Of a stretch of DNA of 64,000 nucleotides, positions 1 through 64,000 are shown piece by piece. Every line of letters begins with the position of its first letter. Position 1 is the first letter of the stretch. A model generated the notes under the pieces. That model did not search any database. It saw only the letters and a list, made by a program, of their open reading frames with translations, and was not told the origin of the DNA. Source of the stretch: Saccharomycopsis phalli (taxonomy: Eukaryota > Ascomycota > Saccharomycetes > Ascoideales > Saccharomycopsidaceae); assembly GCA_020342235.1 (NCBI GenBank), contig CP073217.1, forward strand, positions 310,001 through 374,000, read 5' to 3'. The translations under genes were made by a program, and so were the position numbers.

Positions 1-1030
1 ATAATATTGCAATATCCCGCGCTAAAAGGAAGTTCCCAGCTGTCTCTCGTTTCTTTCTCGCTTCTTCAAAAATTTCCACATACCTTTCAAATTCTCTTTC
101 AAGATCAAATTTTCTCTCGTATTGCAATTCCTGGTAGATTTGATCAAGTCGCATCAGTTTTCCAGCTCGGACTTGCACATTTCGGGTGATATGCCTGTTG
201 ATCGTTTCCCACCAGGCATCTCTCGCATCTCCTTCGTGGGCGGCTTTTCCTGCTTTTTCTGGTGTTTTGCCTTCCAAAAATTCCTTGATATGTTCCCCAA
301 AAATTGATTCACCACATAATTCCTCAATTGCATGTCTCCACTTGTTTCTTCCCCTGAAATCATCGATAGTCGGTAAGCTCTTCCATTCTTCATTGTATGG
401 TCTGCAAATTTCTTCAGCTTCTTTTCTCGCGTTTTTCTTGTTTTCGTCAATTGTCGATGCAGGTTCTGCTACCGCCTTTGACATTTCCATTCTCATCAAG
501 ATGTTGTTGAACATTGTTTCTCTTTCTTCATGTCGTTTTTCTCTTTCTTCATATTCTTTTTCACGTTGTTTAGCATCTAAACGCAAGTTTTCAATTAATT
601 TTTTCAAGTCATCGACTTCGGAATTCCCTTTCATTTGTTTGTCTTCCGATGATGACATCCTGTTAAATAGTTTTTGAATTGTTTTCTGACTTCTAATCTG
701 ACGTACTTAGTGTTGTCTCTTCTCTGATGGGGACCTTGCACTAGTAGTAATAAATAAATAATAAGTAATAGTAGTAGTGAGCTCAGTAAGATACGAGGTA
801 TTATTGATAGTGCCGGGCTATCTTACAAACGTATACTATATTTATTTTGAACTCAAGATCTTCAGGTCTAAACTACTATCTTTTATACCTGCATCTCTCA
901 CATATACGTGTCCCCTGTGTTGTGGCGGAGTCATACTGCACATCACCATAGATCGACGTCCATGCTTCCCATGCTGCTCATTCCACTTATCACGTGACAA
1001 TATTCTTGTATCATACTTCGTATGACGTCA
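1..1030 (-). mobile_element. LTR retrotransposon, 5' part, continues past the left edge
   Basis: A 332-bp LTR lies at 699-1030 on the minus strand, with ends TGACGT and ACGTCA. It is nearly identical to the solo LTR at 33008-33339. Downstream of it (698 to 1) the internal region begins, with a Glu/Lys-rich gag-like reading frame from about position 658 that runs toward the window edge. The five bases on either side of this LTR do not match, as expected when only one LTR of a longer element is in view. Pol is not visible, so I cannot place it in the Ty1/copia or Ty3 lineage, nor say whether the element is whole. The near-identity of the two LTRs suggests a young family. Treated as a fossil virus-like element. 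Confidence 0.78.
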
Positions 1031-2356
1031 GATTCATCTGGCACAATTTAATTGTTCCTGAATTTGGATATTATTAAAATTCATTCATAGTTTAGAGCCA
1101 TACTAGGATTTAGGGAAATTGATATTGTCGTCCAAGAACAATGTCGTTATACAATAAACTCAGCTAACAGTGAAATACTTTTTGCTTTGAGTAAAAGAGA
1201 AATAATTCTAGAGACGGGTCTCGTCACGGTATTGGCATCCCTCTTTTTGTTGTTGTAGAGAAGGATTTATCCGCACAGCAACAACAAGTAAATCCAATAA
1301 GTTCATAAACTCGTTTGTGCGTATAAGAATATAGCCCCTCTTGTGTGATTAAACCTTCCCTACTGTTCCACCGACTCCGTCTCAGTGATACAAGTCATGG
1401 AATATGGACGGAAATCCTGCAACGGGACTTTGGATTGAAATTTAGATCGAATTTGGTTTGCATTGGCCCAAATAGTGATTGCAGTATTCACTAGGTTTTA
1501 CCATTTGGCGATTTTTGGTTCATCTAGTCTTGAAGACCCAGGTTATTTGCTCAAGCGTAGGGTCAGCTTTATGTCCTCCATCGGCTCAGTATAGACATGG
1601 ATTACCTTCGAGACAACTGTAAAATATTCATTGGCATGTAGCACCAATTTCGAGTTCCAGTCTCGAATGAAAGGATATGCAACTATTAGTTTTTTACTAA
1701 CACCATCTGATACTCATTTAGTCAACATTTCCCGGGAGGTCTAAGATGACAAGGCTTCATACGACATCGTTATAAATTTTTCACAATGTTCCATATGGCC
1801 AATCATGCCTAGCCATTTGGTAATTGTTTATACAGAAATAAATTGAAGAGAACATGATGGGGTACAAGAATACAATGTTGGGGACTGTACATAAATACTA
1901 ACTGTATACACCTGAACATATTGCATATGTTTGGATGTAATACTGATCACTAAGAGCACTACATATAATGACTAAAAGCACTATATACATCCACACATCA
2001 AATTACAAATTGGTGTTTGTGCTCAAATTAATAGCGGGGCACAAAACACACCTGGACATATCATATGACCATGTATTCACAGTTGGTGTTTTAACTCAAC
2101 AATGTCTCACAGACAAAGGAGAAATATTTGACATCCAGTGGTTACAATTTATAAATTGCATTGGAAAATAGGTCGCTACAATTTATAAACGATAGTTGAA
2201 AACAGGTTGCTACAATTTATAAATGATATTTGTATAATCTAAATATGTATTGTATCGTTCATCTATATCACATCCCATACAATATTATTTATGGTCGCAT
2301 TGTACAGCTCTAGTCCATAAATAATATTCATGTTAAATCATCTCGTCACATTGTCT
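1031..2356. other. AT-rich spacer without a recognised gene
   Basis: No reading frame here has coding character or a recognised motif. Several short imperfect repeats occur, for example related ACAATTTATAAA segments near 2147-2225. I see no tRNA, LINE tail or LTR end. Confidence 0.5.
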
Positions 2357-2602
2357 TTACTCCCATTCTAGAAATGAATCATCGCCGTAATCTAGTGGGA
2401 CACTGGAAGGATCGAAACCAGGGTTCAGAGAATCAAACACCGCAGCTTTCATTGATCCATGAAGAAGAGCATTTTCTGTTTTATTCTTTTCAGCATCTTG
2501 AAATTGCGTATCTGAAACAGCTGCATTTTGCGGGCGTGGAAAGTTTACCGAAGCGGCAGAAACCACCACGATAGAATTGAGAAGGAATGTTATAAACTGC
2601 AT
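2357..2602 (-). CDS. small secreted protein, 81 aa, unknown function
   Basis: The ATG at 2602 opens an 81-residue protein. Its first 17 residues form a hydrophobic signal peptide (MQFITFLLNSIVVVSAA). The mature part is hydrophilic and acidic, has no cysteine, and ends in an acidic tail (DDSFLEWE). A TATATAAATT element at 2641-2650 lies about 40 bp upstream on the same strand, where a yeast TATA box would sit. It contains an N-K-T glycosylation sequon. The start resembles the MQ-x-HSLF signal peptides of the secreted family at 12.3, 23.7 and 55.4 kb, but the rest shows no similarity. The family is not recognised, and a chance reading frame remains possible because it is short. Confidence 0.45.
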   Translation of the reverse strand: MQFITFLLNSIVVVSAASVNFPRPQNAAVSDTQFQDAEKNKTENALLHGSMKAAVFDSLNPGFDPSSVPLDYGDDSFLEWE

Positions 2603-3939
2603 TTGTAAATTGTGTTGTAAAGCAAAGTGGATTCATGGGTAATTTATATAGTTAAATGTCTCATTTAGAATTTATGGTAACTTCTTTTAAATCATGGTAA
2701 CTTCTTGCAAATCATGGTAATGTAGTATCCACAAGAAATCTACGACAGGCTATTGTTTGCAATTGTTTCAGAATACATCAACATCAAAAAAAATGTAGCA
2801 TGGATAGACGAAAATATCCTTTACTCAGGAAACCTTTTGAGAATATAATTCCGAGAAGAATAAAGTCGATACTTGCCCAATCTGTTTGTAACATTGAGAA
2901 AGGTAAAGTACAGATATCGTACGGTCAATATCCCGAATCACTTTACCCACAATGCACTACAAAGAAGAACTAGTGAATAGTACAAAGGATTAGTGTCTGT
3001 GATATTGATCTGACAAGTCACTCAGGGATACGATATCATAGTTTGCGATGATACATTTGCAAAATGTTGTCATGTTGAAATGCAGATCACTTTCCATGAA
3101 ACAAATTAACAATGCAACAAATCAAGGTACCAAATAAACGACAGCTGATTTACATGCGGTTCAAAGATGCACATGGAAATATTAAAAGAGTTTTGTTGTG
3201 GGTCGGACTATACGCAGCCGAACTACTGGGGAGACTGTACAAAGATAAATCAGGATAACGCAGATAATACCAGTGAAATGATTAGGCGACAAGAGGATTG
3301 GCCTTTGGTATAATAACAGAGCTTCTTTTCCTAATATAACAACAAAGTTTTACATATTCGTCCGGTTATTCAACTCCAAAGGAACAAAAAAATACTAAAT
3401 AGTTTTATTTTCATCGTTTATAATGGATGAAACCCATGCGAATTCTCGACAATTTTCTGACGTTAGTGGAAATATCACCACTGGTTCAACTTGTTGACAC
3501 CAGACTCCAACTTAATACCACATCAATTCAACGTAGACACAGACGCCATCTCAAAGTGCCAGTTTTCAATTTCCAGGAGATTACCCTTTTTAATATAGGC
3601 GTTTATATCGATTTCCCTTTTTAATATCGGCGTCTATACCGATTTCCCTTGTACAAATGCCACCTGCCGTAATTATCAGCAACGATATGAAAGTCAATTG
3701 TAAAAGTTCCAGTGATTCGACAGGAACCAAGTAGAATGTGCTTCCCACTAGTCAATTAGATACTTTTAAGGTTGATTGTGAGTCTCCATGATCATTAACT
3801 TACAGCACGACCATGTGCCATTACCGACTATAATTGTCATTAAATGTTTATTATCAGACATTCCGCTATTGTACATATCATCACCAATGGACCAAGCCCG
3901 AGGTTATCCAAGTCTGGATTTTCAAGGCAATGCCCGGAC
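2603..3939. other. spacer between the small secreted ORF and SFH1
   Basis: AT-rich, with no convincing gene. A short direct repeat occurs near 3597-3650, where a sequence ending in CGATTTCCCTT is repeated. A segment near 3345-3400 (ATTCAACTCCAAAGGAACAAA) loosely resembles repeats at 57235 and 10920. Confidence 0.45.
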
Positions 3940-4989
3940 CTATATTGATACCCAGGTACCTTCAAGCTCATCAAAACGACGAGCTCCACGTCGTCGCATA
4001 CTCCCACGATCGCCATCGACCCGCATGTTCTCTCTCTTTAGACGACGGATATTTCTTTCTCTTTCAATCTCGCGCTTCTCAATCTCCCACTGGGACAAGT
4101 TCTCCACCGTTGGGCACCATTCCTGGCCCAAATTCTCGGGATCAAACCGGTACCCAGCCTCACGGCCATAAGCTGCCCCATTGATGATCTCCAGCGGCAA
4201 TTTGCCCTCGACCGCGTCCTTTTTCAGGCGAATGATCGCCTCATATAGCGCATGGGCAATGGCCGAGTAGAATTCGCGACTCAAGCCGAGTTCTGCCACC
4301 ACGGTTTCAGCAAACTCCTCTGGGATTAGCGAGTCATCGGTGAGGTCCCACTCGAATTTGTCCTCGTACAATTGCTTGTCCAAGTTCACTGACAAGTCGA
4401 TGATCACATGGATCTGGAGGTCTGGTGGAAGTTGAATTCCGGCTAGCTGACTGTACTCTTCAATCTGAGACTGTATGGACTGGCTGATCTGATGCTGGAT
4501 GCTGTGTGGCAAGTCCAAGTCCTGACACATGATCTGGGCAAACTGCTCTGGCGTCACCAAAGACTCGTGCAAGTTCCACAAAAAAAAGTCAACAATCCGA
4601 CTATTCTGATACTCCAAGTTAAGCCGTATTGGGATAAACACCACTTCTTTTGCCGCAGCGCTGTTGAGCTCGTACTCGCTCGCATACTGATGCGCGGTTT
4701 TCACCGCTAGCTTCCCCTGGAAATTGTTAAGCACAGCGTTTCCAGTGCTGTTTCGCGGGTCCATCTTCGGGCTATAACGAGCCCCATACTCCTCATCGTC
4801 CTTGTCAATTGGCACTTTGTAGTTCTTGCTGTCATCGTCAAAGTAATGATCCTCTGAATAATTCACGACATGTGCGGTTCTCTTGGTACCACGCGACGTC
4901 TGTGTCGTTATAAACAACGCAGTGTTCTCATTGCGGATTCTTGAAAACAACGACGTTGCCAAAGCTTGTGGAAATAAAGGCTTCTCCAT
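3940..4989 (-). CDS. SFH1: RSC chromatin-remodelling subunit Sfh1 (SNF5 family), 349 aa
   Basis: SNF5/INI1-family subunit of the RSC ATP-dependent chromatin remodeller, acting in the nucleus. The two tandem SNF5 repeats are clear at about residues 115-285: first VVFIPIRLNLEY followed by DFFLWN and PEQFA, then DKFEWDLTDDSLIPEEFAE. The family's conserved C-terminal stretch follows, with EWCPTVENLSQWEIEKREIE and RRLKRE. At 349 aa it is slightly shorter than S. cerevisiae Sfh1 (426) and far shorter than Snf5, and it lacks Gln-rich tails, so it is Sfh1 rather than Snf5. The frame is open further upstream, but 4989 is the first ATG and gives an N-terminus (MEKPLFPQALATSLFSRI) like known Sfh1 proteins. 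It is divergent from EFB1 with 135 bp between starts; a CCGGGTAA and a CACGTGAC element lie in that spacer. Confidence 0.9.
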   Translation of the reverse strand: MEKPLFPQALATSLFSRIRNENTALFITTQTSRGTKRTAHVVNYSEDHYFDDDSKNYKVPIDKDDEEYGARYSPKMDPRNSTGNAVLNNFQGKLAVKTAHQYASEYELNSAAAKEVVFIPIRLNLEYQNSRIVDFFLWNLHESLVTPEQFAQIMCQDLDLPHSIQHQISQSIQSQIEEYSQLAGIQLPPDLQIHVIIDLSVNLDKQLYEDKFEWDLTDDSLIPEEFAETVVAELGLSREFYSAIAHALYEAIIRLKKDAVEGKLPLEIINGAAYGREAGYRFDPENLGQEWCPTVENLSQWEIEKREIERERNIRRLKRENMRVDGDRGSMRRRGARRFDELEGTWVSI

Positions 4990-5053
4990 AACGTGAATAT
5001 ACAGGAAAATATACAAGCGCGCTAGAGAAAAACCCACTTGGGGTGGTTACAGT

Positions 5054-5073
5054 CCGGGTAAAATACACGTGAC
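5054..5073. promoter_or_regulatory. Reb1-type and Cbf1-type sites in the SFH1/EFB1 divergent promoter
   Basis: CCGGGTAA (5054-5061; TTACCCGG on the other strand) and CACGTGAC (5066-5073) lie side by side between the two start codons. In well-studied yeasts these are the Reb1 and Cbf1 core motifs. Factor identity here is inferred. The same TTACCCGG core recurs in four other promoters of this window. Confidence 0.6.
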
Positions 5074-5124
5074 CCAGTGGTTATAAAAAAAAATTTTTTT
5101 CGTCCATGTTGTTGTCACAACTTA

Positions 5125-5883
5125 ATGTCTAGCGTTGCTGAACTTGAAAAGAAATTGGCTTCTCAAAGCTATGTCGATGGGTAAGTGGGATATTATTTTT
5201 TATTATTCAATGATGATCAACATTGGTTCGTGTTTACTAGGTGGAAGTAAGACCCCATCCTATGAGTATTAGCCTAATTCAAGACAATTACCTCTGATGA
5301 ATAACTTTTTTTTTCCTCCATTTCTTATACTAACTCAGTCAGTGCTTCTGCCACCCAAGCCGATGTTGCTGCTTTTAAGGCCATCCAAAAGGAATACCCA
5401 TCTTTTGTCAGATGGTTAGCTCACATCCACTCCTACGTTGACGACTTTGCTTCGTTGCCAGCTGCTTCTGGTGCTGCTGCTGCCGAAGATGAAGACGACG
5501 AGGACGTTGACTTGTTCGGATCCGATGACGAGGAGGTCGATGAGGAGGCTGAGAAGTTGAAGGCCAAGAGAATTGCCGAATATAACGCCAAGAAGGCCAA
5601 CAAGCCAAAGCCAGCTGCCAAGTCTATTGTCACTCTTGACGTCAAGCCATGGGATGACGAGACCAACTTGGACGAGTTGTTGGCTAACGTCAAGGCCGTT
5701 GAGATGGAGGGATTGGTCTGGGGTGCCTCTACCTGGATTCCAGTCGGATATGGAATCAAGAAGTTGCAAATCAACTTGGTTATTGAGGACGACAAGGTTT
5801 CTTTGGATGAGTTGCAATCCCGGATCGAGGAGGACGAGGACCACGTTCAATCCACCGATGTTGCTGCTATGCAAAAATTGTAA
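5125..5883 (+). CDS. EFB1: translation elongation factor eEF1B alpha (EF-1 beta), two exons, 198 aa
   Basis: Guanine-nucleotide exchange factor for eEF1A in the cytosol. The CDS is 5125-5180 joined to 5343-5883. Exon 1 ends in the codon for the Gly of SYVDG. The intron (5181-5342, 162 nt) starts GTAAGT and has a perfect TACTAAC branch site at 5328-5334, only 8 nt before the acceptor AG at 5341-5342. The spliced frame gives the family's N-terminal GST-C-like domain ([10 protein letters not shown]), the acidic linker ([16 protein letters not shown]) and the conserved exchange domain ([39 protein letters not shown]), ending in the hallmark VAAMQKL. An upstream AG at 5337-5338 would break the frame. 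The TTG/AAG-biased codons suit a highly expressed gene. An EFB1 intron is also known in S. cerevisiae; this one is too short to hold a typical snoRNA that I can recognise. Confidence 0.97.
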
Positions 5884-6395
5884 TTAATGTACATTGGGAA
5901 GTAGTGTTGTAGTTGATGGCCCATGCCTTATAGAACATATTCAGCTCTGTGTAGGTTGAGGTTTGGTTTTCGTGATTTTTCACTGGGCTTGTGGTTCATT
6001 CAGCATCAAGTTTGTAATTCAGGTGATTGTATTTTAAATCATGGGATTGATTTCGTCGAGGAATGATAATCGGTACTTTGGCCATATCCTATTATCCATT
6101 GCTGTATCATTTTAATTTTTTAATTCACTAATTGACTTGAATATCCACCTCAGAATCTTGTAATATGTATTGAATGATTCTGTATGTCTACCAGGATCTT
6201 GAAATAACCATTCTACCTCAGAATCTTGTAATACCTATTCTATGGATTCTGTAATATCTATTCTACCTCTATCTTGCCCATTCAATAGGATTTGTAATAT
6301 CTATTCTACCTCTATCTTGCCCATTCAATAGGATTTGTAATACCTATTCTACCCAGGTTTGCATCACTATTCATCCTAAAACACTCAATACCTCT
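5884..6395. other. convergent 3' spacer between EFB1 and EST2
   Basis: The shared 3' region of two convergent genes. It is AT-rich and holds the 43-bp tandem repeat described separately, plus more diverged relatives of that unit upstream (about 6130-6250). No gene is seen. Confidence 0.6.
6251..6354. repeat. 43-bp tandem repeat between EFB1 and EST2
   Basis: Two identical 43-bp units (6251-6293 and 6294-6336), each starting GTAATATCTATTCTACCTC, followed by a partial third unit. Similar shorter stretches upstream suggest stepwise expansion of a GTAATA-C/T-CTATTCTACC motif. Confidence 0.85.
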
Positions 6396-8567
6396 TCAAC
6401 ACCTCATACCCTCCAAATACTTAACCACCTTACCAAACTTGTACGGATGATGCTTCAACTGCCTCATAAAACTCCGCTTCACACACCTCACCACAATTTC
6501 GTCAATCCGCTTTCCATCTACATCCTCATTAACCACCGCCAATTTACCTCTCAACCGCATCTTCAAAGTCTTGATAAACTCCACAACCTGGCCGGCTTTC
6601 CACGACTGTACCATGAGTGCCCGCACAAGAAACACCACTACCGAACCGAGATTGTTCACCAAGTCTGTCTCTATGGCCTTGTTCTTGTCAATAACCAACA
6701 ATGCATTCAAGAGCCGTGTCTCAAATATCCAGATGGAGTACTTGAACCCCTGGTGCAAACTTGTGCCGACCATGGACACAGGAACCGTGTAGTTTTTGTA
6801 CATGGAAAGATCCGCCAAATCCACGCAAAGACCACAGAATTCTAGAAACCCTTTTCCTTGTCTTGTCTTTGCCCTATTGACATGTATTTGAAACCCCTTG
6901 AGATGCTCTAGAATCGTGCAAAACATCGAATCTACTGCTGCTGCAGAGTATCCAAGTACGAGGAAGTCGTCTGCGTACCGTATGACTTTTGTATCAGGTA
7001 TGACGCTTGTATTTTGAACAATCTCGTCCAAAAACAATTCATTGAAACATGCACTCAAATTAAATCCCTGAAAGATGCCATTTTGCCTCAGGTAGCCAAA
7101 GTTCTTTGTCTTGACCACGGTTTGAAAAAGTTGTGCACGCACACAGGAGACAATCGAGGCTCTGGAAAACAACTTGATCGATGAAGAGTAGCTTGAAGTT
7201 GATGAAAACTGGGACTGTGCAATTTTCGTCCGGTTGTCACACACATGGACGGGGTTCAGTTCGACCTGCTTTGAGCCGAAATTGTAATAGTACACGTCTT
7301 GCTTGAGCAACAGGACAATGAGATCAAACAACAGCTTGATTGGAATGGAGTCGTAGCACGAGCTTATATCGAACTTCTTGTAGTACACCGGCCTCTTGTC
7401 CATGCTGCGAAGCTCGGAGATCACGTCGTTGATGCTGAGATTTGCCGGTTTCAACGACTGAAGAATACTTTTAATTGGCACGATCTCATTGCGAATATAC
7501 CTCTGGTACAGATCAATCTGCCGGTCTGTGTCTCCTTTGTGAGGAAAGCAAATCACCCGCACTCCAGACTTTTTGGGGAAGGCATGGAGGCTTCCATGAA
7601 GACAAGACCGGTCAAGCTGCAAGCTTCCTTTTGTCAAATAGTTGCTGTAATATCTGTCGACAAACCTCTGCTTGATTCTGTTCCAGTAGGCATGCTTGAA
7701 GAACCCAATTTGCACTGTCCCCGAGTAGTGTGTCACATGAAGACAGCTTGCGACTAGCCGAAGCACAAACGTGAAAAACCAGTAGCAAAACTGCCGGAAG
7801 AGGGTCTTGCGTTTTGCAAACGCTTTTAGATTGTTGTTTGCCTTGCCTAGCCACGGGATTTCCGTGATCTTTACTCGTTCAATCAACTTGTCGAGCCGCA
7901 ATTCCGACTTTCTCGAGGCATGGATCATGCGCGACACCAGGGTATATATCTTTCTACGGTTATACGAGGTACCCCAAATCTCACGAGGAAACAACCGTGT
8001 CACCAAGGCAAGCACCAGCTTGATGACATCGCGATGTTTCAGAACATTGGGGAATCCACAGTGGTAGTACATGTAACATTGGCTATGCTGGCTGATGGTG
8101 TAGCACAAGTGCAGGTAAATCTGGTTATACTTCTTGTGACGTCTTGGACAGCTGAATATTTCACTGACAAGCAACTGGGGGTCGCTGGGAATTAGTTCTC
8201 GGCAGTTGTTGATGCTGTTTGAGCTGCACTTGTAGTACATTTTTCCAGGCCGAATTGTCAACGGGGCTGTTTCAAGGTGCTTTCCAAAGACTGGAGTCCC
8301 ATTTAAAAACCCTTGGTGGGAGAGCATCTGTGAGAACAATTCGGCGCCAATTCGAGAGTTTAATATCCGGCAAAAGTTGGTGAATAATGAGTTTCCTTTG
8401 AACATTTTTGGCTCACTCAAGCACATGTTTTTCCGAGTCCCATTTGCCGCAACTTGGGCTTTTTGCGTGGACTTGATTTCAATTGTATTGAGCAATTCAA
8501 CATATGCCGCTGGATCATTTTCGGTGATTAAGTTTGGAACCTCTGAGAGATAATCATGGAGTAGCAT
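6396..8567 (-). CDS. EST2: telomerase reverse transcriptase (TERT), 723 aa
   Basis: Catalytic subunit of telomerase, which extends chromosome ends from an RNA template in the nucleus. The ATG at 8567 opens 723 residues. Seen in order: an RNA-binding domain with the CP-type motif (LFPREIWGTSYN, about residue 192) followed by ITEIPWL; a T-like motif (VLRLVASCLHVTHYSG, about 265); RT motif 1/2 (GVRVICFPHK); motif A (YYKKFDISSCYDSIP, about 400) with the first catalytic Asp; motif B' (GIFQGFNLSACFNEL, about 496); motif C (IRYADDFLVLG, about 530) with the Asp pair; motif D/E (FLEFCGLCVDL); then a C-terminal extension. Motif A closely matches S. cerevisiae Est2 as I recall it. The protein is shorter than S. 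cerevisiae Est2 (884), chiefly at the N-terminus, so the TEN domain is reduced or an upstream exon is missed. Motif C reads YADD, unlike the V/M/T-D-D usual in TERTs. Divergent from TAD3. Confidence 0.93.
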   Translation of the reverse strand: MLLHDYLSEVPNLITENDPAAYVELLNTIEIKSTQKAQVAANGTRKNMCLSEPKMFKGNSLFTNFCRILNSRIGAELFSQMLSHQGFLNGTPVFGKHLETAPLTIRPGKMYYKCSSNSINNCRELIPSDPQLLVSEIFSCPRRHKKYNQIYLHLCYTISQHSQCYMYYHCGFPNVLKHRDVIKLVLALVTRLFPREIWGTSYNRRKIYTLVSRMIHASRKSELRLDKLIERVKITEIPWLGKANNNLKAFAKRKTLFRQFCYWFFTFVLRLVASCLHVTHYSGTVQIGFFKHAYWNRIKQRFVDRYYSNYLTKGSLQLDRSCLHGSLHAFPKKSGVRVICFPHKGDTDRQIDLYQRYIRNEIVPIKSILQSLKPANLSINDVISELRSMDKRPVYYKKFDISSCYDSIPIKLLFDLIVLLLKQDVYYYNFGSKQVELNPVHVCDNRTKIAQSQFSSTSSYSSSIKLFSRASIVSCVRAQLFQTVVKTKNFGYLRQNGIFQGFNLSACFNELFLDEIVQNTSVIPDTKVIRYADDFLVLGYSAAAVDSMFCTILEHLKGFQIHVNRAKTRQGKGFLEFCGLCVDLADLSMYKNYTVPVSMVGTSLHQGFKYSIWIFETRLLNALLVIDKNKAIETDLVNNLGSVVVFLVRALMVQSWKAGQVVEFIKTLKMRLRGKLAVVNEDVDGKRIDEIVVRCVKRSFMRQLKHHPYKFGKVVKYLEGMRC

Positions 8568-9189
8568 GGTACAATTGCTTGCTTATGTAAGGTTGGGTTT
8601 GTGGTCAGGTGATATTCGGCTGGTTACATGCAAGACTATCAATTACAAAGGTAATGGAGATGTAAAGTGTGTAATAGTGTAAAGTGCAATAGTATCATAA
8701 TGTAAAGTGTAATAATATCATAATGTCATAATGTCATGGAGATTCAACTGGATAGTTAAAGAACATCTTCAGCCAGTCTATGCCTGGTAAAGGTTACCCG
8801 GTGTATATTGATGTAGTTCTGTATAGTTCTCCATTACATAAGTATAGTAAAATTGTCCTCAGGTAAGGAATAAGGAGGATTAAATTTATTGTGTATTCAA
8901 ATGGTATTGCCATTGAATCAGATGGCCAATTTGGATACTGAAACGCACGAGTTGGAAACAGTTTTACAAGAGTGTTTTCTAACCAACTGTCCAAGTTCAA
9001 GTCTAACAATCTAACAATCTAACAATCTAACAATCTAACAATCTAACAATCTAACAATCTAACAATCTAACAATACAACAATCCATCAAGTCTAACACAC
9101 TGCCAATCTTGTAAAACACTCCAAGAGACACCTTTCATCCAGTCTCATGCGGGTGTATGTACTTGCCTCACTAAATATTTTTGTCAATC
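8568..9189. promoter_or_regulatory. divergent EST2/TAD3 promoter region
   Basis: A 622-bp spacer between the EST2 and TAD3 start codons. It contains a TTACCCGG element at 8794-8801, short repeats of the type AATGTAAAGTGTAATA at about 8655-8735, and the octamer array at 9002-9075. No gene is seen. Confidence 0.6.
9002..9075. repeat. octamer tandem repeat (CTAACAAT)n, about 9 copies
   Basis: The unit CTAACAAT repeats about nine times without interruption, ending about 115 bp upstream of the TAD3 start. On the other strand it reads ATTGTTAG. Confidence 0.95.
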
Positions 9190-10032
9190 ATGAAGCCAAA
9201 GTACACCATCAATCCCGACACACTAGTGATTGAGAATAAAATCCAGCAAATCAGACATCCCAATACCACGGAGTTCGTTGTGACACAAGCATGGGTCGTG
9301 GATATTTCCCCGCAAGAGTCCCAGAAATATGTCCGTGAGATCCAAAACTTGGATACCACTGTGGACTTGAGCCACTTAAAACGGTTCACAAAAGAGGGAA
9401 CGCGGCTCAAATGCCTAATAGCAAGCAAGGACTGTATCCATGGTTTTGACGAAGCGTATCTTATTGACGTTCCGTTGTATCCACCTCGGACAAAAGAGGA
9501 ATCGGTTGAGCTTTCCAAGAAATACTGGCCGACAATCTGGAGAGGCGACCCTAATATACAGAATTTGCACCAGATCAAGTTTGATTTCGAGCTTGTTGAC
9601 CAGGAATTGCAGCGTATAGCAGGAATTGCCCGACTGCTTGATAGCGTGGGGATTGTGAGTTCGATTTATGACCCGGTGGAGAAGAAAATCTTGGTGACTG
9701 AAACAGATACGAGATACAAGAACCCGCTTAAGCATAGTTTAATCAACTGTATTGAGTCCATTCTGAAACTCCACCAGTCCAGGGGCCAGGAAAACTATCT
9801 ATGTCTAGGATACTGGGTGTTTACCACCCATGAGCCGTGTAGCTACTGCTCCATGGCACTCAACCACTCACGGATCGCACAGTTGTACTATATAAAAGAC
9901 CAGAAGTCGACGGGCAGTATTTGGCTGAATTATCACTTGAATGACTTGAAGCAGTTGAATTGGAAGTTTTATGCGTTTCGGTACTTGCCGAGTGTTGAAG
10001 TGCCAAAGATATGTGAAGGTTTATATGTGTAA
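9190..10032 (+). CDS. TAD3: tRNA-specific adenosine-34 deaminase subunit Tad3, 280 aa
   Basis: Non-catalytic partner of Tad2 in the enzyme that converts A34 to inosine in tRNA anticodons. The C-terminal half is a cytidine-deaminase-like fold. The first zinc-ligand region is HSLINCIES, where the catalytic Glu of active deaminases is absent, as expected for Tad3/ADAT3. The second is TTHEPCSYCSMALNHSRI, carrying the PCxxC zinc cysteines. The long N-terminal domain (about 150 residues) is typical of fungal Tad3. The first ATG in frame is 9190 (MKPKYTINPD); upstream in-frame codons are non-ATG. The length fits the family (about 320 aa in S. cerevisiae). Divergent from EST2 and convergent with the NKP2-like gene. 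Confidence 0.92.
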   Translation: MKPKYTINPDTLVIENKIQQIRHPNTTEFVVTQAWVVDISPQESQKYVREIQNLDTTVDLSHLKRFTKEGTRLKCLIASKDCIHGFDEAYLIDVPLYPPRTKEESVELSKKYWPTIWRGDPNIQNLHQIKFDFELVDQELQRIAGIARLLDSVGIVSSIYDPVEKKILVTETDTRYKNPLKHSLINCIESILKLHQSRGQENYLCLGYWVFTTHEPCSYCSMALNHSRIAQLYYIKDQKSTGSIWLNYHLNDLKQLNWKFYAFRYLPSVEVPKICEGLYV

Positions 10033-10168
10033 TGGGCATATAAAGGTTGATTGGTGAATGAATAGGTGAATGAATAGGTGAATAGAACAAGTGAATCAAT
10101 ATACTAATAAATAAATGATCATAAATCAATAAATAAACGATCAATCATCAACCTTCAATCATCAACCT

Positions 10169-10642
10169 TCAACCTCCTCTCTTTCCACTTTGCACCTTTA
10201 AAATCTCTTCCAACTTTCCCAATTCTCGCTCAGCCTCCTTAATAGGCTCCTTGTACACAATCTTACCGTACCTCAAATCAATCAAATCTCCAATCCGCTC
10301 ATTGAGACTTGTCAACTCGTCATCGCACAAGTTCTCCACTTTATCCATCTCCTCGTCCAAAACCCGCTCCAAGTCGGTCATCTGGCCAATCAACGCGTCC
10401 AAAGTCAACTTTCCAACTGGCTCGCCATCGTAGTCTAGTTCAGGGACCTGGAAAGCTTGTGCTTGTTGTTTATTTAGCTGCTCAATCTGTTCTTGCTTAT
10501 GTAAAAGCGTCTGTTCGTACATGAATTCAATCAAATGCGGATCATACGCTTTGAAATGGTTGTAAAACTTTTCCCGCGACATGAAAATATCCGGGAAAAC
10601 ATTATTGTTGAGAAATGATTTTAAAATCGTCAGAGTATCCAT
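10169..10642 (-). CDS. probable inner-kinetochore protein of the Cnl2/NKP2 family, 157 aa
   Basis: A small acidic, helical protein starting at the ATG at 10642. The N-terminus (TILKSFLNNNVFPDIFMSRE) followed by KFYNHF resembles the start of Cnl2/Nkp2 proteins, where a short helix precedes an F-x-x-F motif. The remainder is coiled coil (about residues 45-75 and 85-150), and the size matches Nkp2 (153 aa in S. cerevisiae). If right, it joins Nkp1 in the CCAN/Ctf19 complex at centromeres. The call rests on length, layout and the N-terminal motif only; another small coiled-coil protein is possible. A CACGTG at 10677-10682 lies about 35 bp upstream. Convergent with TAD3, 136 bp apart. Confidence 0.48.
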   Translation of the reverse strand: MDTLTILKSFLNNNVFPDIFMSREKFYNHFKAYDPHLIEFMYEQTLLHKQEQIEQLNKQQAQAFQVPELDYDGEPVGKLTLDALIGQMTDLERVLDEEMDKVENLCDDELTSLNERIGDLIDLRYGKIVYKEPIKEAERELGKLEEILKVQSGKRGG

Positions 10643-11038
10643 ACCAATGTGTGTGGTTTGTTTGTATTTATGTGGTCACGTGCAGTACATCGGTATCGAG
10701 AACCGCATGTCTGTTGGCTGGTAAGTATGTATATTTATCTCTGTATTTAGTTATATATTGAGGCTGAAACCATCGGTAAGAGGCCAATAATGAAGAAGCT
10801 ATTCTACGTTCAAATATATTCATACTATGCTCTATGTTGCGCGAAGCGTAGGTGGAATACAATATGAAATACGACATACTCACACGAGAAATATCTCAAC
10901 TAGGGGAGATATTTCCGTGGTTCAAAGAACAAAATCATCTATAATTAAGTATAAATCAGAGTATAAGTTTGTAACGATGTCACATTCTCTAGACAATGAA
11001 ATAGACATTGACATTACACAATACTTTTATTGATTGTG
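10643..11038. other. spacer with a degenerate repeat
   Basis: No gene. The stretch from about 10755 to 10960 (GAGGCTGAAACCATC ... AATCATCTATAATTAA) resembles 57113-57280 (GAGGCTGAACACCAC ... CTCATCTATAATTAA). Both copies lie next to the 3' end of a LINE fragment. Type unknown. Confidence 0.4.
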
Positions 11039-11335
11039 TAAGAAGCCTGATCGTCCTTGTTACCAAGTTTGACCGCTGACCTGACCCCATTGGGTTTTGT
11101 CATGCTGATATAGAACACCTCAAGTCTGTACGATATGATTGAAACTCCACACATTTTAAACAAAATTATCGTGGTGCGTCCCGTGGTTCCTCTTGTCATT
11201 ATGCTTAAGTACCTTATTTGTTCAGCAGTACGGTGCATCTTAAACAATGTTTGCTTTAGATGGCTCCTAAAGCGGAGCTTTGAACCAAGGGTAATGCCTA
11301 ATGACTTGACTTTGCTCGTTTCTTCCTTCAGGTAG
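11039..11335 (-). mobile_element. LINE fragment (ORF2 part and 3' part), start of secreted-protein module 1
   Basis: An antisense fragment of the LINE at 14399-19466. It encodes the post-RT segment (HRTAEQIRYLS, TRGTTGRTTIILFKMC, YRLEVFY), then jumps to the 3' end region (equivalent to about 19215-19260), so it is internally deleted. Its 5'-truncated end joins, at about 11335, a body sequence identical in position to that of module 3 near 56215. The LINE piece was therefore already part of the module before duplication. Confidence 0.8.
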
Positions 11336-11435
11336 CTGGAGGAATATTAATAGTATATGTTTCATGACTCAATATTAATAGCATTTGCTTCATGGTTAAT
11401 ACAACTTTGGTGATTAAATCTTGTAATTAAATATG

Positions 11436-11545
11436 GTCACCAGCGAGGATCGAACCTCGGAATTTTTGAGGCGCAAATTCCAGCTGCAGTTTACAAGATT
11501 TGCTCATTTCCTTGACCCGTGGCACTGAGTCACGGACCATTCTAC
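11436..11545 (-). other. tRNA-like sequence with pol III A and B boxes (module 1)
   Basis: On the minus strand: an A-box-like TGACTCAGTGCC (11521-11532) and a B box GGTTCGATCC (11447-11456) inside a T-arm-like CGAGGTTCGATCCTCG. Partial acceptor pairing (TGGTC with GACCA) and a GCAAAT/ATTTGC stem occur at the anticodon-arm position. It is too degenerate and too long to be a working tRNA. Related copies are at 22937-23030 and 56029-56098. It lies about 100 bp upstream of the LINE piece in the same orientation, as in a SINE head. Confidence 0.5.
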
Positions 11546-12310
11546 AACTCGTACAGTTTGTACATGGTAATAATCATTTCAATCATCAGTGGACTCGTCT
11601 CAGGTACATTTTTGCAATTATTGTCTGGGTACATTTATGAATTCTCGTCATGGTACATTGGTAATCTTGTACTAAGGCAAAGGAAATAATAGCGTGGCTA
11701 AGAAACAATAGCCTCTATGAAATAATAACCTGCCTACGAAATAATAACCTGCCTAAGAAATAATAACCTGTCTAAGAAATAATAACCTGATTAGGAATAA
11801 TAACTGGTTGGGTAAGCCTGATTAGGAATGACGACTGGTTGGGTAAACCTGATTAGGAATAACAGCTGAGTAGCAAGAATAGTCGGAACACGGAATTAAT
11901 TAACCATACACTTCTGACTATGGTAACGCCAACCCTCTTGGCGTATTATATTCCTATTTTTATTGACCTCTGTGAATCTCAAACCGTTTCTGAGACATTT
12001 TCACCAGGGACACATGCAGCTACCATCATGATAACTCAACATGTGACAGAAATGTCTCAGAAACACATTTTGAGCCTACATGCCAAGCACAATACCAGAA
12101 AAACACCTCGATATTGCATGTTGTAAACTGAGTGTTTTGCTGCTTGTTAGTTAACTCGACTTTATTTCCATGGAGTCACTCATGCATGTTCCATATAGTC
12201 ATTTGCTACCACAAGTCCGTTGGAACAGGAGGTAGAGGAATATTCAGACGGACTGTAATATAAAAGAAGTCAGTTTGTCATGAAACCACAACAATCAAAT
12301 CATCTTAAAC
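11546..12310 (+). promoter_or_regulatory. conserved upstream region and promoter of secreted-protein gene 1
   Basis: About 0.75 kb shared with the other two modules (near 23030-23743 and 55398-56028). It includes a stack of CTAAGAAATAATA repeats (11700-11790), a 15-bp perfect inverted repeat (11986-12000 with 12050-12064) and TATAAAAG at 12259-12266, 52 bp before the start codon. Frames of about 130 codons in copies 2 and 3 of this region lack a supported start and look incidental. Confidence 0.65.
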
Positions 12311-12973
12311 ATGCAACCTCACTCTCTTTTTACTCTCGTTTTCCTTACTTCGCTTGCTGCTGCTGCACCAATTGGCGAAACCACCACTGTACTTCAGCCT
12401 ACTGCGATATTTTCTTCGGCTGTTACTTCTTTCCCTTCTGATTCCACTGATTCCGATTATTCTTTGCTCGACGATATTCAAGAAAAGAAGTTCTCCTTCG
12501 GACGAAGTGGTAAAAAGGGTGGTTCAAACAAACCAGCTGGAAAAAAAGATGGAAACAAAAAAGATGGAAACAAAAAAGATGGAAAGCCAGATAAAAAACA
12601 AGATGCAAAACAAGATGAAAAACCAGATGCAAAACAAGATGAAAAACCAGCTACCGACAATAACAAGCCAAATCCACCAGCAGATAATCCACCAACACCA
12701 GCAAGCCCAGAAAATCCACCAGTCGACTCTCCAAAACCAGAAACACCAACCACAACCAAGGCTGGCTTTGTCGAAATACTTGCAAGTAAAGCTGCTCCTT
12801 ATGCACTGATTGCGGAACAAGCAGGGGCAGGAATCGACTTAATGACTCAGATCGGTGGTATTATGAATGCCCAATCTACTGATTCTGCTCAAGACACTGA
12901 TTCCGCTCAAGTCACTGATATTGCCGATGCCACTTCTCAAACTTCGGAAATCCCACAGCCAACTTCAGCGTAA
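12311..12973 (+). CDS. secreted Lys/Asp-repeat protein, family copy 1, 220 aa
   Basis: Signal peptide at residues 1-19 (MQPHSLFTLVFLTSLAAAA), then a conserved N-terminal segment (PIGETTT to DDIQEKK). A hypervariable centre follows, built of KKDGN and DAKQDEKP repeats and then Pro-rich sequence. The C-terminal domain is conserved (TTTKAG, a Gly/Ala-rich hydrophobic stretch, then Ser/Thr/Gln-rich sequence ending IPQPTSA). There are no cysteines, GPI signal or known domain. The signal peptide, promoter and 3' flank are nearly identical to the genes at 23744 and 55397, while the centre is of quite different composition. I infer a secreted or cell-wall protein of unknown function. The EKK at the pro-region end might be a processing site, which is speculative. 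Confidence 0.8.
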   Translation: MQPHSLFTLVFLTSLAAAAPIGETTTVLQPTAIFSSAVTSFPSDSTDSDYSLLDDIQEKKFSFGRSGKKGGSNKPAGKKDGNKKDGNKKDGKPDKKQDAKQDEKPDAKQDEKPATDNNKPNPPADNPPTPASPENPPVDSPKPETPTTTKAGFVEILASKAAPYALIAEQAGAGIDLMTQIGGIMNAQSTDSAQDTDSAQVTDIADATSQTSEIPQPTSA

Positions 12974-13140
12974 ATACTGCTGGTCAGTATTACATAAAGT
13001 TAGTATAGTAATAGAAATTGTCGTGAAACTGTGTAATTCAGTAGAAAAATATACAGCAATGAACTTTGTCCATCCATCATTATCGTACGTTATCGGAGAA
13101 ACACCACATGGACGCAAATACACAATTCATCCAAAGCTTG
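12974..13140 (+). other. conserved 3' flank of secreted-protein module 1
   Basis: Sequence after the stop codon (ATACTGCTGGTCAGTATTAC onward) is shared with modules 2 and 3. Homology to module 3 continues to about 13130; module 2 diverges at about 24640. It includes a short inverted repeat, TACTGCTGGTCAGTA, a possible terminator hairpin. Confidence 0.6.
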
Positions 13141-13383
13141 GTTTCACATAAAACAAAGACTTTTTTCAACGCAGAGACTAGCCCATCATGCGATAGATGC
13201 GAGGATGCCGAGCCAGGTTTTTGCCCGTGTTTTGTTGAATGCGGGAAATTGCCCTGAAGTTTAATTTAATGTTATTTAGTAATGATTATTACAAGATATA
13301 CTGCAAATTAATTAGCTATACCTCATATACCTTCAAATATAACCCAACCACCATCCACAACATCCCATCAATATGGGACGTGC

Positions 13384-14398
13384 TCAATTGAAAAGCCGAG
13401 GAGATAATTCCATAGGGACACCCAGCCCTTTGGAAATTATAAAAATGTCTACCATCTCAGACTTTAAAAATATGTTGGTGCACTTCAAGTCACTCATTCT
13501 GTATAAATACAGTTTCAAGTCTGTCATAAACCAAGACAAGTCCCGGTCAATGTGGCTGAGCAAGTAGAACTTAATCATGATTAACCGCCAGGATTCAAGC
13601 AAGTTCTGATTTGGTATAAGCTTTGTGTGACAAGTGCTAAAGACAACCCCGAGGATTCGTCTCATTTGCTGGGTGTTTATACTTTTCATCATCTGGCATA
13701 AACTGTTGAGACATCTGTTGTGCAACTGCGCTCTTGAAATAAACTTCGATCCGGACAATTTCAGAACCAGCATTATGCTCGTTAGCAACGTATCTTTATC
13801 TAGCTTGTCAGAGTGACACACAACCATGTTGCGTACCATACTGACAGCCTGCAACACAACCCGTATATCCTTGCCGAGTGTCTTCTCTCGAATAGACTGC
13901 AAGGAGACCTTGTACTCTCTGAGTAATGTGAAACTTACTTCTGGCGAGAAATCCCGTCGCCAAGCAAAAACTGCAAGTTTCTCCAAGGCCATAAAGTGGT
14001 GGGTGAAGTTGGTGTTTTTCGACCTCAAGAGGCCAAAAAGCTCCTTGACATGCCTGACCGTGATGGGTGAAGTCACATAGGTCTGTGGAATAATACCTGT
14101 TTCCTTGTCAGGGAAACATTCCTGGATGAACATGTCGAGAGAATAGTTGCGTCTCGTAAACAGTGCGGAGAAATGTGGCCGCCCACCATTGGAACCACAC
14201 TGTCTAGATGGAGCTTCTCCAAGAGATTTGGATTGATCTGCTCCCTTGAAATACTGAAGCTGGCCTTGGTAAGGGTTTGTGCAAGCATTTTGGCCCAATG
14301 ATTTGAGCCAAGATTGCGAAGACTGGAAAAAATGCTTTAAGCGAAGCAAACGTACTCCCGGAGAAATATTCTCCGTCCTGTTGAAATTCTTCACACAA
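13384..14398 (-). pseudogene. 3' part of an unknown gene split by a LINE
   Basis: The frame here (stop at 13384) is the continuation of the gene that starts at 21268. The 15-bp target duplication AAATTCTTCACACAA (14384-14398) also ends the 5' part (19467-19481), and both pieces read CVKN through it in the same frame. Counting the duplication once gives 2802 bp, an uninterrupted 933-codon gene. This C-terminal part (about 333 residues) is helical and basic, with no cysteine-rich or catalytic motif that I know. An in-frame ATG near 14430 lies inside the LINE and is not the native start. Both halves remain open, so the insertion is recent or the fragment may still be used. Confidence 0.85.
14384..14398. 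repeat. 15-bp target-site duplication, left copy
   Basis: AAATTCTTCACACAA, identical to 19467-19481, directly flanks the full-length LINE. Confidence 0.93.
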
Positions 14399-14400
14399 AA

Positions 14401-15857
14401 ATGAGTTCTTCCCAAATTGGTGAAACACAAAATGAGTTTGAACCCCCGGGCGACCCATTAGGGCCCCAAACAACAGCAAACCGCATGGATTCCCACGGCG
14501 AATCTATTAACCAACTTCAAATTGACCCAAGTGCCGCCAGGGCACCAGCAACACACACCAACGGCCAAATTAAAAAATCCTATGGCCTCACCGAGGAGGA
14601 CGAAACCGACCCCTCAGAACACGAAACAAGCGGATACAACACCCCACCGGGTGCCATCTCGCCACCCCCACAAACTTGGAACCGACAAAACGTCGAAGAA
14701 AAGCTTATCCAACCTTATGAAACTGACCACCCTCCCAAAGCGGGAACTCAAATTACACATTTGAGGACAGGGCTCGTGACGCTATACAGGCCTACGGAGT
14801 ACTCACTAACGCAATCTCTGGGGCCGCCCGGTTTTACAAACTTGATTCAACCACCTTCCTCCGCCAAGCTGGACAGGAGGAAGCCATTCAATTTCTACAA
14901 ACCCAACATGCATTCCTCGCACCCCCGGCCACCTCATCAAAACGTGGCCACACTGCAACCAGAACCAAAACCCGGGAGCAAAGACCAACTGGCAAAGACC
15001 TTGAAACAGCTGGCAGATTAGCGTATTACGTTAATCCTCAAAGTCGAACATGGAGTGCTGCAAAACGCATCCAATTCGAAGTTGAGTCCAAAGCCATCAT
15101 TGACCAGTCGGCATGCAAGATCAGCATGATCAGCCTCACCGCGGCGCACCACTTCCGGGTCCACCTAAACGAACCCTTCACCGACGAAAACAAGTTGACA
15201 CTCCAATCTGCGCTCGGATCACCAGGACCACTCAACACAAAACCATGGGTCTCACGGGTAATCCAAAACGTCCCAGCAACCTTCTCCCCCGACAACGTCG
15301 CACTCGAAATTTCGAGAACCTTAAGAAATGCGCAGTGGGAAGGAGAAGCCTTGTGTTCCGCACCAAGACCACTCATTAGCCCAGAAAACATGCCGGATTG
15401 GTCCACAATCCCTATCGAATGCACAAAACGCTACTCAGCTCGGTTATTCTTCCCGGACGAGGCAACAGCGCAATTCGCGTCAGAACAACGCTACTGCATC
15501 GAAGGAGAAATCCACAGACTAACCGAGTACAAGGGAAAGCGCAACATCCGGAAACGGACTCACCTTGACCTCCTCAAAGAGTCACCGCGACGGCCACGCC
15601 GAAGCCGCGGCTCCAAGTCAAAAACGAGCCAACCATCTTCCATCCCTCCTGCTTCCACCGCACAAAGCGGCACACCGGGAAACCCAAACGCCACGAGTAA
15701 CCCCTCCAGTCAACCCAAGATCCCAAAAGATCTAGTGATCAATACGACGGAGACTTACCCAGCTCCTGATGAGAACTCGACATCAAGATATAATCTACGG
15801 TCAAGTCGAACTCAGATGGTTTCCCACAGTGACTCAAGCCAAGTTGGATCACAATGA
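14401..15857 (+). CDS. LINE ORF1 (RNA-binding gag-like protein), with a frame break
   Basis: The ATG at 14401 opens a polar Pro/Thr-rich N-terminus (MSSSQIGETQNEF). This frame is open to 15021. The rest of ORF1, however, is in another frame, open from 14727 to 15857 (FEDRARDAIQAYGVLTNAIS, then AYYVNPQSRTW, KPWVSRVIQ, RYSARLFFPDE), and ends with basic, Pro-rich sequence. In the 25-27.7 kb copy the same region is 2 bp shorter and keeps the two parts in register. The break, at about 14727-14764, is therefore best explained by a 2-bp length change in this copy. No CCHC knuckle or RRM was recognised. The stop overlaps the ORF2 start as ATGA, suggesting coupled termination-reinitiation. Confidence 0.8.
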
Positions 15858-18800
15858 AGATAACAATCATCTCGATCAACATCCAGAAACGAAGGCCGCA
15901 TCTAGAAGCGGTCCTTGACCATTACAAGAATTCGGCAGTAATACTATTAGTCCAGGAGACTGCACGTCAGTGCAACCCCGATGAGACTTGCAACCACGCC
16001 GCCTATGACAAATATGATTACCTCCCTGAGGTAAACGACCAGTCAGCCCGACCTAGGGCCACGACATATGTTAACAAGAAAATTAAAGATCAACAATATG
16101 GCTACCGCACAAGGTATATCAATGAATTAAAAGATAGAGACTGTGTGGGAATCACCTTAGAATCACGAAAGCAAGTTGTAGACATCATCAACATCTACAA
16201 TGCGCCGCACGATTCCAAGGCCCACCTCAAGTCCCGGTCGCTAAAACTAGTAAGAAACTACATTATAGACAAACAAGGAATTTTCAATGGAATTATCATG
16301 GGCGACCTCAATGCAGCCCACCCAGCCTTTACCTCTCGCAACATAGCAGGGGTGGAAGCACGGAAGGCCACACTGAGGATCGATGACATCATGGAAATGG
16401 GGAAACTCCAATGCCTTAACATCATCGACCAGCCCACACACCGTGACGGTAACACTCTTGATGTTATACTAATCAGCGATAAGTTGGAAGGGCAAGTGAC
16501 ACCACAGCCAAAGCTTCGGCAATTCGGCTCCGACCACTTCGGTCTTCGCGTATCACTCCGCCCTCCCGACATGTCGAACAAGATCAAGCCAAAAACGGTG
16601 CATAACTACTCTAAAACGGACTGGTCAAAGGTACGTGCAACACTAGATAAACGTCGGTTCGCAAGCGCCATCCACACAGAGGATGAACTAAACAAGGCAT
16701 CCGCCAAGTTAACCCAGAGTCTAAGGCAACTAATTGACAGAAACACCCCGATGAAACTAGTAAATAGCCGCTCAAAAAGGTGGTTCACTCAAGAAGTCAA
16801 AGACGCGTATAGAACTGTCACAAGCCTCGCAATGGACAATCCAGAACGAAGCAATGCTCAGAAGGCCTTTCAGGAAACTGTTCAAAAAGCCAAATCCAAG
16901 TGCTGGAATGATTTCTTACTCAAGTTGGACCACACCACCATCTGGACTGCTTACAGATACACAAACCCAGCAAAGCGCCATAGAATGATGAAACTGTACG
17001 AGGAACAACACGAAGCCTTTGGCAAAACCTTTTACCCACAGATCACTGTAGGTGAGAGCCTCACGCCAGCTTCGTTCCAACCGCACAACACTCATTGGGA
17101 CGACATCGAACCAATAACGAAGGAGGAAATATTCAACACCATCAGATACCTAAAGCTCAAAAAAGCTCCAGGTCCTGACCAGCTCACCGTTGGTCAAATC
17201 AGGGAGCTTTGGCATGGGAAAACCTTCCCTGACCAGTTGGAATTGATCTACAACGCGTGCCTCAAACTTGGAGCATTCCCCAAACAGTGGAAAACCAGCA
17301 TCACGGTAGTAATCCCGAAACCGGGAAAGGCCAATTACGAGACACCAAAATCATTTCGACCAATTAGCTTACTCAATATACTTGGGAAAATCTTCGAGTC
17401 AATCATGACCCAAAGATTGGTTGCCAAAATCCAACTTCCATCTTACCAATTTGGGGGGCGCAAAGGGTACTGCGCAACGGATGCGGTTACAACCTTAGTA
17501 AATAACCTCAAGGTCCACGCCCAGACTCACCTCAAGGACAACCAGAAAATGCCACTAGACAACTCCAGCCACTCCGGAGCAGTCCTAGTCGACATTGAAG
17601 GTGCCTTCAACAACATGAGCCACCCGATCCTACTACAAAAGATGCAGGCCGTCGGCGCTCCACCCGAGATAATTAATTGGACTAATAACTTCCTCCAGAA
17701 CCGAAGCACTCAGCTAAAAATTGATGGACAGTTATCAGACCAGCACCTCCCCGTTACGTTCGGTGTCCCACAAGGCTCTCCAATCTCTCCAATCCTCTTC
17801 ATGATCTACACCCACGACCTCTACAACCGGCTTGAGCGGAAAGGGGCTGTGGCTTTAGGATTCATTGATGACATTACAATTGTCAAAACGGGATCCCGAG
17901 GCGACATTGAGCATACACTTCAACGATGCTTACAGGAATGCCATCAATGGGGTCAAGAGAATTTCACAAGCTTTGACTATGGCCCGAAACTACAATACAT
18001 ACGATTCTTCCCGAATCGAAGACGGTTACCGAACTGTGAATCTAGCCTCCAACTTCCGAACGGAGGACGAAAGGAGGAAACAAACGAGGTCAAGTTATTA
18101 GGCATTACCCTTGATTCAAGACTCAGCTTCAGGAGCCATCTAAAACAAACATTGTCCAAGATGCGCCGTACTGCTGAACAAATAAGGTACTTAAGCCGAA
18201 TGACACGAGGAACCACGGGACGTACCACGATAATATTGTTCAAAACGTGCGCAGTCCCCATCATATCGTATGGACTCGAGGTGTTCTATAACAGCATGAC
18301 AAAAACCCAATGGGGTCAGGTCAGTGTGATATTCAACTCAATCCTACGACTGGCGCTAGGCCTCCTCAGACCCACGTCCACCCCGATCATCTATATCGAA
18401 AGTGGTATTCCACCACCAACGATCCTACTCAAGTCCTTGGCAATAATGAAATCTATGAGATGGTTCATGAATACATCACGCCAAAACCCAGTCCGCTCAA
18501 GTTTGTTCCAAACTACCACGATCAATGGAAGCACGAGAATCATAATTCCAAAGCGCCCTCTTATCCAGGACATGTTACAGGCAACAGCCCCTCACAATCC
18601 AGATATCAGAACGTTTGACGCAGCCGCTCGATTACTTGAACAACGCGCGGATTATGCACTAGAGGAACAACGACTCGAGGACGACCCGCCACCGATGCAA
18701 GATCCAAGACGGACCCGCATCCAGATGCTCAAGAAAATAGCCTCAGACGCAGCAACCAAAGAGTGGCAAGCAATGATCACCTCAACCAGCGAATCATTCC

Positions 18801-19207
18801 CAAACCACTATAGGAACGCACGCAAAATCAGCACCACTCCTTTCAAAGTGCACCGAGACAAAACCAAGCTCCTCCTCACGGAAGCACTTGCAGGCCCCAA
18901 GGCAATCCTCAGTTTGGCATCACAACTACTCAGCGGAAAGAGCCTCACAGACGGATCGTTGCTCAAATTATTTGGCAATGATGACCCAAAGTGCAAACGA
19001 TGTGGGACTCACTCCCCCTCCATCATACATGACCTACGATGCCCAGAGCTCCTAGAAGCTCGAATTCTATCGCGCATTGATGACATACTAGATTCCACTC
19101 ATGGCATACGCAATACGCTTGGAAAAGTGTTTGCCGACCAAAAATCAGTCCACAAACTCCTTGAGTTCTACCAGAACGTGTTGGAATATGATTCCTCCAA
19201 CACATGA
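15854..19207 (+). CDS. LINE ORF2: endonuclease and reverse transcriptase, 1117 aa
   Basis: Residues about 1-235 form an EEP/APE endonuclease (ISINIQKRRPHLEAV, VQETARQ, GIIMGDLNAAHPAF, SDHFGLRV) that would nick target DNA. RT follows from about residue 400 to 720: GPDQLTVGQIREL, FRPISLLNILGKIFE, motif A AVLVDIEGAFNNMSH, motif B GVPQGSPISPILF, motif C GFIDDITIV. The C-terminus carries a zinc knuckle CKRCGTHSPSIIHDLRC (C-x2-C-x8-H-x4-C), typical of many LINEs. No RNase H domain was recognised. The frame is fully open and all catalytic residues are present, so ORF2 looks functional. Confidence 0.95.
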   Translation: MKITIISINIQKRRPHLEAVLDHYKNSAVILLVQETARQCNPDETCNHAAYDKYDYLPEVNDQSARPRATTYVNKKIKDQQYGYRTRYINELKDRDCVGITLESRKQVVDIINIYNAPHDSKAHLKSRSLKLVRNYIIDKQGIFNGIIMGDLNAAHPAFTSRNIAGVEARKATLRIDDIMEMGKLQCLNIIDQPTHRDGNTLDVILISDKLEGQVTPQPKLRQFGSDHFGLRVSLRPPDMSNKIKPKTVHNYSKTDWSKVRATLDKRRFASAIHTEDELNKASAKLTQSLRQLIDRNTPMKLVNSRSKRWFTQEVKDAYRTVTSLAMDNPERSNAQKAFQETVQKAKSKCWNDFLLKLDHTTIWTAYRYTNPAKRHRMMKLYEEQHEAFGKTFYPQITVGESLTPASFQPHNTHWDDIEPITKEEIFNTIRYLKLKKAPGPDQLTVGQIRELWHGKTFPDQLELIYNACLKLGAFPKQWKTSITVVIPKPGKANYETPKSFRPISLLNILGKIFESIMTQRLVAKIQLPSYQFGGRKGYCATDAVTTLVNNLKVHAQTHLKDNQKMPLDNSSHSGAVLVDIEGAFNNMSHPILLQKMQAVGAPPEIINWTNNFLQNRSTQLKIDGQLSDQHLPVTFGVPQGSPISPILFMIYTHDLYNRLERKGAVALGFIDDITIVKTGSRGDIEHTLQRCLQECHQWGQENFTSFDYGPKLQYIRFFPNRRRLPNCESSLQLPNGGRKEETNEVKLLGITLDSRLSFRSHLKQTLSKMRRTAEQIRYLSRMTRGTTGRTTIILFKTCAVPIISYGLEVFYNSMTKTQWGQVSVIFNSILRLALGLLRPTSTPIIYIESGIPPPTILLKSLAIMKSMRWFMNTSRQNPVRSSLFQTTTINGSTRIIIPKRPLIQDMLQATAPHNPDIRTFDAAARLLEQRADYALEEQRLEDDPPPMQDPRRTRIQMLKKIASDAATKEWQAMITSTSESFPNHYRNARKISTTPFKVHRDKTKLLLTEALAGPKAILSLASQLLSGKSLTDGSLLKLFGNDDPKCKRCGTHSPSIIHDLRCPELLEARILSRIDDILDSTHGIRNTLGKVFADQKSVHKLLEFYQNVLEYDSSNT

Positions 19208-19466
19208 TGAGATTCAGCGGTCACATTCGACAACAAGAGTGACCAGGCTTCTTACACAATCCATACAAGCACCAAGCACCAACAATATAACTGCCCCCAC
19301 TGAAGTTTTTAATCCCAAGCAACCAAATGAGGGTTGACAAAGGGTTTTCTTCAACAGCAATGCTGCCTCAGGATGTTCCTGAGTGAAAATATATCTGTCG
19401 AATCACCGTATTGCCGGAGACAATATATAGCTAAATACAAAAATAAATATTATTATTATTATTATT
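19208..19466 (+). other. LINE 3' UTR and (ATT)n tail
   Basis: Ends with GAGTGAAAATATATCTG, then GGAGACAATATATAGCTAAA, AAATAAAT and an ATT repeat. Relatives of this end occur as isolated tails at about 48230-48350, 48500-48650, 53555 and 57040-57105. The SINE at 60701-61017 ends in a related sequence. Confidence 0.85.
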
Positions 19467-21268
19467 AAATTCTTCACACAAGGAATCTTCTTAATAGCAT
19501 TGGTTAGCTTTCCCCTCTTCCCTTTAACCGGCAATTGCTGATAAGGAATGAGCTTAATTTTTGGAACCAAGTCAAAGTGGACCTTCTTTGTTACTTTTGG
19601 GGTTGTAGCTTGGCCGTCGTTTCGTCTTAGAGCACTCTTCAACACGATTGGCGGCTTTACAAGTTCCCGCGTCGTGTTACCGGAGGTCATCATCACCCCG
19701 GGGATGGAGTGAAAAGAGCCAGGTCTCCACTTCCACCTGGAAAACCCACTACGCGAGCCATTCGCCCTGATATCGGAGTCAACACAGAGCCCAGAAGAAG
19801 CCGATCCGGTGAGGTCGACATTCTGCAATGACGCAGAAATCTCACCCACTGGATCAGGTCCGGCAAAAGAGCCAGTCCTCTTAGACTTCTTCCTGGCACC
19901 TGGAAGTCTCCGACACATTCGGAAAGTCCTTGCGCAACTCTTCGGGATTTCGGTGAATTCCATTGTCTTTTCGCCGTACCCTAGCGATCCAACTTCCTCT
20001 GGTCCCTGACAGGGTCCCTGATCTGCCACTTTCTCGAGTGAAACTGGCTCTAAAGCCCCTGTGTTTAATATATCGGCTTTTTCGGAAACTCTAGTCTTGC
20101 TACTCACCTTCAAGGGGAAGAATTTCCGCCACAACCTAGTTACCGTTAGTATAAATTTTTCTGGGGACTTGCGCTTTTCCAAAGGAACATCCGGATCATT
20201 TTCCTTTGGATTTCCGTACTTCTTGTGTTTCTCTCCGTTAACCTCTGACGATTGTTCGTCAAGGGTTAAAAGCTCAGCTGACTGGCACTGGAATGAACCA
20301 GTTTCAGCACAGTGGATCGTAGAGCCGCGGGGTATATTAGAAACACATTTATCATCACTGACCGTGACTATCTTTTGCTTGCCAGATGAGCCTATAAGAC
20401 AGCCATTTATATTCTCTCTCACTACAACCTCTCCAGGTTTTTTTGCAAATCCAACTGGAGCTCCCTCATTGGGGATGGTTTTGTAGAGAGACAAAGAATC
20501 AACCGGTGCTAGGTTTGAGTTTTCAGAGTCCTGACGCCAGGAGGCTGCAATACCGTTTTCTTCCAAGAATTCAGCAAGACCTTTTTCCTCCCAGGAGATT
20601 TCCCCTTCCTCTTCTCCTTGTCCCTCTCTGCTCACCTTTTTAGCTTTATATACTATACTTTTTTCCTCCAAAGCAACACTCCTCTCCTCCCACAAATCAT
20701 CCTCCTCAAATGATCCCATGGTAACTTCTACCATCTCGCCTACTCCAAATTCCACATCCCTTTCGTCGTTGTTGTTGTCATCATCATCCTTTTTACCATT
20801 CTGGATCAATGACAAAACTTCCATGTATTGCTCTTCATCGATACCGTACTCGTCAGCAGGCTCACGAGCACGCAACCAACTAAAGAATCCGCCAACCATA
20901 CCAACAGATACCAAAAGAGACATTCCAATAACCAACACCGACATCCCATGTAACATGGTAAGTCTCTTGGCATCAATACCGGCCAATTGAGTAACCAATT
21001 GGTAGAAGTAACCCCGAACGTACGCAATAGGCTCCAAGTTTTCTCCCTCGAGACAGACTTGGGCAAAGTTAAGACTCATATCGTCAAATATCCAGCACTG
21101 ACTGGCCGGATCAAAGACGGGACGTTCGAATAGGGCATCAACATAGTCGAAATTCTCGACTGACGGGATAGTTTCATTTAAATCAGGGGCGTCGCTTAAT
21201 AGCAACACGTTAGTCATGAATCCCTGGCTAAAAAGCCATAGGATATAGCGCATCAAACTGAGTATCAT
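19403..21268 (-). pseudogene. 5' part of an unknown membrane-protein gene split by a LINE
   Basis: The ATG at 21268 opens a protein with a hydrophobic N-terminus (about residues 1-23; signal or anchor), a luminal-looking segment and a second membrane span at about 100-125 (MSVLVIGMSLLVSVGMVGG). A long acidic, then basic region follows, with Lys/Ser-rich stretches. Native sequence ends in KKIPCVKN at 19467. The last 21 residues before the stop at 19403 (a run of Ile, then FVFSYILSPAIR) are read from the antisense LINE tail. The uninterrupted gene would encode 933 aa, ending at 13384. No family is recognised; two N-terminal membrane segments and a large charged tail would suit an ER or nuclear-membrane protein, which is only a guess. 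Confidence 0.82.
19467..19481. repeat. 15-bp target-site duplication, right copy
   Basis: AAATTCTTCACACAA, matching 14384-14398. The first bases merge with the (ATT)n tail, so the boundary may be off by one or two bases. Confidence 0.93.
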
Positions 21269-22372
21269 TGTCAACTAAAGTTATCAAAGATAAGTAATGC
21301 GAATACAAATTTTGGGTCTGTCATCTGCTTCTTATAGTGCACAACACAAAGCCTACGACACAAGACACAAGACACAGATGCGGCACCAAAGGAAGGAAGC
21401 ATCACTCTTGTGGCTTGTGGTTTTGCGATATTATCCATGATCCATTGATGAAATGAGATATACAAGACTTTACGTATTTTGAGGTAGCACATGTAGTTGT
21501 ATGATGGAATCGGCTATTGCATTTATGAATGTTCAGCATCAGGAACCATGCATCACATGTCGCACCGTGCCTATATTATTTTTCAGCGCACACCCAATCA
21601 AGAAGGTATAATATCCGGCTATTAAATAGTATTTATCAGCTTTGAACCACATCTCAGCTACTCATAAATTTCAGGGCTCGAAATACCGTATAGGAGAGTG
21701 CCATAATGATATGTGCCAGAGTTCAAAGATCTCTCTAATTCACACGACCCCACATTCATATTAATAGATGAAGTTTGATGGCTGATAATATTCTCTTAGG
21801 AAGCCATATATTTTCTATATAAAAATGGTAATTTTCACTATGACATACAACAAGCCTTTAGACTATTTCATCTAGATATCATTATTTAGCAAAGCCCACT
21901 CCAGCAATCCAATCCCAAAGAAACAAAACAAAGAATACAAAGTCTATAGGTCACATTTATTACCATATCTGACCCGAGTAAACAAATCAACTCTGGCTCC
22001 TAAATAGTGATCCACATCAATTTCGCTTCCTTATGGACATCGGTTACGTTTCAAATATTTCCGCCATATGCGCTGTATTGACTTATATAGTTTGGAATTA
22101 GGCTTTGTTAACAGTATGGGAACCGTCAAGAAGTGGTATAAATTCCGACACGAATTTGATACGACTTGACAACGGAAACAACTCTGCGAGTATCAATAGC
22201 TTTATTTCTAAGATCCTTAATATCTTGGTGAAAAACTAATTAGCAAGAAATCTGTGTCAACCGGGGACGTATTAGCGTCCTGGTAATAAGACACAAGTCA
22301 CTCAAGGAGCAAAGAAACGGTATTAGCCAAGGGATGACTATGCTTCTCGGATAACCAATAACCAGTCACCTT
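21269..22372. other. AT-rich spacer upstream of the split gene
   Basis: Contains the presumed promoter of the split gene. No other gene, LTR end or tRNA was recognised. Confidence 0.5.
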
Positions 22373-22935
22373 AAACCACCAACAGCACTGCTCCCATTGA
22401 AGCTTTTCGGCCCATATAGTAGTCTAGGGGTTATAAAGAGTTTTCTTTAACAGAATGCTGCCTTTTGCATATCCGAAATAAGAGAGCATTTAGGAATTGT
22501 GACTCTTGTGTTTCTATCGTTCTGAGTAGTTTGGAACAAACCGAAGCGGACAGGGTCTTGGCTTGATGTGTTTATAAACCATAGTATGGATTTCATTATT
22601 ACCAAGGACTTGAGTAGGATCTTCGGTGGTGGAATACCACTTTCGATGTAGATGATAGTGGCGGGCATGGGCACAAGTAGACCTAACGCCAGTCCTAGAA
22701 TTGAGTTGAATATTACATTTACTTGTCTCCACTGGATTTTGGTTATGTTATTATGGAATACTTCGATTCCGTATGATACGATTGGAGTTACATATATTTT
22801 AAACAATATTATTGTGGTGCCTCCCGTGGTTCCTCTTGTCATTCGGCTTAAGTACCTTATTTGTTCAGCAGTGCGGCACTTCTTTGACAATACTTGCGTG
22901 AGATGGCTCCTGAAGCTGATTGAATCTTGGAATTA
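22373..22935 (-). mobile_element. rearranged LINE fragments at the start of module 2
   Basis: 22466-22930 is an antisense ORF2 piece (CRTAEQIRYLSRMTRG, YIESGIPPPKILLKSL), open for 147 codons. 22373-22465 resembles the LINE 3' UTR (CTCCCATTGAAG, GTTTTCTTTAACAGAATGCT) but in the opposite, plus orientation. The two pieces are joined head to head near 22465. They form the left side of the second secreted-protein module. Confidence 0.75.
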
Positions 22936-22936
22936 A

Positions 22937-23030
22937 ATATGGTCATTGGCGAGCATCAAACCTCGGCATGTTTTCGTTGCAAATTCCAGCTGCAGTTTAC
23001 AAGGTTTCTTGCTGAGTCACAGACCATTCT
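22937..23030 (-). other. tRNA-like sequence (module 2)
   Basis: The counterpart of 11436-11545: TGGTCTGTGACTCAGC at the 5' side, a B-box-like GGTTTGATGC and a terminal AATGACCA. It is decayed and not a functional tRNA. Confidence 0.45.
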
Positions 23031-23743
23031 AAAACTCCTACAATTTGTACATGGTAATAATCATTTCAATCATCAATGGACTCGTCCCAGACACATTTTT
23101 GCAATTCTCATCTGGGCACGTTTATGAATTCTTGTCATGGTACATTGGTAATAAGGTACCAAGGCAAAGGAAGTAATAGCTTGGTGAAGAAATAATAGCT
23201 TGTCTAAGAAATAATAGTGTGATTAGGAATTATAACTGGTGGGGTAAGCCTGATTAGGAATTACGACTGGTTGGGTAAACCTGATTAGGAATAACAGTTG
23301 AGTAGCAAGAATAGCCGGAACACAGAATCAATCAGCCATGCACTTCTGACTATGGTAACACCAACCCTCTTGCCGTATTATACCCCTATTTGTATTGACC
23401 TCTGTGAATCTCATACCGTCTCTGAGACATGTTCACCAAGGACATGCACCCTCCATCATGATAACTCAACATGTGACAGAAATGTCTCAGAAATACATTG
23501 TGAACCTACATGCCAAGAACAGTACCAGAAAAATGTCTTGATATTGCCTATGGTAAACAGAGTGTTTTGCTGCATATTGGCTGTCAACTTGACATTATTC
23601 TCTTGGAACCTTCCATACATGTTCCACCTAGTCATTTGCTACCACAAGTCCGTTGAAACAAGAGATAGAGGAATATTCAGACGGACTGTAATATAAAAGA
23701 AGTCAGTTTGTCATGAAACCACAACAATCAAATCATCTTAACC
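23031..23743 (+). promoter_or_regulatory. conserved upstream region and promoter of secreted-protein gene 2
   Basis: Homologous to 11546-12310 and 55398-56028. TATAAAAG at 23692-23699 lies 52 bp before the start codon, the same spacing as in copies 1 and 3. The inverted repeat is reduced to TCTGAGACAT/ATGTCTCAGA. Confidence 0.65.
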
Positions 23744-24514
23744 ATGCAACTCCACTCTCTTTTTACTCTTGTTTTCCTTACTTCGCTTGCTGCTGCTGCA
23801 CCAATTGGCGAAACCACCACTGCGCCTCAGCCTACTGCGATATTTTCTTCGGCTGTTACTTCTTTCCCTTCTGATTCAGCTGATTCCGATTATGCTTTGG
23901 CCGACGATATTCAAGAAAAGAAGGCCGCCGGGAGAAAAGGTGGTAAAAAGGGTGGCTCAAACAAACCAGCTAGAAAGCCAGAGACACCAGTTGCTATCAA
24001 TAAGACACCAAAAGTACCAAAGCCAAAAACACCAAAGCCAGAGACACCAAAACCAAAAACACCAAAACCAGTGACACCAAAGCCAGAGACACCAAAGCCA
24101 GAGACACCAAAGCCAGAGACACCAAAGCCAGAGACACCAAAGCCAGAGACACCAGATGCCGACCATAAGAAGCCAGATCCACCAGCAGCTATTCCACCAG
24201 CAGCTAATCCACCAGCAGCTAATCCACCAGCAGCTAATCCACCATCCGACTCTTCAAAACCACAAAAACCAACCACAACCAAGGCTGGTCTTATGGATTC
24301 ACTTGCAAGTGGATTTGCTCCTTATGGACAGCTTGCGGGCGATGCAGGGAATGTGATTGGCTTAGGCACTCAGCTCTATGGTATTGTAAATGGTCATGCC
24401 ACTGATTCTTCTCAAACCACTGGCTCTGCTCAAGCTACTGATTCCGCTCAAGTCACTGATATTGCGGATGCCACTGCTCAAACTTCGGGAACCCCACAGC
24501 CAACTTCAGCGTAA
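23744..24514 (+). CDS. secreted Pro-Lys repeat protein, family copy 2, 256 aa
   Basis: Signal peptide MQLHSLFTLVFLTSLAAAA, then the conserved PIGETTTAPQPTAIFSS segment and DDIQEKK. A central array of the hexapeptide TPKPE-T/K-type unit has about a dozen copies, followed by PPAAN repeats. The C-terminal domain is conserved (GLMDSLASGFAPYGQLAGDA, GIVNG, then Thr/Ser/Gln/Ala-rich sequence to GTPQPTSA). There are no cysteines. Compared with copy 1, the flanks and both terminal domains are nearly the same but the centre is a different repeat (Lys-Asp-Gly versus Pro-Lys-Glu-Thr). Likely secreted or wall-associated; function unknown. Confidence 0.82.
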   Translation: MQLHSLFTLVFLTSLAAAAPIGETTTAPQPTAIFSSAVTSFPSDSADSDYALADDIQEKKAAGRKGGKKGGSNKPARKPETPVAINKTPKVPKPKTPKPETPKPKTPKPVTPKPETPKPETPKPETPKPETPKPETPDADHKKPDPPAAIPPAANPPAANPPAANPPSDSSKPQKPTTTKAGLMDSLASGFAPYGQLAGDAGNVIGLGTQLYGIVNGHATDSSQTTGSAQATDSAQVTDIADATAQTSGTPQPTSA

Positions 24515-24649
24515 ATACTGCTGGTCAGTATTACATAAAGTTAGTATAGTAATAGAAATTGTCGTGAAACTGTGTAATTCAGTAGAAAAATATACAGCAA
24601 TGAACTTGCCCATCCATCATTATCGTATGTTGTCTTGGAAACAGAAGCA

Positions 24650-25204
24650 ATTATTTGGGTCTTGATTTTGCGATACAAGGTATACAACAACACCAGTGAC
24701 GAGTTGAGCAGCATACGAAGTTCGATTGATAAGCTTATTTCAAGGCTGGATGCTTTCCCCTGGAGCAAAAATGTCAACACACGACCCCCAGTTGGAAAAA
24801 GATGATTGCACTACGTTGTGATTGACGGCACCTATAGTAATGGCACGCTGGGAACTAGTCACATCATTATTATAGGCATCGGCATTTTCGTTTCCTGCTG
24901 ACACGACAAAGTGGATACTTTCATACTTCCTGGAGAAGTCGTAAATTGTATTCAGCACGGTGTGTGGTTCACCAGGTTTAACAAACCTGTTAAAACTGAG
25001 ATTGATCACTACGCCCTTTTGTAAGGTACATTGTCGTCACATCAAGGTAATCGTCGACTGCAAAATTGAACGGGCGGTGACTATAAGGCTCATTGCTCTT
25101 TTTAGTTTCGTGGTCTGGTTTCAGGTACCGATATTGTGGTGGTTTCTGAAAAATTGATACGTACACTTTTGAATGCCCTCTGGGGATGCCTCATCAAGAA
25201 TGTA
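24650..25204 (-). pseudogene. subtilisin-like serine protease fragment, broken
   Basis: Minus-strand sequence matches the second half of a proteinase-K-type subtilase (S8). It has GVVINLSFN, then the oxyanion-Asn region VVSAGNENADAYNND, AITIGAVN and SFSNWGSCVDIFAPG. After one in-frame stop near 24739, RTSYAAQLVTGVVVYLVSQ follows, matching the catalytic-Ser region (GTSxA) with Gly replaced by Arg. The catalytic Asp and His parts are not recognisable; the upstream 190 bp carries stops. It sits exactly between the end of module 2 homology (about 24640) and the truncated LINE (about 25205), so it was captured by rearrangement. It is not a working protease. Confidence 0.8.
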
Positions 25205-27726
25205 TATTGCTCCATCGATCGTGGTAGTTTGTTCCAAACTTGAGCGAATCGGATTTTAGCGTGATGTATTCATGAACCATCTCATGTATTTCATTATTGC
25301 CAAGTACTTGAGTAGGATCTTTGGTGGTGGAATATCACTTTCGGGGTAGATGATCGGGGTAGCCGTGGGCATAAGTAAACCTATAGCCAGTATTAGATTT
25401 GAGTTGAGTATTACATTGACCTGTCTTCACTGGGTTTTTGACAGGTTGTTATGGAACACTTCGATTCCGCATGATATGATTGGAACTGCACACGTTTGGA
25501 CAAAATTATCGTGGTACGTCCCGTGGTTCCTCTTGTTATTCTGCTTTAATACCTTATTTGTTTAACAGTAAGGCGCATCTTAGTCAATGTTTGCTTTATA
25601 TGGCTCCTGAAGCTGAACTTTGATTCAAGGGTAATTTCCAATAATTTGAATTCATTTGTTTCCTCCATCCGTCATCCTTTCGGTAGTTGGATGCCGGAAT
25701 CAGATTTTGATAGGCGTCTGCGATTCGGGAACAATCGAATGGACTGAAGTTGCGACCCATATTTGAAGTATTTGAAATATTCTTGACCCTATTGGTGGCA
25801 TTCTTTTAAGCACGGCTGAAGCGTGTGCTGATCTGATAACTATCCATCGAGTTTGAGCTGAGTGCGCCTTGTTCTGTAAAAAGTTGCTAGTCCAATTGAT
25901 TAACTCGAGTGGAGCTCCAACGGCCTTCATTTTTCTTAGTAGGATCGAGTGGCTCATGATAATGTCCACAAATTGCTTTCGTGATTGTAAGGTGATTCCA
26001 ATACAGTCTTTGTCCTTTAATTCTTTGACGTACCTTATTAGGTAGCCATATTCTTTATCTCTAATTTTCTAGTTAACATATCGTGGCACTGGGCCATGCC
26101 AACAATTCATTGACCTCAGGGAGGTAATCATATTTGTCATAGATGGCATGGTTGCAAGTCTCGTCGGGGTTGGACTGACGTGCGGTCTCCTGGACTAATA
26201 ATATTACTGCCGAGTTCTTGTAACAGTCAATAACCACTTCAAGATGCGGCATTTGTTTCTGGATGCTGATTGATATAATTGTGATCTTCATTGTGAGTTG
26301 GCGTGGCTTGAGTCACTGTGGGAAACCATCTGAGTTCAGCTTGACCGTAGATTATATCTTGTTGAGTTTTCGTAAGTGACTGGATAAGTCTCCGTTGTGT
26401 TGATAACTAGCTTGGTGGGACCTTGGGCTGGCTGGAGGGGTTACTCGTGGCGTTTTGGTTCTCTTGTGTGTTACCTCGTGCATTAAAAGCAGGTGTGAAT
26501 GACGATTGGTTCTTTTGTGAACTGGAGCCTCAGTTTTAATGTGGACGTCTTGGTGGCTCTCTACTGAGGTCAAGATGGGTTCGTTTTCCTTTGTTGTATA
26601 CTCCCTTGTATTCGCTTAGTTTGTAAATTGTTCCTTTGATGCAGTAGCGTTCTGATGTGAATTTCGCTGTCTCTTCATCTGGAGAGAATAATCGAGCTGA
26701 GTAGCGTTGGTTAGTGTCAAGAGGGATTGTATACCAATCAGGAAGGTTTTCAGATCGGATAAGTGGTCTTGGTGCTGCGCACAAGACTTCCTCTTCCCAG
26801 TGTTCGAGTGCGATGACTCTAGTGATTCCTTGTGCTACTTTATCTGGAAAGTAGTTTACTGGAACTTCTTGGATCACCAGTGAGACCCATGGCTTCGTGT
26901 TAAGAGCTCCTGGTGATCCAATGGCTTCTTGAAGCTTCATTTTGTTTCCTCAGAAAAGGGTTCATTGAGATGGACCCGAAAGTGGTAGGTCGGGGTAAGT
27001 GATAATCAGAATTTTGTCGTCAGATTGATCAACGATGAGCTTGGATGTGGCGTCGTATTGGTCACAATTTGCTATATCCCACGATCCACTATAAATATTA
27101 ACGTATTAGGCCAATCTTCGTGCAATTTCGAAGTCTCTGGCGGTTGTTTCTTGTGCTCGAGTTTTGGCTCGTACAGTGGTTTGGTAACTTTTTGTTGAGG
27201 CGGCTTGGGGTTGTGGAAAGCCATGGCTGTTTGAAGGAATCAAATAGCTTTCTCCTGTCCAGTTTCATAAAGGAGGGTCATTGTGTCAATTGTGACATTG
27301 ACAGAGATGTTCACAATTACTGCGCTTAGTACTCTGCAGGTATCTCAGTGTCACGAGCCCCGTCCTTGATTGTATATTGTGAGTTACAGGTTTGGGCAGT
27401 GTGGACTTTGTAAGGTTAAATGAGCCTTTCTTTGACGTTTTTTCGACTCCAAGTTTGTTGAGGTGGCGAGTTTTCGCGTGCTTGAGTGGCATACCAACTT
27501 GATTAGTCTTGCGAGGGATCAGTTCCATCCTGCTTGGCCAAAGACTTTTCCAGTCTTGCATTTGGATTGTATTACTAGTGCCCTGGTGGCATTTGGATCG
27601 ATTTCAAGTTGGTCAATGGGTTTATCTTGAGAATCTATACGGTTTTCTGTTGTTTGGGACCCGGCTGTGTCGCCCAGAGGTTCAAATTCATTTATATTTT
27701 ACCAACTTTACAAGAACTCATTTTTT
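25205..27726 (-). mobile_element. second LINE copy, decayed, 3'-truncated with internal deletion
   Basis: Begins at about 27726 with ATGAGTTCT, like the full-length copy. ORF1 remains recognisable (KPWVSLVIQEVPVNYFPDKV at 26.9 kb, RYSARLFSPDEE). ORF2 starts at 26291 (MKITIISISIQKQMPHLE). Most of the endonuclease and the first RT half are missing; RT and post-RT pieces appear at 25969-25700 (MSHSILLRKMKAVGAP) and 25620-25205. Many stops and frame changes show it is old. The 3' end is lost at the junction with the subtilase fragment. It is useful because its ORF1 keeps the register lost in the full-length copy. Confidence 0.88.
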
Positions 27727-29091
27727 AAGAGAGCATACGACTACCAAGAGGGTGAGTCCTTTTCAGGTATGATTGTCGGACTATTTTGATAAAGTTGACT
27801 GTTTATTTAGTCATTTCCTGATATGTTAGTTGTTATTATCGGCTATTCTATGCTGTTTGTCAACTGGTATTCTATTGTGATATTTCACTACTCTAGTAAC
27901 ATGGCAACTAGACTATTAAGGTATGTAACTAGAATACGGACTATTAATAGCTAAATGCAATTCTAGAGAGTTTACTGAAAATCTGTTGATAATTAATGAA
28001 ACGACTCGGTGACACAGGTAAACAGGAGATAATCTTTGGAAACCCAGAATGAAGTAAATAGCAATGGAAAGATCGGGAATTGAAAATTATCCACATACAG
28101 CCAACTAAAAAATATATCATCACAGCACTTGTCATATAATAACATCACTACGCTATAATCATACAGCCTGTAATATAGTAACTAGGATATGAGTTGGTAA
28201 AACAGTTGAAGATATTTGCTAGATCATTACCTTGGTAGAACTTGGGTCAGGAAGAAGCCGTGGAAGGGGAATGAAGTAGAATAGGCATGCACTTGGCTAG
28301 ACCATTTTTTGACAGAAGCTTGGAGCAGCCATGATAGAGCCGATAAGTAAAATTTCTCTTTTGTTATACTGCCATACGTGCCAATGACATGTTGACAACC
28401 ATGATACATGTTCTTGCTCATGTCTACCAATGGCTTATAGCGCTGTACAGCTTACCCATGTCAGAGCGGCCTTTTAATGTGTTCCTTTAAAGCCATATAG
28501 GGATGTGTCTTTCGATACGTTTGTGATGTACCTGATTTGGATCACTGTCACGGCTTCCGGCTGTATTGAGCAGAATCGTAGAACTGATTTTACTATGTCC
28601 AGGAATATTATAATTCAATCCCAAGTGGATACTTTGGCAAAACCATTACCTCAGGACAAGATCGGGTTAGACAGAATTGAGCCAAGTAAATTTCTCTCAT
28701 TGCAGGAGTAATAATTTGATATCCGCATTAAGAGATCTACTATTTTTACCCCATAGGGTTAAAAGTTAAATAGATATATTATCTTTTTCCATCGGGTCAA
28801 AACCCTAGGTGCCATTCATTTATATTAGTATTTTATAACTGACAGCAATGCCAACACAAAACTCTGATTAATTGAGAGACCCTGAGGTTTCTCGACATTA
28901 TTATCCAACTGTATAAATTGGTCCATGATTTAGACGAAAATAGTGGGAATAACAATTCTGTGAAACAATTGTATTCTATAAAATTGATTCTATAAACTAC
29001 AATTCTGCAAAACAGTATTTCTGCCAAAACAGTATTCTACCAATTGTCACTATATACCCAGCCATAATGGCCAATCGACACCGTATCAAAA
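27727..29091. other. spacer without a recognised gene
   Basis: AT-rich. A short dispersed repeat, TGTAATATAGTAACTAGGAT, lies near 28161 (relatives at about 51040 and 53332). No gene is supported. Confidence 0.5.
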
Positions 29092-29578
29092 TCACAACTT
29101 CCCCTTTTCAATCCCCTCAATTCTATCCTTGAGCCCATCATACAACTTCCCCAACTTGGCAAAGTCAGTCTCTTGCGCAGGCCACCCAACCCCAAGCCCC
29201 GTTTCCTTGTCCCGCTTAGGAATGAAATGGAAATGGACGTGGTCCACCTCCTGATGGGCAATGCGCCCGTTGTTTTGGAGCACATTGTACCCAACACCAC
29301 CAGGTCCGTCGTCATGATCAACGTCAAACAATTTGGCCAATTTCTTTGTCACAGGCAAAATGTCGGCCAAGTACTCGTCTGGAATATCGTGCAATTTCGC
29401 GCCATGGTGCTTTGGAATAATCAATCCGTGGCCCTCAGTGGTTGGTTGAATGTCCAAGAAGGAGTACACGGTTGGGGTTTCAAACAACTTGAAAGAAGGA
29501 ATGTCGCCTATATTAGCCAGATCCCCTAGTCACATAACACATACCTTTTATAATCTTGCAAAAAATACAGTTGCTCAT
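29092..29578 (-). CDS. HNT1: HINT-type HIT-family nucleoside phosphoramidase Hnt1, two exons, 149 aa
   Basis: Hydrolyses AMP-lysine and other adenosine phosphoramidates. Exon 1 is 29545-29578 (MSNCIFCKIIK) and exon 2 is 29092-29507, spliced to read CIFCKIIKGDIPSFKLFET as in other Hint proteins. The intron is only 37 nt (29508-29544): GTATGT donor, CTAAT branch-like site and ATAG acceptor. Exon 2 contains SFLDIQPTTEGHGLIIPKHH, NNGRIAHQEVDHVHFHFIPK with the catalytic histidine triad HVHFH, and the C-terminal GWPAQETDFAKLGKL. Without exon 1 the protein would lose its conserved start, which supports the splicing. Divergent from the RTG3-like gene, 128 bp between starts. Confidence 0.95.
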
Positions 29579-29638
29579 ACTCTTTACAAAGAAAGCTCCA
29601 TTCAACCTGCCAATTCTGCCCTTGCTGCCCCCACCTTT

Positions 29639-29658
29639 CACGTGATCTGTTTACCCGG
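29639..29658. promoter_or_regulatory. E-box and Reb1-type site between HNT1 and the RTG3-like gene
   Basis: CACGTG (29639-29644) and TTACCCGG (29651-29658) lie in the 128-bp divergent promoter, 49-68 bp before the RTG3-like start. Since the downstream gene is itself a bHLH factor, autoregulation through the E-box is possible (inference). Confidence 0.6.
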
Positions 29659-29706
29659 CCACAGGATTGGGCTCATCGCGGCGTTTTGGTTTCCTTTTAC
29701 ATCCAC

Positions 29707-30588
29707 ATGGAAGAGTACCTCAATTTCGAAACGCCAATGGACGGCTCAGGAAGAATCCGCCAAGGTGAACAGACAAACTACAGCTACAACTCACCGCAGA
29801 ATATCCAGTTTTCCGATGACGTTGCCTCCAACGTGCTAGGCATGCTCGACAACAAAATATACATGGAAAACCAGTCGGCCGCGTTTGATCCCGCGCAGTT
29901 CTTGGATATTGACAACAAACCCGAGAAAACCGACACAAAGTTCGACGCCCTGGCGTACTTGGATGACTCTCTCAGCCAGGTATTGTACCAGGACCAGACC
30001 AGTAACTTGTCGGACTTTTTGACCAACCAGTACTTCTCCCCCACAACTAAACCAAAGGTCGCTACCCCTAGCCAGCTGACTTATTTCGGCGGAACCGGAG
30101 CCCTGGCGCTCTCTCCCTCATCATTTGGCGAGTCTTATGCGTCGCTCAAATCCCCAGTCGCGATTTCTCTCGCTCATTCCAACAGCAATACCGGGTCGCT
30201 CACCCCCCTGGTCCGGCTGCCGAGTAACCAGGTCCACCTGCTTCCGAAACAGCCGCTTTCTCGCGAGGAAAAATTGAAGCGTCGCCGTGAGTTCCATAAT
30301 GCAGTCGAGCGTCGGCGCCGTGATCACATCAAGGACCGTATCAAGGATCTCAGCAAGTTGGTGCCTCCGATGATGCTTCTTTACGACGACCATGGTAAGC
30401 AGATGAAACCAAACAAGGCCACCACGTTGACCAAGACCGTTGAATATGTTGCTGCGTTGAACCGAGTCATTGAGGGCCAGAAGAGGCGCAGAGAGGAGAT
30501 TCTTGCCCAGATTATCGAGCTCCATGGGCAGGGCGACATGTATGACGGTATGCAGGAGTTGGATGGGTTTTTCAAAGCAAATCCTTAG
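29707..30588 (+). CDS. bHLH-leucine-zipper transcription factor, Rtg3-like, 293 aa
   Basis: The frame is open slightly upstream but 29707 is the first ATG (MEEYLNFETPMDG). The N-terminal two thirds are low-complexity and acidic, typical of activation regions. The bHLH is at about residues 190-262: KRRREFHNAVERRRRDHI with the E-box-reading His-Glu-Arg pattern, then IKDRIKDLSKLVPP, a loop of about 18 residues and KATTLTKTVEYVAALNRVI, continuing into a short coiled coil. FHNAVERRRR plus KDLSKLVPP resembles yeast Rtg3, the retrograde-response factor. Rtg3 is normally longer and pairs with Rtg1, so orthology is likely but not certain; another bHLH-Zip factor is the alternative. Confidence 0.78.
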   Translation: MEEYLNFETPMDGSGRIRQGEQTNYSYNSPQNIQFSDDVASNVLGMLDNKIYMENQSAAFDPAQFLDIDNKPEKTDTKFDALAYLDDSLSQVLYQDQTSNLSDFLTNQYFSPTTKPKVATPSQLTYFGGTGALALSPSSFGESYASLKSPVAISLAHSNSNTGSLTPLVRLPSNQVHLLPKQPLSREEKLKRRREFHNAVERRRRDHIKDRIKDLSKLVPPMMLLYDDHGKQMKPNKATTLTKTVEYVAALNRVIEGQKRRREEILAQIIELHGQGDMYDGMQELDGFFKANP

Positions 30589-32610
30589 TGCGGGGTATGT
30601 TCCGGAGACTGGGAAACTGATTTCCGATACTGAAGCTGGTACACTGATATTCCGGCTACTCTTGGACAGACTATGCTTGCTTAGAACTGGTTTGGTTGAC
30701 TGTGCTTGGATTGACTGTGCTTGGATTGACTGTGCTTGTTGCTTCAGACAATCTTTTGACTTTTACTTCTGGACGCCTATAATACCTCGTTGATCGTGTC
30801 GTGCAATGATTGATATGCTGCACTAGGTTGCACATTTACAATTCGACAAATTTTGGCATCCGACAGTTGAGAAATTTAGGAAGCCGGCTTCTAAGCTACG
30901 CTAAATATTCTCGTTTGTCGAGACTGGTACTTGCAAAGTTGACTAATGGTACTGCAAAGCTGACTAATTGGTCTTATCGGGAAAGTACTACTTGGTAACA
31001 CCTGGTTTTGCTCTATCGTCGTTCCACTGGATGATTAACCATCAAATAGTCGTGCACGGTTTATTCCGACTCCCAGTTTTTATCTCTACATTCGGTATTG
31101 CCAATCGTTTAGCTTGCCGTTCAAGTATTTAATCTAACTGTGTTTTGTACGTTTAACTTGTTTCTTTAATGACTGTTTATCCGTAGATATATCGTTTACC
31201 AGATATGGTGCTTTACAGTATGAATTATACAAATCGCCAATCTGTCACACTAGTAAATATCACTGGGAGTGTTTTTCCATTGAGTTAGCTCAGATGAATC
31301 AATGTCATACCTGATGGTAAATCTTCATGGTGCTTTACACTGGTAGATGATAGATATCAAGAAAATATATTAAGCACACAGGGGTACACAATATTTTATG
31401 TTTGAGATAATTAATATAACGTGCAAACCATCTCTTTTTATACCCATACCCTCCAGTCCCGTGGCTGAGTCATTGTGGCTGATTTATGTTTCTTGGAGAT
31501 GTAGATCTTTTCAGGTTAAATAGCTATTATTGATCGACACCTTAGACAGTCTAACCACTGACTTTTGGTTTACCTTTGTATCATATTGCGTGTCAAGTTT
31601 GAACGTTTTCTGTTCTATCCTTGGCCTCTACCCTGGCTATACTAGCTTAGATCTACCTCTACCCTAAGTTTACTTCTAGCTTAGATCTACTTCTACTTTA
31701 GCTCTACTTTTAGCTTCATCATTCTATAATGACTTAGACCAGCAACTTAGTTTCATACAGTGCGGCGGATTTTCAAGATAATATTCTCATCACCGGAATC
31801 CATAAATAATTACAACGAGAACCAGCAATTGATATATTGGCAGACAAGCTTTGCGTTATTGAGTTATAAACAAGATGTCATCTTTTATGATTGGAATTCT
31901 GACCCACATTCACCAAGTAAACAGCTCGAGTCACACTTCATGATGGCACCACCTAGTATCAGAGGGTTAATACTTCATATTGATACTTTAAACTGATTCT
32001 TCGGATTATATAGATTACATCATTGGTTGTAATATAATAAGATACAATCTCTTCACTGCATTAGCGTTGAAATGTGTTCTGGACCTACAAGTATTGACAA
32101 AATAACAGAGACAAAGCCTACGGTAAACAAGATATATACATTGTCACTTGCTCAATACCGCCTATTTCTCAATCACACATATAGCTAGACACATTGAGTA
32201 ATCAATCAGGTATATTTTAACCTCTTATCAACTCGTAACCCAGTTACTACATTACGGCTACCATGGTACGAAGGTACGTAAAATTGACAGAAATGAATTT
32301 CTGACCGTCAAGGAGATTTATATCAACAAAATTTGCTCATCACAATGGCGTAAACTGCAATAGGTGTCTAAGAAATATGATGCATTTTGATGACGGTCGT
32401 GCCGATCTGAGATTAATTGGGCTATTTCGACTGTCGCGCAATCTCAGGAAACTAAACAACCGGCTGCACAGCAGGATATACATAATATGCTTGTTATACA
32501 CTGACTTAGAAGGTGCGCGATTTTGTGAATAATCTCAACAGTCGTAGTTAATAATTTTGAAACCAAGAATTTGATTATGATAGATAATAGAAAAAATCCG
32601 TCACAGAAAT
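30589..32610. other. 2-kb spacer upstream of the tRNA gene
   Basis: No gene recognised. Short repeats include three copies of GACTGTGCTTGGATT near 30699-30741 and AGATCTACTTCTA-like repeats at 31648-31715. Confidence 0.5.
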
Positions 32611-32683
32611 GACCCCTTGGCGTAGAGGTTAACGCGTTTGCTTCACACGCAAAAGGTCCCGAGTTCGAACCTCGGAGGGGTCA
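32611..32683 (+). tRNA. tRNA-Val, anticodon CAC
   Basis: A complete 73-nt cloverleaf without intron. Acceptor GACCCCT pairs with AGGGGTC, discriminator A; D-arm GCG/CGC; anticodon stem TTTGC/GCAAA with loop TTCACAC (anticodon CAC); T-arm CCGAG-TTCGAAC-CTCGG. A T-rich terminator (TTATTTTT) follows directly. All stems are perfect. Confidence 0.97.
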
Positions 32684-33002
32684 GTTATTTTTGCCAATTT
32701 AAGAGTTGGACGAGAGGTATAATATTATTTTACTGTACGACCAAGGACAGTGACAGTTAATGGTTAACTAGGTACTAGCCTACCACAGCACCATGTAGCT
32801 GAAAGAAATCACTGCAACAGAGATAACAACTTCTGGCTAGCACTTGTGCAAGTGCAATATAAAGAGCATTGGGTAGATGAGTATAGCCGAGTAGAATAAT
32901 GAGTATAACCACATTTCAAGAAGGTGACTGTTTGGAGGTATACTTTGTAGAATTTCTCAGAGTAAGGAGATAGTCTGTCAAAGATTACATAGATTAAGGA
33001 GA

Positions 33003-33344
33003 GAAAATGACGTCATACGAAGTATGATACAAGAATATTGTCACGTGATAAGTGGAATGAGCAGCATGGGAAGCATGGACGTCGATCTATGGTGATGTGC
33101 AGTATGACTCCGCCACAACACAGGGGACACGTATATGTGAGAGATGCAGTTATAAAAGATAGTAGTTTAGACCTGAAGATCTTTAGTTCAAAATAAATAT
33201 AGTATACGTTTGTAAGATAGCCCGGCACTATCAATAATACCTCGTATCTTACTGAGCTCACTACTACTATTACTTATTATTTATTTATTACTACTAGTGC
33301 AAGGTCCCCATCAGAGAAGAGACAACACTAAGTACGTCAGAAAA
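33003..33344 (-). mobile_element. solo LTR with 5-bp target duplication
   Basis: The 332-bp LTR at 33008-33339 starts TGACGTCATACG and ends AAGTACGTCA. It is flanked on both sides by GAAAA (33003-33007 and 33340-33344). It differs from the LTR at 699-1030 at only about two positions and lies in the opposite orientation to it on the plus strand. It is what remains after recombination between the two LTRs of a full element, and is young by its near-identity. It sits 324 bp downstream of tRNA-Val. The chosen strand label is nominal: the LTR reads 33008 to 33339 in the sense in which the left-edge element reads on its minus strand. Confidence 0.93.
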
Positions 33345-34792
33345 TAGCTAGAACAGTAACAAGAAGATGAATTATCTATAAGTGGGCAAGGATGCCATAA
33401 GGAAAAGTGCTTGATTAGGACATACCTTGAAAGTCTGTTTTTGGAACCGGAGAGCAAGACAGAATTCGCGCAACGTTGATGCCGGCTTTGTATCTATTTC
33501 ATGATGGATTAGTACTCTTTGAACGGCAGGAGCTCATTAATCCAAAGTAGTCTACCTTCGGTCCCCTACATGATGCTACGGCAACGCAATCCATGTGACG
33601 GAAAAGTTACAGCTAATCTCAAGAGCCTCGGTAGAACCTAAACGGGTACTTGGAAAATTAGTAATTTGGTGGCATATTCTCACAAAACCAGGACCTCATG
33701 CAATGCCAAAGTAACCGTCAAATAATAGAATGACCCTATTGCAACGCTCGTGAATTTACTGTCCTAACCATTGACTCAAGAACAGATTTTCAAAGATTAG
33801 TTGGGAGATTTTATGTGTTGCGGAGTTTTCCTCCCAACTGGCGGCAACGTCATTGGTCTAGCTGGTGTAGTTTCAATTTGGGAGCATAGTATAGCTATCA
33901 CCTTAATAAATATTATTACAATCTCAATTGTATAGAGCTCTTGGTCAAATTCTATTGCAAATTGAAATATAAACTCCAATGGAATATACTAAAGTCTTTG
34001 CCAATTTTGTCCACAATCTTGGTTTACTAGATGTTGGAAATGATTCTTTTTATGATTCGGCAGCCAACTTGGAAAAATAGCGAATCAACAAAATTCGAAT
34101 GAAAAACTGTTACAAATATGACTCAGACGTAGCCATGGTGTCTCGCCCTTGTTGCGATGTTATGGAAAAAAGGATATACTTATTCAGCTAATGTAGATTG
34201 CGATACACGAGTAAACTGCCGTACATTGCAATGAGGCGAGTTTTATTTGTAAAGTGGTGAAAAACTTGTGCTCTAGTTGTGGGGGATTGTTGAACCTGGG
34301 AAGCTGGGATTGCAGTCTGGTTAAATTGTTAGTGCTTGACACCAAGCCTTTCCAATGGAGGTCGACTATGATTGAGGACGGTGCCGCTATGTGATTGTCA
34401 AAAGAAAACTCTACGACAGAGATGAAAAAATTTTGACTAGTGCTGGTAAAAATGTTGAGAAATGGGCATTGGAGCAGCACTGATCTTTTGCCTAGGGCAT
34501 TGGAGAAGACTGGTGTTTATGATTGGCGACTATGATTGACTACTCTAAATTAACAACTATGATTGACTACTGTAAGTGACTACTGCAATTGAGTTATTCT
34601 AGACAGCTATTTGAGGTGACGGGTCTTTAATGTTACCGTGCTTCTGAGTGAAACAATCCATAACCGTCGGCTACAATAGCTAAATATAGAATACTCCTCT
34701 AATGTACTCGTGATATATGATGTGATTCGAGTAATTGGTATAATCGAAGTAATCGGTGTTTAGTATTGGTGTTGGTGTTGGGTATATGTGAT
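33345..34792. other. spacer upstream of SEA4
   Basis: No gene or mobile element recognised. Short repeats GACTATGATTGACTACT occur near 34526-34590. It presumably includes the SEA4 promoter. Confidence 0.5.
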
Positions 34793-37513
34793 ATGGCTGA
34801 GGACATCGCCCATAACCCGTACATAACGCGGACTCCTTTCCAACTCACCATGGCTACTATTCACACGGCAACCGGCTGGAACCAGCCTGGAAAACAGCAC
34901 TTTATTTCCATTGGCACGAATTGCAAGCATGTGACGCTCCACAGCTGCGAGCAGACGGACGAGGTCAAGGAGCAGAACTTCAAGCTGTTTATGCTCGACA
35001 TCAACGCAGTGAGCCACAGTCCAAGCCAATATGGGCTAGTAGCAGCCAACGACAAGCATCCGAATCTCTTTGACATTACCAATGCAGAGCTCGAGCCCGT
35101 GGTGTTGAAAGCCAACGGACTGCGTGTATCGAGCTGCCTTGAGTTTTCAATCGACGGCCGACTTGCTGTGGGGTTGGAGAAGCACAAGAACCATCACGGA
35201 TTGCACGTGTACGACAGCCCGGTCCAGTCTCCGAGCTACCGGGGCTTTCTCCACGGTGAGCACGTGCACGCGGTCGCGTTTGTGGCTCCTGATTCGGTTC
35301 TCGCTGGTGTTCTGGGCGTGGTCAAGGAGTTGGATCTTCGGGCGAGTTCACGGAGCACCAGTGCGTCGGTTTCCACGCCGTATGTCGGGCAGATTCGCGT
35401 GGGGCCGACCGAAAATTTCTTCAGTGCTATCAGCGACAAGGACGGCGGAATCGCGGTGTTTGACCGGCGGAAACTCACAGGACCGGTGGTGGAACTTCTG
35501 CACGTGTTCCGGGGTGACGTCTACTCGAAGAAAAACATTGTCCCGTGCTACAGATGGACACGCCGCGACCTCATGACGTTGCACCTGCCGTCCCGCGCTG
35601 ATTCCCTCGTTAAAAAATGGTCCTTTGGTGCCCACGAGCGGCCAGGAGACTTGTTTGTCGCCGACTCGTATGACGTCGCCAGTGCAGGCAGAGTAGTGTC
35701 TTTTGACTCGTCTGACGACGCCCTTGTGCTCCTCAGCATGTCAGGAAAGGTTTCGCGGTTCCATCCAGCCGGAGGACGAAGCACCGTGCGATTTAGCAAC
35801 CACAACCTGCTTCTCGTGTCCCAAGGAACCACTTTGGCGACCCAGACCAACCCGCCCGAAGACACGCCCGACGAGTCACGTGACGCGCTCGCGGCGGATA
35901 TTGCGGCGGTGATGCGGCTTCGCGCGGACCGTGGGTACGGGCTCACAGACTTGTATGGGAACTCGGACCTGTTTAGCAAGTTCAACAAGCATTTCCGCCA
36001 GGAGCACAGCTATATCAGCTCAAACTACGAGCAGCTCCGGATCTGCTGGAAATGGCTTTACCATGCCAACAAAAACTGTCACCAGGGGCTCACGGTGCAG
36101 AACGGCCTTGACATTAGTTATGAGGGAATCTACAACTTGTGGACGGGAATCGACGAGATTGTCACTGATGAGCAGCGCCGGCTCAACAAGGCTGCTTTCA
36201 GACGAACGTCAGACTCGCGGGGGTTTCTTAGCACCATGGAAAAGTGTCTCAATCTCGTCCATCGGCCAGGGAAGTTGTACGTCAGCACGGTACACATCAA
36301 GACCAACAAGCCCATCCGCAGAAAGTACTGCTTGTTCAGCTGCGGATGGTACATCACCAAGAAGGAGTTTGATGTGAAAATCTCCAAGCTCATGGAGCTT
36401 GGGTTCTACGAAAAGGCCGCAGGCTTGTGCGTGTTCCAGGGCGACGTCCTCGGGGCCATTTCCATCCTCAGCAGCGCCCCAGACTCCAACGATCCGGACG
36501 TCACTGCCAAAAACTCCAAGCTTCGCATCATCGCAGCAGCAATGATGGGCTTCTACAACCGCTCGATTGATGCCGATGATGAGCAGGGCGAGCCGTTGTG
36601 GAAAGAACAGTGCCGCAAGTTGGCCATCTCGCTTGGCCTGCCGTACCTTCGTGCGATTTTCACCTACCTAACCGACAGAAACTGGCACGAGGTCTTGGAG
36701 GAGCCGGCGTTGGCTTTGAAGGAAAAGCTTCTCATTGCCTTGAAGTTCCTCCCCGACGACAAGTTGACCCAGTATTTGCAGGCAGTCACCTCCGAAGCTA
36801 TCCTCAAAGGATCCCCCGAAGGAATCATGTTGACCGGTCTCACGAAAAAGGGCATCGCCTTGCTCCAGTCCTACAATGACAGGTACACCGACATCCAGAC
36901 CGTTGCTCTCATTAGTGCATTCACAGTGCCGCGGTTCTTCAACGACTCTCGGGCCGACAATTGGATCGCTTGCTATGGCGACTTGCTCAACTCCTGGCGC
37001 ATGTTTAAGACCAGAGCAAAACTCGACATTGCCCGCCGCAAATTGTCCAAGAATTACCTCTACTCAGGCAAGTCCCCGGTGCAAAACACCAGCCTCGAGC
37101 TATTGTTTGAGGAATCAGCCTCCATCGGCCAGTCCTCGCCCTACTTCTTGCCAAAGAAACCCCGCCAGCTATACCTCAAGTGCATCCAGTGCGACAATGA
37201 CATTTCCCACCTTCTCAGACGCAGTCTGGCGTTTGCCAGAAAGCAAACAGGTCTCTTGGCCAAGGACAAGAGCACCGTGACTTGTGTGTGTGGTGCGTCC
37301 TTGCCAAAATGTGCAATCTGCCTCTATTCGCTTGGGGCTCCGATTCGCTATTCTGCGGCCAAGGAAGGCACGAGCGATTTTTTTAGGGACTGGGCGACAT
37401 TTTGTTTGAATTGTAACCATGGGATGCATTTCAAGCATGCTAATGAGTGGTTCGAGACGCATGTCGTGTGTCCTGTGCCGGATTGCAGTTGCAAGTGTAA
37501 GGACGTGAGGTGA
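34793..37513 (+). CDS. SEA4: SEA complex (SEACAT/GATOR2) subunit Sea4, MIOS orthologue, 906 aa
   Basis: A vacuole-associated subunit of the complex that relieves SEACIT inhibition of TORC1 in response to amino acids. The first in-frame ATG is 34793 (MAEDIAHNPY). Residues about 1-340 look like a WD40 propeller; a helical solenoid follows (about 360-780, with LRICWKWLYHANKNC near 420). The C-terminal zinc-binding RING-like end is diagnostic: CIQCDNDI, CVCGASLPKCAICLYSLGAP, CLNCNHGMHFKHANEWF and CPVPDCSCKCK. The PKCAICLYSLGAP and CPVxxCxCKC motifs match MIOS rather than WDR24 or WDR59. The length is close to S. cerevisiae Sea4 (1038). GC-rich third positions contrast with the AT-rich flanks. Confidence 0.9.
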   Translation: MAEDIAHNPYITRTPFQLTMATIHTATGWNQPGKQHFISIGTNCKHVTLHSCEQTDEVKEQNFKLFMLDINAVSHSPSQYGLVAANDKHPNLFDITNAELEPVVLKANGLRVSSCLEFSIDGRLAVGLEKHKNHHGLHVYDSPVQSPSYRGFLHGEHVHAVAFVAPDSVLAGVLGVVKELDLRASSRSTSASVSTPYVGQIRVGPTENFFSAISDKDGGIAVFDRRKLTGPVVELLHVFRGDVYSKKNIVPCYRWTRRDLMTLHLPSRADSLVKKWSFGAHERPGDLFVADSYDVASAGRVVSFDSSDDALVLLSMSGKVSRFHPAGGRSTVRFSNHNLLLVSQGTTLATQTNPPEDTPDESRDALAADIAAVMRLRADRGYGLTDLYGNSDLFSKFNKHFRQEHSYISSNYEQLRICWKWLYHANKNCHQGLTVQNGLDISYEGIYNLWTGIDEIVTDEQRRLNKAAFRRTSDSRGFLSTMEKCLNLVHRPGKLYVSTVHIKTNKPIRRKYCLFSCGWYITKKEFDVKISKLMELGFYEKAAGLCVFQGDVLGAISILSSAPDSNDPDVTAKNSKLRIIAAAMMGFYNRSIDADDEQGEPLWKEQCRKLAISLGLPYLRAIFTYLTDRNWHEVLEEPALALKEKLLIALKFLPDDKLTQYLQAVTSEAILKGSPEGIMLTGLTKKGIALLQSYNDRYTDIQTVALISAFTVPRFFNDSRADNWIACYGDLLNSWRMFKTRAKLDIARRKLSKNYLYSGKSPVQNTSLELLFEESASIGQSSPYFLPKKPRQLYLKCIQCDNDISHLLRRSLAFARKQTGLLAKDKSTVTCVCGASLPKCAICLYSLGAPIRYSAAKEGTSDFFRDWATFCLNCNHGMHFKHANEWFETHVVCPVPDCSCKCKDVR

Positions 37514-39205
37514 AAGGAGTAGCGAGAGAGGGTGCGAGAGAAATAAAGAGGAGGTGAAATAGCGAAAAGTAGTGAAATTAAAATACAGTGGAAAGCTGCC
37601 ATTTAAACTCACATCAATACCCTCGCAAGCTAAATTCCATCAATTGATTGTATAACAAGTCCGTTCTCGCTCCAAATGCTACAGTTTACATCATGCTCAC
37701 CAGTTGCTTTAGCATGTAAATGTAAATTGTATAAATTATACACCAATTCTTTACTCAATTAATTAGTACTCTCTAATTGTGCTGAATAACTGAATGGCCA
37801 AGTTTTCATTCTCACCTTTGCAACCCGTTCAAGGCTCAATACCAGTCAGTTTTTGATTATACAAACTTAAGGCCCATAATTGTTTTATTGCCTTGGGTCA
37901 GTGGGTCAGTCATCTTGGTTATGCTGATTCAAGTATTATTCTATAGACACTCATTACAAGACCACCTGTTTATACAATGGAGCATATACGGTAAAATATT
38001 CTGTAATAAGTTCGTACCTACCTTGATTATTTCTGATACAAGACTCAAACTCCTACAATTTCTATTATATATTTACAAAAAACACATTCCCTAGACCATC
38101 TGACGCAGCTTTAGGAGATCCGTACCGGTCATCTTGGTTTCTCTTTCCGGGCTACTCGCCACTATACAAATCCCGCCTTGTTCCCAAATAATCCAAGCGA
38201 ACATATTTAGCAATCTTATCAACAAGTATCTTAGTTATTATATTACATATTCCGTCATGTAGTTATTTTCAAAACTGTAAAACGGCCCAGTTCTTGGTTC
38301 ATCACATTCTCCCTGACTTGAAATTACCATATCTCCCAATAAATGTGCTCATATTTAGAAGTTTTGCTTCGCTTTTTCCATTATGCTTCTATTCTTATCC
38401 TGCCGAGATAACCATATTGAAAGAAAAAACAAACACCAAAGGATTGGTTCTTTTCTTTCAAAAGTCTCATTTCCATGTATAACTAGTCTCACTTTTGAAT
38501 AGTCAAGTGAATAAGCAAAAACAATAAGAGTCCCAAGTAAATGCCCAAGTTAATAGGCATCATTTAAATACACAGATATCCAGTAATCAGTAGCTGCTTC
38601 CAGTGATCCAGCCAAGTTCATTCTCTTTTTATCACTTCATTGTCCTATCACAATTTCGGTGATTTAGCGGCGATTTTACCATCAAAATTGAATCAACAAT
38701 CTAGAAAATAGCAAATAGCCCTCAAATGCTCGTCACACTTGCACTAGCCAGAAGTTTTTCCCAATGAGAGTATTGACAACATATCGTCGCTGTCGAGGTT
38801 AGGCTAGCACCTAGTTTATCATTGAGGCGCAGTCCTTGAAGAATAAAATTCCCAAAGTGCTATAGCCTTGGATGATGTTGTTATTATATTATTATCATCA
38901 AAATTGATTGTAGAGAATGAAGTATAGGTACATATTCTTAATGGCAGATAATTGAATAGTGTTGTAATTGAGCCAACTGGTGGTATCTACTGCCAAAGAC
39001 AAGCCTCTACTCTCCAAACCCTTTGGCGGTTCAAAGAAAATTTTAATCTTAATCAGGAAACAATAGGCAAAGGACTCACAGCCAGAGCGTCAGCTTGCCG
39101 CCTCTTTACAGACGCCAAAGCAATTCACTTGTAGGATTCTACAAAATCTCTGGATAAGTAGATGATAACTGTTTCACTGCATCACAAGAAGGGGCCGAAC
39201 AGGTA
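37514..39205. other. spacer downstream of SEA4
   Basis: A 3' spacer without a recognised gene. It is AT-rich with no obvious repeat. Confidence 0.5.
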
Positions 39206-39415
39206 GTACTTGGGGTGAGATACCATAGTTCTGAGTCATTTCTCTTTAACAGTTTCTTGAAGATCAAGTTGAAAGTTTTTATCCCAAAACGGTTTGTCTC
39301 GACTTTAAATTTAGCGGCGCCGTCCTTGTTTTTATAACGCGAAATATCAATCTCGCTTGTTTAGGGAAGTCTAGTATAGCAATAGAAGTGAATAAACATT
39401 GTTATTATTATATTA
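39206..39415 (+). mobile_element. SINE-like repeat copy (3' body and tail)
   Basis: Contains the shared body GAAAGTTTTT..., TAGCGGCGCCGTCCTTG, the segment GCGAAATATCAATCTCG, AGTCTAGTATAGCAATAG and a tail AATAAACATTGTTATTATTA. These match the SINE at 60701-61017 and the copy ending at about 54495. A tRNA-like head was not recognised, so the 5' end is uncertain. Confidence 0.6.
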
Positions 39416-40002
39416 AGCAAGATAAATGCATAATCAAGTCATACATTCGTGAACATGAATCTATCAATTTGTAATTGAAGGGATGTTTACCTTTCTTTTT
39501 ATATCTGCAGATACTTTTCTTGTCAATCATGTTATATTTCTCATTTAAAACTATTTTGGAAGATACGAGATGGCCAAGGACGGTAACTTGAATATACAAA
39601 TACCAATTTCCACTTCCAATTACCATTCTCACTTCCAATTACCAATATCACTCCAGAACAAATATCCAGACTTGAATAGACAGGCAGACATGCTTTAGAT
39701 AATTACCAACTTGTATCTTGTCGTTGGACAACGTGGTATAACAACAAAGATACGTGTGAAAATAGTTGGATATTCACTCGACCATTCCAAGAAAGGTAGA
39801 CTATTTATAGTGGTAAAAAAGATGGAACAAAGAGACTTGTCAAATATTTGACAATGGTCCGTGACTTGTAAATGGTTGGACATGTCGTGTAGATATCCAG
39901 TTGCCATCATTGTGCATGGATAGGAATAGGCATGGACTTGTAAGAATTTACACATCCCATAAATTGCAATAATCACACTTATTCATTCACTTCTTCATTC
40001 AC
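39416..40002. other. 3' spacer of NTO1
   Basis: No gene. Short direct repeats CACTTCCAATTACCA occur near 39610-39650. Confidence 0.5.
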
Positions 40003-42159
40003 TCACTCCACATCCAACTTCATCTTCATCCTCTCAATCTCCATGTCAAGCTCATACTGCCGCCTTGCCAACTTCTGCCGCTTGACGACATCTCTACACA
40101 AACTAGCCAACTTTGTCACATCGCCCTGAAGAATGTTATTCACCTTAATCTTTGCCACGCCGCCCTCGTTGTTGCGCGGCAACACACGGACCAAAGGACC
40201 TCGGCGGTGCTGCCGCTTCAAGCTCCAGTACCGACAAATCTGCGGGGCGAGCGACTCAGCGGAATATTCACCAAGAGACGCGGCCACAATGTCGCAAATG
40301 TACTGCGGAGCGACGTCCAAATGGTGGTTTACGGGCCTTTGGCGGAAATACAACCGGGCGCGCTCCACAAAGGAGTCGCCGTCAAAGTGCCGCCCGCAGT
40401 AGGTGGTGAGCCGCCGCTTATCGGCAAGAGCCGCCTGGATGCCGCCGTCCATAATCAAGGGCAACCCCGCCCGGCGGGCGCATGTCACGTGATACGCCTG
40501 GAAGCAATTTTTGTTTGAGCACTGGATACAGGCACCTGTACGTTGGCGACAGACATAGCAGACCAATTTCCAGCGATTTCTTGGGATACGCTCGATGCCG
40601 TCGATTGTCTCCATGTAGGTATTGCTCTTGAAACTGAGCTCGGGTATCCAGGCGGCACATATCACGTGACCCCAGGCTCCGGATTCTGTTTGTTTGAATG
40701 CGCCGGTGGAGCTTGGGCAGAAGGCACAGGATGTGTTTGAAGGTCCGTATGAGCAGCTGCGGCACCACCAGGGGCCTTCAGGAATGAACACGACACCGTA
40801 ACAGTCTTGATGGACTGCAATGTTGCATCCGTCACAGTAGACGATGGAGTTCAGAGAATCGCAGTCTGATTCGAAGCAAACGGCGCAGGGCTGGTCTGAT
40901 TCATGAGCGACGGCGATTCCATCGTCACTACCGTGGATCTGGGGGTTTGGGAGAGGGTGTGACGGGGTTCGGTTTTGGAGAAGCAGGAAGTGTGTTTCGA
41001 GGAGAGTGAGTGAGGATTCAAGGGCACTGGGTGGGATTTTTGGGGCGGGTGAGGGGGAGGAGTTGAGTATGGAGAGGAAGTAGTCGTCTTGTTCGTCGAG
41101 GGAGTAGTGTAGAGTGGGGGTGATGGTAGTTGGAGGAGATGATGAGAGATGATGAGCTGATGGGACGAAGGGGGCTGATGGGATGAAGGGGGCTAGTGGT
41201 TTTGGTGTTGTCTGTTGTTGACTGTTAGATTGGCTGTCAGTCAGTCTATCCATCTGTTTATCGGTTTGGATGTCAGTTTGGACATTATTCTGGCTGCCAG
41301 TTTGGATGTCAGTCAGTTTATTAGTCAGGTTATTCAGTTTATCAGACAAGTTATTCAGGTTATCAGTCTGCTTGCCAGTCAGTCCATCAGTCCTTCCCAT
41401 CAGTCCATCAGTCCTTCCCATCAGGCCATCAGTCCGTCTATCCAGCCCTGTTTCCGAATCAAAGTCTTCAGATCCCCTTGGAAATACCCCCGAAAACCCA
41501 CTGGCCAAGGCCTCGTGCGGAGTCTGTTGAAACGCCAATTCCATTGGCTCAGGGCCGACAGCCGGTGTCGAGTAGTGCCGGTTAAAGTAGCTATATTCGT
41601 CGAGGTATGCTGGGCGTTTTTTAATTTTGCGAAATGGGGGCTGAAGGGAATTGGGTATTCCAGAGGATACGCCAGAGGGTATTCCAGAGGATACGCCAGA
41701 GGGTATTCCAGAGGATATTTCAGAGGATATTCCAGAGTGTTCTTTACTTGGAACTTTTCTGGCTAGTTTGGAGGAGTACCCTTTGGGTGTTTGTGAGGAT
41801 TTGATTTCACGTTTAATTTTGGTCCATAATTGGTCCAAGGGAGTGTCATGAGTGTTGTGATTACTCGACGCATTAAGGATATTTATATTATCATAGTCAT
41901 TTTGGATATCATGAGTCTGCTTTTGAGTCTCATTTTGGATATGAATATCATGAGTCTGCTTTTGAGTCTCATTTTGAACATCATTTTGAGTGAGATTTGG
42001 AGGGTGATTTTGAGTGCGAATTAGACATGCATCACCGCTGGCTATGCCACTGGCTATGCCAGTGGCAATGCTTGGAATGCCAAACACACTCAAGACCTGT
42101 CCCTCGGTCAAATCAGGATAATACCTCGCATACTCCGTCTCTTCCCTAGGCTTGTCCAT
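40003..42159 (-). CDS. NTO1: NuA3 histone acetyltransferase subunit Nto1 (BRPF-like), 718 aa
   Basis: A scaffold and histone-reader subunit of NuA3, working with Sas3 at H3K4/H3K36-methylated chromatin. The C-terminal half carries a PHD finger (CAVCFESDCDSLNSIVYCDG, CNIAVHQDCYGV, PEGPWWCRSC) directly followed by an extended PHD (CAFCPSSTGAFKQT, WGHVICAAWIPE, CYVCRQRTGACIQC, CFQAYHVTCARRAGL, TYCGRHF), the BRPF/Nto1 layout. The N-terminal half is low-complexity, with short repeats (RTDGLMG, SSGIPSGV, QNETQKQTHDI). The start used is the first in-frame ATG (42159; MDKPREETEYARYYPDL). The frame stays open further upstream, where GGTAAGTCAC could be a donor site, so a missed 5' exon cannot be excluded. 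Length agrees with S. cerevisiae Nto1 (748). Divergent from PKC1 with 91 bp between starts. Confidence 0.92.
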   Translation of the reverse strand: MDKPREETEYARYYPDLTEGQVLSVFGIPSIATGIASGIASGDACLIRTQNHPPNLTQNDVQNETQKQTHDIHIQNETQKQTHDIQNDYDNINILNASSNHNTHDTPLDQLWTKIKREIKSSQTPKGYSSKLARKVPSKEHSGISSEISSGIPSGVSSGIPSGVSSGIPNSLQPPFRKIKKRPAYLDEYSYFNRHYSTPAVGPEPMELAFQQTPHEALASGFSGVFPRGSEDFDSETGLDRRTDGLMGRTDGLMGRTDGLTGKQTDNLNNLSDKLNNLTNKLTDIQTGSQNNVQTDIQTDKQMDRLTDSQSNSQQQTTPKPLAPFIPSAPFVPSAHHLSSSPPTTITPTLHYSLDEQDDYFLSILNSSPSPAPKIPPSALESSLTLLETHFLLLQNRTPSHPLPNPQIHGSDDGIAVAHESDQPCAVCFESDCDSLNSIVYCDGCNIAVHQDCYGVVFIPEGPWWCRSCSYGPSNTSCAFCPSSTGAFKQTESGAWGHVICAAWIPELSFKSNTYMETIDGIERIPRNRWKLVCYVCRQRTGACIQCSNKNCFQAYHVTCARRAGLPLIMDGGIQAALADKRRLTTYCGRHFDGDSFVERARLYFRQRPVNHHLDVAPQYICDIVAASLGEYSAESLAPQICRYWSLKRQHRRGPLVRVLPRNNEGGVAKIKVNNILQGDVTKLASLCRDVVKRQKLARRQYELDMEIERMKMKLDVE

Positions 42160-42199
42160 GGGCAGACGAGCAACACCCCCCTGATCCCGTGCCAGTGAC

Positions 42200-42207
42200 T
42201 TACCCGG
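42200..42207. promoter_or_regulatory. Reb1-type TTACCCGG in the NTO1/PKC1 divergent promoter
   Basis: TTACCCGG near the centre of the 91-bp spacer between the two start codons. The same core occurs in four other promoters here. Confidence 0.6.
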
Positions 42208-42250
42208 CCGCACATATATCCCCTGGGCGCGAGACGCCAGTTGTCAACAG

Positions 42251-45200
42251 ATGTCGGGCATCAAGGTGATCAACGACGTGAAAAAGAAGATCGAGCGCGA
42301 GAAGAACATCATCAACTCGTCGACGAAGATCCGCGAAAGTACCGACAATGTCGCAGTCAAGGCCAAGTGCAACAGCAACATCCGCGAGGCCCAGCAGAAC
42401 TTGGAGTACTTGACGAAAACCCTCCAAGGCTTGAGTGTCGGCGAGGGAAACAAGGCGCACGCGCAGCCGGGGTTTACGCGGTTGGATCTCCTCAAGTACG
42501 ACTGTCCGTCGCTTGGCCACCGGATCCAGTTCATGCTCCAGCTCTTGGAGTTCAAGTTGCAGATTGAGAACCAGTACAAGGAGGCCAGCGAGAAGATGAT
42601 CCGCTTGTACCAGCACGACGCGGACAAGCACCTGTCGTCTGCGGCGCTCGGCGGGCGTATCGAGAGCAACAAGAAGATCCCGTTGTTGGCGCGTGGCATG
42701 AAGCGGTACCGCGACATGCACGTTGACATCGCCGACATTCGTGAGGAGACTGGGATCTTGAGCACGCAGCGGCAGCGGGCAAAGCCGTTGACCGGAGTGG
42801 TGACGATTGGCATCAGCAACTTGAAGGACGTGGACCACATTGTGAAGCTCAGCAAGAAGTCTGAGTCGGTGATCTTCATCAAGTTTGACGACGGGCCGGG
42901 GATCCGCAGCAGGCCGTTCAAGAACGGCAAGTTGAGCGAGGTGCTCCAGTTTGAGTTGGAGGTCGAGCGCAAGAACGAGATTGAAATCAGCATCTGCGAC
43001 CGGGTTGGCGGCGACCATTATGTCCCCGTGGCGATCATCTGGTTCCAGATCGACGATATCATCGAGGAGGTGCGCCGCAAGAAGAAGAACCTCGAGAACC
43101 AGTCCAATGGCTGGATCAGCGCGTCCAAGATTCAGCAGCACGCGTCCGGGTCGCCTCCACTCATGCCAAGCACCAGCATCGAACTAGCCCCGACCCTGGC
43201 ACCAGACAACGTGACTGCGTCCGCCTGGTACATTCTCGAGCCCGCGGGACAGCTCTTGTTGACGTTTGGGTTCCAGAAGTCGGAGCTCCGCCACAAGGAG
43301 CGTGCGGGCTTGGGCCGGCATGGGGCGATCCGCGAGAAGAAGGACCAGGTGTTTGAGCAGCACGGACACAACTTTGTGCAGAAGAGCTTCTACAACGTGA
43401 TGATGTGCGCATACTGCGGCGAGTTTGCCCGATACTCCTGCTACCAGTGTCAGGACTGCCGGTTCTTGTGCCACAAGAAGTGCTACCAGAACGTGGTCAC
43501 CAAGTGCATCTCGAAGCTGTCCAACGACACCGACCCGAACGAGGCAAAGTTGAACCACAAGATCCCGCACCGCTTCGAGCCTGTGCTGAACCGCGGCACA
43601 AAATGGTGCTGCCACTGCGGCTTCGTGCTTCCGTGGGGGAAGCGCAACGTCCGCAAGTGCTCCATCTGCGGCATCATGTGCCATTCCCAGTGCGCACACT
43701 TGGTGCCCAACTTCTGCGGCATGTCCATGCAGACAGCCACCACCATCTTCAACACCATCGTCGAGTCGGGCTCCAAGTCCGGCTCTCCGGTCGTCGGCCG
43801 TGTCTCGGAATCGTTGTCCCATACCCGAGCTTCGTTTGACGACCCGCACCGCAAGCCGCCAATGCCCCTGGCGTTTTACCAGAAGCAGTTTGCCAATCTC
43901 CCGGTGATCAAAATCGACGACGACTCCGACGGACCGTACCCGGAAAGCACCACGTCCTCGGAGTTTCCAAACCCATTTGACGACCAGTCGCGGAAAAGCC
44001 ACGAATCGGATCACCATACCCTGGAATACTACCAGGACTATAACCAGGACAATGCCGCAAAGCGCATCTCCCAGGAAATCCCAATGCTGGACAAAATCCA
44101 AGAGTTGCCGGACAAAATCCAAGAGTTGCCGGACAAGGTGCCAGAGTTGCCAGACAAGGTGCCAGAGTTGCCCGCTAAGGTGCCAGAGATGCCCGAACAA
44201 ACCCACGACGAGTTCGAGCCGCGCGACGCCAGAGTGTTGGAGCGGCACCACCGGCGCCGGCGCATTGGCCTTGACGATTTCCAGTTCTTGGCAGTGCTCG
44301 GCAAGGGAAACTTTGGCAAAGTCATGTTGGCGGAGTCGCGCCAAAGCAAGAACTTGTGTGCCATCAAGGTGCTCAAGAAGGACTTCATCATCGAGCACGA
44401 GGAGGTCGACAGCACAAAGTCCGAGAAGCGGGTGTTTCTCATTGCCAACGAGAAGCGCCATCCGTTCTTGATCAACCTCCACTGCTGCTTCCAGACAGCA
44501 AACCGCATCTACTTCGTCATGGAGTACGTCTCCGGAGGCGACTTGATGTGGCACATCCAAAAGGAACGGTTTTCCCAGCGCCGTGCCCAGTTCTACGCCG
44601 CAGAGGTCTTGCTTGGTTTGAAGTATTTCCATGACCATGGCGTGGTGTACCGTGACTTGAAGTTGGACAACATCCTTCTCACAGTGCAAGGCCACATCAA
44701 GATCGCAGACTACGGTTTGTGTAAGGAGGACATGTTCTACGGCGATACAACCTCGACCTTCTGCGGCACACCGGAGTTTATGGCCCCAGAGATCTTGATT
44801 CAGGACCCGTACGGCAAGGCTGAGTATGGCAAGGCCGTCGACTGGTGGGCATTTGGTGTGTTGTTGTACCAGATGTTGTTGCGCCAGTCGCCGTTCCGAG
44901 GCGACGGCGACGAAAACGAGATCTTCGAGGCCATTCTCCACGACGAGCCGTTGTACCCAATCAACATGCCGCGCGAGTCCGTCGAGATCTTGCAGAAGTT
45001 GCTCACAAGACTGCCGGCACACCGTCTTGGATCTGGCCGGCGCGACGCCGAGGAGGTGATGGAGCATCCATACTTCCGCAACATCAACTTTGACGACATC
45101 TTGAACTTGCGCGTGGACCCGCCGTACTTACCACAGGTCAATGGTGAGCACGACGTGTCGAACTTTGACGACGAGTTTACGGCAGAGACACCGCGATTGA

Positions 45201-45280
45201 CGCCAATCAACAGCACGTTGGACAGCACAATGCAGGAGAAGTTCCGTGGGTTTTCGCACATGAGTGATGACTTCATTTGA
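42251..45280 (+). CDS. PKC1: protein kinase C of the cell-wall-integrity pathway, 1009 aa
   Basis: A Rho1-activated AGC kinase upstream of the Bck1-Mkk-Slt2 MAPK cascade. Domains in order: HR1 repeats (about 1-65, VKKKIEREKNII and NIREAQQNLEYL; about 75-145, LLKYDCPSLGHRIQFML); C2-like (about 180-280); two C1 zinc fingers (about 371-420, HNFVQKSFYNVMMCAYCGEF, and about 440-489, HRFEPVLNRGTKWCCHCGF); a linker with five tandem near-heptapeptides (ELPDKIQ/ELPDKVP, about 611-645); kinase domain (about 674-930: LGKGNFGKVML, AIKVLKK, VYRDLKLDNILL, ADYGLCKED, TFCGTPEFMAPE); and AGC tail with turn and hydrophobic motif region (TPINSTLDS, FRGFSHMSDDF). All catalytic residues are present. The start aligns with that of S. 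cerevisiae Pkc1. It is somewhat shorter (1009 versus 1151). Confidence 0.98.
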   Translation: MSGIKVINDVKKKIEREKNIINSSTKIRESTDNVAVKAKCNSNIREAQQNLEYLTKTLQGLSVGEGNKAHAQPGFTRLDLLKYDCPSLGHRIQFMLQLLEFKLQIENQYKEASEKMIRLYQHDADKHLSSAALGGRIESNKKIPLLARGMKRYRDMHVDIADIREETGILSTQRQRAKPLTGVVTIGISNLKDVDHIVKLSKKSESVIFIKFDDGPGIRSRPFKNGKLSEVLQFELEVERKNEIEISICDRVGGDHYVPVAIIWFQIDDIIEEVRRKKKNLENQSNGWISASKIQQHASGSPPLMPSTSIELAPTLAPDNVTASAWYILEPAGQLLLTFGFQKSELRHKERAGLGRHGAIREKKDQVFEQHGHNFVQKSFYNVMMCAYCGEFARYSCYQCQDCRFLCHKKCYQNVVTKCISKLSNDTDPNEAKLNHKIPHRFEPVLNRGTKWCCHCGFVLPWGKRNVRKCSICGIMCHSQCAHLVPNFCGMSMQTATTIFNTIVESGSKSGSPVVGRVSESLSHTRASFDDPHRKPPMPLAFYQKQFANLPVIKIDDDSDGPYPESTTSSEFPNPFDDQSRKSHESDHHTLEYYQDYNQDNAAKRISQEIPMLDKIQELPDKIQELPDKVPELPDKVPELPAKVPEMPEQTHDEFEPRDARVLERHHRRRRIGLDDFQFLAVLGKGNFGKVMLAESRQSKNLCAIKVLKKDFIIEHEEVDSTKSEKRVFLIANEKRHPFLINLHCCFQTANRIYFVMEYVSGGDLMWHIQKERFSQRRAQFYAAEVLLGLKYFHDHGVVYRDLKLDNILLTVQGHIKIADYGLCKEDMFYGDTTSTFCGTPEFMAPEILIQDPYGKAEYGKAVDWWAFGVLLYQMLLRQSPFRGDGDENEIFEAILHDEPLYPINMPRESVEILQKLLTRLPAHRLGSGRRDAEEVMEHPYFRNINFDDILNLRVDPPYLPQVNGEHDVSNFDDEFTAETPRLTPINSTLDSTMQEKFRGFSHMSDDFI

Positions 45281-46268
45281 GGGAATGGCTGAGGTGTGGA
45301 GCTAGGTGTTGAGCTGAGGTGTGGAGCTAGGTGTTGAGCTAGGTGTTGTGTCAAAGTGATGTGCCAATTGTGGATTTACATTGCGTGACAAGTCTCCAGG
45401 TTGCCAGTGTACTGTTGGGATATGGTACTTGACAATGCGCCCCTCAGCTCAAACAGTATATGCCTATATAAGGATTATTAACTAATAATTAATTGAAAAT
45501 ATTACGGTATGTTGAACCGAGCATTAACTTGGACAGCAAAGTCGGTGCAAAGTCGGCGCAAAAGTCGACTGGCATTTTTAGATGGAGGATTACATAATTT
45601 AAATGGCTGGTGGAGTCTAGCCTGGTTTATACAAGAACTGCGGAAATTGATCTAAACGGTTAGCTGGTAATCAATCCAGAGGCGCAGTTGAACGTACTAA
45701 CCTGGCAAATTTTAAGCAGTCTTGTGATGGTTCCGTCTAGCGGCTATGCATGGTGGCTGATTTGATGTTTATTGTATTATTGGAATACTGTAATTGCGTT
45801 GATTTTGATATCAATCTTCATTTCAATTTTTTAATATCAATCTTCATTTCAATCTTTTGATCTTATTCTCTCAATTCCAATCTTTTCCATTTTTAATCTT
45901 CTCAATCTTTCCATCTTTCTACAATTTCAATTTCAATTTCTATTTCAATTTTCAGTATTTTCAACCTTCAACCTTCACCTTCACCTTCACCTTCACCTTC
46001 ACCTTCACCTTCACCTTCACCTTCACCTTCACCTTAATCCTAATCTCATCCTTACCCCTTTTCTGCAAACAGTCCTATACCCTTTAAAAAACCACTCCCC
46101 ACCTTCAGACTATTCAGAACTCCACTCCAAGCTTGGCGCCAAAATATCACGTCTTAGAAGCACCAAGTCCGTGAGGAAAATACAATTTACATCAATATAA
46201 ACAATAATCAAACCATGCCTCCGTGTGCATTTCAAAATCTACAATACAACCCTCTATACACCTCCAGT
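45281..46268. other. 3' spacer of PKC1 with simple repeats
   Basis: Contains GAGGTGTGGAGCTAGGTGTT-type repeats right after the stop (45291-45345), a pyrimidine-rich stretch (45820-45965) and a hexamer array (CACCTT)n at about 45969-46034. No gene. Confidence 0.6.
45969..46034. repeat. hexanucleotide array (CACCTT)n, about 10 copies
   Basis: Uninterrupted hexamer repeat within a pyrimidine-rich tract upstream of the 46561 gene. Confidence 0.9.
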
Positions 46269-46436
46269 GACCTAGGCGAAAGCTCATGCCCTCAAATATC
46301 CATTACTCTACATATTCCTCAGCACTAGTGAAATTTTTCTTCGCTCTATAGTTTTCTTCCAACAACTACATGGCCATCCTCAGCCAGATGGCAAGAATAA
46401 ATCTCCTCTAAGAGCCTAGTAGAGCCTTAAACATGT
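46269..46436 (+). mobile_element. SINE-like repeat fragment
   Basis: CTAGGCGAAAGCTCATGCC, TTTTCTTCCAACAACTACAT, AATAAATCTCCTC and AGAGCCTAGTAGAGCC match the body of the repeat at about 54290-54480 in the same order. The ATT-rich tail is lost. It lies in the promoter region of the 46561 gene. Confidence 0.6.
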
Positions 46437-46456
46437 TATACTACACCTCGCTGCAC

Positions 46457-46506
46457 CACGTGACCATCGCTTCGAACATCACTTCTGCAATGGTCCATTT
46501 ACCCGG
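46457..46506. promoter_or_regulatory. Cbf1-type and Reb1-type sites upstream of the 46561 gene
   Basis: CACGTGAC at 46457-46464 and TTACCCGG at 46499-46506, 54-61 bp before the start codon. A TATATATAG stretch follows at about 46519-46528. Confidence 0.6.
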
Positions 46507-46560
46507 CGCCATCCCCAGGTATATATAGATATACCCTCGGACGAATTCACTTCATTTGAC

Positions 46561-47625
46561 ATGCAGTCCTTGAGACAGAAAAAGGTCATTTCCTTGGCAC
46601 GAGCTGCAGTGGCGCTTGGGATTATTTTCAATGGGAACTCGTTCGTCAAGGGGATCATCCAGCGGCTAGCCAATAGCCAATTGACGTCCAAAAAGAATAC
46701 CCTCAATTACGGCTCGCTCTTCTTGGTGGTGTTCAATTCAATCTACTTCATATACCCAGACGACTACAGAAACGTGCTTTCGTTCTTCCTTCCGTACTTG
46801 CTTGTTTCCTTGTCCAGCGTCCAGTACTTCCAGCTAGCAAAGGCGTACCCCAGCTTGAAAAGCCCGGGGCTCACAAAGACATTGAGCAACGTGTTTGTGT
46901 CCGTGGGCGTCTTGCTTCTGCTCGAGCGCATCAACAAGGTCTCCGGGCTTGTTTCCGGCAGATTGCCAAAGCTTGTCAAGGCAAATGTCGGCAAGACCCT
47001 TGTGTTGTTCTTTGGTGCGTTGCTCTACGGCAACCAGAAATTGCTCCGGTTCATTTTCGGCGTCGCCAACGGCGTCAATTTGATCAAGTACGCCCGCGAC
47101 AGAGTGGGGAACGTCTACAACTTGGTTGGACTTTTGTTTGTGTCCAACTTGGTCATCAACCCCACCAGTTATTATCCTCTGGGGGTCGTCCGGTATGGCG
47201 TCCGCACGATCTTCAGCAGTCTATATGAGCGTGTGATTCCCAAGGGTGATCGGAAGTACCAAAGTTTGTTGTATGCCTTGGTCATTGTCAATTTGGCGAA
47301 TTTCATTGCTGACCGGCAAGTCACGGATGACTTTCCGCTTGGCAATTTGACTGTCAAGCTCCTCAAGAAAATATCCACTGGCTCGGAGTACTTGCGGCTT
47401 CTCGTTGAGCGGAGAGCCGAGCCACCGCAGGAAAAGGAAAAGGAGGAGCAGGAAAAGGAGGAGCAGGAAAAGGAGGAAAAGGAAAAGGAGGAAAAGGAGG
47501 AAAAGCACAGTCTGGAGAAACATGGCAAGAAAAAGAGAACTAGACTGACGGTGGAACAGAATATCAAGGTATATGACAATGATTATGTGTTGCAGTTTGA
47601 TGAAGATCGCAAGGCACAATCGTGA
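46561..47625 (+). CDS. predicted membrane protein with charged C-terminal tail, 354 aa, unknown
   Basis: The ATG at 46561 begins a basic N-terminus followed by hydrophobic segments at about 60-90 (LFLVVFNSIYFIYP, FFLPYLLVSLSS), 115-125, 145-160 (LVLFFGALLYGN), 185-200 and 240-250, some separated by Lys/Arg-rich loops. From about residue 295 comes a Lys/Glu/Gln polyampholyte repeat (EKEEQEKEEQEKEEKEKEE), then a basic patch and the end VYDNDYVLQFDEDRKAQS. No signature motif is seen; the layout could suit a mitochondrial or peroxisomal (Pex30/Inp-like) membrane protein, but I cannot name the family. Coding potential is good, with GC-rich third positions and a strong promoter context. Confidence 0.75.
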   Translation: MQSLRQKKVISLARAAVALGIIFNGNSFVKGIIQRLANSQLTSKKNTLNYGSLFLVVFNSIYFIYPDDYRNVLSFFLPYLLVSLSSVQYFQLAKAYPSLKSPGLTKTLSNVFVSVGVLLLLERINKVSGLVSGRLPKLVKANVGKTLVLFFGALLYGNQKLLRFIFGVANGVNLIKYARDRVGNVYNLVGLLFVSNLVINPTSYYPLGVVRYGVRTIFSSLYERVIPKGDRKYQSLLYALVIVNLANFIADRQVTDDFPLGNLTVKLLKKISTGSEYLRLLVERRAEPPQEKEKEEQEKEEQEKEEKEKEEKEEKHSLEKHGKKKRTRLTVEQNIKVYDNDYVLQFDEDRKAQS

Positions 47626-48004
47626 TGAAAAGGCTTGTTGGTGATGTGATGTGTAATAGTGGTATATTTCAATGAGTAAATGTGGTAACGAGCTATGTAG
47701 TGTGGTGCCAAATCACAATTCTACAAAAGTCGCAGTTCTACAAAAGTCACAATTCTACAAAAATCACAATTCCCATACATGTTTGTCTAAGAAACTCTAA
47801 ATGGCATTGTATTAGCGCAAAATCATTGTACAAAGTGCTTCAAAAATATGCCAAGGCAAAAATAGACCAGCTCATGGGTATCAGACAAGTTATTGGTATC
47901 AAATGCTATTGATATCAGATACATACGATTGTCATGAAAGCCCCATGTACCATTCCTTGCCGAGAACTATCGATAAAAACAACCAGTTCCAACTTAGACC
48001 CTTG

Positions 48005-48098
48005 TTACAACTCACTACAACTCATTACAACTCATTACAACTCATTACAACTCATTACAACTCATTACAACTCACTACAACTCACTACAACTCACTTC
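48005..48098. repeat. decamer tandem array, unit ACAACTCATT, about 9 copies
   Basis: Near-perfect 10-bp repeat, with CACT/CATT variants at the ends of the array. Confidence 0.92.
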
Positions 48099-48224
48099 TA
48101 CTGTCCAGTGCCTTCATTCGCCCTAAGACTTGGCCAAACTTAAACAAGGGCGACCAGACGTTCTACGGAACCAGAAACACCAATAATAGACAATAGTGAC
48201 CAAATTGAAGTTTAAGATCAGGTG

Positions 48225-48650
48225 AATACAATATGGGATTGCGCAACAGTGCCTCGGGATGTCGTAACAGCTGCCCCTGAGTGAAGATATACTTGCCGAA
48301 CCTGGTTTTTTGAGACATTATATAGTGGGTATTAAAATAAATATCATTATAATACATTTACCATTGCAAGTCGATTATTCATGACAATTCAGCATCCAGG
48401 ATTCTCATAACCTCATAAAATATGAAGTTTAAACAATGCAGTTTCGGTTGAAGATTACTTCCAGGGAGTAATAATATTTACTGTCTCGGGGAACACGGTT
48501 CGACGAATATATTTTCACTCACATTCCAAGGCAGCACTGCTAAACCCTCGTCGTCCCTCATTCAACTGTTTGGGGTTTTCAATGTAAATTTGCCAAATTA
48601 CCCGAGACAATATATCTAAATACAGAAATAAAAATCGCGATTATTATTGT
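48225..48650 (+). mobile_element. two isolated LINE 3' ends
   Basis: 48225-48360: GTGCCTCGGGATG, CTGAGTGAAGATATAC, GAGACATTATATAG and AAATAAATATCATTATAATA. 48495-48650: GAATATATTTTCACTCACATTCC, GAGACAATATATCTAAATAC, AAATAAAA and ATTATTATTG. Both resemble the last 120 bp of the LINE at 19340-19466. The second is a rearranged or older copy. Confidence 0.65.
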
Positions 48651-48783
48651 GAGCAATGAGTGAATGTTGTTGATGCATCCCACGGTTCTGCATGCATGAC
48701 TACGCGCATGCCTGAAGCATCCAATTTGTCAGTGCTTAGTCACTGATAACAGTAATAGCTTGCAATTGTAAATCCTGTTCCAC

Positions 48784-50691
48784 ATGTCCTTACCAGTTAC
48801 TGAGGAAGAGGTCGTGCTTAAACCAAATCCTAGGCAAGTCTTGCGGATCTGTCTTAATCTCAAACGGCTTATTGATGACACCGTCACCGGTAAAAAGCCG
48901 CTTGGTGATATCAAGAAAGTGGCCCAATCTAGCGAGTTTATTGGGCTAGCACTAAATGCCTGTGGGGGCAAAGGCGACGGAGAAAAGGCCACGTCGTCGC
49001 GGAAGTATCGAGGATGCGTGGTTTTTTGCTTATTGGTGGTCATCAGCTGGTACCGGAAGCTCCAAAAGACCGACCTCAACAGCTATGACGTGAGCTCCAC
49101 CAGAGAACAAACGGCCGAGTGGTTGGCACGGGCGATTGTTGGCCGGTTTGCGTGTGATGAGACCTACTTGTTTATTGACGTCTTGTGCACAAAGTACCTG
49201 GTGTGTCTCTTGGACGAAGACCAGGCCCCGAGAAACGCACTTGAGATGGCAATCGACCTTCATCTGATTGCCATCATCACGTCTGCGGGGTTCCAGAAGT
49301 GTATCAAGTACCTCTGGCGCGGCTGGATTGTCCAGAGTAGTCTAGATGGGAACAACTTTGAGGTCGATCTGCACTATGCCCAGTCCAAGTTTGCGAGCCA
49401 CTTTACTCTGGACCGGATCAAGACGCCAAAGTACCAGAACTTCCTTGAGATATTCTTTCTGTTGATCTACCTCTGTTTGTTCACGGTGATTGTGAACTGT
49501 GAGATCAAATCTGACTGTCTCACGCTGGAGCTGTGCTTCTACTTGTTCACGCTTGGGTTTCTAGGCGACGAGGTCATGAAGGTGTACCACGTGGGCAGAA
49601 ACTACTTGAAGTTCTGGAACTACTTCAACGGCACCATGTACCTTATGATCGTGCTTGCTTTTGGAATCAGAGTCTCGGGCCACGAGGCTTGGCTGTTTAG
49701 GGTTCTTTCGTGTGTGGCTCCATTCATGTGGACCCGGCTCTTGTTCTACCTCGACTGCTTTGAGTTTGTTGGTGTGATTATCGTGGTCATTTCCAAGATG
49801 ATGAAGGAGTCGCTTCTCTTTTTCGTGTTGCTATCAATAGTGGTTCTCGGCTTCTTGCAAGGATTTCTTGGCTTGGACACCAGTGACGGCGAAGTCGACA
49901 TGTTTTCCAAGATATTCCATTCAATGATAAAGTCCATCATTGCTGGAGCCCAGTTCCCGGTGTTTGATACCCTTCTGCCCCCATACTCGGTGTACGTCTA
50001 CTATGTGTTCCGCTTCCTCATCAACGTTATGTTAATGAAGATCCTCAGTGCATTGTACAACAACTCCTACAAAGAGACCGTCGGCCAGTCGTCAAACGAA
50101 TATTCCGCGCTATTCAGTGCAAAGGTGCTCCGCTACGTGCGTGCCCCTGACGAAAACGTATTCATTCCCCCATTGAACGTGCTTGAGTGGATCCTAGCCA
50201 TTGTTTTGGCGCCATTCCAGTGTCTGAGACGTAGTCTAGCCTCCATATATACCGGGTGCTTGACTGTAATCTACAGCCCGTTTTTGATAGTCACCTCATA
50301 CATCGAGTTGAAACAGGCTCGCCGAATTCTGTACAACCGACTGAAGAATTTGAGTGACGATAGTAATGAAGAGGACCTTGAATGGGACTTGACTGATGGG
50401 TTTAGGGAAACTCAAGATGACGAGGATCTGACCCAGTACAATGATACAATTGTGCGCCAGGGATTGAAGTTGCAACGGTTGGCCGAACGACAGGACCCTG
50501 AGTTTTTGACCAACTTGAACTCGTTCAACCGAGCCTTGAATGAGAAGAAGGAGACGACAAAGCGGGACGTTGCAAACGACGTGCGTGATTTATCGGAACA
50601 GTTGGCAATATTGCTTGGCCATGTTGAGAAATTGTCCAAGGAAAATGAAGAGATTAAGCAAGAATTGAGTGACTTGCGTAATGGAAAATGA
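48784..50691 (+). CDS. YVC1: vacuolar TRP-type cation channel Yvc1, 635 aa
   Basis: Ca2+-releasing, stretch-sensitive TRPY channel of the vacuolar membrane. The ATG at 48784 starts a cytosolic helical N-terminus (about 1-215), followed by six membrane segments between about 215 and 425. These include FLEIFFLLIYLCLFTVIV, YLMIVLAFGIRV, FVGVIIVVISKMMKE, LLFFVLLSIVVLGFLQGFLG, a pore-loop region (MIKSIIAGAQFPVFDTLLPP) and YYVFRFLINVMLMKILSALY. The cytosolic tail ends in an acidic stretch and a C-terminal coiled coil (about 545-632). The length is close to S. cerevisiae Yvc1 (675). Convergent with OSM1, about 500 bp apart. Confidence 0.93.
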   Translation: MSLPVTEEEVVLKPNPRQVLRICLNLKRLIDDTVTGKKPLGDIKKVAQSSEFIGLALNACGGKGDGEKATSSRKYRGCVVFCLLVVISWYRKLQKTDLNSYDVSSTREQTAEWLARAIVGRFACDETYLFIDVLCTKYLVCLLDEDQAPRNALEMAIDLHLIAIITSAGFQKCIKYLWRGWIVQSSLDGNNFEVDLHYAQSKFASHFTLDRIKTPKYQNFLEIFFLLIYLCLFTVIVNCEIKSDCLTLELCFYLFTLGFLGDEVMKVYHVGRNYLKFWNYFNGTMYLMIVLAFGIRVSGHEAWLFRVLSCVAPFMWTRLLFYLDCFEFVGVIIVVISKMMKESLLFFVLLSIVVLGFLQGFLGLDTSDGEVDMFSKIFHSMIKSIIAGAQFPVFDTLLPPYSVYVYYVFRFLINVMLMKILSALYNNSYKETVGQSSNEYSALFSAKVLRYVRAPDENVFIPPLNVLEWILAIVLAPFQCLRRSLASIYTGCLTVIYSPFLIVTSYIELKQARRILYNRLKNLSDDSNEEDLEWDLTDGFRETQDDEDLTQYNDTIVRQGLKLQRLAERQDPEFLTNLNSFNRALNEKKETTKRDVANDVRDLSEQLAILLGHVEKLSKENEEIKQELSDLRNGK

Positions 50692-51192
50692 GTGGTTGTG
50701 GGTTGAGGACAATCTGTGTTGATTCATCTAGATTGAGCTGATGCAAAGTTTTAGAATATCAATTGTTTCCCATAGATTTGAGGCCCTATTTGTTGGTCCA
50801 CGTCTTGTTTCCAACTTGCTTGATTGTTTTCATTGGCCAATTATAAATTTAATTCAATGGCATTTTATTTTGCACGTTATACTTTTCATACAACGTTTTA
50901 TATACACTGTTATCCAATCTCCACCTACTATTTCTCATTACTCGGGGGAGGCTCTATTACAGATTCAACATCTTGTTTCAAACTTGTTTGATTATTTCCA
51001 TTAGCCAATTATAAATTCAATTAAATGGCATTTCTAATATAGTAACTAAGATACGAGTCGTTAAAAAGGCTAAAATATACTGCTCAACCACTCAAAAAGT
51101 CTCAATACTTGGAAAATCTCTTTTATTACACAATTTATCTGAACGTTATACTTCTCATACAACTTTTATATATACTGTTATCCAATCTCCGC
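50692..51192. repeat. convergent YVC1/OSM1 spacer with an interrupted direct repeat
   Basis: About 50800-50940 and 50970-51205 are copies of one sequence (TCTTGTTT, ATTGGCCAATTATAAATTTAA, TGGCATTT, CGTTATACTT, ACTGTTATCCAATCTCC). The second copy is split by about 100 bp (51036-51135) starting AATATAGTAACTAAGATACG, a sequence also seen near 28161 and 53332. The second copy runs slightly into the 3' end of OSM1. Confidence 0.7.
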
Positions 51193-52674
51193 CTACTCAT
51201 TTCCCAAAAACTCCGCGACTCGTCTGCCAAAGACAACACATTCCAACAAAGAATTCCCGCCCAATCTGTTCTTACCATGGACGCCATTTGCCAACTCGCC
51301 AAGCGCAAACAATCCTTTAAATGGCCGCCCCTCATGGTTGAGCACAGAGTTGTTTTCATCCACTGAAACTCCGCCCATGGTATAGTGCACCACAGGAGTA
51401 ACGTACCCATAATATATCTCGGAATGACTTCCATTGGCCAAGTCAAATGGGAAGAAATTGGTCCGGCCATGTGGATCTGCGGTATTGCCATTTGTATATT
51501 TATTGACGTCGGTTAAAGTGTCCAATAAGCCGCTGCTCAAGTCAGAGACGCTGCCTTTGAACATCAACCCTTGCGACACATAAAAGTCGACATGGCTCTT
51601 CATTCGCAAGTATCCTTGCTGGCCCAACACCAAAAGGCAGCGGCTGTTAGCCATTTTCATGATTTCGCCTGAGACAACGTCTCTTGTGGCCAATTCATTG
51701 ACAAATCGGCGACCGTTCAAATCCACAAGAATCCCTCCACTACCACGAAGAGCTTCTCCAGCAAGAAACTTCCACGGGCTATCTGGATCTTTCAAATTGA
51801 TAAACCCAGTAGGATGCACCTGGATTTGGTCCATGTTAACAACCTTGCCGCCAATCTTACTTACCAAAAAGTGTCCATCGCCAGTGGTCTGCTTTCCGTT
51901 TGTCGTAGCAATGTCCTTCAAATCGGGTCGGTGTTGCTGCACCAATTCCCGATTGGCGCCAAAGCCACCAGTGGACAACACCACCGGGCCTTTGAACTCG
52001 CCAACTTTTCCATCTTTGATGTACTTTACGCCCATGACACTATCCAGATTAACCAATAGCTCAACGACCTTGCAGTCGGTCATGCTCTGCAACAAGCGGT
52101 TCTGCTCCAACTTCTTGCGGATGCTGGTGATGATTTCAATCCCCGGAGGAACATGTTCACTCAAGTGTGTACGGGCGGTCATATGGCCGCCTAATTGGTT
52201 GACTTTGCTGAGCGACAACCCAAACTCCTCCATGAGCCATTCGACTGCCCCTGAGGAGTTGTCCACCAACTGGTCGATTTTCTTTTCGTCGTACAACGCC
52301 TTACTGGAGGCAATACAGTCGTGTTTGAACTTGGCGGCGTCGTCGCTAATCCCAAGATCACGCTGCTGCTTAGTTCCCGCGCCATTGATTCCGGAAGATG
52401 CTTTGATGGAGTTACCGCCCCACTTGCTGGTCTTTTCAATCAAGATGACAGGCCGTTTGGCCTTGTAGATGAGCTCATAGGAGGTGGTCAACCCGGCCAA
52501 GCCGCCGCCCACAACGATCACTGGTGATTTTGAAGAGAGGGATTTGTTCATTGGAAACAAGAAATAAAAGAGAAGGAAAACTGTCAAGTACAAACACAAG
52601 GTCCGATACATTTTATCGACAAACGAGGCTTGCAGCATATTCTCTAAGGACAGGTGCATGCGTTCAACATGCAT
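51193..52674 (-). CDS. OSM1: soluble FAD-dependent fumarate reductase, Osm1/Frd1 family, 493 aa
   Basis: Reduces fumarate to succinate with FADH2 to reoxidise flavins, in ER/mitochondria (Osm1) or cytosol (Frd1). After a hydrophobic N-terminal anchor (about 24-40, LCLYLTVFLLFYFLF), the FAD dinucleotide site is VIVVGGGLAGLTTSYELI followed by IEKTSKWGGNSIKASSGING. Further landmarks are GPVVLSTGGFGANRELV, the active-site region QVHPTGFINL, RGSGGILVDLNGRRFVNE, the active-site loop HYTMGGVSVD, and the C-terminal ALGELANGVHGKNRLGGNSL. The N-terminal hydrophobic segment favours Osm1 over cytosolic Frd1. The ATG at 52674 is the first in frame; an internal Met (MNKSLSSKSP) could give a cytosolic form. 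Size matches Osm1 (501). Confidence 0.88.
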   Translation of the reverse strand: MHVERMHLSLENMLQASFVDKMYRTLCLYLTVFLLFYFLFPMNKSLSSKSPVIVVGGGLAGLTTSYELIYKAKRPVILIEKTSKWGGNSIKASSGINGAGTKQQRDLGISDDAAKFKHDCIASSKALYDEKKIDQLVDNSSGAVEWLMEEFGLSLSKVNQLGGHMTARTHLSEHVPPGIEIITSIRKKLEQNRLLQSMTDCKVVELLVNLDSVMGVKYIKDGKVGEFKGPVVLSTGGFGANRELVQQHRPDLKDIATTNGKQTTGDGHFLVSKIGGKVVNMDQIQVHPTGFINLKDPDSPWKFLAGEALRGSGGILVDLNGRRFVNELATRDVVSGEIMKMANSRCLLVLGQQGYLRMKSHVDFYVSQGLMFKGSVSDLSSGLLDTLTDVNKYTNGNTADPHGRTNFFPFDLANGSHSEIYYGYVTPVVHYTMGGVSVDENNSVLNHEGRPFKGLFALGELANGVHGKNRLGGNSLLECVVFGRRVAEFLGNE

Positions 52675-53549
52675 GGCGTGACAACGTAATGAGAATAAAG
52701 TGGGTTATTGCCATGGTTAGACAGCATGAATCCAAAGTATTTGGCTGGTTGGTGATGATTAATTCCTATTTCACCTGGTTATTCAATCCCAATGGAGTAC
52801 AAAAATATAGGGTAGTTTATTCAGTTTACATTGCTTGTAGTGGATAATTGGCAACCCATGAACCTGAATAGGCCATTATCAATAGTGTGGCGTATTTCTA
52901 ATCATGCTTGGGTATTTAATTGTACGTGTGATTTGTTTCTTTTTCTGTGAATAATCTAAAATGGTAGTGATTGCTGTTTTCTATTGTCAAGTGGATATCC
53001 TATTCATTAGTTGAGATTGTCACCCGGTTTCTCTTACCCGTTTCTAAAAGTTGACATCACTAAAATATAATACCATTAGATATTAATGCTGTTTTAGGTC
53101 ATGCTGAATTCACGTATACTGTCTTTGTTGCAACCTAAATTATTCCAATCACGTGACTACTTGGTCTAGTAACATGTCGAGATTTCATAATATTTATTTT
53201 ATATTTGGCCATATATTGTCTCCGGAAATATGCTAATTTAAAAGGATATTTTCACTTGAGAAACCTGGAGGCATTGGTGGCACCAATTGTACAGCGTATA
53301 CAAAGACATAATAATAATGTTTATTGTAATATAGTAACTAAGATACGTGTTGATAAGATAGTTAGAATATATTCACTTGACCTATTTGGGGGGCGAGATT
53401 AGCTATATAAGTGGTGACGGAGTCAGGAAAGGAGAGATGTCAGCGTGCGGCACTGCTGCCTTAGTGTTGCGTCAACTGGTCAAAGGGATGTGTTTAGGGT
53501 AATTATCTAATACTTATCACGGGAGTTCGAGTCTTGTATCGGAAAGAAT
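52675..53549. other. spacer without a recognised gene
   Basis: AT-rich. TCACGTGAC lies at about 53149-53157, and TGTAATATAGTAACTAAGAT at about 53328-53347 starts a dispersed repeat also near 28161 and 51040; a CTATATAAG TATA-like element follows at about 53403. An unplaced LTR remnant is possible. Confidence 0.45.
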
Positions 53550-53554
53550 TAAGA

Positions 53555-54062
53555 TGAGTCAGAACTTTATTACATTTATTTTTGTTTTTAGCTATGTATT
53601 GTCTCCGGCATTACGGTTGTTTGGCAGATATATTTTCACTCAGGAACATCCTGAGGCAGCATTGCTATTGAAGAAAACCCTTTGCCAACCCTCACTTGGT
53701 TGCTTGGGATTAAAAACTTCAATGGGGGCAGTTATATTGTTGGTGCTTGGTGCTTGTATGGATTGTGTAAGAAGCCTGGTCACTCTTGTTGTCGAGTGTG
53801 ACCGCTGAATCTCATCATGTGTTGGGGGAATCATATTACAACACGTTCTGGTAGAAATTAATGAGTTTGCGGACTGATTTTTGGTTGGCAAAGACTTTTC
53901 CAAGCGTATTGCGTATGCCATGAGCGGAATCTAGCATGTCATCAATGCGCGATAGAATTCGAGCTTCTAAGAGCAATGGACATCGGAGGAGCTTGGATCT
54001 GTCTCAGCGCACTTTGATCAGCCTGGTGCTGATTTTGCGTGCGTTCTTATAGTGGTTTGGAA
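53555..54062 (-). mobile_element. LINE 3' fragment, 5'-truncated
   Basis: Reads antisense to the plus strand. The tail AAAAATAAATGTAATAAAG is at about 53560. The 3' UTR is closely similar to 19210-19460 (CTGAGTGAAAATATATCTGC), and then comes the ORF2 end (AYAIRLEKSLPTKNQ in an alternative frame, as in the full copy). Near 54000-54060 it jumps to sequence equivalent to about 18805-18850, so it is internally deleted. Confidence 0.85.
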
Positions 54063-54224
54063 GTAATGGCACTCAAGAACATGAATCATCCCATTGCCTC
54101 TCCAGAAATTGGAATCATTGATGCGATCACTTGAGTATAACAGAATAGAACAATTATAAATCAAATAGGACTCTTTGATACAGACTCTATAGTACTGTGT
54201 CACGGGAAATGGCTATAAAGTATG

Positions 54225-54495
54225 GATGAATGTTAGGAGGGCTACCATGCTAGTACCCTGGGGAGGGGGTGGCTCAGGACACCTTTAAAGATCTAGGCGA
54301 AAGCTCATTGTCCCTCCAATTCTCATTACTTTACATATTTAAAAGCTCTAGTTGAAAGTTTTTTATCTCTGTTGCAGAGTTTTCTTTCGACGACTACATG
54401 GCAGCGCCGTCCTTAGTCGTAGACGGCGAAGTATAAATCTCCTCCAGGAGCCTAGTATAGCTATAGCCTTAAATAAATATTATTATTATTATAAT
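54225..54495 (+). mobile_element. SINE-like repeat copy
   Basis: Body: CTAGGCGAAAGCTCATTG, GAAAGTTTTTTATC, GTTTTCTTTCGACGACTAC, GCAGCGCCGTCCTTAG. It ends with AATCTCCTCCAGGAGCC, TAGTATAGCTATAG, AAATAAAT and an ATT tail (54474-54490). The 3' half matches the SINE at 60701-61017 and the copies at 39.2 and 46.3 kb. The 5' head (about 54225-54290) is GC-richer and may be a decayed tRNA-like head, but boxes A and B are not clear. It abuts the 3' flank of module 3. Confidence 0.65.
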
Positions 54496-54737
54496 TATTG
54501 ATTAACATGTTTTTATTCCACGTCGAGCTTAGTAAATCTGCAAGATATTTGGACAACTGTATATTAGCAACTGTTATATTGTGAATTGTGTACTTGCATC
54601 CATACGGTCTTTCGACGACAACGTACGATAATGATGGACGGGCAAAGTTCGTTGCTGTATATTTTTCTACTGAATTACACAGTTTCACGACAATTTCTAT
54701 TCCTATACTAACTCTATGTAATACTGACCAGCAGTAT

Positions 54738-55397
54738 TTACGCTGAAGTTGGCTGTGGGGTTCCCGAAGTTTGAGCAGTGGCATCAGCAATATCAGTGAC
54801 TTGAGAAGAATCAGTGGCATGACCATTTATAATATCATAGAGCTGAGTGCCTAAGCCAATCACATGCCCTGCATCGCCCGCAAGCTGTCCATAAGGAGCA
54901 AATCCACTTGCAAGTGAACCCATAAGACCAGCCTTGGTTGTGGTTGGGTTTTGTGGTTTTGAAGAGTCGGCTGGTGGATTAGCTGCTGGTGGATTTGGCT
55001 TCTTATGGTCGGCATCTGGTGCCTCTGGCTTTGGTGCCTCTGGCTTTGGTGCCTCTGGCTTTGGTGCCTCTGGCTTTGGTGCCTCTGGCTTTGGTGCCTC
55101 TGGCTTTGGTACTTTTGGCTTTGGTACTTTTGGTATCTTATTTATAGCAACTGGTGTTTTTGGTTTTCCAGCTGGCTTGTTTGAACCACCCTTTTTACCA
55201 CCTTGTTTCCCGGCGGCCTTCTTTTCTTGAATATCGTCGGCCAAAGCATAATCGGAATCAGCTGGATCAGAAGGGAAAGAAGTAACAGCCGAAGAAAATA
55301 TCGCAGTAGGCTGAGGCGCAGTGGTGGTTTCGCCAATTGGTGCAGCAGCAGCAAGCGAAGTAAGGAAAACAAGAGTAAAAAGAGAGTGAAATTGCAT
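54738..55397 (-). CDS. secreted Pro-Lys repeat protein, family copy 3, 219 aa
   Basis: Signal peptide MQFHSLFTLVFLTSLAAAA from the ATG at 55397. Then come PIGETTTAPQPTAIFSS, DDIQEKKAAGKQGG and a central array of the hexapeptide APKPE/VPKP type (about eight units). The conserved C-terminal domain is GLMGSLASGFAPYGQLAGDA, then a shorter Ser/Thr/Gln tail ending GTPQPTSA. It is closest to copy 2 but uses Ala where copy 2 has Thr in the repeats, and has fewer PPAAN units. TATAAAAG lies at 55442-55449, 52 bp upstream of a functional-looking start. Function unknown; secreted or wall protein. Confidence 0.82.
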   Translation of the reverse strand: MQFHSLFTLVFLTSLAAAAPIGETTTAPQPTAIFSSAVTSFPSDPADSDYALADDIQEKKAAGKQGGKKGGSNKPAGKPKTPVAINKIPKVPKPKVPKPEAPKPEAPKPEAPKPEAPKPEAPKPEAPDADHKKPNPPAANPPADSSKPQNPTTTKAGLMGSLASGFAPYGQLAGDAGHVIGLGTQLYDIINGHATDSSQVTDIADATAQTSGTPQPTSA

Positions 55398-56028
55398 GGT
55401 CAAGATGATTTGATTGTTGTGGTTTCATGACAAACTGACTACTTTTATATTACAGTCCGTCTGAATATTCCTCTATCTCTTGTTTCAACGGACTTGTGGT
55501 AGCAAATTACTATGTTGAACATGTATGGGAGGTTCCAAGAAAATGTCAAGTTGACAGCCAATATACAGCAAAACACTCTGTTTACCATAGGCAATAACGA
55601 GACATTTTTCTGGTACTGTTCTTGGCATGTAGGTTCACAATGTATTTCTGAGACATTTCTGTCGCACGTTGAGTTGTCATCATGGAGGGTGCATGTCCTT
55701 GGTGAACATGTCTCAGAGACGGTTTGAGATCCACATAGGTCAATACAAATAGGGGTATAATGTGGCAAAAGGGTTGGTATTACCATAGTCAGAAGTGCAT
55801 GGTTAACTGATTCTGTGTTCCGGCTATTCTTGCTACTCAACTGTTATTCCTAATCAGGTTTACCCAACCAGTCGGCATTCCTAATCAGGCTTACCCCACC
55901 AGTTATCATTCTTAATCACACTATTATTTCTTAGACAGATTATTATTTCCTAAAGACTATTGTTTCTTCACCAAGCTATTACTTCCTTTGCCTCGGGACC
56001 TTATTACCAAGGGTCGAGGAAATGAGCA
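55398..56028 (-). promoter_or_regulatory. conserved upstream region and promoter of secreted-protein gene 3
   Basis: Homologous to 11546-12310 and 23031-23743, in reverse orientation. It has the TATA element and the reduced inverted repeat. Compared with module 1, about 110 bp are missing next to the tRNA-like part. Confidence 0.65.
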
Positions 56029-56098
56029 AGAAACCTTGTAAATTGCAGCTGGAATTTGCAACGAAAACATGTCGAGATTCGATCCTCGGTGATGATCA
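56029..56098 (+). other. tRNA-like sequence (module 3)
   Basis: The counterpart of 11436-11545: GAGCAAGAAACCTTGTAAA, GCAGCTGGAATTTGC, and a T-arm-like GTCGAGATTCGATCCTCGG. The A-box side is damaged by the nearby deletion. Confidence 0.45.
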
Positions 56099-56189
56099 TA
56101 TTTAATCCCAAGATTTAATCACCAAGGTTGTATTAACCATGATGCACATGCTATTAATATTGAGTCATGAAGCATATACTATTAATATT

Positions 56190-57105
56190 CCTCCAACTAC
56201 CGGAAGGAGAAAACGAGCAAAGTCAAGTAATTAGGCATTACCCTTGGTTTAAAGCTCAGCTTCAGAAGCCGTCTAAAGTAAACATTGTCTAAGGTGCGCC
56301 GTACTGCTGAACAAATAAGGTATTGAATCATAATGACAAAGCCCAATTGGATCAGGTCAGTGTGATATTCGACTCAATCCTGCGACTGGCACTAGGATTC
56401 GTTAGGCCCGCGTCCAGATGCTCGAAAAAATGGCTTCAGGCAACCAAAAAGTGACAAGAAATGGTCACCTCTAATAGTAACACACTTTCCACTAGAGGCA
56501 TGGACGGAAAATCAGCGCCATGCGGCTCAAAGTGCACCGGGATAAAACCAAGTATCCCCTTACGGAGGCACTCGGGGATCCAAAGCAATCCTCAGTTTAA
56601 TATCTCAATTACTCCGTGGAAGAAGCCTCTTGGATGGCTTGATGTACATACTATTTGGCAATGACCCAAAATGAAAATGATGTAGGACATTCTCCCTTTT
56701 ATAATACACGACCTCAGATCAGAGCTCCTAGGGGCTCTATTCTATTGCACATTAATGAAATACGCAGCACAGTTGGAAAAGGGTTTGCTAACCAAAAATT
56801 AGTCAATAAAAACTACCATTAAAACTACTCAAATCCCGCTTGGAGTTTTTCTACCCATTTGAAGGGTTTTCTCTGAGCAACATATATAGCGGCACCGTCC
56901 TTGGTCTTGGACGGTGAAGTATCAATTACATTGGAACCGAATTATAGATATAGCATAAAGTAAAATAATACATACAAATTGAGTTGAATCCTCGACACTG
57001 GAAACTGGTGGGTTTTCTTTAGCAAAGCCTCGGGATGTGAGTGAAAATATTTGACGAATCGTGTTTCAGAGACATGGCTAAATACACAAATAAATATTAT
57101 TATTA
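56190..57105 (+). mobile_element. LINE fragment of module 3, with a SINE-like piece inside
   Basis: LINE ORF2 3' sequence from about 56210 (equivalent to 18085 onward: TCAAGTAATTAGGCATTACC) with several internal deletions, followed by the 3' UTR and tail at 57035-57105 (GTGAGTGAAAATATTTG, GAGACATGGCTAAATAC, AAATAAATATTATTATT). Within it, 56836-56965 matches the SINE body (GGAGTTTTTCTACCCATTTG, GAAGGGTTTTCT, AGCGGCACCGTCCTTGG), so a SINE piece appears inserted or recombined into it. Decayed. Confidence 0.72.
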
Positions 57106-57465
57106 AAGTTGAGGCTGAACACCACAAGTAAGTCACCAATAGCCGAGAGCTACTCTACGTTGGAATGAACACACGGTACTGCACAACATGCAGATAATTC
57201 AGTTGTATCGGAATGTGAAAATCATCATTACTGTTGCGATTATTCAATTGCAAAGGAACAAAACTCATCTATAATTAACTATTTAAGCAAGCCAACGAGC
57301 GAGACTACAATGTATAACTATTAGTGATTTTGCAATATGTAAAACAATTAACCAAGGAAAAAGCCAAGTCAACAATCGAAGGTATAGGTAGAAGGTATAG
57401 GTAGAAGGTAAAGCTAGTGCTAGAAGGTAAAGCTAGAGCTAGAGCTAGAAGCCGAACACTTGAGC
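57106..57465. other. short spacer with repeats downstream of the MFS gene
   Basis: 57113-57300 resembles 10755-10960 (unknown repeat). 57380-57450 has GAAGGTATAGGTA and AGCTAGAGCTAGA repeats. No gene. Confidence 0.5.
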
Positions 57466-59133
57466 CTACTTCAAATCAAAGGCATACTTGGACTTTGTCC
57501 GGATGCGCTTACCGTACTTCTGGAACAACAACGGCACTGGAATCATCACAAACGCAAGCAAGCCAAGAAACACCCCCGCCCATTTGGTGGTCATCCCGTG
57601 AAACATGTACGTGCCAAAGAGAGGAAACACGGCCCCGCACAAGGAACGCATAAACGTATTAGCGGCAAGAGCGGATGCGGCGTAGATCAAGTACGAGTCG
57701 ACAATGTAATTAAGGGACGGGAGAAAGATTCCAAAGATTCCAAAGCCAATAAACACGCCGGCGGACGTAGGGGCCATCCAGTGCACGTGGGCATGGTAGT
57801 GGCCCGTGATGCACAACCACCAGAGGCCAATGGGCAACGTGACGGCGCCAGGAAGCATCGCAGACAAGCGGGCTTCTGGCACGGGCTTTCCGTTGTTCTC
57901 CTTGACCTTGCGGATGTAGCCCTTTTCGCAGTACATGATCCAGAAGCCGCCCAAGAACTCGCCAATGACAATGGCAATGTATGGCAAGTATGCGACGCCG
58001 CCGGTCCACCGGTAGCCCTCTTGGAATATTATTGGGTATGCTGTGAGACAGAGGTAGAGCACGCCGTAGACAAAAGAGACGTAGATGGTGACGAGGAGGA
58101 TGATGGGCTCGGTGAAGAGAAGCACTGCTGGTCGGGAGACGTTGTTTTCGATGATTTCGCGGAACGAGAGGCTGAACTCCTCGTGGGCGGCGCGGATGCC
58201 CCAGTTTCCTGTTCTGCGGCGGAGCTCCTCTGCCTTTTTCACGAGGATAATCGGGTAGTGCGACTCCTGGTACACGAACAAGATCAACGCCATGGAAACC
58301 GCGCCCATGATCCCAGAGATGTATTCGGTCCATCTCCAGCCGAGATACGACGCAGAGATAAAGCCCCCGACAATGGGAGCGACCTGAGGCCCCAAAATGA
58401 CCCCCAAGGAGAAAAGCGTGAGGGCCAATCCGCGCTGGGTGTTGTCGAAAATGTCGGCAAACGCGGCTCCAACCACAACCAACGGAGCACTGCCGATACA
58501 TGAGCCAAAGAACCGGCCAAGCATGATGGTTTGCAAGTCTTTTGCCGTGGCTACTGCAAACTGGAACAAGGTGAACGCCAACGACGAGATGAGGAGAATC
58601 GGCTTACGGCCGTACAACTCCGAGAGCGGGGCCCAGACCATGGGCCCGGTGGCAAAGCCTAGAACGTACAACGACACTCCGAGGATCACGACCTCGGAGC
58701 CGACGTGGAACTGCTTCATGATATCCTCTGCTGCTGGCGCGAAAACCGACGAGGCAAACGACACAGTGAACACGGCCATTGTCAAGGTGCCAAAGATCCT
58801 GTACTTTTTATTTGTTGGCCAGTTGAACGGGTGCATTGGGTCATTGTCGCCGTCAAACGATACCATATACTGCAGCTTGTCTGGGAGATCGGGCGGGTAC
58901 AGGCGGCCGCCGCCCATGGCGGGGAGCGGCGTCGTCTGTTTTCGGGCGAGTGTGTGGAGCGACTCGGTGCCCGTGAGCCAGCGCGAAATCTGCTCGGTGG
59001 TCTCGACATTGGACTCGGCTCCCGGGCCGATGTCGCCCACGGACCGGGCCCGGGAGAGGTCTTCCAGGGACCCTTGCTTGGCGACTGGGCGGAACAGCTG
59101 GGTTTCGGAGGAGTAGGTGGAGTGCAGCGACAT
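57466..59133 (-). CDS. MFS multidrug:H+ antiporter (DHA1 type), 555 aa
   Basis: A plasma-membrane proton-coupled exporter of the DHA1 family (Flr1/Mdr1/Tpo/Flu1 group). The cytosolic N-terminus (about 1-105) is Ser/Thr-rich and ends with the family's MHPFNWPTNKKYRI. Twelve membrane segments follow. The hallmark motifs are GFATGPMVWAPLSELYGRKP (motif A between TM2 and TM3, about 160-180), LGRFFGSCIGSAPLVVVGA (about 205-222) and, in TM5, LGVILGPQVAPIVGGF (motif C). The start at 59133 is the first ATG. Length is normal for the family. I cannot say which substrate; polyamine (Tpo) or drug (Mdr1/Flu1) transport are the options. Confidence 0.9.
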   Translation of the reverse strand: MSLHSTYSSETQLFRPVAKQGSLEDLSRARSVGDIGPGAESNVETTEQISRWLTGTESLHTLARKQTTPLPAMGGGRLYPPDLPDKLQYMVSFDGDNDPMHPFNWPTNKKYRIFGTLTMAVFTVSFASSVFAPAAEDIMKQFHVGSEVVILGVSLYVLGFATGPMVWAPLSELYGRKPILLISSLAFTLFQFAVATAKDLQTIMLGRFFGSCIGSAPLVVVGAAFADIFDNTQRGLALTLFSLGVILGPQVAPIVGGFISASYLGWRWTEYISGIMGAVSMALILFVYQESHYPIILVKKAEELRRRTGNWGIRAAHEEFSLSFREIIENNVSRPAVLLFTEPIILLVTIYVSFVYGVLYLCLTAYPIIFQEGYRWTGGVAYLPYIAIVIGEFLGGFWIMYCEKGYIRKVKENNGKPVPEARLSAMLPGAVTLPIGLWWLCITGHYHAHVHWMAPTSAGVFIGFGIFGIFLPSLNYIVDSYLIYAASALAANTFMRSLCGAVFPLFGTYMFHGMTTKWAGVFLGLLAFVMIPVPLLFQKYGKRIRTKSKYAFDLK

Positions 59134-59356
59134 TGGGAGTGGGTTATTTGTGAGTTATTTGGGTGATTTGGGTGGGTGCTGTCGATTTGGCACTGTATGA
59201 GGTGATTAAGTTTATATGTGATCAAGTTATGTGATCAAGTTATGTGATCAAGTTTGTATGAGCTGATTCAAATTTGTTACTATCAACTTATTACTAACTT
59301 GTTATTAGCTTATTATCAATATACCTTATCAAATATCAGATTGTATCAACTATTAT

Positions 59357-59440
59357 CAACTATTCCAACTTATTATCAAGCTCGTTATTATCAACTATTC
59401 CAACTTATTATCAAGCTCGTTATTATCAACTATTCCAACT
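59357..59440. repeat. 35-bp tandem repeat
   Basis: Two full units (59357-59391 and 59392-59426), each starting CAACTATTCCAACTTATT, plus a partial third. Confidence 0.88.
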
Positions 59441-60688
59441 GTAGATCTCACTATTTCTATCTTTCAAATCCCTTCAGTCTACTCAAATATCAAATCAATA
59501 TCCAAACCAGTCAAATCTCAATATCCACTCAACAGCATATACCCTCTTTTATACTCCACCCATATCTCGGCCACGGAGCGAATTTGTCTCCGTCACTAAT
59601 GCATCGAACTCTGAAAAAAAAATCAGGGTCACTACACATTGCTGCATTAGCTCCTGCACAACACTCTTGCTCGACCCTTCCCCACTTGCCAAATTCCAGC
59701 CAAAAAAAAACTACCCAAACCACCCAAAAAACAACACAAAAACCCTCTTGATTGCCCACCAAAACCCACAGGGCCGCCCCAGCCCTTCCCACGTGCACAG
59801 ATCCACCGTCAATCATTGTCCTTTTCCAAAGACTCTGCTGCGATCGACATGCATAGGCTCCCCAACGGATACAGCGCAAATAGAGTCACGTGGAGATGGG
59901 CTCCGCTGCAACGGCACCTATCGTTCCATTGTCAGCGTTGCTTTTTTTTTTCACTCCATGGTCCAATCCAGAAATGGTGCATCCAAAATGTCTCACTAAA
60001 AGCGGCTGATCAGTCTCGTAAACCGCGTTCCGACTTACCATCTGAAATTATCCATGTCAATTTGTCATCGCACAAGCCACACATCTGCCAATTTACGTGC
60101 TTTTGCAGGGTTGTGAGCCGGAAATCGTGGTTTATTCCCTCCGAAAGGGCCAAGGATCCTGGTAATTGCCACTTTGCCCTTGTCCACACTCTTCCAAGGA
60201 TTATCCTAATCTCCAGCCTTGTTTTCCACATGGATCAAACTTTCGTGCCGCGTTCCGCTCATCCACATGCCAACCGGCTAGGACAACTATCAAAGACTTG
60301 GCCTCACAATCAACTTTGCTGGATCAGTACCTTGGATCAGCGCCTATTTCCATGTCAAATGAGTGTTTTCCTGTGCCAAGACTATTGGTCCTTGTATGAT
60401 ATCACTTGGCAAAGATCACGCATGCGTCATTGTAATTAAACTTTGACCGTTGTCCATGTGACCTATTTTTGTTCAAGTGTCCAGGGGTTTTCATTGTGAT
60501 TTGCGTGATTCATGTGATTTATCAAGTATTTCTCATCCAGTAGTTTTCACCGAGTGATTTGTGACTTGCGTGATTTATGCGGTTTATTAAATTCCTTATC
60601 AAATTCTTTTATCCAGTAATTCATATCGTATTCACTAGATATTCTGAGCGTGAGACAAGTATTAAGTAGAATGTATTCACGGTACAGT

Positions 60689-60700
60689 ACAATGGGTCAT
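60689..60700. repeat. 12-bp SINE target duplication, left copy
   Basis: ACAATGGGTCAT, identical to 61018-61029. Confidence 0.92.
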
Positions 60701-61017
60701 TATTATTATTATTTATTTGTGGTCTATAGCTATACTAGGCTCCGAAGAGATTGATATTTCACTGCTTGAACTATGAGCAGCGCCGCTACGTTGAGTGTTG
60801 AAAGAAAACCCTTCAAATGGGCAGAAAAACTTCCAACGAGGTCTTAAGTGTGGTCTTTCATGGTTTGACTCTGGTCGCCTATGGGGTCTCCCTCCATTAC
60901 AGAAGTACCTGCCCGGCTGGCTAACCAAAGGGGGCAGCAGAGGGAGTCGAACCTCGGACGTTCCCCGTTTCTGTCGTGGATGGAACGTGCTCCAATTCGA
61001 CCATGCTCCTGCCCCCT
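60701..61017 (-). mobile_element. full-length tRNA-headed SINE, 317 bp, with 12-bp target duplication
   Basis: Flanked on both sides by ACAATGGGTCAT (60689-60700 and 61018-61029). On the minus strand it begins AGGGGGCAGGAGCATGG. The tRNA-like head has an A box TGGTCGAATTGG (60992-61003), an anticodon-like stem GTTCC/GGAAC, a B box GGTTCGACTCC (60943-60953) and a closing TGCTGCCCCC that pairs with GGGGGCAG of the 5' end. An unrelated body of about 160 bp follows. The 3' end is AGTGAAATATCAATCTC, GGAGCCTAGTATAGCTATAG, AAATAAATAATAATAAT. That end resembles the LINE tail (GTGAAAATATATCTG, GGAGACAATATATAGCTAAA, AAATAAATATTATT). The perfect duplication shows a recent insertion. Confidence 0.88.
60935..61017 (-). 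other. tRNA-like head of the SINE
   Basis: Has both pol III internal promoter boxes and a partly foldable cloverleaf. The acceptor region carries a 3-nt insertion (GGGGGCAG-GAG-CA against TGCTGCCCCC) and the T stem has mismatches, so it is not a working tRNA. The parent tRNA is not identified. Confidence 0.65.
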
Positions 61018-61029
61018 ACAATGGGTCAT

Positions 61030-62135
61030 ACAAAGGTGAATACACATTTGTACGTAACAAAATGTCCAGTGGAGCTAGTATTCAAAGCCAGGTGAACTAC
61101 CTGGACCACCCATTGGACCTCTGGGATTAGATGACATTCACTTACAGCAGCAAGAAAATACATAGACTTATAATACAATCCATAGTCATTGAATACCTCT
61201 GCTTATTTAAACTTTGACAGCATTCATCCACTGGTGCTAGTGTAAATGACAATGAGACAATTCCCCATATGTAATTACCATTTTCCAGAGCTAGCTGCAT
61301 TCTATAGCAAATTAATAATAGTATTCAAGGCAATAGCTCACTTCAAAGGAAATGTATACTTTTCCTCTACGACTAGGACGGTGCATCTCAAGAATCAACT
61401 AGGTATTAACCTAATCTCACACCAATATGCAGTCTCCAAATACTCTATAGCAGGAAAACCTTTCAACTATTGCTTGTGCAAGTAGAAGGAGCAATGTGCC
61501 TGCCTAGACCTCGGATATCGGAGTTTATAAGTTGAAGTATTCATGACTATGAACCACAAGCCATCATGAGACTATTCCACTGAGCAAGTGAAGTATCAAT
61601 CTGAAAATTGCCTGGGGACAAGTGCCTCATATCTAATCCAAGTCTCCAAGTCTCACCTATAATAAAAATACTGGCTTGACTGGTGGAGACGATTCCTTTG
61701 TAAATCTATTCTTGGGCTCAAACAGTCAGAAATCAGTCTACGGAGTTTACTGTAATGGAATGTTCCGATATGATGAGACTCAGCACTCAAACTTACAACG
61801 ACTCCAAGCTTCCTACAACGACTCCAAGCTTCCTACAACGACTCCAGGCTTCCTACAAGGGAACCAAGCTTCCTACACTCAAGTAGCAGGAATTGATCAA
61901 ACTGTACAAATGAAAATTTCAACTCAGACTGCTACGAGATATTGGGTTTGCCAGTGGTTTCCTTTATCCATGCCTATTCAATAGTTTGTGTCCAATGGTA
62001 CAATTGTTGTCATTGTTGTCATGTATCCTGCTAATGCATCACTACCTAGTCCTATATCTCATATTCCACACCTATGCAACCCACTCAAATCTCATAAATC
62101 CGTGTTTAATGTACGCAAAATGGACTCGCAAATTC
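61030..62135. other. spacer downstream of KIN3
   Basis: No gene. 61795-61874 is a 20-bp tandem repeat (ACAACGACTCCAAGCTTCCT, four units, the last diverged). Scattered short matches to the SINE body (ACGGTGCATCTCAAG near 61379, GTGAAGTATCAATCTG near 61588) hint at an old copy. Confidence 0.5.
61795..61874. repeat. 20-bp tandem repeat, four units
   Basis: Unit ACAACGACTCCAAGCTTCCT; the third unit has one change and the fourth several. Confidence 0.9.
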
Positions 62136-63569
62136 TCATAAATCCGTGTTAAACGTACGCAAAAATGGACTCGGCGAGTTCTCCTCATAAAGCTCATTAT
62201 AATACTTCTTCTTCTTGCTCAAAAACCCCGTACCATTGTGCTTATTCAACACATTTGTGCCCCCACTATTGGCATTCAAATTCTGACTACCAGTCACCCC
62301 ACCATATATACTAGGACTCACTTCCTCGTCATACTGCTTCTTCTTGGGCTTGTAAGAATCAAGAAGCTGTTGCACAAACTGTGGTTGCTGAAGGAGCATC
62401 TTGAGCCGGTTGGAAACCTCCTTGTCGACCACCGACTGGAACTCTTTCTGGTACTGGATACGAATCTCTTCAATCTCGTGCTCGATCGTCTTTTTCTGAT
62501 AATCCATCTCCATGTTAAACTTCTCGGTCATGCGATTCTTCTCCAGAAGAAGCATGCTGTCCTTCATTTTAAGCGCATTTTCAAGTATGGCCTCCTTCAA
62601 CTTCAAGTTCTTGTCCATCATATGCTCACGTGATTCAAGCTCGTGCTCCAGTGCTCGCAACCGGTTTTCGCGGAGCTTCAACTCAAACTCTTTGCGGAAA
62701 ATCTTGATGCTAATTTCCTGAAGCAACGTGAAACTAGACGGGCGCTGCAGAATGTCTAGCACTATGCAAGCGCTTATCGTCATGCGTAACTTCTGAGAGT
62801 ATTGCTCTGGTAACTCCGGAAACTCTCCCAGTTTGATCCGGGTCTGAAGCTGGAGATGCGTCTTCGCCTGAAACGGAGGCCGAAGTGCACAAAGTTCGTA
62901 CATGACACAGCCCAAGGACCAAATGTCGCTAAGGGGGGTGTACGGCTTGTCCATCAACAACTCAGGGCTCATGTAGTAGGGGGTTCCAACATATGTGGTG
63001 GCAAATTCGCTTTCCAGAAGCAACAACTTGGCCAATCCAAAGTCCCCGAGCTTGACGATATTGTCCTTGAGCAAAAAAACGTTGTCTGGCTTGATATCCC
63101 GGTGGATGATCTTCATCTCATGATTAATCTCCGGCGGTTCCTGATCCTCCTCTGATTCCAGATGGAAGATTCCTCCCAATGGCGGTGGATCAACTCCATA
63201 ATGACACCGGTATAGCGCCATGACTAGCTGGGTAAAGATACTCCATATAAGATCTTCGTCCACATACTCGCCCTTTTTTTTGTGGCTCTTGATGATCTGA
63301 CTCAAATCGCCACCGTCACAGTACTCCATGTACAAATAAACCATGTGGTCCTCTGGAACGTGTTCATGATAGATATATTCCACGATATTCGGATGGTCCA
63401 ACAGCTTCAAGATGCGAAACTCGTCAATCAACTGCGACCGCTCCTTGGGGTTCATGTGAATATACGAAATCTCCTTTCTGACACAAAGCCGCCCATCACT
63501 CACTCTTCGCACTTTGCGCACATTTCCAAACGATCCACGGCCTATAAGCTCGAGCACTTCAAACTCCAT
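62136..63569 (-). CDS. KIN3: NIMA-related protein kinase Kin3, 477 aa
   Basis: A cell-cycle Ser/Thr kinase of the NEK family. The kinase domain starts almost at the N-terminus (residues about 3-290): glycine loop LIGRGSFGNVRKV, catalytic Lys in CVRKEISY, catalytic loop IIHRDIKPDNVFLL, DFGLAKLL and the activation segment FATTYVGTPYYMSPELL. A NEK-type insert of about 35 residues lies before the catalytic loop (Pro/Glu-rich, around DPPPLGGIFHLESEEDQEPP). A coiled coil follows (about 295-400, KEFELKLRENRLRALEHE), as in NEK2 and KIN3, then a low-complexity tail. All catalytic residues are intact. Length resembles S. cerevisiae Kin3 (435). A TCACGTG lies about 85 bp upstream at 63653-63659. Confidence 0.95.
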   Translation of the reverse strand: MEFEVLELIGRGSFGNVRKVRRVSDGRLCVRKEISYIHMNPKERSQLIDEFRILKLLDHPNIVEYIYHEHVPEDHMVYLYMEYCDGGDLSQIIKSHKKKGEYVDEDLIWSIFTQLVMALYRCHYGVDPPPLGGIFHLESEEDQEPPEINHEMKIIHRDIKPDNVFLLKDNIVKLGDFGLAKLLLLESEFATTYVGTPYYMSPELLMDKPYTPLSDIWSLGCVMYELCALRPPFQAKTHLQLQTRIKLGEFPELPEQYSQKLRMTISACIVLDILQRPSSFTLLQEISIKIFRKEFELKLRENRLRALEHELESREHMMDKNLKLKEAILENALKMKDSMLLLEKNRMTEKFNMEMDYQKKTIEHEIEEIRIQYQKEFQSVVDKEVSNRLKMLLQQPQFVQQLLDSYKPKKKQYDEEVSPSIYGGVTGSQNLNANSGGTNVLNKHNGTGFLSKKKKYYNELYEENSPSPFLRTFNTDL

Positions 63570-63918
63570 TTGTGTTGTGAAGGAAGTAGTTTCAGCTTAC
63601 AACAATTGTTTATTTACATTTTGCCATATTAGCATTGGAGTGCGATTAGTGGTCACGTGTGGGGCAATGCAATGGTCAATGCCAAATTTCCAACGTCCAA
63701 TGTCCATTGTCCAATAGCAATATTATTTGAAATGATAAATCCACACATTCACATTGACAATATCAAGTCGTTTGCCTAAACGTCAATCATCATATCGTTG
63801 ATCACGTGATATTGGTTGCTACTATTTCCAGTATTCATATTGCTAGCCTTTTTGAGTGCTCATAGTAAAAGGCAATGTGTATAAAAGTCCAGAGTGTTGA
63901 GCATTGGATTCTCGTCCA
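63570..63918. other. intergenic region upstream of KIN3 at the right edge
   Basis: CACGTG occurs at about 63654 and 63803, and CCAATGTCCATTGTCCAAT repeats at 63690-63715. TATAAAAG at 63880-63887 could serve the frame that starts at 63919. Confidence 0.5.
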
Positions 63919-64000
63919 ATGGCGAATTCTATATTAAATTTTTTTTCCACTTGGAATCTGGTAAATCAAAGATATACTACCGAAATTCAATACTTTGGGT
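63919..64000 (+). CDS. possible gene start, cut by the window edge
   Basis: The ATG at 63919 opens a frame of 27 codons to the end of the window (MANSILNFFSTWNLVNQRY). A TATAAAAG box lies 32 bp upstream of it. Too short to recognise or to be sure that it is coding. Confidence 0.28.
   Translation, partial: MANSILNFFSTWNLVNQRYTTEIQYFG

Follow-up and report, generated by a model that had tools for sequence, protein, structure and literature searches.

The window, by which we mean the whole 64-kb stretch of DNA analysed, contains a SINE-like element that runs on the minus strand (sense) from 61016 to 60701 (316 nt) and is flanked by perfect 13-bp direct repeats (TACAATGGGTCAT), one at 61017-61029 beside its 5' end and the other at 60688-60700 beside its 3' end. 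The element begins with a head of 87 nt (60930-61016, minus strand), which starts with GGGGGCA, carries an A-box and a B-box and is predicted to fold as a long hairpin; this is followed by a body of about 89 nt (60841-60929) without known relative, which has a weak match to a copy at 39.2 kb only, and by a LINE-like 3' tail (60701-60840, nt ~177-316) with two hairpins and an (AAT)n end that adjoins the repeat. As a short non-coding unit of 316-317 nt with a target-site duplication, it is built like a SINE. The repeat measures 13 bp when a T common to both copies is counted and 12 bp otherwise, the 13-bp counting placing the first bases of the element exactly at GGGGGCA, and none of 60 flank shuffles gave an equally good repeat at the ends of the element. 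Both the 12-bp target duplication and the complete 317-bp unit with an (AAT)n tail, which had been proposed in a sequence-only reading of this DNA, are therefore real, and the perfect duplication marks the element as a young insertion. No inverted repeats were found at its two ends, a simple repeat being present at one end only, and the full element folds only slightly better than its shuffles (z -1.32).

Target duplications were sought at the ends of 17 segments and were convincing only for this element and for a LINE at 14399-19466. None of the 15 other segments had a convincing one, including the six other tail copies tested, those at 33.8, 34.4(-), 39.2, 46.3, 54.3 and 56.8 kb. Among the segments tested, the 34.4(-) copy has a 9-bp repeat that was equalled in 2 of 60 shuffles, and the 46.3-kb copy an 8-bp repeat that was equalled in 17 of 60.

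Within the head, the A-box (TGGTCGAATTGG, 61003-60992, nt 14-25) and the B-box (GGTTCGACTCC, 60953-60943, nt 64-74) match their consensus without mismatch and are separated by 38 nt, a normal spacing. A loose scan of both strands of the window gave 33 box pairs, among which only that of the element is perfect, confirming the A- and B-boxes described earlier for the head; in the same scan the real tRNA-Val showed one mismatch in each box. No perfect pair was present in 10 simulated windows or in 20,000 random 317-mers of the same composition, random sequences that do not model the hairpin of the head. At the level of motifs, an internal Pol III promoter is thus predicted near the 5' end of the element.

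The same head was not called a tRNA by ARAGORN, for which the tRNA-Val at 32610 is the sole tRNA of the window, and it went unreported by the Rfam tRNA model even at E up to 10. No credible Rfam hit fell on the element, either at the gathering score or with E relaxed to 10, which leaves the head without a known RNA family. A cloverleaf was not predicted; the predicted fold of an 88-nt head segment is a single long hairpin (-42.9 kcal/mol, z -3.65, equalled by 1 of 200 shuffles), in which the cores of the A-box and B-box pair with each other, the two halves of the head being near-palindromic. As partly complementary arms of a single hairpin, the two boxes cannot be counted as fully independent coincidences. 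Given the negative tRNA models and the hairpin fold, the proposal that the head is tRNA-like or tRNA-derived is unsupported: tRNA-derived SINE2 elements are recognized by a head alignable to a tRNA, and neither ARAGORN nor Rfam aligned this one.

Two runs of T lie inside the element, TTTTT at nt 188-192 (60829-60825) in the tail and TTTT at nt 209-212, and a run of at least five T is found at the same place in the LINE and in five of the six other tail copies examined. According to one report, 5-7 dT terminate Pol III in vitro (PMC8531034). The runs in the element would tend to stop Pol III, and because of the internal T5 run a full-length element RNA would need read-through or another polymerase.

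Together, a tail profile and a covariance model identified ten tail copies in the window, including that of the element. A second type of body, here called body B, was recognized by the tail HMM and body comparison in the copies at 54271-54492 (+), 46251-46434 (+) and 34355-34515 (-), the last of which lacks the 3' half of the tail, and it has weak support in a decayed copy just past the element (61313-61529, minus strand; tail E 8.6e-4 with the HMM and 0.053 with the covariance model). An old tail copy at 39190-39412 (+), detected by shuffle z-scores, weakly shares the body of the element. Among the remaining copies, there are one at 33790-33921 (+), found by the tail HMM and the covariance model, one at 56833-56972 (+), found by alignment and the covariance model and embedded in an old LINE copy (56007-57105) at its 3' end, and two decayed ones, at 32717-32872 (-; E 1.4e-7, covariance model E 4e-4) and at 1069-1187 (-; z 10-11, covariance model E 9e-5, not among the HMM hits). 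The weakest are those at 61.4(-), 32.8(-) and 1.1(-) kb. The idea that the 56.8-kb copy represents a second type of LINE with a SINE-like 3' end was rejected, as LINE sequence resumes after the tail copy. A 20-nt pattern of the tail was absent from viral and from prokaryote contigs (0 in each), collections that are not meant for yeasts.

Outside the element, the head was not found in any of the nine other tail copies, so that the 64 kb hold a single headed copy. Comparison of the head with 12 segments, which include seven of these nine, gave scores at the level of shuffles (z -1.0 to 2.7), and the copies at 32.8(-) and 61.4(-) kb showed no head match in a BLAST of the window. The body of the element matches the 39.2-kb copy with z 4.0 (score 14.5 vs a shuffle maximum of 14.1), a value that falls to z 2.2 with a longer upstream stretch and rises to z 5.1 (0/300) with a shorter one, and it scores z 2.1 or lower against 11 other segments. 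Body B is common to the copies at 54.3, 46.3 and 34.4(-) kb, with z 8.4 to 15.4 and 0/300 shuffles in each pair, the match of the 61.4(-) body to these three being weak (z 1.5 to 3.4); a comparison of what lies upstream of the copies with body B gave no common sequence (six pairs, z -0.7 to 1.2). As body B differs from the body of the element (z -1.1, 0.8 and 2.5), the tail has been joined to at least two bodies. The copies that the sequence-only reading had placed near 39.2, 46.3, 54.2 and 56.8 kb do exist, but they match the tail, and the 39.2-kb copy alone weakly shares the body; likewise, its statement that the element belongs to a family rather than being a single pseudogene is, within the window, true of the tail but not of the head.

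The tails of the short elements contain two stems, H1 (GTTGGAAG/CTTTCAAC in the element) and H2 (CGCTGCT/AGCAGTG). In a MAFFT alignment of seven tail copies, 82% of the hairpin cells were paired and two-sided changes were seen in 10 of the 15 hairpin pairs; the covariation score was 0.375 vs a shuffled mean of 0.235, with 1 of 500 shuffles as high, and versions slid along the alignment reached at most 0.159. RNAalifold, unprompted, recovered 14 of these 15 pairs, but with a covariation term of +0.35, that is, no net bonus. When the arms were re-dealt, the observed pairing was reached in 226 of 5000 trials for H1 and in 44 of 5000 for H2, which makes the support good for H2 and moderate for H1. 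Folds of single tail sequences were not unusually stable (z -1.84 to 1.62, 11 tails). Judging from the alignment, the tail family appears to keep two covarying RNA hairpins. In the LINE, a 7-bp stem (CTCAGGA/TCCTGAG) immediately precedes the matching GTGAAAATAT; the covariance model left this stem unaligned.

This LINE, a candidate partner of the element at a distance of 41 kb, occupies 14399-19466 (+), appears intact, with endonuclease and reverse transcriptase domains and a 3'UTR that ends in (ATT)n, and is bounded by a 15-bp duplication (AAATTCTTCACACAA, 14384-14398 and 19467-19481; 0/60 shuffles as good). Its reading frames are ORF1a (14401-15021) and ORF1b (15126-15857), both without a Pfam match, and ORF2 (15854-19207, 1117 aa), which overlaps ORF1b by 4 nt and encodes an endonuclease (Exo_endo_phos_2, 7.3e-11) and a reverse transcriptase (RVT_1, 1e-29). 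ORF2 also contains QE, GDLNAAH, SDH and FIDD and a C-terminal Cys/His cluster, which we take to be LINE motifs. With an endonuclease, a reverse transcriptase and a target duplication, the LINE is a non-LTR retrotransposon, and its best solved relatives are of the R2 type; no relative of ORF2 was found in viral contigs, a collection not meant to hold yeasts. The start at 14399 looks like a true 5' end, since a diverged LINE copy at 27.7 kb opens with the same letters, and further LINE fragments lie at 11.1, 22.5, 25.2-27.7, 53.6-54.0 and 56.2-57.1 kb. The LINE splits a host gene on the minus strand (13384-14383 and 19467-21268) whose frame, once the LINE is taken out and one copy of the duplication kept, stays open for 933 codons (600 before and 333 after the site), indicating that the insertion is recent. 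In its interrupted state, the host gene has a first part that ends in a run of Ile read from the (ATT)n tail of the LINE.

The element tail resembles the 3'UTR of this LINE with z 13.7 (0/300 shuffles), and still with z 6.9 (0/300) when the AT-rich last 30 nt are left out; the corresponding values for the 53.6-kb LINE fragment are 8.3 and 6.4. In the absence of these 30 nt, z is 0.0 to 1.4 for the element against the four remaining LINE 3' ends, so that it resembles two of the six, and five other tail copies tested against the 19.4-kb LINE end in the same way score z -0.4 to 3.4. An HMM trained on the tails of five short elements, to which the LINE did not contribute, finds the LINE 3'UTR at 19302-19458 (model positions 13-146, E 0.0066), and an HMM of the LINE tail finds 36 nt of the 54.3-kb copy only (E 0.077) and does not reach the element. 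The covariance model aligned the last ~40 nt of the LINE plus a few bases (E 0.02) and skipped the hairpins. The similarity to the LINE is firmest in the last ~40-45 nt of the tail, where these comparisons firmly indicate a 3' terminus shared by the tail family and the LINE. The element has a 3' end in common with a LINE of the same genome, and the hairpin region upstream of that terminus is likely to be homologous to the LINE in the case of the element, this homology being less secure for the family.

The genetic code of the host was examined through leucine codons in four proteins aligned with solved homologues (fumarate-reductase-like, Pkc-like, Nek/Kin3-like and Sea4-like), using all 22 alignment blocks, with one non-significant Sea4 stretch left out. 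CTG faced hydrophobic residues at 1 of 13 positions vs 141 of 187 for the other five leucine codons (Fisher p 1.5e-6), and it is rare in ORF2 of the LINE (3 of 112 leucine-type codons). On these counts CTG is not read as leucine in the host, which is therefore a budding yeast of the CTG-reassigning group. The repeats, the boxes, the tail and the CTG counts together support what had been proposed at the outset, a short retroposon with Pol III boxes in a budding yeast; as a whole, that earlier observation was confirmed in part, and its interpretation is partly supported.

The window contains other repeats as well. An inverted pair of about 335 nt (697-1035 and 33003-33341; 99.4% identical), starting with TGACG and ending with CGTCA, looks like solo LTRs. 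Another dispersed repeat is present at 53300-53573 (-), where it ends in AATAAACATTATTATT, and at 38002-38247 (+), with 3' pieces at 28.2(-), 51.05(-), 32.2(+) and 39.8(-) kb; it is possibly a second short LINE-dependent family, and its antisense box pair, with one mismatch per box, is no better than expected by chance. A segment that occurs three times (11411-13129, 22917-24643 and 54582-56121) contains a small secreted-protein-like gene (MQxHSLFTLVFLTSLAAAAP) and variable repeat arrays, each copy adjoining LINE fragments, and a B-box-like motif lies at 11456 within a stretch that the copies have in common. A telomerase reverse transcriptase gene (Telomerase_RBD 7.1e-24) is found at 6396-8567 (-). 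Tandem arrays of short units (70 TRF rows, of which some overlap) are numerous throughout the window, as are fragments of LINEs and tails, and this part of the genome may be subtelomeric or rich in repeats for another reason.

Pairs of SINEs and LINEs have been described in filamentous fungi, among these Mg-SINE of Magnaporthe with MgL/MGR583 and SINE2-1_BG of Blumeria with Tad1-24_BG (PMC3747384, PMC5135761). These SINEs, like the element described here, share their 3' end with the partner LINE, but they are tRNA-headed elements of filamentous fungi, whereas our element comes from a budding yeast, has a head that the models do not take for a tRNA and is represented by one headed copy. Similarly, AfuSINE2-1a of Aspergillus fumigatus has a tail that resembles the 3'UTR of I-1_AF, a LINE present in its own genome, and a trinucleotide-repeat end, in a set of elements with 4-14-bp duplications (PMC5063351); unlike our element it has tRNA similarity, and the term 'stem-loop' is absent from that paper. 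In stringent LINEs a 3' stem-loop is essential, and for UnaSINE1/UnaL2 of the eel and other stringent pairs the model is that a 3' stem-loop and a short repeat are recognized by the reverse transcriptase of the LINE (PMC5135761). Such recognition has been demonstrated experimentally for pairs of the UnaSINE1/UnaL2 type, whereas for our element we infer it.

LINEs themselves are known in yeasts. Those of CTG-reassigning species include Ace, Bri and Can of Scheffersomyces stipitis, LINEs being reported in six of eight species examined (PMC8546629), and Zorro is a LINE of Candida albicans. A terminal poly(A) was among the features by which the S. stipitis LINEs were identified, whereas the LINE at 14399-19466 ends in (ATT)n, and the term 'sine' does not occur in that paper (PMC8546629), nor the term SINE in a review of yeast transposons (PMC7175516). 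The genome of the yeast Yarrowia lipolytica combines LINEs with a large number of Pol III genes, whose spread by LINEs has been put forward there as a speculation, with no SINE family described in the parts of that report covered (PMC5014426). Among Candida lncRNAs, automated LINE/SINE labels have been reported with low prevalence (PMC8677757), and SINEs form one class in a survey that covers 1,239 fungal assemblies (PMC12543289). Apart from automated labels, no SINE family of Saccharomycotina was found described in the part of the literature covered, in which few subscription journals are represented.

Taking these data together, it is probable that the element, which belongs to a CTG-reassigning budding yeast, is a short non-autonomous retroposon that functions like a SINE and is mobilized by a LINE. 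RNA polymerase III would start near its first base through the internal A- and B-boxes and would have to read past the internal TTTTT; the 3' tail of the resulting RNA, in which two hairpins are followed by TAGTATAGCTATAG..AAATAAATATTATT and a trinucleotide repeat, would imitate the 3' end of the LINE RNA; the LINE protein would bind this tail and nick the target DNA, and target-primed reverse transcription would then copy the RNA and give rise to the 13-bp duplication. The ends of the element, its duplication and boxes, the tail family with its covariation and an intact-looking LINE with a similar 3' end are all directly observed in the window; from them we infer transcription by Pol III, binding by a LINE protein and mobilization by the LINE at 14399-19466. 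The single headed copy, the negative tRNA models and the T5 run inside the element weigh against this reading.

It is conceivable, and in our judgement rather unlikely, that the element is a one-off chimera, formed when a reverse transcriptase switched template from a LINE-type RNA to an unrelated small RNA; there would then be no SINE family, and the other tail copies would be 5'-truncated LINE-derived or other elements. Such an origin would agree with the head being seen once in the window and with the T runs of at least five in the LINE and most of the other tail copies examined, which suit a Pol II transcript, and it has a precedent in the LINE-1 chimeras with small RNAs described in mammals (PMC13174262). 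However, the insertion is young, yet its tail is ~26% divergent from its best match in the window and its head matches no known RNA family, which argues that the RNA was not a fresh fusion of a known host RNA to the LINE at 14399-19466. It also speaks against such a chimera that the body is shared, albeit weakly, by the 39.2-kb copy, and that three copies combine the same tail with another short body and carry no LINE coding sequence.

We give a lower probability still to a SINE-like element driven by Pol II or by flanking promoters, its boxes and hairpin head being coincidental or otherwise used. The internal T5 and T4 runs, the head without a tRNA fold and the partial complementarity of the box cores, which reduces their independence, are consistent with such an element, but it has to regard as accidental two perfect boxes at normal spacing, a combination that did not arise in the random sequences, in which the hairpin was not modelled. 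A fold-back or MITE-like DNA element, to which the near-palindromic head might point, is highly improbable because the two ends are asymmetric: terminal inverted repeats were not found, the simple-repeat tail is one-sided, and the 13-bp duplication and the LINE-like 3' end are also at odds with it. The element is most likely a SINE-type parasite of a LINE, of the kind known in filamentous fungi.

More tentatively, and at somewhat less than even probability, a single LINE lineage may sustain several short parasites that differ in their bodies: the headed element together with the related 39.2-kb copy, a family of three or four copies with body B, and perhaps the 53.3/38.0-kb repeat. These would have in common a structured, covarying 3' tail, and in at least one of them transcription would depend on a Pol III promoter in the form of a hairpin, which is no longer, or never was, tRNA-like. 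If this is true, Saccharomycotina would have their first described SINE/LINE pair, and the finding would extend the described SINE families to this group. Budding yeasts are genetically tractable, and LINE retrotransposition has already been studied in one of them, with Zorro; given a native SINE/LINE pair whose tail is short and structured, one could test directly how the reverse transcriptase of a LINE recognizes the RNA of its parasite.
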